DNA of 32,306 bases, taken from positions 1 to 32,306 of the forward strand of contig CAMAUZ010000086.1 of the NCBI GenBank assembly GCA_945861535.1, written 5' to 3'. Made by a program: the position numbers and the translations under genes. The DNA comes from Akkermansia muciniphila (GTDB lineage Bacteria > Verrucomicrobiota > Verrucomicrobiia > Limisphaerales > BJHT01). The notes under the pieces were generated by a model. The model searched no databases, was not told where the DNA came from, and saw only the letters and a list, made by a program, of their open reading frames with translations. Positions 1 through 32,306 of this stretch are shown here, one piece after another (position 1 is the first letter of the stretch; each line of letters starts with the position of its first letter).

Positions 1-1035
1 GAGACGCTGGTGCTCATCCACAACCCCGACGTCAAACTCACCGATAGCTGGCATGGCGGGGAACGCCTCGCCCTCGCTTTTCGCACCAGTCGCGACGGTG
101 GTCACACCTGGTCCGCGCCCACGGACATCTATCGTTCGCCCACCAACAAACTGTGGGTGGACTATCCCGCCGTGCGGTGGATCAAAGGCCAGTTGCACCT
201 CGTCTGGCGGCACATCGATAGAGCCACCCCCGTCGGCGGATTGGGCGGCACAAGCCTCTACCATCACGTCCTGCCTAGCGCGACTTTCGCAGCCGCCGGT
301 GTGCCGGAGAAGTCCGCTGAATCCAAAGCCAAGCCCCTGCGCATCCTCCCGCTCGGCGACAGCATCACACGCGGCTCCTATCTCGCGAAGAACGGCGGCA
401 AGTCCACCGGACTGCCGCATCCCGACGGCGGTGGTTGGCGCAAGCCGCTTCAAGACAAGCTGCGCGCCGCCGGCATCGCGTATGACTTCGTCGGCGAACT
501 CAACTACGCCGCCTTCGGTCGCGATGGCGTCGTTGATCCCCAGTTTGATCCCGATCATCACGGCCTCGCGGGCTTCAGCAGCGCGGGCATCCTCAAAGGC
601 GGCGTGGTGCCCACATTGCCGGATGCCTTGGCAAAGATGGGCGTGAAGCAAGTCACCGTCCCAGGCATCGTGGATGTGCTGAAGAAGCACCAACCCGACG
701 TGATCCTGCTCCTGTCCGGCGCAAACGGATTCGATGCCCCCGCGCGCGACCAACTCATCCGCACCATCGGCGAGACGAGCCCCGCGCACCTGTTCATCGC
801 CACCATCCTCCCTCAGAAGGTCCCGCGCTCCGGTTGGGAGAAAGTGGACGCGTACAACGCCTCGCTGCCCGCCATCGTCGCCATGCAGAAGGCCGCCGGC
901 AAACGCATCACCTTCGTGGACCTGCACGCCGCGATCACCACGGACGATCTCCTGCCCGACGGCGTCCATCCGAATCAAGCGGGCATGGACAAAATGGCCG
1001 CCGCTTGGTTTGCAGCCCTCCAGACTTCTCGCTGA
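1..1035 (+). CDS. Sialidase-like / SGNH hydrolase fusion, 3' part (5' end outside window)
   Basis: The reading frame is open from the first base and ends at TGA 1033-1035, giving 344 residues. The first ~100 residues are the end of a BNR/sialidase-type beta-propeller, with an Asp-box (SRDGGHTW). From about residue 113 an SGNH (GDSL-type) hydrolase domain follows: GDSIT with Ser121 as nucleophile, SGANGF as the Asn block, and DGVHPN supplying the Asp320/His323 pair. The protein is collinear without gaps with residues 287-630 of the gene at 30049-31941; by hand count about 59 of 344 positions differ, so the two are paralogs from a duplication. That gene shows what is missing: a signal peptide and four more Asp-boxes. 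It is probably a secreted carbohydrate esterase/sialidase-like enzyme; the substrate cannot be told. There is no close gene partner on the right, where a 569-base repeat-rich gap follows. Confidence 0.9.
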   Translation, partial: ETLVLIHNPDVKLTDSWHGGERLALAFRTSRDGGHTWSAPTDIYRSPTNKLWVDYPAVRWIKGQLHLVWRHIDRATPVGGLGGTSLYHHVLPSATFAAAGVPEKSAESKAKPLRILPLGDSITRGSYLAKNGGKSTGLPHPDGGGWRKPLQDKLRAAGIAYDFVGELNYAAFGRDGVVDPQFDPDHHGLAGFSSAGILKGGVVPTLPDALAKMGVKQVTVPGIVDVLKKHQPDVILLLSGANGFDAPARDQLIRTIGETSPAHLFIATILPQKVPRSGWEKVDAYNASLPAIVAMQKAAGKRITFVDLHAAITTDDLLPDGVHPNQAGMDKMAAAWFAALQTSR

Positions 1036-1156
1036 CCGCTTCCTGGCCACGTCACCTCGTCAACGATCCCCCATGCGTGCGCGCTGCGAGCGGGGACCGC
1101 CTGCGCGCCGAAACAATTTTCCCGCGGCACGAACAGCCCGCCCCAATTCCTCCCCT

Positions 1157-1185
1157 CCCATTCCCCTGCCCCAAATTCCCCTGCC
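1157..1185. repeat. Dispersed intergenic repeat, copy A (CATTCCCCTGCC type)
   Basis: These 29 bases occur again, identical, at 5323-5351. The core is CCCATTCCCCTGCC followed by CCAAATTCCCCTGCC. Similarity continues on the right with CGGCCG and a CACGA..GC..CTGCG segment in both copies. The two copies lie on either side of the 1605-5109 operon in the same orientation. A dispersed noncoding repeat family is the simplest reading; function is unknown. Confidence 0.8.
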
Positions 1186-1363
1186 CAATTCGGCCGTGCC
1201 CACGAGCGCCTGCGATCCGCGCCGCGACCAAGATCACGCATGTCCCTCCGCTCCCCTCACCTGTCACGCGCTGCGACAGGGGACCGGTCGCGCTCCGCCT
1301 CGTTTGCGGCTTCGGCGCACACGACATCTCCGCAAAACCCTCGGGCGCCGCGGGGCGCTTACC

Positions 1364-1491
1364 GGAGCGAGGCTGTGTGCGCGGAGCACCAGCCGCAGCG
1401 GGTTGATCGCAGGGGACGCCTCGGATTCCGACGGGTGCCTGCGGGTTTCGGGGCCGCTGCGACTGGTCCTCTGCGGACACAGCCGCGCTCC
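1364..1491. repeat. Long imperfect palindrome (REP-like)
   Basis: The left arm 1364-1401 starts GGAGCGAGGCTGTGTG. The right arm 1454-1491, read on the opposite strand, starts GGAGCGCGGCTGTGTC; the 38-base arms match at most positions. The interior also pairs, with CGCAGG near 1409 and CCTGCG near 1438. The whole 128 bases could fold into one long cruciform or RNA hairpin. It lies about 110 bases upstream of the DUF1549 gene start. It resembles a REP-like or MITE-like element rather than an operator, because of its length. Confidence 0.7.
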
Positions 1492-1604
1492 TTGGGTTGC
1501 GCCACCGCCTCACCGGCCCGGTGAAAATAGAAAAGTGAATTCGCCATTCCAGTCCCTGTCCACCGGTGATTGAACCGCCGCTCTCCGGCCCAACGCGACC
1601 CAAC

Positions 1605-3689
1605 ATGAAACAACGCCGCGCCCTCGCCCCGCTCGCCGCCGCCCTCGCCGCCGCGCTGCTGTTTGTTTCGCTGCCGGACCTGCGCAGCGCCGAGCCATCC
1701 ACCGCCGCGCCCCGCCTGCCCGACCCGCGCTCGCCGGACGCGCGCACGGTCGCCATGCCCGTGGACAAGGCGAAAACGTGGTGGGCGTTTCAACCCGTGC
1801 GGAAGCCCGCCGTGCCGGGCGTCGGTCCACGCCATCCGATTGATGCGTTCATCGCGGAAAAGCTCGCGGCGGCGGGCCTCGAGTCCGCGCCCGCGGCGGA
1901 CCGGCGTTTGCTCCTGCGCCGCGCGACCTTCGATCTCACGGGGCTGCCGCCCACGCCCGCGGAGGTCGCCGCCTTTCTCGCCGACGCTGCACCCGGAGCC
2001 TTCGCGCGCGTCGTGGACCGGCTGCTCGCGTCCCCGGCTTATGGCCAGCGCTGGGCGCGGCACTGGCTTGATGTCGCGCGCTATGCGGATTACCACGACG
2101 CCGATCCCAAGGCCCGCACGGCGAGTTGCGAGCCATTGGAAGCGTGTCGCTATCGCGACTGGGTGGTCGATTCCTTCAATGCCGACCTGCCGTTCGACCG
2201 CTTCATCGTGCATCAGCTCGCCGGGGATTTGCTCCCGAATCCGGCGGGCGGCGCGCTCTATCCGGCCGGCTTGATCGCCACCACGTTCCTCGCCAACGGC
2301 GCGTGGGACCGGGGCGACGCCGACAAGGAGAAGATGCTCAGCGACATGGTGGACGATCAGATCGACACGGTGGGCAAGGCGTTTCTCGGCCTCACCCTCG
2401 GCTGCGCCCGCTGTCACGATCACAAGTTCGATCCCATCTCGAACGACGATTACTACGCGCTGGCCGGGGTCTTCTACAGCACGCATTTCATGGAAACCCT
2501 CGGCACCAAGGGCGGCGAGATCACCTTCAAACGCGTGCCGCTCGTGCCGAAGGAAATTGCCGCGCTGCGAGACGGACAGGGCGCGCAACTCGACGCGCTC
2601 AAGGCGAAACTGACGGCGCTCGACAAACAGAAGCCGAAGCCCGCCGACAACGATCCCGTCCGCCTCGCGCTGGTGCAGGAACGCGACGCGCTCCAAGCCC
2701 GGTTGCCGCCGCCGTATCCGGTGGCGATGACCGTGCAGGAGGGCGGCATGAAGGGCGGGCTGTTCCCGAAAATTCAGGACGTGCCGGTCCATGTCCGCGG
2801 CAGTTACACGCGGCTGGGGCCGGTGATTCCGCGGCGCATGCCCGCATTCTTCGCCGGTGAAACCCAGCCGCCGATCACCCTCGGCAGCGGACGGCGCGAG
2901 CTGGCCGCCTGGATCACCGCGCCGACGAATCCGCTCACCGCGCGGGTGATCGTCAATCGCGTCTGGCAATGGCACTTCGGCGCGGGCCTCGTGCGCACGC
3001 CGAACAACTTCGGCTTGCTCGCGGAGACGCCGACGCATCCGGCGCTGCTCGACTGGCTGGCGGCCCGGTTCGTCGAGGACGGCTGGTCGCTGAAGTCGCT
3101 CCACCGCCAGATCATGCTCTCCGCCGCCTATCAGCGCGCCAGCGCGGTGCCCCGCGCGCAGGCCGCGCGCGATCCTGACAACCGCTGGCTCGGCCGCTTC
3201 ACCGCGCGCCGGCTCGAGGCCGAGGCCATTCGCGACGCGATGATCTTTGTGTCCGGCCGGCTCGACCTGGCCCCCGCCGGTCCCGCCGGCGCGGACGTCG
3301 GCGCGCTCCGACGATCGCTCTACATCCAGACTGCGCGCTGGGACCGCGGCAACTTCGCGACGCTCTTCGATGCCGCCAACCCCGACGCCTCCGTGGAAAA
3401 ACGAACCCTCTCGACCGTGGCCCCGCAGGCGCTCCTGCTGCTCAATCACGACTTCGTGCAAACCCAGGCCGCCGCCCTGGCGAAACGCCTCCTGCGCGAG
3501 GCCCCGGCCGACGAGGCGGCGCGCATCCACTGGGCCTGCCAGTTGTTGTTTGCCCGTCCGGCGCGCGCAGAAGAACTCGCCATCGGCCACCAGTTGCTCG
3601 CGCAATCCGGCGAACCGCACGCCGAAGCCGCGTGGTGCGACCTCGCGCATGTGCTGCTGTGCGCGAATGAATTTGTTTATGTGGATTGA
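1605..3689 (+). CDS. DUF1549 (PSCyt2) and DUF1553 (PSD1) secreted protein
   Basis: A 694-residue protein. ATG 1605 is chosen because it begins a Sec signal peptide (MKQRRALAPLAAALAAALLF..); a GTG 13 codons upstream would bury it. DUF1549 covers about residues 50-260 (FDLTGLPPTPAEVAAF, RHWLDVARYADYH) and ends in a CxxCH site, CARCHDHKFDPI, at Cys267/Cys270/His271. A short charged coiled-coil-like stretch at about 320-365 leads to DUF1553 (about 420-680; NPLTARVIVNRVWQWHFG, NNFGLLAETPTHPALLDWL). Unlike the paralog at 26274-28604 it lacks an N-terminal cytochrome-type PSCyt1 domain. The DUF1501 gene overlaps its 3' end, the usual partner arrangement in PVC bacteria. Role is not established; an extracytoplasmic haem-binding redox or catabolic function is inferred. 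Confidence 0.9.
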   Translation: MKQRRALAPLAAALAAALLFVSLPDLRSAEPSTAAPRLPDPRSPDARTVAMPVDKAKTWWAFQPVRKPAVPGVGPRHPIDAFIAEKLAAAGLESAPAADRRLLLRRATFDLTGLPPTPAEVAAFLADAAPGAFARVVDRLLASPAYGQRWARHWLDVARYADYHDADPKARTASCEPLEACRYRDWVVDSFNADLPFDRFIVHQLAGDLLPNPAGGALYPAGLIATTFLANGAWDRGDADKEKMLSDMVDDQIDTVGKAFLGLTLGCARCHDHKFDPISNDDYYALAGVFYSTHFMETLGTKGGEITFKRVPLVPKEIAALRDGQGAQLDALKAKLTALDKQKPKPADNDPVRLALVQERDALQARLPPPYPVAMTVQEGGMKGGLFPKIQDVPVHVRGSYTRLGPVIPRRMPAFFAGETQPPITLGSGRRELAAWITAPTNPLTARVIVNRVWQWHFGAGLVRTPNNFGLLAETPTHPALLDWLAARFVEDGWSLKSLHRQIMLSAAYQRASAVPRAQAARDPDNRWLGRFTARRLEAEAIRDAMIFVSGRLDLAPAGPAGADVGALRRSLYIQTARWDRGNFATLFDAANPDASVEKRTLSTVAPQALLLLNHDFVQTQAAALAKRLLREAPADEAARIHWACQLLFARPARAEELAIGHQLLAQSGEPHAEAAWCDLAHVLLCANEFVYVD

Positions 3690-5109
3690 TTTCTCCCGGA
3701 CTCCTCGCCCCAGTTCCCGCCGCGAATGGCTGGCCCGCTCGGGCGCGGCCTTCGGTCTGCTGCCGCTCGCCGAATTGCTGGCCGCCGAGTCGCCGCGTCC
3801 CGTCGGCGCTGACGCTGAGCGCGCGGCGCACCCTTACGCGGTGCGCCCGCCGCATCATCCGGCCCGCGCCAAGCGCGTCATTTTTCTCTACATGCCCGGC
3901 GGACCCTCGCATGTGGACCTCTTCGACCCCAAGCCGCGGCTGCAGCAGGACAACGGCAAGCCGCTCCCCTTCGCGAAGCCCAAACTCGAGCGCACCAAGA
4001 CCGGCAACCTCCTCGCCTCGCCGTGGAAATTTTCCCCGCACGGTCAGTCGGGCATCGCGGTGAGCGAATTGCTGCCGCGCATCGCCTCGTGCAGCGACGA
4101 CCTCTGCGTCATCCGTTCGATGGTCGCCGACAACATCAACCACACCGGGGCCGCCGCGCAGCTCTGCACCGGCGAACAGGCCTTCTCGCGGCCCAGCATG
4201 GGCTCGTGGCTCACCTACGGCCTCGGAACGGTGAACCAAAATCTCCCCGGCTTCGTGGTGGTTAGTCCCGCCGCCGTTTTCCAAGGCGCGCAGCTCTGGG
4301 CCTCGAGTTTCCTCCCCAGCGCCTATCAGGGCACGCTCGTCCGCGATTTGAAAAATCCCATCGCCAACCTCGGCGATGCCTCCGGCAACAGCGGACGTCA
4401 GCGCGCCAAGCTCGATGCACTCCAGCAGTTCAACGACCTCCACAAACGCGACCGTGTCATCGACAGCGAACTGGACGCGCGCATCGCCTCCTTCGAGCTC
4501 GCGTTCCGCATGCAACGGGAAGCGCCCGAGGCGTTCGACCTCACGCGCGAGAGCAACGCCACGCACCGGCTCTACGGCACCGACCAGCCGGCCACCGAGA
4601 TGTTCGGACGGCAATGCCTGCTGGCGCGGCGGCTGGTCGAGCGCGGTGTGCGGTTCATCCAGCTTTTCGACGCGCCGAAAAACAACGCTTGGGATCACCA
4701 CGGCGGTCTGCGCGAAGAACTGCCCAAGCGCTGCGCCGCCGTGGACCAACCGATCGCCGCCCTGCTGATCGACCTGAAATCCCGCGGCCTGCTCGACGAC
4801 ACGCTCGTCCTGTGGGGCGGCGAATTCGGCCGCACCCCCACGGCCGAGGGCAACAACGGCCGCGAGCATCATCCCTTCGGTTTCACCATGTGGCTGGCCG
4901 GCGGCGGCGTGCGCGGCGGCCTCGTGCATGGCGCCACCGACGACTTCGGCTGGCACGCCGTGCGCGACCAAGTCCACATCCACGATCTCCACGCGACCAT
5001 CCTCCACCTGATGGGGCTGAATCACGAGCGCCTGACCTTCCGCCACGACGGCCGCGATTTCCGCCTCACCGATGTCTATGGCCGCGTCGTGACGGAAATC
5101 CTGGCGTGA
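3667..5109 (+). CDS. DUF1501 Tat-type secreted protein
   Basis: A 480-residue protein of the DUF1501 family, related to the alkaline phosphatase/sulfatase superfamily. ATG 3667 (alternative 3679) lies inside the preceding gene, an overlap of 11-23 bases that suggests translational coupling. The N-terminus has a twin-arginine-like signal (SSRREWLARSGAAFGLLPLAELL). Family landmarks are FLYMPGGPSHVDLFDPK (about residues 74-90), a central GRQCLLARRLVERGVRFIQ stretch (about 315) and the C-terminal GGEFGRTP..REHHPFGFTMWLAGGG segment whose Asp/His residues are candidate metal ligands. It pairs with the upstream DUF1549/DUF1553 gene as at 26274-29901. The enzymatic activity of the family is not known. 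A hairpin follows the stop at 5180-5230. Confidence 0.92.
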   Translation: MNLFMWIDFSRTPRPSSRREWLARSGAAFGLLPLAELLAAESPRPVGADAERAAHPYAVRPPHHPARAKRVIFLYMPGGPSHVDLFDPKPRLQQDNGKPLPFAKPKLERTKTGNLLASPWKFSPHGQSGIAVSELLPRIASCSDDLCVIRSMVADNINHTGAAAQLCTGEQAFSRPSMGSWLTYGLGTVNQNLPGFVVVSPAAVFQGAQLWASSFLPSAYQGTLVRDLKNPIANLGDASGNSGRQRAKLDALQQFNDLHKRDRVIDSELDARIASFELAFRMQREAPEAFDLTRESNATHRLYGTDQPATEMFGRQCLLARRLVERGVRFIQLFDAPKNNAWDHHGGLREELPKRCAAVDQPIAALLIDLKSRGLLDDTLVLWGGEFGRTPTAEGNNGREHHPFGFTMWLAGGGVRGGLVHGATDDFGWHAVRDQVHIHDLHATILHLMGLNHERLTFRHDGRDFRLTDVYGRVVTEILA

Positions 5110-5179
5110 CAAAACCATGCCCACGCAACCGTCCGGATCAGTCTCTGCGAAAGTTCGCGCCCTCCCCACCGCGACTTCG

Positions 5180-5230
5180 GTCTCCCTCTCCTCCGTTCGG
5201 AATGGAGGAGAGGGGCGGGGAGAGGGAGAC
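5180..5230 (+). terminator. Strong hairpin after the DUF1501 gene, possible terminator or REP
   Basis: GTCTCCCTCTCC (5180-5191) pairs perfectly with GGAGAGGGAGAC (5219-5230). A nested alternative 11-bp stem, CCCTCTCCTCC (5184-5194) with GGAGGAGAGGG (5204-5214), has a 9-base loop. It lies 70 bases after the operon stop. There is no U-run, so it is either a REP-like element or an RNA-stabilising/attenuating stem rather than a classical intrinsic terminator. Confidence 0.5.
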
Positions 5231-5322
5231 GGACGCGCGCCGCACTACGGGAATCGCCGCGCGCAATTCGCGTAAGGAGCGCCGGAATATTCCAACCACA
5301 CCGACCCTGCAAATTCCGTGTT

Positions 5323-5351
5323 CCCATTCCCCTGCCCCAAATTCCCCTGCC
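5323..5351. repeat. Dispersed intergenic repeat, copy B
   Basis: Identical over 29 bases to 1157-1185 and in the same orientation, with weaker similarity continuing to about 5385. It sits in the 547-base gap between the DUF1501 gene and the SGNH tail remnant. That gap otherwise holds only hairpins. Confidence 0.8.
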
Positions 5352-5437
5352 AAATCCGGCCGCACTCACGAACCGCTGCGTCCCGCCCTCCACGCTGGGC
5401 GTCGGCCGTGCGAGTGTGGGGCACTCCCATCGGCTCC

Positions 5438-5545
5438 TTCCCGCTCTGCGTTCCTTCCGATCTCTGCGGTGTTCCACTCCGCGCCACTACGATCGGAGCG
5501 TTTCCTGAAAACACCGCAGAGATCGGAAGGAACGCAGAGCGGGAA
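5438..5545. repeat. Perfect 36-bp inverted repeat with 36-base spacer
   Basis: The left arm 5438-5473 begins TTCCCGCTCTGCGTTCC. The right arm 5510-5545 is its exact reverse complement (AACACCGCAGAGATCGG.. to ..GCGGGAA). The spacer 5474-5509 contains a small further stem (CTCCG..CGGAG). A related half-motif, ATCTCTGCGGTTCA, follows near 5600. This is an intergenic cruciform-forming element, probably of a REP-like family; no coding content is evident. Confidence 0.85.
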
Positions 5546-5656
5546 AGGGCGGAACTGCGCTTCGCGTTGGTTGCTGCTCCCCCGCGCTGTGTTCATCGTA
5601 TCTCTGCGGTTCATCACGCTCGTCCGTGCTGAAAATTCTCGACTGATAAACCACGC

Positions 5657-5818
5657 ATGAAAACTCGCTGCCGCCACTGTCGATTGGCGAACCTCAGCCA
5701 TGCGATTCCCACCGACGACCTCCTGCCCGACGGCGTCCATCCGAATCAAGCGGGCATGGAGAAAATGGCCGCCGCCTGGTTTGCCGCCCTCTCCGCAGAT
5801 ACAGCGAAGGGGCGTTGA
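5657..5818 (+). pseudogene. SGNH hydrolase C-terminal remnant (third copy of sialidase-SGNH tail)
   Basis: A 53-codon frame from ATG 5657 to TGA 5816-5818. Residues 17-46 (TDDLLPDGVHPNQAGMEKMA..) match the last block of the SGNH domain in the genes ending at 1035 and 31941, including the Asp/His pair in DGVH. DNA identity to 950-1020 is high, with long runs such as CTCCTGCCCGACGGCGTCC shared. Everything upstream of that block (signal peptide, propeller, GDSIT, Asn block) is gone, and the first 16 codons are unrelated. It cannot be a functional hydrolase alone. It is best read as a relic of duplication or recombination. Confidence 0.8.
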
Positions 5819-5854
5819 ATCCGAACCCCGAAGTCAAACTGAAGCCGAGGGCGG

Positions 5855-6018
5855 GGAGCGCGGCCCTCATGCCGCAGGAACTTACTCCCCTCCGCAGTGT
5901 GCTTCCTGCCTGCCACGCCCTCATTGATCCACACGGTTTGTTTTCCCAAGTCGGACCTTGTCGCAGTCTGTCAGGCCCCGGTCGGGCCCACGTTTCTGCG
6001 GCATGAATGCCGCGCTCC
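5855..6018. repeat. Inverted repeat pair (GGAGCGCGGC..ATGCCGCAG type)
   Basis: The arm at 5855-5880 (GGAGCGCGGCCCTCATGCCG..) and the arm at 5993-6018, read in reverse complement, match at 23 of 26 positions. Each arm is itself partly palindromic (GCGGCAT/ATGCCGC). The right arm lies inside the 3' end of the response-regulator frame and encodes its tail residues around WSAAFMPQK. This looks like a REP-like mobile repeat that has grown into a gene end. Confidence 0.7.
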
Positions 6019-6691
6019 AACTGCATCGTCCCGGCTCGCAGCAGGCCGTCCCCCCCGCCACTTTGGCGACGGCTCCGCCGAGGGTGTTGACGTGGAGCTT
6101 GCCGTAGATGCGGCGGAGGTAGTTGTCCACGGTGTGCAGGCTGAGGGCGAGCTGGTCGGCGATTTCTTTTTTCGTCAGGCCGTCGGCGAGGAGGCGCAGC
6201 AAGTCGCGCTCGCGGGTGGAAAGTTCGATGGCGCTTTGCGCTGGTTTCATCCGGCTGAAACGGTCGAGCACGATGCGGGCGATTTCGGGCGTCATGGGCG
6301 CGCCGCCGCATTTCACTTCGCGCACGGCGGCGACGATCCGTTCGAGCGATTCGGATTTCAGGAGGTAGCCGGAGGCTCCGGCGCAGATGGCTTCGAAGAC
6401 GCGTTCGCGATCGTCGAAGACGGTGAAGATGAGAATCTCGGTTTGTGGAGAGGCCTTTTTGAAGAGGCGCAGCCCCTCCAGGCCGGACATCCCGGGCAGG
6501 CCGAGGTCGAGGATGATGACTTCCGGATGCGCGGTGGCTTTCGTCAATGCGGTCAGGGCGGCTTCGCAGGTGGAGAAGTCCCGCACGCTGGCTCCGTCGG
6601 AGAGTTCGAGCGCCTCACGCAGGGTCTGGCGCAGGGGCCGATGGTCTTCGACGAGCCAGATGTTCGTGCCGGTGGTGGTGGGCGTTTTCAT
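5921..6691 (-). CDS. NarL/FixJ-type response regulator
   Basis: A 256-residue DNA-binding response regulator. The receiver domain (about 10-125) has the acidic pair Glu15/Asp16, the phospho-acceptor Asp62 in ILDLGLPG, Thr90 and Lys112. A LuxR-type helix-turn-helix follows at about 157-213 (LSTRERDLLRLLADGLTKKE, SLHTVDNYLRRIYGKL). ATG 6691 is chosen because it precedes the receiver fold directly; a frame 28 codons longer exists. It overlaps the 3' end of the kinase gene by 77 bases, so it is very likely co-transcribed with it. The last ~42 residues are not part of the family: they run through an intergenic inverted repeat (5993-6018) before reaching a stop. The normal end would be near residue 214. 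It probably controls the divergent operon starting at 8793. Confidence 0.92.
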   Translation of the reverse strand: MKTPTTTGTNIWLVEDHRPLRQTLREALELSDGASVRDFSTCEAALTALTKATAHPEVIILDLGLPGMSGLEGLRLFKKASPQTEILIFTVFDDRERVFEAICAGASGYLLKSESLERIVAAVREVKCGGAPMTPEIARIVLDRFSRMKPAQSAIELSTRERDLLRLLADGLTKKEIADQLALSLHTVDNYLRRIYGKLHVNTLGGAVAKVAGGTACCEPGRCSWSAAFMPQKRGPDRGLTDCDKVRLGKTNRVDQ

Positions 6692-7853
6692 GGAACGGCC
6701 ATTGTCTGATGAGTGGAGCGGCGAGCCGGAAAACGGTTCCCTTTCCCACGGTGCTTTGGATTTCGCAGGTGGCATTCATGGCGGCAGCCCTTGCTTGCAG
6801 GTTGTCCAACCCGCTGCCGCTGCGATTCTGAGTTTCCGTCATGTCGAAGCCCTGGCCGTCGTCCTCGATCGTGATGACCAGCGGGCCGCTCCAGTCGAAG
6901 CGCACACGCACCTCGGTGGCGCGGGCGTGCTTGCGGGCGTTGGTGAGGGCTTCCTTGAGGAAGGCGAGGATGTCGCGCGTGTATTCGATGGCGGGGCGTC
7001 CTTCGGGCGGCTGGCCTTGATGCGTGATTTGATGTTCGACGCCTTCGAGCAGCCGCCGCGCGATGGCTTCCATGCGGTGGGAAAGTTCCTGCCAGTCTCC
7101 GTCCTTGGGCGCGAGCAGCCAGATGATGTCGCGCATCTGGTCGAGCGTTTCGCGGGCGGAGGCGGAGATTTTTTCCAGCCGATCGGGAGAGAGTTCCGCG
7201 CGCTGGAGTTGCTGGCGCGCGAGGTCGCCCTGCATGGCGAGGTGGCTGAGGCTGGCACCGATTTCGTCGTGCAAATCGCGGGCGATGCGCGTGCGCAACG
7301 TGTCCTGCTGCAGCCGTGACTTCGTGCGCTGGATGAGCAGGACGGCGGCGGCGATCAAGGTGATGGCGATGGCGGCGGCGATGGCGATGGCGAGTTTGCG
7401 CCGGGCCGAAGTTTCCGCGAGACGCTGGAGTTGGGCGCGGATGAGTCGTGCTTCGGCTTGAAGGGCTTCGCTTTTGGCGAGGCCATCGAGCCACTCGGTC
7501 CAGCTCAGCAAGTCGTGCCGGCTGGAATAGCCATCGGTCAGGGCGGCGGGCGACCAGCCGGCTTCGGTCGTGGTGTCGGATGCGCTCACGGCACAGCCGG
7601 CGGCGATATTTTTCCCCTCGCGCCAGCACTGGAGTTCGCTCATGGCCAGCAGGTTCTCTTCGCTGTCTTCACGGAGCACGGTGCCTCGCCGCCCAAGCGC
7701 CTCGCAGGAAATGCGGATGCGGCGGGCCACGAGGCCGGGCGTGGCGAACATGACCTGCGCCGCCCCGGGATTGGGCAGCGCGGCAGCCGGATAGGCAGGA
7801 TTGTTCTCGTTCCGGATGACCTTTTCGCGGTCCGTGCCGGGGTCGGCCAGCAC
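6615..7853 (-). CDS. Sensor histidine kinase, C-terminal part after an in-frame stop
   Basis: From the first in-frame start after the stop (GTG at 7853) this gives 412 residues. Residues 1-110 are the rest of a discoidin-like sensor domain (ALTDGYSSRHD). A single membrane helix lies at about 153-175. A HisKA_3 dimerisation domain has the phospho-acceptor His195 in ARDLHDEIGAS. An HATPase_c domain has Asn305 in the N-box, DDGQGFD (331-337) and GSGLDNL (346-352). The frame is the same as that of 7875-8693, and only TAA 7875-7877 separates them. If read through, the product would be a ~691-residue kinase with an N-terminal signal peptide. Alone, this part keeps a catalytic core but has only half of its sensor and no signal sequence. 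It overlaps the regulator gene. Confidence 0.85.
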   Translation of the reverse strand: MLADPGTDREKVIRNENNPAYPAAALPNPGAAQVMFATPGLVARRIRISCEALGRRGTVLREDSEENLLAMSELQCWREGKNIAAGCAVSASDTTTEAGWSPAALTDGYSSRHDLLSWTEWLDGLAKSEALQAEARLIRAQLQRLAETSARRKLAIAIAAAIAITLIAAAVLLIQRTKSRLQQDTLRTRIARDLHDEIGASLSHLAMQGDLARQQLQRAELSPDRLEKISASARETLDQMRDIIWLLAPKDGDWQELSHRMEAIARRLLEGVEHQITHQGQPPEGRPAIEYTRDILAFLKEALTNARKHARATEVRVRFDWSGPLVITIEDDGQGFDMTETQNRSGSGLDNLQARAAAMNATCEIQSTVGKGTVFRLAAPLIRQWPFHENAHHHRHEHLARRRPSAPAPDPA

Positions 7854-7874
7854 GCGGAAATGCGTGGGAAAACC

Positions 7875-8693
7875 TTAGCCCGGCAGATCGGCGTAGCCCC
7901 GGGGGTGCGCCGGCACGAGGTGGACTTCATCAATGGCCACGGCCGCCCCCAGATCAACCTCGACCCAGGTCTTGCCGCCGACGAAGGGTTGTTTGCTCGC
8001 GGCGCTCTGGTGGCCGTTCATGGGCGAGGTCTCGCGGCCCCGCAGCGGCAGGCACCAGAAGTAGCCATCGGTCAGATTCCGGGTGGTCCACGCCCGCGCG
8101 ATGTCAACTCCGGCGGTGCAGGTGACCGGCCGGGTCAGCGCCACGTTCCGCCCCTTTTCCAGCACGACGATTTCGCCGAGGCGGAAATACGGCTGATCCG
8201 GCTGGCTGGGGTCGTCGCGAAAACCGGTGACGCGCACGCGCAGAAAACGCCCGGACGCCCGGTTGCCCTCGAAGCTCAGGAAGGACACGTGCTCCCCGGC
8301 CCCTGGCTCCGGCTCCTGCCAGCCGGCGATGCGGATGCTGGTGACAAAGTCATCCGCTTCGGCAATCTCGACCTGCAACGACGCCGGAAATCCTGCGGAA
8401 GGCACGTCACCCGGCACCGGCAGTCTGGCCGGAAAAACCACGATCCGCTCCGGCCTGACGGGCCTTCCGAAGTCGATCATCACCCACGCGGGATTCGCCT
8501 TGATCCCGTGGATGCCCAGCCGCTGCTGGGTCTGCGCGGAGTGGATGAGTTTCGGAAGTGATTCCAGTTCCTGCTGGATACCCGTCAGCCGTTCATTCAG
8601 CGACGCGACATCCTCCGCTGCGGCCGTGGTCATCGCGCACAGCCAGATGACCACGAGGCCGAGGAAGAGAAGCTGGATTCCGGTGCGATTCAC
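7875..8693 (-). CDS. Discoidin-like sensor domain, N-terminal part of the interrupted histidine kinase
   Basis: A 272-residue frame from GTG 8693 to TAA 7875-7877. It starts with a signal peptide or membrane anchor (GIQLLFLGLVVIWLCAM, cleavage near AAAE). Two discoidin/F5-8C-like regions follow: about 50-170 (WVMIDFGRPVRPERIVVFPA) and a second starting near 185 (ALTRPVTCTAG, NLTDGYFW, WVEVDLGAAVAIDEVHLVPA). The second is cut off after HPRGYADLPG. The next in-frame codons after the stop (GFPTHFRVLAD) continue the discoidin fold directly, so this is the front of the kinase at 6615-7853 rather than a separate gene. TAA is one base from a Tyr codon. It is a candidate pseudogene, sequencing error or readthrough site. 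Confidence 0.75.
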   Translation of the reverse strand: MNRTGIQLLFLGLVVIWLCAMTTAAAEDVASLNERLTGIQQELESLPKLIHSAQTQQRLGIHGIKANPAWVMIDFGRPVRPERIVVFPARLPVPGDVPSAGFPASLQVEIAEADDFVTSIRIAGWQEPEPGAGEHVSFLSFEGNRASGRFLRVRVTGFRDDPSQPDQPYFRLGEIVVLEKGRNVALTRPVTCTAGVDIARAWTTRNLTDGYFWCLPLRGRETSPMNGHQSAASKQPFVGGKTWVEVDLGAAVAIDEVHLVPAHPRGYADLPG

Positions 8694-8738
8694 CCGGTCA
8701 CGCTAGCAGGCGACGGGGTGAATTAAAGCCCCGGTCAC

Positions 8739-8756
8739 GTGACGTAAACACGTCAC
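8739..8756. promoter_or_regulatory. 18-base palindrome in the divergent promoter region, candidate operator
   Basis: GTGACGTAAACACGTCAC is a perfect 7-4-7 inverted repeat. It overlaps a second palindrome, GTCACGTGAC (8734-8743). It lies in the only ~100 bases between the sensor-kinase start (8693, minus) and the DUF1552 start (8793, plus), where both promoters must be. Such a site fits a dimeric regulator; the local NarL-type regulator is the obvious candidate, but this is inference. Confidence 0.5.
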
Positions 8757-8792
8757 ATGACAAATAGCTGCCCTTCGGACACCTTTTCCCGC

Positions 8793-10181
8793 ATGCACTT
8801 GAACCGACTCCCTCGCCGCTCGTTTCTCAGATCGCTTTCGCTCGGTGCCAGTGCGCCTCTGCTCTCCCCGCTCATTTCCCGCCTCGAGGCGGAGAACCGC
8901 GGCGTGAAGCCGATGCGCGTCGTGTTCATGCTCGAGGGCAATGGACTTGATCCCAGGCAAATTCAGCCGGTGGGCATCAAACGCCAGGAGATGCCCAATA
9001 TGCGCAACCCGGCCGGCCAGGTGAAGCAGAGCGCGGAGGATGCGCTGGTGGATTTGAAGCTCTCCGCGCCGGGGCACAGTCTCTCCGAGGCGATCGCGCC
9101 GCTGTCGCGCCACATGAAGCGCTTGACAGTCCTGCAGGGCCTCTCGGGTCGCGTGTGCGGGGGCGGACATGGGAATGGCTTCGGCACGCTGGGCGCTTAC
9201 GCGGGCGCCGCCGGTCCGAAGGACATCACCATCGATGCGGCCCTGGCTCGCGCGAACCCCGGCATTTTCCGCCAGGTCGCGCTCGGGATCAACGCGAGCG
9301 GCAAGGAGCAGATCATCTATGCGTGCTCGGCAGCGGGTCCCAATCAGAAGATCCCGCACTATCAGGATCCGGCGCTCGCTTACCGGATGCTGTTTGGCCG
9401 GATCCTGGGCGGCAACACCAAGGCCGAGGTGGGCACGCAAACGATGCTGCTCGATTTCATGGCGGAGGACGTTCACCGCCTCGAACGGCAGTTGCCGGGC
9501 GAAGAGGCGCAAAAGCTTCAGCGCTTCGCCGATTCGTTCTCGGCCATTGGCAAGCGCCAGTCCCGGCTGAACGAGGTGGATCCGAAAAAAATCCCGCCGC
9601 AGCGCGATGAACTTTATCTCTCGGAAGTCGAGACGAAACGCCTGGAGGCGCAGTTCGATCTCGCGGCCACGGCGCTCATCGCCGGGTTGACGAACACCGT
9701 CACGCTCGCCTGCGATTCCCAGAACTACGTTACGTTCAAGGGACTGGGCATCACCGTGGACAAGCACACCATCGGCCATCGCCAGGTGGAAGGCGCGATC
9801 GAGATGGAGGTCAAGATCCGCCGTTTCTACACGGAACTGCTGGCCAAACTGGTCGATAAACTCGAGGCGATTCCCGAGGGCAACGGCTCGATGATGGATA
9901 ACACGCTGATTGTCTATCTCAGCGACAGCGCCGAGCAGCATCACTCGACCTGCTACGAATGGCCGATGCTGTTGCTCGGCAATCTGGGCGGGCGGCTCAA
10001 GACGGGCGACCGTTATCTCTGCGTGCCGAAATACGGCGAGAAAGGTCACGCGACCGTGGCGCGGTTTTACACGACGCTGCTGCACGCGGTCGGTGCGCCG
10101 GTGGACCAGTTCGGCACCAAGGATCAGAACATGGGCGCTGCCGTCGAGCAGCGGGGACCCCTGGCGGAGTTGCTGGCATGA
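8793..10181 (+). CDS. DUF1552 Tat-type secreted protein
   Basis: A 462-residue DUF1552 protein. ATG 8793 is chosen because it places a twin-arginine signal at the start (LPRRSFLRSLSLGASAPLLSPL); ATG 8757 would add 12 residues and begins right against the palindrome. Family features include MRVVFMLEGNGLDP near residue 45, LSRHMKRLTVLQGLSGRVCGG, GHGNGFGTLGAY, and a C-terminal MMDNTLIVYLSDSAEQHH region. DUF1552 proteins usually sit next to DUF1592-type cytochromes. Here that partner (11734) comes one gene later, with the caspase-like/FGE gene between. The stop overlaps the next start by four bases (ATGA). It is the first gene of the operon facing the two-component system. Enzymatic role is unknown. 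Confidence 0.92.
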   Translation: MHLNRLPRRSFLRSLSLGASAPLLSPLISRLEAENRGVKPMRVVFMLEGNGLDPRQIQPVGIKRQEMPNMRNPAGQVKQSAEDALVDLKLSAPGHSLSEAIAPLSRHMKRLTVLQGLSGRVCGGGHGNGFGTLGAYAGAAGPKDITIDAALARANPGIFRQVALGINASGKEQIIYACSAAGPNQKIPHYQDPALAYRMLFGRILGGNTKAEVGTQTMLLDFMAEDVHRLERQLPGEEAQKLQRFADSFSAIGKRQSRLNEVDPKKIPPQRDELYLSEVETKRLEAQFDLAATALIAGLTNTVTLACDSQNYVTFKGLGITVDKHTIGHRQVEGAIEMEVKIRRFYTELLAKLVDKLEAIPEGNGSMMDNTLIVYLSDSAEQHHSTCYEWPMLLLGNLGGRLKTGDRYLCVPKYGEKGHATVARFYTTLLHAVGAPVDQFGTKDQNMGAAVEQRGPLAELLA

Positions 10182-11737
10182 GGGGACTTCTGCCAGCGTG
10201 CTGGCTGCTGCTCGTCGTGACCGCGGTTGCCCGGGCCGAGCATCGTCATGCGCTCGTCATCGGCAACAGCCAGTATCCGAAGGCGGAGCTCGCGTCGCCG
10301 CCCCGCGACATTCGTGCGGTGGGTGAAGCGCTGAAGAAGCGCGGCTTCGTGGTGACGCAGCACGAAAACGTCACGGACAAGGAACTCAAGCCGGCATTCG
10401 AGGCCTTCGCGCGAACGGTCCCGATTCGCGGGACGGCGCTCGTGTATTTCTCCGGATACGCGGCGCCCGCAGGCAAGCCCGACGCGCCCAATGCGGACAA
10501 TGTCTTGAGGCCCATCGACGGCACCGGTTCTGCCAACGGCATCCTGCCGCTGATGAATCTGCTGGCTGCCAACGGCGGAAGCGCGCTCAACGTGATGATC
10601 GTGGACGGCTGCTACGCCTATCCCTCGGGCGGGGCAGCCAAAGCTCTTGGATTGAACAAGCCAGCCAAGCTGCCAAACGAAAGCCTGATCGTTTTCGCTG
10701 CGCCCTTTGGTGAGGTGATCGAGCCCGTGAAGGACGGGTTGTCCCCGCTGGCGCGTCGGTTCACCGCGGCCTTGGACTCGACCCAGCCGCTGAACGACAT
10801 CCTCGCCCATCTCAGCCCGACGCAGTTATCCACGACCGACGGTCTCGCGAAACTGGCCGCGCCGGCTTCCCGCGCGATCGCTCCGGCCAACACGTGCCTG
10901 CCGGGTTCGAAGGCGGGCGAGGAATGGACGAGCGCCATCGGGACGGTCTTTTGCTGGTGCCCGCCGGGGAGCTTTGTCATGGGAAGTCCGCCGACGGAAC
11001 CGAATCGCCAGGAGGATGAAAGCCAGGTTCCGGTCACGATTTCGCGAGGCTTCTGGATGAGCAAATACGAGTTCACGCGCACGGAAAACAAGGCGCTGAC
11101 GAAGAATCCGGGAGTCTATTTGTCCACTGGAGATCACAAGCTTCATCCGCTGAATCATCTTCATCCCAACACACCGGACATCATATTAGCCAAGCTCAAT
11201 GAGATCGCTCCCAACGGCTGGCAATACACGCTCGCGACCGAAGCCGAGTGGGAATACGCCTGCCGCGCCGGCACGAGGACCGCCTACTCGTTCGGCAGCG
11301 ATGCGGCCGATTTGGCGAAGCACGGCAATTTTTCCGACCGCTCGCTGCGCGAGGGCAGCGCAGTCAGCGAGATCGGCAAGAGCTACACCCAGAAACCTTT
11401 TCGGGGCGACAAGCAGCAGGGCCTTTTCACCTATGCCCACAAGACGTGGAACGATGGATTCGTGACCATGGCGCGCGTCGGCAGTTATCCTCCGAACGCC
11501 TGGGGCCTGCACGACATGCACGGCAACATGGCGGAACTTACTTCCACACCTTATGACGCGGAACGCGCCGTGCTCGCCGCACCCGCCAAGGATGGCGGAC
11601 TCGGCTGGGTCATCAAGGGCGGCGGCTGGTTGAGCACCGCGGATTACTGCCGCTCCGCTTTTCGCGGACAATCCGCTCATACCAAGGAGAACTACATGAG
11701 CCTGCGGCTTGTGCTCCGGCAGAAAGTGAAACCATGA
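10178..11737 (+). CDS. Caspase-like (C14) domain fused to FGE/SUMF domain, secreted
   Basis: A 519-residue protein with a Sec signal (MRGLLPACWLLLVVTAVARA). Residues 22-195 form a caspase/metacaspase p20-like domain: RHALVIGNSQYP, DIRAVGEALKKRGF, ALVYFSGYAAP, and VMIVDGCYAYP. Family members normally have S-G-H-G with a catalytic His; here that position is Tyr94 (SGYA), while Cys145 is kept in DGCY. Protease activity is therefore doubtful. Residues ~250-515 are an FGE-sulfatase/SUMF-type fold (CPPGSFVMGS, TEAEWEYACRAGTRTAYSFG, WGLHDMHGNMAEL, KGGGWLSTADYCRSAFRG). Most proteins with this fold are not true formylglycine generators. It overlaps both neighbours by four bases and so is made together with the DUF1552 and DUF1592-type proteins. 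A scaffold or pseudo-protease role is inference. Confidence 0.9.
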   Translation: MRGLLPACWLLLVVTAVARAEHRHALVIGNSQYPKAELASPPRDIRAVGEALKKRGFVVTQHENVTDKELKPAFEAFARTVPIRGTALVYFSGYAAPAGKPDAPNADNVLRPIDGTGSANGILPLMNLLAANGGSALNVMIVDGCYAYPSGGAAKALGLNKPAKLPNESLIVFAAPFGEVIEPVKDGLSPLARRFTAALDSTQPLNDILAHLSPTQLSTTDGLAKLAAPASRAIAPANTCLPGSKAGEEWTSAIGTVFCWCPPGSFVMGSPPTEPNRQEDESQVPVTISRGFWMSKYEFTRTENKALTKNPGVYLSTGDHKLHPLNHLHPNTPDIILAKLNEIAPNGWQYTLATEAEWEYACRAGTRTAYSFGSDAADLAKHGNFSDRSLREGSAVSEIGKSYTQKPFRGDKQQGLFTYAHKTWNDGFVTMARVGSYPPNAWGLHDMHGNMAELTSTPYDAERAVLAAPAKDGGLGWVIKGGGWLSTADYCRSAFRGQSAHTKENYMSLRLVLRQKVKP

Positions 11738-13677
11738 AACTTACCTCGAAGATTCTGCTATTCGCGGCGGCCATGTGCTGGATCGGACCGGCCTCTGCCG
11801 CTGACGATGTGGCGGTGTTCCTGGATCGCTATTGCGTCAGTTGTCACGACAACGACACGAAGAAGGGCGACCTCACGATTGAAAACATCAAGAGCTTCAA
11901 GGACGCAAAGCCCGAGGTGTGGGCGTCCATCCGCGAGAAGTTGCAGCTCCGGGAAATGCCGCCCAAGCGGAAGACCCAGCCCACGACTGATGAGCGCGAG
12001 AAAATCGCCGCATTCATCGCCGATTCGCTGCGAGCCGCCGGGCACTTCGTCAACAACAAGCTCGAACTGCCGAACTACGGCAATCGCATCCCTCACGCCG
12101 ACCTGTTTGGTGCCAAGCCTCATCCCGCGCCCGCGACACCGGTGCGGCTGTGGCGTCAGCGCCCCACCATTTACGCCCAGGGGAAACCCGGTGCGATCCA
12201 GGCCTTCGCGATGGCCCCCGGTCAGCAGATCTCCGACTTCAGCGCGCTCTACACCGTGGATGAAGGCGCCGCCGAGATCGTGCTGAACAATGCGCAGCAG
12301 CTCGTCGAACGCTTCACCCAAGTGGAACTCGACAACGGCGAATTGCGCAACAAACCCGGCACGCCGCCTCAACTGCTTCCGATTCTTCATCCGGAACGCG
12401 AGCCTGCACTGGGGGCGTTTGATAAAGCCGTCGCGTGGGCCTTCGGCACGGCCCTGTCGCGCATGCCCACCGAGGAGGAACTGACCCGCGCGCGCGAACT
12501 CTACGACAAGGTGAAATCCGGACACGGCCGCCTCCAAGCTGGACGCGCGGTTCTGACGATCCCCTTCCTCAAGCCGGAGGCGGTTTACCGCCTCGAACTC
12601 GGGGCCGGACCGCTCGACTCCCACGGTCGCCGGCGTCTCTCGAAAGGCGAGATCCTCGTGGCGCTCCATCAGACCTTTTTCGACGGAGCGGCGCCGCAAA
12701 CCATCGCCGATGCCCGCGCCAAAGACGCACTCGCCACCCGCGAGGAAGTCGCGGCATTGGTGAAGAAACTTCTCGATACTCCGAAGCCGAATGCGCGCCT
12801 GCTGAACTTCTTCGACGAATACTTCGACTACCGCAAAGCCACCGGCGTTTTCAAGGAGACGCCGGCGGACGTTCACTTCAATGCCCACCAGCTTGTCCAC
12901 GACACGCAGCGTTTGATCGAACTCATTGTCACCGAGGACAAGGACGTGCTGCGACGCCTGTTGACCACGGACCGGACCTATATCGCCAGCCAGGTGGTCA
13001 ACGGAGTGCCGAGCCGCAACCATCGCATCTACAACCTCCCCGATGATTTGAAATGGCGCCCGGGGTTGATCCCACTCGCGGCGGAAGAGCGGGCCGGCAT
13101 CCTCACACATCCGGCGTGGCTCGTCGCGCACTCGGGCAATTTCGACACCGATCCCGTCCGCCGCGGCAAATGGATTCTCGAGCATCTGCTCGGCGGCACC
13201 GTGCCCGACCTGCCGGTCACCGTCTGCGCCTTCGTGCCGCCCGATGAAACCAAGACCTTGCGCGAGCGCTTCGAAGTCATCCGCAACAAGGCGTATTGCT
13301 GGAATTGCCACCAGCAGATGAATCCCATCGGCATGAGCTTCGAGGCCTACGATCACTTTGGCCGCTATCGCCTCAAGGAACTGGACCGGCCCGTGGACAT
13401 GACCGGAGCCGTCGTGGACATCGGCGATCCTTCCGTGGACGGCCCGGTGTCGAGCCCGGTGGAGTTGATCCATCGCCTCGCCAAATCCAAGCGCGCGCAG
13501 GAAGTTTTCGTGCGCTACGCCTTCCGCTTCTTCCTCGGCCGCAACGAAACCGTCCGCGACGCCAAGACGCTCCAGGAAGCAAGCCAGGCCTACACCGCCA
13601 GCGGCGGCAGCATGAAGGCCCTCGTCGTATCGCTGCTCAGCTCCGATTCGTTCCTGTATCGCAGCGTCGAGCCGTGA
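11734..13677 (+). CDS. DUF1592/DUF1588/DUF1585 c-type cytochrome-like protein
   Basis: A 647-residue protein whose start overlaps the preceding stop (ATGA). It has a Sec signal (MKLTSKILLFAAAMCWIGPASA). A PSCyt1-type domain carries a haem site CVSCHDND (Cys34/Cys37/His38) and the typical LREMPPK segment. The usual DUF1587 motif region is degenerate (NYGNRIPHADLFG). DUF1592 spans about 220-435. DUF1588 (about 447-555) contains RAGILTHPAWLVAHS, VRRGKWILEHLL and a second CxxCH, CWNCHQQMNPIG (Cys522/Cys525/His526). DUF1585 ends the protein (KRAQEVFVRYAFRFFLGR). It is shorter than the 869-residue relative at 23100-25709. It probably acts outside the cytoplasm as a haem protein working with the DUF1552 protein. 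Confidence 0.9.
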   Translation: MKLTSKILLFAAAMCWIGPASAADDVAVFLDRYCVSCHDNDTKKGDLTIENIKSFKDAKPEVWASIREKLQLREMPPKRKTQPTTDEREKIAAFIADSLRAAGHFVNNKLELPNYGNRIPHADLFGAKPHPAPATPVRLWRQRPTIYAQGKPGAIQAFAMAPGQQISDFSALYTVDEGAAEIVLNNAQQLVERFTQVELDNGELRNKPGTPPQLLPILHPEREPALGAFDKAVAWAFGTALSRMPTEEELTRARELYDKVKSGHGRLQAGRAVLTIPFLKPEAVYRLELGAGPLDSHGRRRLSKGEILVALHQTFFDGAAPQTIADARAKDALATREEVAALVKKLLDTPKPNARLLNFFDEYFDYRKATGVFKETPADVHFNAHQLVHDTQRLIELIVTEDKDVLRRLLTTDRTYIASQVVNGVPSRNHRIYNLPDDLKWRPGLIPLAAEERAGILTHPAWLVAHSGNFDTDPVRRGKWILEHLLGGTVPDLPVTVCAFVPPDETKTLRERFEVIRNKAYCWNCHQQMNPIGMSFEAYDHFGRYRLKELDRPVDMTGAVVDIGDPSVDGPVSSPVELIHRLAKSKRAQEVFVRYAFRFFLGRNETVRDAKTLQEASQAYTASGGSMKALVVSLLSSDSFLYRSVEP

Positions 13678-13733
13678 CTTGCTGGTTCTCGCTCGAAGCC
13701 ACCGGGAATTCAATCTCAGCCAATCGCTCCAAC

Positions 13734-14726
13734 ATGAAAAACTACATCCTCTTGCTCCTTCTCATCAGTCAGCCCTTCTGCATCGCCGCACAGCCTGCGC
13801 CGCTGCAGATTCCCGAAGTGCTGAAGTCCGTCAAGGCAGCGGTTGCCCGCAACGAACTCAGTCTCACCTCAACCACACCGCTCACCGAAGAGCAGTGGAC
13901 GGCAGTGGAGGGGCTCGTCGCAGCGGGCAAGATCCGTTCGTTCGTCTTCAGCGGCAAAGCCGGAGACGACATGGCGCTGGCCCGCCTTGTCAAACTTGAA
14001 CCGGAGTCCATCAAGTTCTTCGGCGGCATTTTCACCGAGGCAGGCGCCGCCCGCTTCGCGGAGATGAAGTCGCTAAAACACCTGATCACATCGCACGCGG
14101 GCCCGCCCACCGCCAAAGCCGCCACCGCGCTCGCCCACCATCCCGCGCTGGAGTCCTTCGCTTCGGACGGCTTCGGCACCGACGGCATCGATCAGATCAC
14201 CTCCGCGAAAAACCTGCGTCAGCTCTCGCTGCAGCATGGACTGGCCTGCGACGCCAACGTCGCCCTCTTGTCGCAGCACCCGGCAATCGAGAAGCTCTGG
14301 CTCTGGCCGCACGGCCCCTATGCCATTCTGACCGACGCCGCGATTCCCTCCCTCGCCACCCTGCCCAAGCTGAAGGATCTGACGCTCGACTATTCGCGGT
14401 TCACCTACGACGGCGGGCTCAAGCACCTCAAGCAGATCCGGACGCTTGAGAAGCTCTCGCTGGGCAACGCGATCGTGTCCGAAGCCGATCTGGAACGCCT
14501 GAAAGCCGAGTTGCCCAACGTGGCGATCAAATACACCCCGATGCCCGAGGACAAACGCGCTGCCTTCGAGCGGGCGGAAGTGATTCGGGACCGCCTCGCC
14601 GAACTCGTAAAGCTGCCCGACGCAGACCGCACCGCGAAGCTGGCGGAACTCAAAAAGACTGATCCGGCTCTCTTCGGCGCGGTTAGCACCGCATTGCAGC
14701 GACTGCAGCCGAACTCCAAAAAATGA
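13734..14726 (+). CDS. Secreted leucine-rich-repeat-like protein
   Basis: A 330-residue protein starting at ATG 13734 with a Sec signal (MKNYILLLLLISQPFCIAAQ). The middle (about 95-265) contains irregular leucine-rich repeats: MKSLKHLITSHAG, HPALESFASDG, AKNLRQLSLQHG, HPAIEKLWLWPHG, LPKLKDLTLDYSR and IRTLEKLSLGNA. The last ~60 residues are helical and charged (RAAFERAEVIRDRLAELVKL). The gap to the upstream gene is 56 bases; the downstream frame starts on its stop codon (ATGA at 14723). A damaged second copy of its C-terminus lies at 19287-19517. LRR proteins of this kind are common in PVC operons next to dehydrogenase/cytochrome genes, probably as binding partners; exact function is unknown. 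Confidence 0.8.
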   Translation: MKNYILLLLLISQPFCIAAQPAPLQIPEVLKSVKAAVARNELSLTSTTPLTEEQWTAVEGLVAAGKIRSFVFSGKAGDDMALARLVKLEPESIKFFGGIFTEAGAARFAEMKSLKHLITSHAGPPTAKAATALAHHPALESFASDGFGTDGIDQITSAKNLRQLSLQHGLACDANVALLSQHPAIEKLWLWPHGPYAILTDAAIPSLATLPKLKDLTLDYSRFTYDGGLKHLKQIRTLEKLSLGNAIVSEADLERLKAELPNVAIKYTPMPEDKRAAFERAEVIRDRLAELVKLPDADRTAKLAELKKTDPALFGAVSTALQRLQPNSKK

Positions 14727-14752
14727 ACCGCCTTGGGTTGGAACGCACCCTT

Positions 14753-17700
14753 ATGAACACGAGAAAACTAAGCCTCATCCTCACTCTGCTGCTCACGAGT
14801 ATCCAATGCTTCGCCGCGCCCGTGCCGCTCTTCGACGGCAAGACTTTCACCGGCTGGGAGGGCGATACGGCGAAAACTTGGCGCATCGAGAATGGCGAGA
14901 TCATCGCCGGCAAGCCGGACGCAAAGCAGCCGCGCAACGAGTTCCTCTGCACCACGCGCGATTACGCCGACTTTGAACTGCGTCTCGAATACCGGCGCGG
15001 TGAGAACAATGGCGGCATCCAGTTCCGTAGTGAGCGCGTGCCGAATCACCACGAAGTCAGCGGTTATCAGGCGGACTTCGCGCCGGGCATTGATGGCTGC
15101 CTTTACGACGAATCGCGGCGGAACCGCTTTCTCGCCGTGTTCGGCGTCGCGGATGTGGATCTGTCGAGCGAAGCGGGACGTCCGGGCGCTTTGATCAAGC
15201 GGGCGCTCGATTCGCAGGCGGGGAACGCCAAGAAGCTCGGCATCGCCGAGTGGAACCGCTACCGCATCCGCGCCGAGGGGCCGCGCGTCCGGCTTTGGAT
15301 CAATGATGTGCTCACGGTGGATTACACCGAGAAGGATCCGAAGATTCCGCTCACGGGAAAAATCGCGATCCAGATCCACGGCGGCGCGACGGAGATTCGC
15401 TACCGGAACATCACCATCGAGGAGCTGAACGCGAAGCCTGCGCCCAAAGGAGCATTCCAGCTCAAGGCCAGCGACGTGATCGCGCTGACCGGCGGCTCGA
15501 ACATCGAGCGCACGCGGTTCAACGGCTATTTGCAGACGCACCTCGTCGCCGCGAAGCCGGATGCTAAAATCAGAGTGCGCAACTTTGGCTGGGAGGGCGA
15601 CACCGTGTTTGAACAGTGGCGCGATGCGGGTGTGGTGAAGCCCACGGACAGTTGGCGGCAGCAGCGTGAATGGCGGACGCAGCTCCGCGACGCCGGCGCG
15701 AGCGTGGTTATTGCACAGTTTGGGCAAATGGAGTCGCTCAATGGCATCGGGATGCTGCCGCGGTTCATTGCCGGGTATGAGAAATTGATCGCGGAATTTT
15801 CCGAGGAAGGACGGCGGGTGGTGCTGGTCGCTCCGATTTCCTTTGAAGGCACTCTCGCTCCGAACAACGCAAGCCTCGCCGCCTACACGAAGGGCATCCG
15901 CGATCTCGCTGCGAAGCTTCAGCTCGAGTTCATCGAAATCGAAAAGCCAGGAGCGAATCACGACGCGCTGACGGATAACGGCTATCAGCTCAGCGATGCG
16001 GGCCATCGCCTTGTCGCGCGCCGCATCGTCGAGGGGCTCGGCATTTCGCCCGTCGAGAACGAGGCCGTGCGCCGCGAGGTGATCGAGATGGAGCGGCTGT
16101 GGTTCGACTACTGGCGGCCGATGAACTGGGCGTTCCTCAGCGGCGACCGCACGATGCAGCCGTATTCGAAAGACTGGCGCGACGGCAACAAGCGCATCTT
16201 CCCGCAGGAGATGGACGATTTCCTTCCGCTGCTGAAGCAGGCCGACGAAAACATCTGGAGCGCGCTCAAGAAAAGGCCGGTGACGCCCATCGGCATCCGC
16301 TCCTCGATTCCCGTCGAGCCGCCGGGCGTGAAGCCGCTGTCGCCCGAGGACGAGAAGGCTCAGTTCAGAATCCTCGAGGGTTTTGAAGTGAACCTTTTCG
16401 CATCCGAGGCGGACGGCATCGTGAAGCCGATCCAGATGCGCTGGGATGAACGCGGGCGGCTGTGGGTCGCGTGCGCGGTGAGTTATCCGCAGATCAAGCC
16501 CGGCGAAAAGGCGAACGACTACGTGCTCGTGTGCGAGGACACAAACGGCGACGGACGCGCGGACAAGTTCACGAAATTCGTCGAGGGCCTCTTCATGCCC
16601 ACGGGCATCGAGCTGGGCGACGGCGGTCTCTACGTCGGCCAGGGCACGGAGCTGCTGCACTTCAAGGACACCGACGGCGATGGCAGGGCGGACACGAAGC
16701 GCATCGTGCTCGGCGGATTCGGCACGTCGGACTCGCACCAGATGATCAACGGGCTGAACTGGGGCTTCGGCGGCGAGTTGTGGTTCACGCAGGGCTTCCA
16801 CATTTACTCGCGGGTCGAGACGCCGTTTGGCGTGGAGACGCTGAACCGCTCGGGCGTGTGGCGCTGGCGGCCGCGCACGAGGCATCTCGATCCATTTTTT
16901 CAATTCGCCTCGGCCGGCGTGAACAACTGGGGCGTGATCACGACGGAGTTCGGCCAGCCCTTTCACAAGAGCGGCGCGAACATTGGCGCATGGTTCAGCA
17001 CGCCCGGACTCGTGCGCTCGAGCCTCGCGGTGGATGCGCAGGCGATGAACCTTTTCATCGGGCAGAGCAAGCAGGTCGGCATGGAGTTCCTGCACAGCAC
17101 ACAGTTCCCGCCGGAGATGCAGGGCCGCGCCATCATTGGCGGCTACTACATCAACGTGCTCGAGCAGCATGATCTCAAGTTCGACAAGGGCATGTTCAGC
17201 TCGACGCGACTGCCGAACATCATCGAGGCGAAAAGCAACGTCTTCCGCCCCGTCGAGGTGCGCATGGGGCCGGACGGCGCGATCTACGTCGCGGACTGGT
17301 ATAACCCGATCATCGGCCACTACCAGGCGAGCTACCGGCATCCCGATCGCGACAAGGAGCACGGCCGCATCTGGCGCGTGACGTGGAAGGGCGGCCGCAA
17401 AGTCACGCCCGCAAAACTCGCAGGCGCGAGCGTGGCGGACCTGCTGGAGCAGCTCGATTCCAAGGAACGCTGGGCGTGGTATCAGTCGAAGCGGTTGCTT
17501 TTTGAAAAGGACACGAAGGAAGTGTTCGCCGCGCTCGACGCGTGGCTGCCGAAACAGCAGCGCAACGAATACCGCCGCCTGCTGGCGCTTTCGCTCTATG
17601 AGGCGCACGAGACACCGCGGCCTGCGCTGCTTGCCGAACTGCTGCGCTCGCCCGACGCCCGTATCCGCGCCTATGCCACGCGGGTCATCGGCACCTGGGC

Positions 17701-19126
17701 GCGTGACGGGAGGCTGCCGGACGCATTGCCACTGCTCGAAACCCAAATCGCGGACGAGGACGCGCTCGTGCGTGTCGAGGCCATTGTCGCCGCCAGTTAT
17801 GTCAGCGACCCGCGCGCCGCCATCGTGGCCGCCCGCGCCCTAGACAAGGAATTCAACGCCTACCACCTGCACGCGCTCACGAAGACGCTGCACGTGCTGA
17901 ATCCGCTCTGGTCGCCATTGCTCGTCGCGGGAACGCTGGCCTTCGAAAAGGACGAGCACCTAATCTTCGCCCTGCAAAACGGCTGGGTGGAAAACAATGT
18001 GGATGACTTCCGCGGCCTGACTGGGGGCAGCGTCGCCTACCGGCCCAACGCCAGCACCAAGGCCATCGAAATCATGCGCAAGCAGATCGCCGGGAACTCG
18101 GGCAACGCGGCGAGACAGCAGCGCTGGATCACCGCGTTCGCTGGCATTGCCTCGGCAGATGACTTGCCCCTGGTGTTCGAACTCGGGGGCCAAAACGCCG
18201 CCGTGCTCGCCGCGCTCAAATCAGCGCGTCCCGCAGACGCCGAGAAGCTGCTCACACCTTTGTTCGACTCGGATCGCGCGGAGTTGAAAATGCAGGCCGT
18301 TCGTCTCGCCGGTCTGTGGAAGGTCGAATCGTTCGCCGCCCGCATCCGCCCCCTCGCCTTGAAGCAAAGCCTGCCGCAGGCGCTTGATGCACTGATCAGC
18401 CTGAGCCCCGACGAAGTCGCGCGGCACGCCCTGGCCCGTATCGTGAGCCGCGAAAAACCGGAAGATGCCACGCCCCTGCTCAACGCGCTGGTATCCCGCA
18501 GAGAGGGCCGCGCAGCACTGGAGCGTGCGTTGCAAAAGCCGGATGCGCTCCCGGCCGGCGGGGCAAAGGTTGCGCTGCGGGCACTGAACCTCCTCGGCAA
18601 AAGCGACCCGAAACTCTCGGCCCAATTCATGAAACTCGCCGGCATCGACGCCGCGCTCCCCGCCTACACCAAGGAAACCATCGCCGATCTCGTGAACGCT
18701 GCGAGGACCATCGGCAACGCCGCCGAGGGAAAGAAAGTTTACGAGCAGGCCGGCTGCATCGCGTGCCACACGCCGGGACCGCAGCAGAGCAAGATCGGCC
18801 CCGATCTAAGCAACCTCGCACGCGGACTGCCCGTGGACATGATCGTCACCGAAACCATCTGGCCCGCGCTAAATGTGAAGGAGGGCTACGAGGCCGCCAC
18901 CGTCACGCTGAAGGACGGCACGGTCATCACCGGCTTCAAACAGACCGAGACCGCCGATGCCATCGCCATCCGGGACGTGACATCCGGCGCCGTGACAACG
19001 CTCCCGCGCACCGCGACGCAAAGCATCAAGACTGGTGGCAGCGTCATGCCCGACGGTCTGACCGCTGCGCTCAGCACCCAGCAACTGGCACATCTCCTCC
19101 GCTACCTCTTGGAACTCGGGAAGTAG
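14753..19126 (+). CDS. DUF1080 + SGNH + PVC-type dehydrogenase + HEAT + cytochrome c fusion
   Basis: A 1457-residue secreted multidomain protein. ATG 14753 starts the signal peptide (MNTRKLSLILTLLLTSIQCF); ATG 14723, overlapping the previous stop, would add 10 residues. Domain order: DUF1080/3-keto-disaccharide hydrolase-like lectin fold (about 24-225; LFDGKTFTGWEGD, NNGGIQFRS, WNRYRIRAEG); an SGNH hydrolase-like domain (about 235-425) with Ser249 in TGGS and Asp415/His418 in DAGH; a PVC-type membrane-bound dehydrogenase beta-propeller (about 535-895; two calcium-loop-like DTNGDGRADK/DTDGDGRADT motifs, GPDGAIYVADWYNPII); HEAT-like repeats (about 900-1290); and a cytochrome c domain with CIACH at Cys1335/Cys1338/His1339. 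It plausibly binds and oxidises or deacylates a sugar and passes electrons to its haem. The substrate is unknown. Confidence 0.9.
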   Translation: MNTRKLSLILTLLLTSIQCFAAPVPLFDGKTFTGWEGDTAKTWRIENGEIIAGKPDAKQPRNEFLCTTRDYADFELRLEYRRGENNGGIQFRSERVPNHHEVSGYQADFAPGIDGCLYDESRRNRFLAVFGVADVDLSSEAGRPGALIKRALDSQAGNAKKLGIAEWNRYRIRAEGPRVRLWINDVLTVDYTEKDPKIPLTGKIAIQIHGGATEIRYRNITIEELNAKPAPKGAFQLKASDVIALTGGSNIERTRFNGYLQTHLVAAKPDAKIRVRNFGWEGDTVFEQWRDAGVVKPTDSWRQQREWRTQLRDAGASVVIAQFGQMESLNGIGMLPRFIAGYEKLIAEFSEEGRRVVLVAPISFEGTLAPNNASLAAYTKGIRDLAAKLQLEFIEIEKPGANHDALTDNGYQLSDAGHRLVARRIVEGLGISPVENEAVRREVIEMERLWFDYWRPMNWAFLSGDRTMQPYSKDWRDGNKRIFPQEMDDFLPLLKQADENIWSALKKRPVTPIGIRSSIPVEPPGVKPLSPEDEKAQFRILEGFEVNLFASEADGIVKPIQMRWDERGRLWVACAVSYPQIKPGEKANDYVLVCEDTNGDGRADKFTKFVEGLFMPTGIELGDGGLYVGQGTELLHFKDTDGDGRADTKRIVLGGFGTSDSHQMINGLNWGFGGELWFTQGFHIYSRVETPFGVETLNRSGVWRWRPRTRHLDPFFQFASAGVNNWGVITTEFGQPFHKSGANIGAWFSTPGLVRSSLAVDAQAMNLFIGQSKQVGMEFLHSTQFPPEMQGRAIIGGYYINVLEQHDLKFDKGMFSSTRLPNIIEAKSNVFRPVEVRMGPDGAIYVADWYNPIIGHYQASYRHPDRDKEHGRIWRVTWKGGRKVTPAKLAGASVADLLEQLDSKERWAWYQSKRLLFEKDTKEVFAALDAWLPKQQRNEYRRLLALSLYEAHETPRPALLAELLRSPDARIRAYATRVIGTWARDGRLPDALPLLETQIADEDALVRVEAIVAASYVSDPRAAIVAARALDKEFNAYHLHALTKTLHVLNPLWSPLLVAGTLAFEKDEHLIFALQNGWVENNVDDFRGLTGGSVAYRPNASTKAIEIMRKQIAGNSGNAARQQRWITAFAGIASADDLPLVFELGGQNAAVLAALKSARPADAEKLLTPLFDSDRAELKMQAVRLAGLWKVESFAARIRPLALKQSLPQALDALISLSPDEVARHALARIVSREKPEDATPLLNALVSRREGRAALERALQKPDALPAGGAKVALRALNLLGKSDPKLSAQFMKLAGIDAALPAYTKETIADLVNAARTIGNAAEGKKVYEQAGCIACHTPGPQQSKIGPDLSNLARGLPVDMIVTETIWPALNVKEGYEAATVTLKDGTVITGFKQTETADAIAIRDVTSGAVTTLPRTATQSIKTGGSVMPDGLTAALSTQQLAHLLRYLLELGK

Positions 19127-19206
19127 CGCCACGATTCTCACTCCTCCGACAGCGCGAAGCCCACGACGTTGCTGCGCGCGACCGCAACCCGTTGCCAAAT
19201 CTCCGC

Positions 19207-19517
19207 ATGAACCAGCATCCCCGCCTGCATATTCTCCTCCGCGTGCTGGCATCGCTCGTTGCATCGCGGTCGGCCGAATCTTAACCCGCCTGAAAGCCGA
19301 CCTCCCCAACTTGAAGATCAAATACACACCGATGAAGCCGGATCACTGGGCGAAATTCGAGCGCTAGGAAGGCGCGCGGGACCGTGCCGCCGAGCTTCTG
19401 AAGCTGCCCGAGGCAGGCTGGCCCGCGAAGCTGGTGGAGTTCCAGAAAAGAGATCCGACATTTTGTCAGGCAGTGAACGCGGAACTACGACGGCACCAGC
19501 CGAGTCCGAGAAAATGA
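19207..19517 (+). pseudogene. Remnant of an LRR-protein gene: signal peptide joined to damaged C-terminus
   Basis: ATG 19207 opens a 25-codon frame that reads like a signal peptide (MNQHPRLHILLRVLASLVAS) and ends at TAA 19282-19284. In another frame, 19287-19514 encodes RLKADLPNLKIKYTPM, which matches RLKAELPNVAIKYTPM in the LRR protein at 13734-14726. It is then cut by TAG 19365-19367 and resumes as RDRAAELLKLPEAG and EFQKRDPTFCQAV, again collinear with that protein's tail, ending at TGA 19515-19517. So at least one internal deletion/frameshift and one nonsense change have broken it. The LRR core is missing. It marks a duplicated and decayed operon segment. Confidence 0.8.
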
Positions 19518-19607
19518 ACAGCGAAGAATCCGGTTTGCGACGTCGGTTCGATGATCGATAAGCAGGAGCCCCGCGAGAAGAGCCCGGGAATAGAACAACT
19601 CAAAATG

Positions 19608-21551
19608 ATGAAACTGAACCTCTCAACGATGAAGCGGGCCGCGAGCCTGTGTGCGCTGCTGGCAACCGCCATGGCGGCGGGGTCTGTGAAAGCAGCGGAA
19701 CCGGCGAGGGCCCGGGCAGACTGGCCGCTTTGGGACGGCAAGGAATCGGTGGCCGATTACGCCAGTCGCGCGGGCATCAAGGACTTGCTGACCGAGCTGG
19801 ATCTCGGCTCCAACGTCGTGATGAAGGTGACCCTCATTCCCGCCGGCAAGTTCATCATGGGCGCGGTCACTGCGAGAGGTGAGGGCGGAGCCTATTGGCA
19901 GACCCCGCACCGCGAGGTGACGATCAGCCAGCCGTATTACATGGGCATCCATGAGGTGACGCAGGAGCAGTTCGGGCAGATCATGGGCGCTGACCCCAAA
20001 CGGGCGCGCAGATACGATGACGCCAACGCCCGTGACAAAGAGAAGCCACGGTGGCTGACGGGCAGGACGCATCCCGAGGCGTTGCTGACGTGGAATGAAG
20101 CCGCGCAGTTCTGCGAGAAGGTGTCAGCCAAGACCGGCATGAAAGTTTGGCTGCCCACCGAGGCGCAGTGGGAATACGCCTGCCGGGCCGGGAGCACGAA
20201 GCGGTTTTACTGGGGGCACGAGCCCGCCGATGTGCATCAGTTCGAGAACTTCACCCGCATTTATCCGGGTGAAACCCTGACAACCGCCAAGGACGTCGGT
20301 GGCTTCCGCACGACGGCGCCCGTGGGGTCATTCAAGCCCAATCCTTTCGGTCTCTATGACATGCTCGGCAATGTTTCCGAGTGGTGCCACGACTGGTTTT
20401 CGGCCAATTACATCGGCGCTCCCACGCTCGACCCGGCCGGGCCAGGCTTCAGCCCGCCAGTGCCCCTTGCGGGTCCGATGCATGTCTCGCGCGGCAAGAA
20501 TTTCAGCGATGTGTGGGACTGGTCCAACATCATCAACCGGCCCCAGCACCGGGGCACCCCGACTTGCGGCTTCCGCGTGGTCGTGGCCTTAAAATCCACC
20601 ACCGGCACGGCACCGGGGGCAGTGGTTTCCTGGGCCTTGGGCAAGGGCGGGCATCTCCTCAAGGCACCGGCGGATCTGAAGCTGCGGGTGCCGCCGGGCT
20701 GCCGCGCAGGGTCCGGCACGCGGGCCGAGTCCTGCTGCACGAAGTCCGAATGGGCACAGGCGATCGTGCATGAGGCCACCGGCATGGAGATGGTTTACAT
20801 CCCGGCCGGGAGTTTTCTCATGGGCAGCCCGGCCGACATGACACGTTCCCAGCAGGAAACGGAGCGGGGTTGGGTGGCACGGTTCGAGAAGCCGCACCAG
20901 GTGACTCTGACCAAGGGATTTTACATGGCCAGGCATGAGGTGACGCAGGCGCAGTGGGAAAAGGTGATGGGCTACAACCCGTCGCTCTTCAAGAACGCGG
21001 GCCCGAACGCGCCGGTGGATTCGGTGTCATGGCATGACTGCCAGACCTTCGCCACGAACGCCGGCGGTGGACTGCGCCTGCCGACCGAAGCGGAGTGGGA
21101 ATACGCCTGCCGGGCGGGGACACCAGGCCCCTATGCCGGCGATCTCGCTGAAACAGGGTGGTATGACGGCAACAGCGCTGGCACCACGCACCCCGTCGGC
21201 TCCAAGAAGGCGAACGCCTGGGGGCTTTACGACATGCACGGCAACGTGCGGGAGTGGTGTCAGGACTTATCTTCCAACGAATACCCGAAAGAGGACGCGA
21301 CGGATCCGACCGGGCCGGCAAAAGGGGATGATGTTGGGAGCCGGATCCTTCGCGGCGGCAGTTGGGCCGACTATGCCTTCTATTGCCGCTCGGCGGCCCG
21401 TGGCTGGTCTCATCCGAAGTTGTTCGGAATCCTGTCCGGCAAGAAAAACGTCTGGGAGGATGCCCAGACGCCTCGCGATGGACATGGCATGCTGGCGCTG
21501 CGCCCCGATTTTGGCTGCCGTTTCGTGACCGATGCAACCGGAGCTCCCTGA
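19608..21551 (+). CDS. Secreted protein with two FGE/SUMF domains
   Basis: A 647-residue protein. Start candidates are 19551, 19605, 19608 and 19629; 19608 is used because it keeps the signal peptide MKRAASLCALLATAMAAGSVKA near the N-terminus. The first FGE-sulfatase domain covers about 55-330 (LIPAGKFIMGA, YYMGIHEVTQEQF, WLPTEAQWEYACRAG, GLYDMLGNVSEWCHDW, GFRVVVAL). The second covers about 385-645 (MEMVYIPAGSFLMGS, LPTEAEWEYACRAG, GLYDMHGNVREWCQD, RILRGGSWADYAFYCRSAAR). The second has an extra ~25-residue loop near its end (KKNVWEDAQTPRDG) before DFGCRFV. Active formylglycine generation would need the paired active-site cysteines, which are not evident. It is more likely a structural or binding protein. 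It lies downstream of the 8793-19126 operon, separated by the LRR pseudogene. Confidence 0.88.
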   Translation: MKLNLSTMKRAASLCALLATAMAAGSVKAAEPARARADWPLWDGKESVADYASRAGIKDLLTELDLGSNVVMKVTLIPAGKFIMGAVTARGEGGAYWQTPHREVTISQPYYMGIHEVTQEQFGQIMGADPKRARRYDDANARDKEKPRWLTGRTHPEALLTWNEAAQFCEKVSAKTGMKVWLPTEAQWEYACRAGSTKRFYWGHEPADVHQFENFTRIYPGETLTTAKDVGGFRTTAPVGSFKPNPFGLYDMLGNVSEWCHDWFSANYIGAPTLDPAGPGFSPPVPLAGPMHVSRGKNFSDVWDWSNIINRPQHRGTPTCGFRVVVALKSTTGTAPGAVVSWALGKGGHLLKAPADLKLRVPPGCRAGSGTRAESCCTKSEWAQAIVHEATGMEMVYIPAGSFLMGSPADMTRSQQETERGWVARFEKPHQVTLTKGFYMARHEVTQAQWEKVMGYNPSLFKNAGPNAPVDSVSWHDCQTFATNAGGGLRLPTEAEWEYACRAGTPGPYAGDLAETGWYDGNSAGTTHPVGSKKANAWGLYDMHGNVREWCQDLSSNEYPKEDATDPTGPAKGDDVGSRILRGGSWADYAFYCRSAARGWSHPKLFGILSGKKNVWEDAQTPRDGHGMLALRPDFGCRFVTDATGAP

Positions 21552-21587
21552 CCCTCCAAGAGCGCTCAAACCGAAGGCGTTGAACCC

Positions 21588-21671
21588 CTCAGAGCCTGTT
21601 TGAAAACCCCGGTTTGGAGTTCCGCGTTCACGCGGTTTGGGCTGCGCTCCACCGGTGGGCCGCCTAAACCG
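21588..21671 (+). repeat. MITE-like repeat, left copy flanking the inverted DUF1552/DUF1592 cassette
   Basis: CTCAGAGCCTGTTTGAAAAC starts a ~48-base segment matching, in inverted orientation, the right end of the element at 25855-25991 (shared CCCCGGTT, GGAGTTCC, CGTT.ACG). A small palindrome (CGGTTT..AAACCG) completes it. It begins 37 bases after the double-FGE stop and ends 17 bases before the DUF1552 stop. GAGCCTGTT-type ends occur in some insertion-sequence families, so a MITE origin is possible. Confidence 0.65.
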
Positions 21672-21687
21672 TACCTAGCCACCCGAA

Positions 21688-23085
21688 TCACACCCGGGCC
21701 AACGTTCCGGTGTGCCCACCGAACGAATCGCGCTCGACCCCGAGCCTCTGCAAGATGGTTACAAAGAGCTTCGCCAGCGGGAGTTCTTCCACTTCCATCT
21801 TGCTGGTCCATCCAGCATCACTGGCGATTCCGGCGCCGGCCTGATTGTCTTCATTGCCTTTGCCGAACTTGAGATACCGACCGTTGGTGAAGCCAAGGTT
21901 CCTGCCACCGGCGGAAATGATTGGGTAGTTGCGCGAGAGGTGGAAACTGCTGGAGGCAGAGCCGTGCATGGCCAGCGTGTTGTCCAGCATGCTGCCTTTG
22001 CCATTCGGCTCAGGAGTGTCCTTCAGTCTTTGCACGAAACGACCAAATGCCTCGGCCTGATAGCGATTATAGGTCCCCAGGTTTTGCCATCCGCCGGGCT
22101 TCTTGACCTCATGAGTCAGTCCATGGGCACCACCAAGACCAACGGCCAGTGACAGCAGGTCGTGTGGACCTTCACCGTTCTCTCTCCCCAACTGAAACGT
22201 CGCGACGCGGGTCGAATCGCTCAGGAAAGCGAGGTAGATCAGTTCATACATGGTCTGGAAAAAGAGTCGGGCCTCTTTCGGCTCGGCCTCCAGATGCAGG
22301 TTTCGGGTGTCCACCTGCGGAATCGGAGTGTCGATCCACTTTTGGGCCTTCGCGAGCTTCAGTTCGGTATCGCGCACGGCGTCGAGATACTGTTTGAGCG
22401 TCTGTTGATCCTGCTTGGAGAGCTGGCGTCCCAGCGAGCGCGTGTTGTCAATCAGGAGATCGAGGGCGCTCTTGCTTCTCGCCAATCGTTCGGCCGCGTC
22501 TTTGCCGTTCGTCACAAACAGCAGGTCGAAGATTTGCTTCGGCTTGTTCATGGCCGGAATCGGCCGCCCTTCACGATTGAAGGACTGAGTCTGGGCGCCG
22601 CGAGGGCCGCCAACGCCGCCATTGGTTGACATGACCAGCGAAGAATGGCGGGTGAAGTCGCCGGCGTGCTCGGCATATACCTGATCAAGCGAGATCGTAT
22701 TTTGATACGGGCCCTCACCACCTATGGGCGCGCCCGTCAGATACTGATCCGCATTGGAATGGCCGTGAACCCGTCTCGCGGCCGGGTGTGACAGCCCGGA
22801 ATAGATCGTGATGTCACCACGCAGCGGCTCGAGGACATCAAGCACTTTGGTCAATTCGAAGTCTTTCTCGCCGCCCCGTGGAAACCAGCTCCAATCTTTC
22901 CAGGCCGGATCGGACTTGAGCGGCAATCCAACCCCGTCGGGGTGATAGATGCTGACAAACCGTTTCGGAGTCTCGTCCTTGCTCTTGCCGATCGCGGCAA
23001 ACGTTTCCAGCCAGGGCAAAGCCAGCGCCACGCCGGAACCCCGAAGAAACGTCCGGCGACTTAGTTGGATGGATTTATCATTCAT
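21688..23085 (-). CDS. DUF1552 Tat-type secreted protein (inverted cassette)
   Basis: A 465-residue DUF1552 protein starting at ATG 23085 with a clear twin-arginine signal (LSRRTFLRGSGVALALPWLE). Family features: KRFVSIYHPDGVGLP, DITIYSGLSHPAARRVHGH, TGAPIGGEGPYQNTISLDQV, MLDNTLAMHGSASSSFHLSRN, and a C-terminal KLFVTILQRLGV. It begins 14 bases after the stop of the DUF1592 gene at 23100, so the two form a standard minus-strand operon. It is clearly diverged from the DUF1552 protein at 8793-10181 and is from another subgroup. Its DNA is visibly less GC-rich than its neighbours, which suggests separate acquisition. Function is unestablished. Confidence 0.93.
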   Translation of the reverse strand: MNDKSIQLSRRTFLRGSGVALALPWLETFAAIGKSKDETPKRFVSIYHPDGVGLPLKSDPAWKDWSWFPRGGEKDFELTKVLDVLEPLRGDITIYSGLSHPAARRVHGHSNADQYLTGAPIGGEGPYQNTISLDQVYAEHAGDFTRHSSLVMSTNGGVGGPRGAQTQSFNREGRPIPAMNKPKQIFDLLFVTNGKDAAERLARSKSALDLLIDNTRSLGRQLSKQDQQTLKQYLDAVRDTELKLAKAQKWIDTPIPQVDTRNLHLEAEPKEARLFFQTMYELIYLAFLSDSTRVATFQLGRENGEGPHDLLSLAVGLGGAHGLTHEVKKPGGWQNLGTYNRYQAEAFGRFVQRLKDTPEPNGKGSMLDNTLAMHGSASSSFHLSRNYPIISAGGRNLGFTNGRYLKFGKGNEDNQAGAGIASDAGWTSKMEVEELPLAKLFVTILQRLGVERDSFGGHTGTLARV

Positions 23086-23099
23086 AGGTTCTTCTATGC

Positions 23100-25709
23100 T
23101 TACTTGGAGTTAAAGATATGACTGCTGACGATCAGGTTGACCAAGTTGCCCAAGCTATCATCCCGTCGTCGGAACTGTGCGGTCAAGGCGTCAATGTCAG
23201 CACGGTCGGCGAAAGAAAGCGGCCTGCCAAGAGCATAAGCCGTCAGCTTGTGAACCATCGCCCTGGCAAATTGATCCTGTCGGTCCGTGAGCAAGTATCG
23301 CTTGAGGCCGTCGATCCCAGCCAGCGTCTGTCGGTTGAACAGCACGGATGTCGCATCGACAGGCTGGTTCTTGATGCTGGTCCGGAAGACTCCCAGGGCA
23401 TCGTAGTTCTCAAACGCTATTCCCCACGGGTCGATTCTGGCGTGACACGAGATGCAAGCCGGTTTGTTGCGGTGGTCGGCGATCCGTTCCTTCAAAGTCA
23501 TTTTCAAGATCTCCGGATTCGTCAGGTCCACTTCCGGAACATTCGGGGGCGGTGGCGGCGGCGGATCGTCCAGGATGCGTTTCAGCATCCAGACGCCGCG
23601 CTTGAGGGGATTGGAATCCTTGCCGTCGGAGTTCATCGTCATGATCGCCGCACTGGTCAGTACGCCGCCGCGATTGGTTTGCGGGGCGATGGAGACACTC
23701 CGGAAATGAGGGCCGTAAACCTTGGGTATCCGATAGTGGGCCGCGAGTCGCTCGTTGACCACGGCGTAATCGGAATGAACGAAATCCATGATGCTGCGGT
23801 TGCGCCTGAGGACTTCATCAAAGAAGGCGATCGGCTCCTCCAGCATCGCTGCTCTCAGGGCAGTGTCCGAGACATGGGTCACGCTGTTCATCCGGTCCAG
23901 GCCCAGCCATCCCTCTACGAAGTTCTGTGAGAATCGTCGTGAACGCGGGTCTGCCAGCATGCGCTTCACTTGCGCGCCCAGGACCTCCGGCGCACTGAGC
24001 TTTCCCTGCTCGGCGAGTTTCAGCAACCCGTCGTCCGGGATGCTGGCCCACAAGAACATGGAGAGGCGGCTGGCCAACTCCAACTCAGTGATCCTTGCCG
24101 GGGATTTCGTTTCGTTCGTCGTCACTCTTTGAGTCAGGTAGAGAAATTCCGGGCTGGCCAGCGCCGTCGCCAGCACCTCCACCATCGCGTCTTCGAAGGT
24201 CGGGAACCCCGGCCGATACTTCGCAAACAAGGCCATGAATTCATCGACTTCCTGGGTGGTGACCGGGCGACGCCAGACGCGTTTCAAGAATCGATTCAGC
24301 ACCTCGCGGCCATAGATCTGCTCGTCACCTTTGTTGGCGCTCGCAATGAAGATGTCCGTGTGGGTTTTCGGCGGCCATTGCTCGTAGAACGGAGCGCTGA
24401 TTTCGATGTAGTCGATCAGCACTTGGAGCGGTTCTTCCCCGCCGGTGGCATTCGAGACATTGTGAATGTGCAGGAACTCATCCCTTCTTGGAAACGCGGT
24501 GGTGAGCTTCCGGAATGGGTTCCGTTGGATATCGCTCAGTGGGATATCGAAGTGAATGAACTGGGGATTGTCGGCAGATGCAGTAATCGGGATGTCACGC
24601 TCACTGATGACCTGGGAGAAATTGGCGTTGTTGCTCGTGTGGGCGCTCAAGATAAGGCGCAGGCTGGCATACTCGTCAGGCTTATTGGTCGAGCGCCCGG
24701 CGCGAATGCGCACGCGCATGATGCCTTCGTCGGGAAGAAAGCGATCCAGGTCCAGCTTCACCTCGTTGGATCGGGGAAGCACCAGCACAACCGGAGAAAC
24801 CGCAGGGGTTTGCCCGGCGACCGCCTTGGGCCGAGGCTGTATCTTGCCAACGGAAAACTCAATGCTATCACCGGTCTCTCGGTGTACTAACTGCTGCTGA
24901 TTTCTGAGCTTCTTATCCTTCTTCTTACCCTTTTCGGCTGCCTTGGTACCCTTTCCCGACATCGCCTTATCCATCTCTTCCTGCATGGAGATGACATAGG
25001 TGACGGCTTGCGGACGCTCACCGCTCACCGTGGCTCGCTTGAGCGCCTTCAGGCCGATCTCTCGATAGGTTTCAAATTGCATGGCAGACATCTGCAGCAA
25101 ATCCGAGCTGTTCTTGAAACCGTCCTCCGACGCGGTTTCCGGCGGCAGCTTGTTCGGGAGGGCATAGGGCAGACCGAGCAGGTCTTGCAGGGCGTAGTTG
25201 TATTCGTAATTCGTCAGCCGGCGAAAAGATGAATGCTCCTTGCTGTTGCGACGGATGATAGACGCCGTATTCAGTTCCCCGCTGAGCCAGTCAACAATGC
25301 GTCCGCGATCCGCATCCGCGAGGGCGTAATCGGGTTCGTCCTTGGGGGGCATCTCGGATTTGCTGAGGGCGTTAAACACCTCGCGCCACCGCTCCACGTC
25401 AGGACCGGTCAGCAGGTCCGGATTCAGTTGGTCGATGCGCAGTCTGCCCTTGGACTTTTGGGGACCATGACAGGCCAGACAGCTCTGTTTGAGGAGCGGC
25501 CCCACCGACTCGTGAAAGAAAGCAACATTCGCCTTGGGAACGACGTCGGAGGCTTTTGCGACCTCCTTGGCCTCCTTCAAGAACCTGGATTTCACGCGTC
25601 CCAGTTCTTTGGCTGTTTCCAAAGAGATCGGAGTCTCCTGCCCAGTGGCGGTCAGAATTATCAAGGCGCTTCCCAGCACCAACAGCACCATTTTCCTCAG
25701 CGGGTTCAA
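23100..25709 (-). CDS. DUF1587/DUF1592/DUF1588/DUF1585 c-type cytochrome-like protein
   Basis: An 869-residue protein if started at TTG 25709, which gives a positively charged signal peptide (MNPLRKMVLLVLGSALIILT). ATG 25691, with GAGG just upstream, is the alternative. PSCyt1-type haem site CLACHG at Cys77/Cys80/His81 with KSEMPPKDEPD; DUF1587 near 163-185 (RRLTNYEYNYALQDLLG); a variable linker with a Lys-rich stretch (about 255-270); DUF1595 about 470-530; DUF1592 about 545-670; DUF1588 about 680-780 with a proline run and CISCHARIDPWG (Cys752/Cys755/His756); and DUF1585 at the end. It is full length for the family. It precedes the DUF1552 gene in a two-gene operon. It is probably secreted and haem-bearing; the substrate is unknown. 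Confidence 0.93.
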   Translation of the reverse strand: MNPLRKMVLLVLGSALIILTATGQETPISLETAKELGRVKSRFLKEAKEVAKASDVVPKANVAFFHESVGPLLKQSCLACHGPQKSKGRLRIDQLNPDLLTGPDVERWREVFNALSKSEMPPKDEPDYALADADRGRIVDWLSGELNTASIIRRNSKEHSSFRRLTNYEYNYALQDLLGLPYALPNKLPPETASEDGFKNSSDLLQMSAMQFETYREIGLKALKRATVSGERPQAVTYVISMQEEMDKAMSGKGTKAAEKGKKKDKKLRNQQQLVHRETGDSIEFSVGKIQPRPKAVAGQTPAVSPVVLVLPRSNEVKLDLDRFLPDEGIMRVRIRAGRSTNKPDEYASLRLILSAHTSNNANFSQVISERDIPITASADNPQFIHFDIPLSDIQRNPFRKLTTAFPRRDEFLHIHNVSNATGGEEPLQVLIDYIEISAPFYEQWPPKTHTDIFIASANKGDEQIYGREVLNRFLKRVWRRPVTTQEVDEFMALFAKYRPGFPTFEDAMVEVLATALASPEFLYLTQRVTTNETKSPARITELELASRLSMFLWASIPDDGLLKLAEQGKLSAPEVLGAQVKRMLADPRSRRFSQNFVEGWLGLDRMNSVTHVSDTALRAAMLEEPIAFFDEVLRRNRSIMDFVHSDYAVVNERLAAHYRIPKVYGPHFRSVSIAPQTNRGGVLTSAAIMTMNSDGKDSNPLKRGVWMLKRILDDPPPPPPPNVPEVDLTNPEILKMTLKERIADHRNKPACISCHARIDPWGIAFENYDALGVFRTSIKNQPVDATSVLFNRQTLAGIDGLKRYLLTDRQDQFARAMVHKLTAYALGRPLSFADRADIDALTAQFRRRDDSLGNLVNLIVSSHIFNSK

Positions 25710-26273
25710 CTGATAGGTATTTGCTTTCCGGCCGCTGCGCGGCGCCGGGAGAGATGGTTTGGTACTAGATTCAATGTCCGTAATTTCACGCGTGAAGGAG
25801 GGGGTGTCAACGGCGTTGTCCGGGCTTTGCCGCTGTTTCTCGGTTCTCTCGTAGCTCAGAACGTGTTTGAAAAGTCGCGCGAACCGCGCGAGACCGGGTT
25901 TGGGGTTCCGCGTTTACGCGGCCCGCTGGCCCAGACCGCCCTAACCCCGTAAACGGGGAACTCCCAACCGGGGTTTTCAACAGGCTCTCAGCGATGGCTG
26001 GCGGAAAACCCTTCGCCTGTAACTGAGTCGCCGATGCCTTTTGGCGGCTGGCACGTCCAGGGTGTAGGCAACGAGGCGGTCTGCGGCCGGAGCCGGAGTC
26101 TATTATGCTCCGCATGGGGTTCCCAGATGACACGAAGTCGCCATACCACAGCCGGGAGCGCTTTGCCGGGCACTTTGCGGAAAAGGCGCAACTCGTCCTT
26201 GTGCGACGGACGGAGATTCCCGCACCATTGCCCGGGACACTTTCGGCAACTTATCAATGGCACTGACGCTCAC
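25710..26273. other. Intergenic region between divergent operons
   Basis: This 564-base gap must hold the promoters for the minus-strand DUF1592 gene and the plus-strand DUF1549 gene at 26274. It contains the MITE-like element at 25855-25991. The frame that extends the DUF1549 gene upstream to 26034 has no signal-peptide or family features and is probably untranslated. Confidence 0.5.
25855..25991. mobile_element. MITE-like palindromic element, ~137 bp
   Basis: The ends are inverted: CTCAGAACGTGTTTGAAAA on the left and, read on the other strand, CTGAGAGCCTGTTGAAAA on the right. Inside, GGTTTGGGGTTCCGCGTTTA on the left again mirrors the right half (GGTTGGGAGTTCCCCGTTTA on the other strand). 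There is no coding capacity. The right half is related in inverted orientation to 21588-21635. Together the two repeats bracket the 4-kb minus-strand cassette. It could be a nonautonomous transposon relic or a REP-like element. Confidence 0.65.
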
Positions 26274-28604
26274 ATGAACTTGGAACGTTTGTCCTTGGCA
26301 CTTCTCGGCCTCGGCGTCGCGACGGTGTCCTTCGTCGGACAGCTTGTCGCGGCGGACTCGCCGCGATTCGAGAAGGACATCCTGCCTGTCTTCTATCACC
26401 ACTGTTTTGCCTGCCACAGCGAGAAGCAGGCGAAGCCGAAGGGCAAGCTGCGTCTGGACTCGGCGGAGGCGATTCGCGGCAGCGATGTGATCGTGGCGGG
26501 CAAGCCGGACCAGAGCGAGTTGTTGAAACGGGTTTCGCTGCCGCACACGGACGAGGATGTGATGCCGCCGCTAAAGGGTGGCGCGCAGCCCTTGAATGAC
26601 GGGGAGCGCGCGATGCTGCGGCAATGGATCGCGGATGGGGCGAAGCTGGATTCGTGGGTGAAGTTCGATCATCGCGGGGCGGTTGCGTCAGCGGTGGAGG
26701 CGACGCTCGCCGGGTTGGATGTCCGACAACTCAGCGCCGAGGTGCAGAAGCATGTCGAACGCTCTCATGCGGCGAAGGGCATAAAACCGAACGCGCCGGT
26801 GAGCGATGAGACCTTCCTGCGCCGCGTGTATCTCGAAGTCGTCGGCCGCATCCCGAGCCTGGCGGAGAGCACGCGTTTCCTCGAGAGCAAGGCTGCGGAC
26901 AAGCGCGGGAAGCTGATCGATGAACTGCTCGGCAGCGAGGGCTACGTGAGCCACATGTTCAACTGGAAGGCCGACCTCTTGCGGGTGAACACGCGTATCG
27001 CCCAAGGTCAGCCGGGCAAACTTTACGACGACTGGGTGAAGGACGCGGTTCGCTCGCGCATGCCGTATGATGAGTTTGTGAGGCAGTTGGTCACCGCGAG
27101 CGGCTACCTCTGGGAAAATGGCGCGGTCGGTTTCTATGTGCGCGATCTCGGGATGCCGCTGGACCACATGTCGAACCTGACGCGCATCTTCCTCGGCACG
27201 CGGATCGAGTGCGCGCAGTGCCACGACCACCCGCTGGAGCCGATCACGCAGAAGGATTTCTATCAGATGGTGGCGTTCACGTTTGGCGTAAGCAATCTGG
27301 GCAGCCCCGGCGGGTATTCGCCCGACAACGTGAAGCAGTGGCCGGCGATCAAGGCGAAGCTGGCCACGATGGACAAGGACGAGTCCCTCGCGCAGGCCGT
27401 GAGCGGCACCATCGCGCCGATGAAACGCCTCACGCAGGACACGGACAAACAACTGAAGTTTCCCGACACCTACGCCTACGACCCTGCGCTTCGCGGAAAA
27501 CCGGTGGAGCCGCGGACGCTCTTCGGCGACGAGGCGGTCATCACCGATGGCGCGCGGCGCAAGGCGTTCGCGGAATGGCTGACCTCGCCGCGCAATCCGC
27601 GGTTTGCGAAGCACATCGCGAACCGGCTGTGGAAGCGCGTCATGGGCGCGGGGTTGATCGAGCCGGTGGACAGCCTCTCGGCGCTGCCGAATCCCGAGCA
27701 CGCGGAGCTGCTGGACTTCCTCACGCAGACGATGGTCCGCCTGCGCTTCGATGAGCGGGCCTTCATGGCGGTGCTGCTGAACACGCGGCTGTATCAGAGC
27801 GAAGCCATGCGAGAGACGCCGGAGCCTGCGGCGGTATTTGCGATGCGCGGGCCGCAACTGCGGCGGCTGTCCGCGGAGCAGATTTGGGATTCGCATCTGG
27901 TCCTGCTGGCGCAGGACATTGACGAACGGAAGTCAAACTACCGACTCGGCGGGGTCTTGGACACGCAGCGCCTGAAGAAGCTGACCACGATGACCGCGGA
28001 CGAAATCATCGCGCAGGCGCGAGTCAATCTCGCCGAGCACACCCGCGGTCGGGCACTCAGTCTGCGCCGGGCGGAGCAACAAAAGGAATTGGCTGCGGCC
28101 AAGGCTCGCGGTGATGACAAGGAGGTGAAGCGGTTGACGACGCTGCACGCGAAGGAGAACAAGGCGGAGGCTGAGTCCGACAAGGAAGCCGCACCAAAGG
28201 AAACCGATCCACGCTGGAAATCGCTGCCGCCCACCTTCATTCGCGCCTCGGAGACGCCGCTGCCATTGCCGCTGGGACATTTCCTGCGTCAGTTCGGCCA
28301 GTCGGATCGGCGTGAGATCGACGCTTTCAGTCGCGACCCGAACACCACGCATTCCCTCGCACTGATGAACGGCGAACTGACCACTCGAGCGCTCGCGGAG
28401 GATTCGTTTCTGCGCCGCCAGCTCGCGGCGAGCAAAGCGGTGGGCGAACAGCGCACGCAGCTCATCTACCGCGCAATCCTCGTCCGCTCGGCGAAGGCGG
28501 AGGAAATCGCGGAGATGGCCGCACTGACGAAGGCCAGCGCGACTCCCGAGCAGGACATCATCTGGGCGCTCCTGAACTCGCCCGAATTCCTTTTCAACCA
28601 GTGA
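26274..28604 (+). CDS. PSCyt1, DUF1549 (PSCyt2) and DUF1553 (PSD1) secreted protein
   Basis: A 776-residue protein. ATG 26274 starts a Sec signal (MNLERLSLALLGLGVATVSF, cleavage near VAADS). A PSCyt1 cytochrome-like domain carries CFACHSEKQ (Cys44/Cys47/His48) and GKLRLDS. DUF1549 (about 165-370) includes FLRRVYLEVVGRIPSLAEST and the second CxxCH, CAQCHDHPLEPI (Cys313/Cys316/His317). DUF1553 (about 415-760; NPRFAKHIANRLWKRVMGAG) contains a highly charged coiled-coil-like insertion at about 600-645 (KEVKRLTTLHAKENKAEAES). Nineteen bases separate it from the DUF1501 gene downstream. It has the full domain set that its relative at 1605-3689 lacks at the N-terminus. Likely a secreted haem protein; the reaction is unknown. 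Confidence 0.92.
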   Translation: MNLERLSLALLGLGVATVSFVGQLVAADSPRFEKDILPVFYHHCFACHSEKQAKPKGKLRLDSAEAIRGSDVIVAGKPDQSELLKRVSLPHTDEDVMPPLKGGAQPLNDGERAMLRQWIADGAKLDSWVKFDHRGAVASAVEATLAGLDVRQLSAEVQKHVERSHAAKGIKPNAPVSDETFLRRVYLEVVGRIPSLAESTRFLESKAADKRGKLIDELLGSEGYVSHMFNWKADLLRVNTRIAQGQPGKLYDDWVKDAVRSRMPYDEFVRQLVTASGYLWENGAVGFYVRDLGMPLDHMSNLTRIFLGTRIECAQCHDHPLEPITQKDFYQMVAFTFGVSNLGSPGGYSPDNVKQWPAIKAKLATMDKDESLAQAVSGTIAPMKRLTQDTDKQLKFPDTYAYDPALRGKPVEPRTLFGDEAVITDGARRKAFAEWLTSPRNPRFAKHIANRLWKRVMGAGLIEPVDSLSALPNPEHAELLDFLTQTMVRLRFDERAFMAVLLNTRLYQSEAMRETPEPAAVFAMRGPQLRRLSAEQIWDSHLVLLAQDIDERKSNYRLGGVLDTQRLKKLTTMTADEIIAQARVNLAEHTRGRALSLRRAEQQKELAAAKARGDDKEVKRLTTLHAKENKAEAESDKEAAPKETDPRWKSLPPTFIRASETPLPLPLGHFLRQFGQSDRREIDAFSRDPNTTHSLALMNGELTTRALAEDSFLRRQLAASKAVGEQRTQLIYRAILVRSAKAEEIAEMAALTKASATPEQDIIWALLNSPEFLFNQ

Positions 28605-28623
28605 CACCGGTTCCAAACCAGCC

Positions 28624-29901
28624 ATGAAATCAATCCTCACCGACCTCAGCCGCCGCGCCTTCGTGGAGCGTTTTGCCAAGGCCGTTTTCGGCGTCAGCTT
28701 GCTGCCCGCATCTGGCCGTCTACTGGCAGCAGAGCCCAAAATCGGTGGCAAAGCCAAGAGCGTGATCTTCCTCTACATGCGCGGCGGGATCTCGCACATC
28801 GACACCTTCGACCCGAAGCCCGGAAAGCCAGAGATGGGCGGCGTGCAGGCCATCGCGACCAGCGCGGATGGCGTGCAGATCTCGGAGTGGTTCCCGCGCA
28901 TGGCGAAACAGATGCACCACGTCTCGCTCGTGCGCTCGATGACTTCCACCCAGGGCATCCACGATCGCGGCACCTACCTCGCGCACACGAGCTACTTCAT
29001 GACTCCGACCATCACGCATCCGTCACTCGGATCGTGGGCGGTGAAGCTGCTCGGCTCTGCGAACGCGGTGCTGCCGGGCAACATCCTCATCAACGGCAGT
29101 CCGCAGCATCCCCGCAGCGGCTACATGCCCACGCACCTCGCGCCGCTGCCCATCATGGATCCCGGCGCGGGCCTGCAAAACTCTGCGCTGCCTTCGAAGG
29201 TGACCGAGTCGGATTTTGCGCGGCGAACCGCGATGGCGCAGGCAGTGGGCGGTCGTTTTGTGCAACAGACGCCGCATCGCGATGCCGCCGCATATTTGAA
29301 AGTGCAGCAGGACGCCGCTGCGCTGATGAAGAGCGAGGACCTGAAGGTGTTCGACATTTCGCGCGAGGACAAAAAGACGCAGGCCGCCTACGGCACGCAC
29401 ACGTTTGGCAAAGGCTGCCTGCTCGCGCGGCGGCTCGTGGAAAGTGGCGTGCGCTTCATCGAGGTCGAGGACGCGCATAACTGGGACACGCACAACGACC
29501 AGATCAAGCAGATGGAAAACATGACGCCGTCCACGGACCAAACGATGGCCGCCCTGCTCGAAGACCTTCATCAGCGCGGCCTGCTCGCCAGCACACTTGT
29601 CGTCATGGCCACCGAGTTCGGACGCTCGCCGCAGATCAGCAACGAAACCGCCGGGCGCGGACATCACCCCGGCGTCTTCACCTGGTGGCTCGCCGGTGCC
29701 GGCATGAAACGCGGCTACGTCCACGGCAAGTCCGACGAAATCGGCGAACGCGTCGCGGAGAAACCCGTCACCATGCAGGACTGTAACGCCACCATCGCGC
29801 GAGCCATGGGCATCGACCTGCAACACATCGAGCACTCCCCCTCCGGCCGCCCCTTCACCGTGGCGGACAAGGGCAGGCCGGTGGTCGAGTTGTTTGCGTA
29901 A
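28624..29901 (+). CDS. DUF1501 Tat-type secreted protein
   Basis: A 425-residue DUF1501 protein, slightly shorter than the one at 3667-5109. ATG 28624 gives a twin-arginine-like signal (DLSRRAFVERFAKAVFGVSL). Landmarks: SVIFLYMRGGISHIDTFDPK (about 47-66), HVSLVRSMTSTQGIHDRG, GKGCLLARRLVESGVRFIEV (about 262-281), VVMATEFGRSPQ, and GRGHHPGVFTWWLAGAGMKR with possible metal-binding His residues. It forms a two-gene operon with the PSCyt1/DUF1549/DUF1553 gene immediately upstream, the partner usually seen for DUF1501. The sialidase-SGNH gene starts 147 bases later and could be co-transcribed. Catalytic role is not known. Confidence 0.93.
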   Translation: MKSILTDLSRRAFVERFAKAVFGVSLLPASGRLLAAEPKIGGKAKSVIFLYMRGGISHIDTFDPKPGKPEMGGVQAIATSADGVQISEWFPRMAKQMHHVSLVRSMTSTQGIHDRGTYLAHTSYFMTPTITHPSLGSWAVKLLGSANAVLPGNILINGSPQHPRSGYMPTHLAPLPIMDPGAGLQNSALPSKVTESDFARRTAMAQAVGGRFVQQTPHRDAAAYLKVQQDAAALMKSEDLKVFDISREDKKTQAAYGTHTFGKGCLLARRLVESGVRFIEVEDAHNWDTHNDQIKQMENMTPSTDQTMAALLEDLHQRGLLASTLVVMATEFGRSPQISNETAGRGHHPGVFTWWLAGAGMKRGYVHGKSDEIGERVAEKPVTMQDCNATIARAMGIDLQHIEHSPSGRPFTVADKGRPVVELFA

Positions 29902-30048
29902 GCCATCGCCCGACCGTGCAATCCCTCACCCTCATCACCCTCATCACATTGCCACTCTCGGTCCTTCGATCGTTTGTCGCGCCCGCCGCATCAAGGTTCC
30001 GCTGATGAGGCTTGGCGATGGCGGGGCAACCGCTTGCCGAAAATATCC

Positions 30049-31941
30049 ATGAACGTTTTTCTCTGGCTCCCTGTTCTATTCTGGTTGCTCTTGCCGCCTG
30101 CCGCGCTGCGATCCGCCGAAACCCCACCCACCCCCGGTCCCAGCCACGTCATCGTGCCCCACTCGAAGGAGGCGGCCCGTAACGGCGAGGCGTCGCTGAT
30201 CGAGCTGCGGGAGTGCTCGCTGCTGTTGATGTATGGTGCCCATCAGAAAAGTGGTGACTGGGATCGCGGGGAGATCCGCCAGATGCGCTCACGCGACGGG
30301 GGCAAGACGTGGCCCGCGCCCGAGACCGTCTTCAGCGACGCCAAGCGTTCGCTGTTCCAACTCTCGTTCGCGCGACTGACCAACGGCGACCTCGGCCTGA
30401 CCCACACCTCGCTCGCCAATGGCCGCGATGCCTTCAAGGTCTTCCGTCGCTCGACGGATGATGGCCAGTCCTGGTCGGAGCCGCTGAAGATCAGCGATGC
30501 TTCACACGAATACACCACCGGCCCTTGGGACAAACTCTACGTGCTGGCGAGCGGGCGCGTCATTGCACTGCTGCACTGCAACATGAAGCCGGATGCGAAG
30601 AAGCAGGGCGGCCCGCTGGGCGTTTACACCGTTTACTCCGACGACCACGGGAAGACGTGGACTCGCTCGCCGCTCAAGGAAGTGCTGCATGTGCCTGACA
30701 ATCCGCTCAAGAAGCACGAATGGGGTTTCTGGGAACCCTCGCTGGTTGAGCACGCGCCGGGGAAGCTGCTCATGCTGGGCCGCACCACAACGGGTTGGCT
30801 ATGGGAGAGTCGATCGGAAGACAGCGGCTCGACCTGGAGCGCGCCCGTGCAGTCCAGCGTGCTCAATCCCGTCGCACCGCCCGTGCTGACGCACGTCCCC
30901 GGCACGGACACGCTCGTGCTCATCCACAATCCCGACGTGAAACTCAGCGACAGTTGGCATGGCGGGGAACGACTTGCCCTCGCCTTCCGCACCAGCCACG
31001 ACGGCGGTCGCACCTGGTCCGCAGCCACCGACATCTATCGCGCACCGAACAACCAACTGTGGGTGGACTATCCCGCCGTGCGATGGATCAAAGGCCAGTT
31101 GCACCTCGTCTGGCGGCACATCAACCGAGCCAATCCAGCCAGCGGATTGGGCGGCACCAGCCTCTACCACCACGTCCTGCCTCGTGAGGCTTTCGAAGCA
31201 CGCACCGCCCCGAAGAAGTCTGTTGAATCCAATGCCAGGCCCCTGCGCATCCTGCCCCTCGGCGACAGCATCACGCGCGGCTCCTACCTCGCGCAGAAGG
31301 ACGGCAAAGCCACCGGCCTGCCGCATCCGCTGAGTGGCGGCTGGCGCAAGGCACTTCAGGACAAACTCCGCACCGCAGGCATCGCCTTCGATTTCGTCGG
31401 TGAACTCAGTTACGCCGCCTTCGGTCGCGCTGGCGCGGCGGATCCGCAGTTCGATCCCGATCACCATGGCCTCGCTGGCTTCAGCAACACCAGCATCCTC
31501 AAAGGCGGCGTCGTGCCGACACCAGCCGACGTGCTCGCCTCGCTCGGCGTGAAGGAAATCAAAGTCCCCGGCATCGTGGAGGTCCTGAACAAACACCAGC
31601 CCGACGTCATCCTGCTCATGTCCGGTGCGAACGGCTTCGACGCGCCCGCGCGCGACCAACTCATCCGCACCATCGGCGAAACCAGCCCTGCACATCTCTT
31701 CGTCGCCACCATTCTCCCGCAGAAAGCCCCGCGCGCAGGCTGGGAGAAAGTGGACGCCTACAACGCCTCCCTCCCCGCCGTCGTCGCCGCGCAGAAGGCC
31801 GCCGGCAAACGCATCACGCTCGTGGACATGCACGCCGCCATCACCACGGACGATTTATTGCCCGATGGCGTCCACCCCAACCAAGCGGGCATGGAAAAGA
31901 TGGCCGCGGCTTGGTTTACAGTCCTCCAGACTTCTCGCTGA
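30049..31941 (+). CDS. Sialidase-like / SGNH hydrolase fusion, complete
   Basis: A 630-residue secreted two-domain enzyme. ATG 30049 is chosen because it begins the signal peptide (MNVFLWLPVLFWLLLPPAAL); the frame opens 25 codons earlier without a signal. Residues ~30-380 form a sialidase/BNR propeller with five Asp-boxes at 81-88, 135-142, 197-204, 256-263 and 316-323 (such as SRDGGKTW). Residues ~398-625 are an SGNH hydrolase: GDSIT with Ser407, SGANGF with Asn528, and DGVHPN with Asp606/His609. It is probably an extracellular deacetylase/esterase acting on a glycan recognised by the propeller. It is the intact paralog of the gene truncated at the left window edge, and its last block recurs at 5657-5818. 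Confidence 0.92.
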   Translation: MNVFLWLPVLFWLLLPPAALRSAETPPTPGPSHVIVPHSKEAARNGEASLIELRECSLLLMYGAHQKSGDWDRGEIRQMRSRDGGKTWPAPETVFSDAKRSLFQLSFARLTNGDLGLTHTSLANGRDAFKVFRRSTDDGQSWSEPLKISDASHEYTTGPWDKLYVLASGRVIALLHCNMKPDAKKQGGPLGVYTVYSDDHGKTWTRSPLKEVLHVPDNPLKKHEWGFWEPSLVEHAPGKLLMLGRTTTGWLWESRSEDSGSTWSAPVQSSVLNPVAPPVLTHVPGTDTLVLIHNPDVKLSDSWHGGERLALAFRTSHDGGRTWSAATDIYRAPNNQLWVDYPAVRWIKGQLHLVWRHINRANPASGLGGTSLYHHVLPREAFEARTAPKKSVESNARPLRILPLGDSITRGSYLAQKDGKATGLPHPLSGGWRKALQDKLRTAGIAFDFVGELSYAAFGRAGAADPQFDPDHHGLAGFSNTSILKGGVVPTPADVLASLGVKEIKVPGIVEVLNKHQPDVILLMSGANGFDAPARDQLIRTIGETSPAHLFVATILPQKAPRAGWEKVDAYNASLPAVVAAQKAAGKRITLVDMHAAITTDDLLPDGVHPNQAGMEKMAAAWFTVLQTSR

Positions 31942-31975
31942 TTTGTTGCCGACCTCACCTACTCAACGACTTCCC

Positions 31976-32167
31976 GTGCGCGTGGAATTTCCACTCATCA
32001 CCCTGCTGCTCGCCACCGTGGCCGCGCGGCCATCGCCCGCGCTGAGAGCCGCCGCGACGCTGGACCTAATCGCCGCCGCCAAAGGGCGGGCGGGCCTGGA
32101 ACCCGCCTTCGCACCCGGGTTCTGCGCCATGCACGGTCACTGGCAGCCGCTGGCAGCCAAGCCCTGA
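31976..32167 (+). CDS. Small putative secreted protein, uncertain
   Basis: A GTG-started 63-codon frame with a short signal-like N-terminus (MRVEFPLITLLLATVAA) and no recognisable domain. It begins 34 bases after the sialidase-SGNH stop and ends 15 bases before the next start, so spacing would fit an operon. The corresponding sequence after the paralog at 1035 does not keep this frame, and composition alone could produce it. It may be a gene remnant. Confidence 0.25.
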   Translation: MRVEFPLITLLLATVAARPSPALRAAATLDLIAAAKGRAGLEPAFAPGFCAMHGHWQPLAAKP

Positions 32168-32182
32168 ACTCCTCTACTTCCC

Positions 32183-32306
32183 ATGAAATCCTTGCTGTTC
32201 CTGCTTGCGACGTGTGGCCTCATCTTCGGCGCGGACCCGTTGGCTAGCGAAACCAACCGCGTCCGTCTGGGCAACGTCACCGTCACGCTGTCCCCGCCCG
32301 TGCTCG
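32183..32306 (+). CDS. Start of a secreted protein, truncated by the window end
   Basis: ATG 32183 opens a frame that runs to the end of the window (41 residues). It begins with a clear signal peptide (MKSLLFLLATCGLIFGADPL) followed by NRVRLGNVTVTLSPPVL. Too little is present to name a family. It follows the sialidase-SGNH gene on the same strand and may belong to the same transcription unit. Confidence 0.65.
   Translation, partial: MKSLLFLLATCGLIFGADPLASETNRVRLGNVTVTLSPPVL

Follow-up and report, generated by a model that had tools for sequence, protein, structure and literature searches.

Caspase homologs with an incomplete catalytic dyad have been described in bacteria. According to the text of a 2019 survey, 858 of 9,994 bacterial orthocaspases are without one or both dyad residues, and 90% of these come from Alphaproteobacteria and Cyanobacteria; neither Planctomycetes nor Verrucomicrobia turned up when its main text was searched for these terms (PMC6426788). 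For metacaspases, the text of PMC3501461 gives an intact dyad in 84% (64% in Planctomycetes), Tyr as the commonest substitute for His, and 33 fusions with an FGE-sulfatase domain among 671 sequences; the word cytochrome is absent from that text, and a cytochrome linkage of the FGE fusions is thus not reported there. Verrucomicrobia have been termed metacaspase-deprived in the text of PMC4933709. As to the neighbor genes discussed below, the text of PMC5615132 describes the PSCyt3-type gene of PVC bacteria as mostly adjoining a gene of an unknown family, suggests a link to carbohydrates, and states that nothing is known of PSCyt function. Human FLIP(L) is likewise a dead caspase that is retained as a partner protein (PMC7586951, PMC6426788, as given in their texts), but it dimerises with caspase-8 in human cells and has no homologous pathway in the present case. 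When we searched the literature for caspases together with DUF1552, DUF1592, DUF1588 or PSCyt, with most subscription journals outside the reach of the search, the only caspase match was an oomycete paper. In the literature searched, pseudo-orthocaspases and caspase–FGE fusions are known kinds of protein, and an operon-bound family in which both domains are dead was not found described.

The window (the whole stretch of 32,306 nucleotides that was analysed) carries a pseudo-orthocaspase–FGE-fold fusion gene at 10178..11737, on the forward strand like all features given here, with an ATG at 10178, a stop codon at 11735-11737 and a product of 519 amino acids. The Peptidase_C14 domain (PF00656) matches residues 23-146 with 45.9 bits (cut-off 21.4, E 7e-12), and the best stretch of the FGE-sulfatase domain (PF03781) lies at residues 352-512 with 88.3 bits (cut-off 23.3). 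In an AlphaFold2 model built from a 38-row alignment, with a mean pLDDT of only 77.4 and a pTM of 0.61, residues 21-236 (10238..10885) adopt a caspase p20 fold similar to the MALT1 paracaspase (Z 21.9, rmsd 2.6, 190 aligned residues; Z 22.1 when the domain was modelled by itself). As to a p10 domain, which pseudo-orthocaspases lack, the PF00656 match covers only profile positions 2-128 of 233, but the model aligns to MALT1 341-565. Residues 241-515 (10898..11722) adopt an FGE/SUMF (C-type-lectin-like) fold, with PvdO as the closest structural match (Z 28.8, rmsd 2.3, 233 aligned residues), followed by TvpA (Z 27.1), PorK (Z 24.7) and human FGE (Z 22.6-22.7). The original prediction of a p20-like domain fused to a SUMF fold is borne out by both Pfam scores and both modelled folds. 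The two domains, the ATGA overlaps with both neighbors and the occurrence of relatives elsewhere indicate that the fusion gene is real. By visual inspection, residues 1-20 (10178..10237), where pLDDT is low, resemble a Sec signal peptide, and the protein is putatively exported.

The fusion gene shares an operon with the genes on either side. Upstream lies a DUF1552 gene (PF07586; 8757..10181), whose product has a twin-arginine-like N-terminus and the motifs HxxGH and xHH....EWP; downstream lies a gene for a diheme PSCyt1/DUF1592/DUF1588/DUF1585 protein with two CXXCH motifs (11734..13677). The 4-base overlaps with these two genes that had been reported earlier are indeed there, as ATGA at 10178..10181 and at 11734..11737. 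A PSCyt/DUF1592-1588-1585 gene adjoining a DUF1552 gene fits the PSCyt3/PSD-DUF1552 module. Judged by its gene content, the source is probably a PVC bacterium. Compared with the PSCyt3/PSD modules described in the text of PMC5615132, the operon adds a third gene, the pseudocaspase–FGE fusion, and the gene order varies over three subtypes. A scan of 8400-14000 gave no promoters, and terminator-like sites in the same interval showed no excess over shuffled sequences.

Both the fusion and the gene order, which we looked for in other genomes, recur. Related genomes yielded 11 further full members, making 12 in total, plus one member (G191) whose contig ends before the dyad and which was counted for neighbor genes only. 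Subtype A comprises the window, G492, G909, G155, G156a and G156b; subtype B comprises G048 and G196a; and subtype C comprises G196b, G194, G185 and G183. According to home-made profiles (Pfam in the case of the window), DUF1552 and PSCyt genes adjoin the fusion gene in all 12 members and also in G191, the DUF1552 gene of G194 and the PSCyt gene of G185 being incomplete at contig ends. In subtypes A and C, DUF1552 comes first, followed by the pseudocaspase and PSCyt; subtype B begins with PSCyt, followed by DUF1552 and then the pseudocaspase. At the DUF1552-pseudocaspase junction, 7/12 members (the whole of subtype A, plus G048) have a 4-base overlap and the other five a gap of 1-20 bases; at the pseudocaspase-PSCyt junction, present in 10 members, six overlap by 4 bases and four have a gap of 4-5 bases. 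With the same profiles, seven loci of intact caspases (L235-L241, mostly FGE fusions) showed neither partner within 2-7 kb on either side.

The family is patchily distributed. A profile search with the N-terminal half found it in 9/320 genomes of the same order (contig-cut G191 included), and a profile search of the order of G492 found it in 2/213 genomes. Matches at the family score level occurred in 5/384 genomes of a class sample, four of them from the order of the window, and in 1/387 genomes of a phylum sample, namely the window's own. The single same-genus genome searched (G001) gave no family match. A fragment with a TGA stop in G511 matches the family and was left out of the counts. 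A match in G268 (E 3.6e-4) was dropped, being unrelated by eye and missing from the profile search, as were G508 and G587, in which only the FGE junction matched, the family profile being negative over the 12 kb searched at the start of G508's contig. Viral contigs yielded no relative of the caspase part; among plasmids, 54 records matched, none covering more than 80% of the query, and the five listed match the FGE part only.

The catalytic dyad of the window protein is incomplete. Residue 94 is Tyr (codon TAC, 10457..10459) where canonical caspases (L005, L025) have GHG, and Cys145 (codon TGC, 10610..10612) is retained within DGC, so that alignment to canonical caspases agrees with the substitution as first described. 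In both the full-length and the domain-only model, Tyr94 and Cys145 come after strands 86-92 and 137-143, respectively, the two places where the caspase His and Cys belong by alignment. The remaining His residues within residues 1-240 (22, 24, 62 and 211) do not adjoin either strand end in sequence. Tyr at the His place recurs in four other operons from four genomes (G492, G909, G155, G156a), which argues against a sequencing error. With a p20 domain in which at least one dyad residue is substituted, the window protein is in this respect a pseudo-orthocaspase. The genome of the window also holds three other C14 proteins (L001-L003), all under the search threshold, two of which have a DTC motif.

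Across the family, the loss of the dyad takes different forms. Written as the residues at the His and Cys places, the state is Y/C in 5/12 members (the window, G492, G909, G155, G156a), H/A in G156b, H/G in G048, Q/P in G196a, R/L in G196b, G194 and G185, and H/L in G183, the last four each with a Cys one residue before the Cys place. These six states form a natural series of dyad losses inside one operon family. Conservation of the Tyr94/Cys145 pair, which had been put forward as a point to check, does not hold, since it is confined to the five Y/C members; the shared trait is the absence of an intact dyad, which occurs in none of the 12. The Cys position is Ala, Gly, Pro or Leu in seven members, and three (G156b, G048, G183) keep the His without the Cys. 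Both residues are clear in 29 of 30 comparison caspases, the 30th running out of frame; these frames were picked by similarity to the pseudocaspase family and are not a survey of all caspases, and seven duplicate rows, the window's own row and matches without a locus were left out. Considering that no ortholog with a normal dyad is found and that the window protein has no other His adjoining the strand ends in sequence, the predicted non-proteolytic nature of the p20 domain, as originally proposed, is well supported.

The family resembles the YS and YN types of bacterial pseudo-orthocaspases, as described in the text of PMC6426788, in the p20 fold, the substituted dyad, the often-kept acidic pocket and, for the YS type, an export signal, but it differs from them in its mixed substitutions, its FGE-fold fusion and its linkage to PSCyt and DUF1552 genes. 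It extends pseudo-orthocaspases to a group absent from the text of that survey. The metacaspase–FGE-sulfatase fusions in the text of PMC3501461 have the same domain order, and one fusion from Trichodesmium is also dyad-less; in contrast to the family described here, the FGE fusions L005, L025 and L037, together with several from the class of the window, have intact dyads.

FGE catalysis uses Cys336 and Cys341 (FGE numbering), and PDB titles name the FGE mutants C336S and C341S. The place of Cys336 is taken by Ser486 in the window protein (11633..11635, by alignment) and by Ser in 12/12 members, which makes the synthesis of formylglycine unlikely and suggests a domain without FGE chemistry; the reading of the domain as an FGE enzyme was rejected on this ground although the fold is present. 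The Cys341 place is Cys in 7/12 members. All four members of subtype C have a Cys one residue ahead of the Cys336 place, as they do at the p20 Cys place, and shifted thiol chemistry is thus conceivable in this subtype. Overall, we consider it a strong claim, drawn from aligned residues, that no member among the 12 would be able to function as a classical caspase or FGE.

The rival explanation that survives best, although we regard it as unlikely, is that the FGE-fold domain is an active PvdO-like periplasmic oxidase which has the diheme cytochrome as its electron acceptor and is merely docked by the p20 domain. PvdO is the closest solved structure and aligns to the FGE domain in sequence with E 1e-27, and the cytochrome gene overlaps the fusion gene. 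Against this, the NCBIfam PvdO model scores 78.2 bits against a cut-off of 500, the structural match to TvpA, a C-type-lectin-fold variable protein, is nearly as good, and PvdO, by our reading of the alignment, has a Glu, a residue essential in PvdO, at the Cys336 place, where all members have Ser. PvdO and GldK/PorK are alike in FGE fold and are exported, but the window protein lies far under their NCBIfam cut-offs, and those proteins have no caspase domain. The text of PMC6206403 describes PvdO as periplasmic and needed for an oxidation, and reports that the purified protein was inactive and had no detectable cofactor.

In a phylogenetic tree, the 11 members other than G909 form one side of a branch, with support of 98/98, against 15 intact caspases. 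The DUF1552 and PSCyt trees, also without G909, recover the same three operon sets, every set being starred, and the tree of the caspase part supports subtypes A and C but not B, which has two rows on long branches. The three genes share a history. In the DUF1552 tree, the partner proteins are not set off as a single clade from three own-genome paralogs, and the partner label needs 3 changes; recruitment to DUF1552 genes may thus have been repeated. As Y/C and H/A are both represented in subtype A, this subtype probably descends from an intact ancestor, which together with the other subtypes gives at least three separate dyad losses if no reversions are assumed. Support for the branching order in subtype A is weak, the five Y/C members being grouped in only 28% of bootstrap trees.

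The variety of dyad losses could also be read as decay only, that is, as relaxed selection on a gene whose operon position is incidental. Patchy presence, the lack of a match in the same-genus genome and the G511 fragment are in line with this, as is a caspase part that, in the three window pairs, changes faster than the FGE part. According to the Nei-Gojobori method, applied to the caspase part of five pairs, dN/dS is 0.12 for G183/G185, 0.20 for window/G492, 0.24 for window/G155 and 0.37 for window/G156b, the dS of the window pairs (1.4-1.9) being near saturation, and 1.26 for G155/G156a, a value that comes from 9 changes only. The caspase domain is under purifying selection in the informative pairs (4/5 pairs well below 1). 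This result, the full-length frames and the two linked partner genes in 12/12 members, the retained predicted fold and an invariant Asp residue (Asp143) speak against decay, to which we give a low probability, somewhat below that of the oxidase.

In the acidic pocket of TbMC2, Asp95 and Asp211 accommodate basic substrates, according to the text of PMC6426788. By alignment, and as our own assignment, we equate S1-pocket Asp95 with Asp44 (10307..10309), an aligned Asp in all 30 comparison frames, and Asp211 with Asp143 (10604..10606), which lies two residues before the Cys. Asp143 is found in 12/12 members. Asp44 occurs in 7/11 by alignment and in G909 by eye, giving 8/12; it is retained in subtypes A and B and lost in the four members of subtype C, and pocket binding is thus not a function common to all. 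A pocket without a cutter would fit binding, at least in subtypes A and B, and the fusion protein probably binds something rather than cutting it.

Based on these features, we propose that the double pseudoenzyme binds ligands as an adaptor within a periplasmic PSCyt-DUF1552 module, a reading to which we give an even chance. An exported, non-cutting p20 domain of the orthocaspase type, joined to an FGE/C-type-lectin-type fold unable to make formylglycine, would serve as binding subunit together with the Tat-exported DUF1552 protein and the diheme PSCyt/DUF1592 protein. The acidic pocket, where retained, could take up a basic peptide stretch from a partner; the FGE-fold domain may bind a second ligand, so that a substrate or partner would be tethered near the cytochrome. 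We infer the adaptor role, location, contacts and any part in electron transfer of the fusion protein from the operon and the domains, and of the readings considered, such an adaptor is the most economical. The non-proteolytic scaffold for an extracellular redox complex that had been suggested is reasonable given the operon, and a ligand-binding adaptor fits equally; of its proposed secretion, the export-like signal is supported by eye, but the signals suggest export, probably to the periplasm, and give no support for an extracellular site. More tentatively, and with less confidence than the adaptor itself, the family may represent a dedicated class of double pseudoenzymes that lost the dyad at least three times independently and kept the fold and the operon, and in subtypes A and B also the pocket, while serving a periplasmic cytochrome/DUF1552 machine as the subunit that binds substrate or partner. 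If true, cutting would be incompatible with the new role or unneeded in it, and PSCyt modules, so far unexplained, would for the first time have an assignable binding subunit.

The adaptor reading also has to be weighed against a sensor in a regulated cell-death or defence pathway, comparable to the caspase and FGE-fold proteins of conflict systems. FGE-fold domains have been proposed as invasion sensors and caspase-type peptidases as effectors (text of PMC10907252), and a cyanobacterial knock-out of a pseudo-orthocaspase was more peroxide-tolerant (text of PMC7889975), but the export-like N-terminus argues against such a pathway and PADLOC, run on four proteins, gave a 20-bit caspase match for the fusion (P0001) and no match for three neighbors, making this very improbable. 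Least probable of all is that the protein is still a protease, using Cys145 with another base or a Tyr/Cys pair with different hydrolytic chemistry, since the Cys and acidic pocket retained in the window and four relatives and the early Cys of subtype C are set against a replaced Cys position in most members and four other His residues in the window protein's domain, none of which adjoins strand 3 or 4 in sequence.

As a third component of the module, the putative binding-type subunit is present in a defined DUF1552 subset and provides a starting point for pull-downs and the search for substrates. The genome of the window has 36 DUF1552 matches, 34 of them over the cut-off, and an alignment of DUF1552 against solved structures gave no match. 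The partner DUF1552 is from a subgroup marked by the xHH....EWP motif, whereas HxLSHH occurs in 12/30 DUF1552 loci of this genome. Three DUF1552 paralogs placed in the same subgroup by the tree (C26, C91, C54) adjoin a CXXCH-bearing gene without a caspase, which suggests that the basic pair works without the fusion gene. Further downstream in the window lie a frame with a possible leucine-rich-repeat-like secreted protein (13296..14726; Pfam below cut-off, true start further in) and a gene for a DUF1080–GDSL–DUF7133–HEAT–cytochrome c protein of 1467 amino acids (14723..19126, by Pfam). By visual inspection, proteins encoded downstream of the G492 operon start like the products of these two genes.

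The window contains a second DUF1552-PSCyt pair of the ordinary type (21688-25709), with its genes at 21688-23085 and 23100-25709, both on the minus strand. Convergent to this pair lies the gene of a 666-aa protein with two stretches of the formylglycine-generating-enzyme (FGE) fold (19551-21551, +), so that two neighbourhoods combining an FGE fold with DUF1552 and cytochrome genes occur in the window. In the genome to which the window belongs, there were 36 DUF1552 matches, 34 of them over the cut-off; by motif they make up at least two classes, HxLSHH and xHH....EW, the former being present in 12 of the 30 loci looked at. In a single comparison genome, five caspase matches were detected within about 11 kb (locus L238, G462:C18:131000-150000). 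Each of them has both dyad residues, His and Cys, and at least two carry an FGE-like motif.

Divergent to the pseudocaspase operon, we detected a LuxR-type response regulator (5921-6775), a histidine kinase frame (6615-7853) and, preceding the latter, a frame with below-cut-off similarity to F5/8 type C (7875-8693), all on the minus strand. Judged by eye from the sequence, the latter two frames look like pieces of a single sensor gene that a frame change has broken apart. The regulator and kinase set (5921-8693, -) is a possible regulator of the operon.

Downstream of the operon, the gene of a 1467-aa protein (14723-19126, +) overlaps the preceding frame by 4 bases; the protein joins DUF1080, GDSL-like, DUF7133, HEAT and cytochrome c domains. 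Additional planctomycete-type genes of the window encode two PSCyt2/DUF1553 proteins and one DUF1501 protein (1566-3689, 26034-28604 and 28624-29901, all +).
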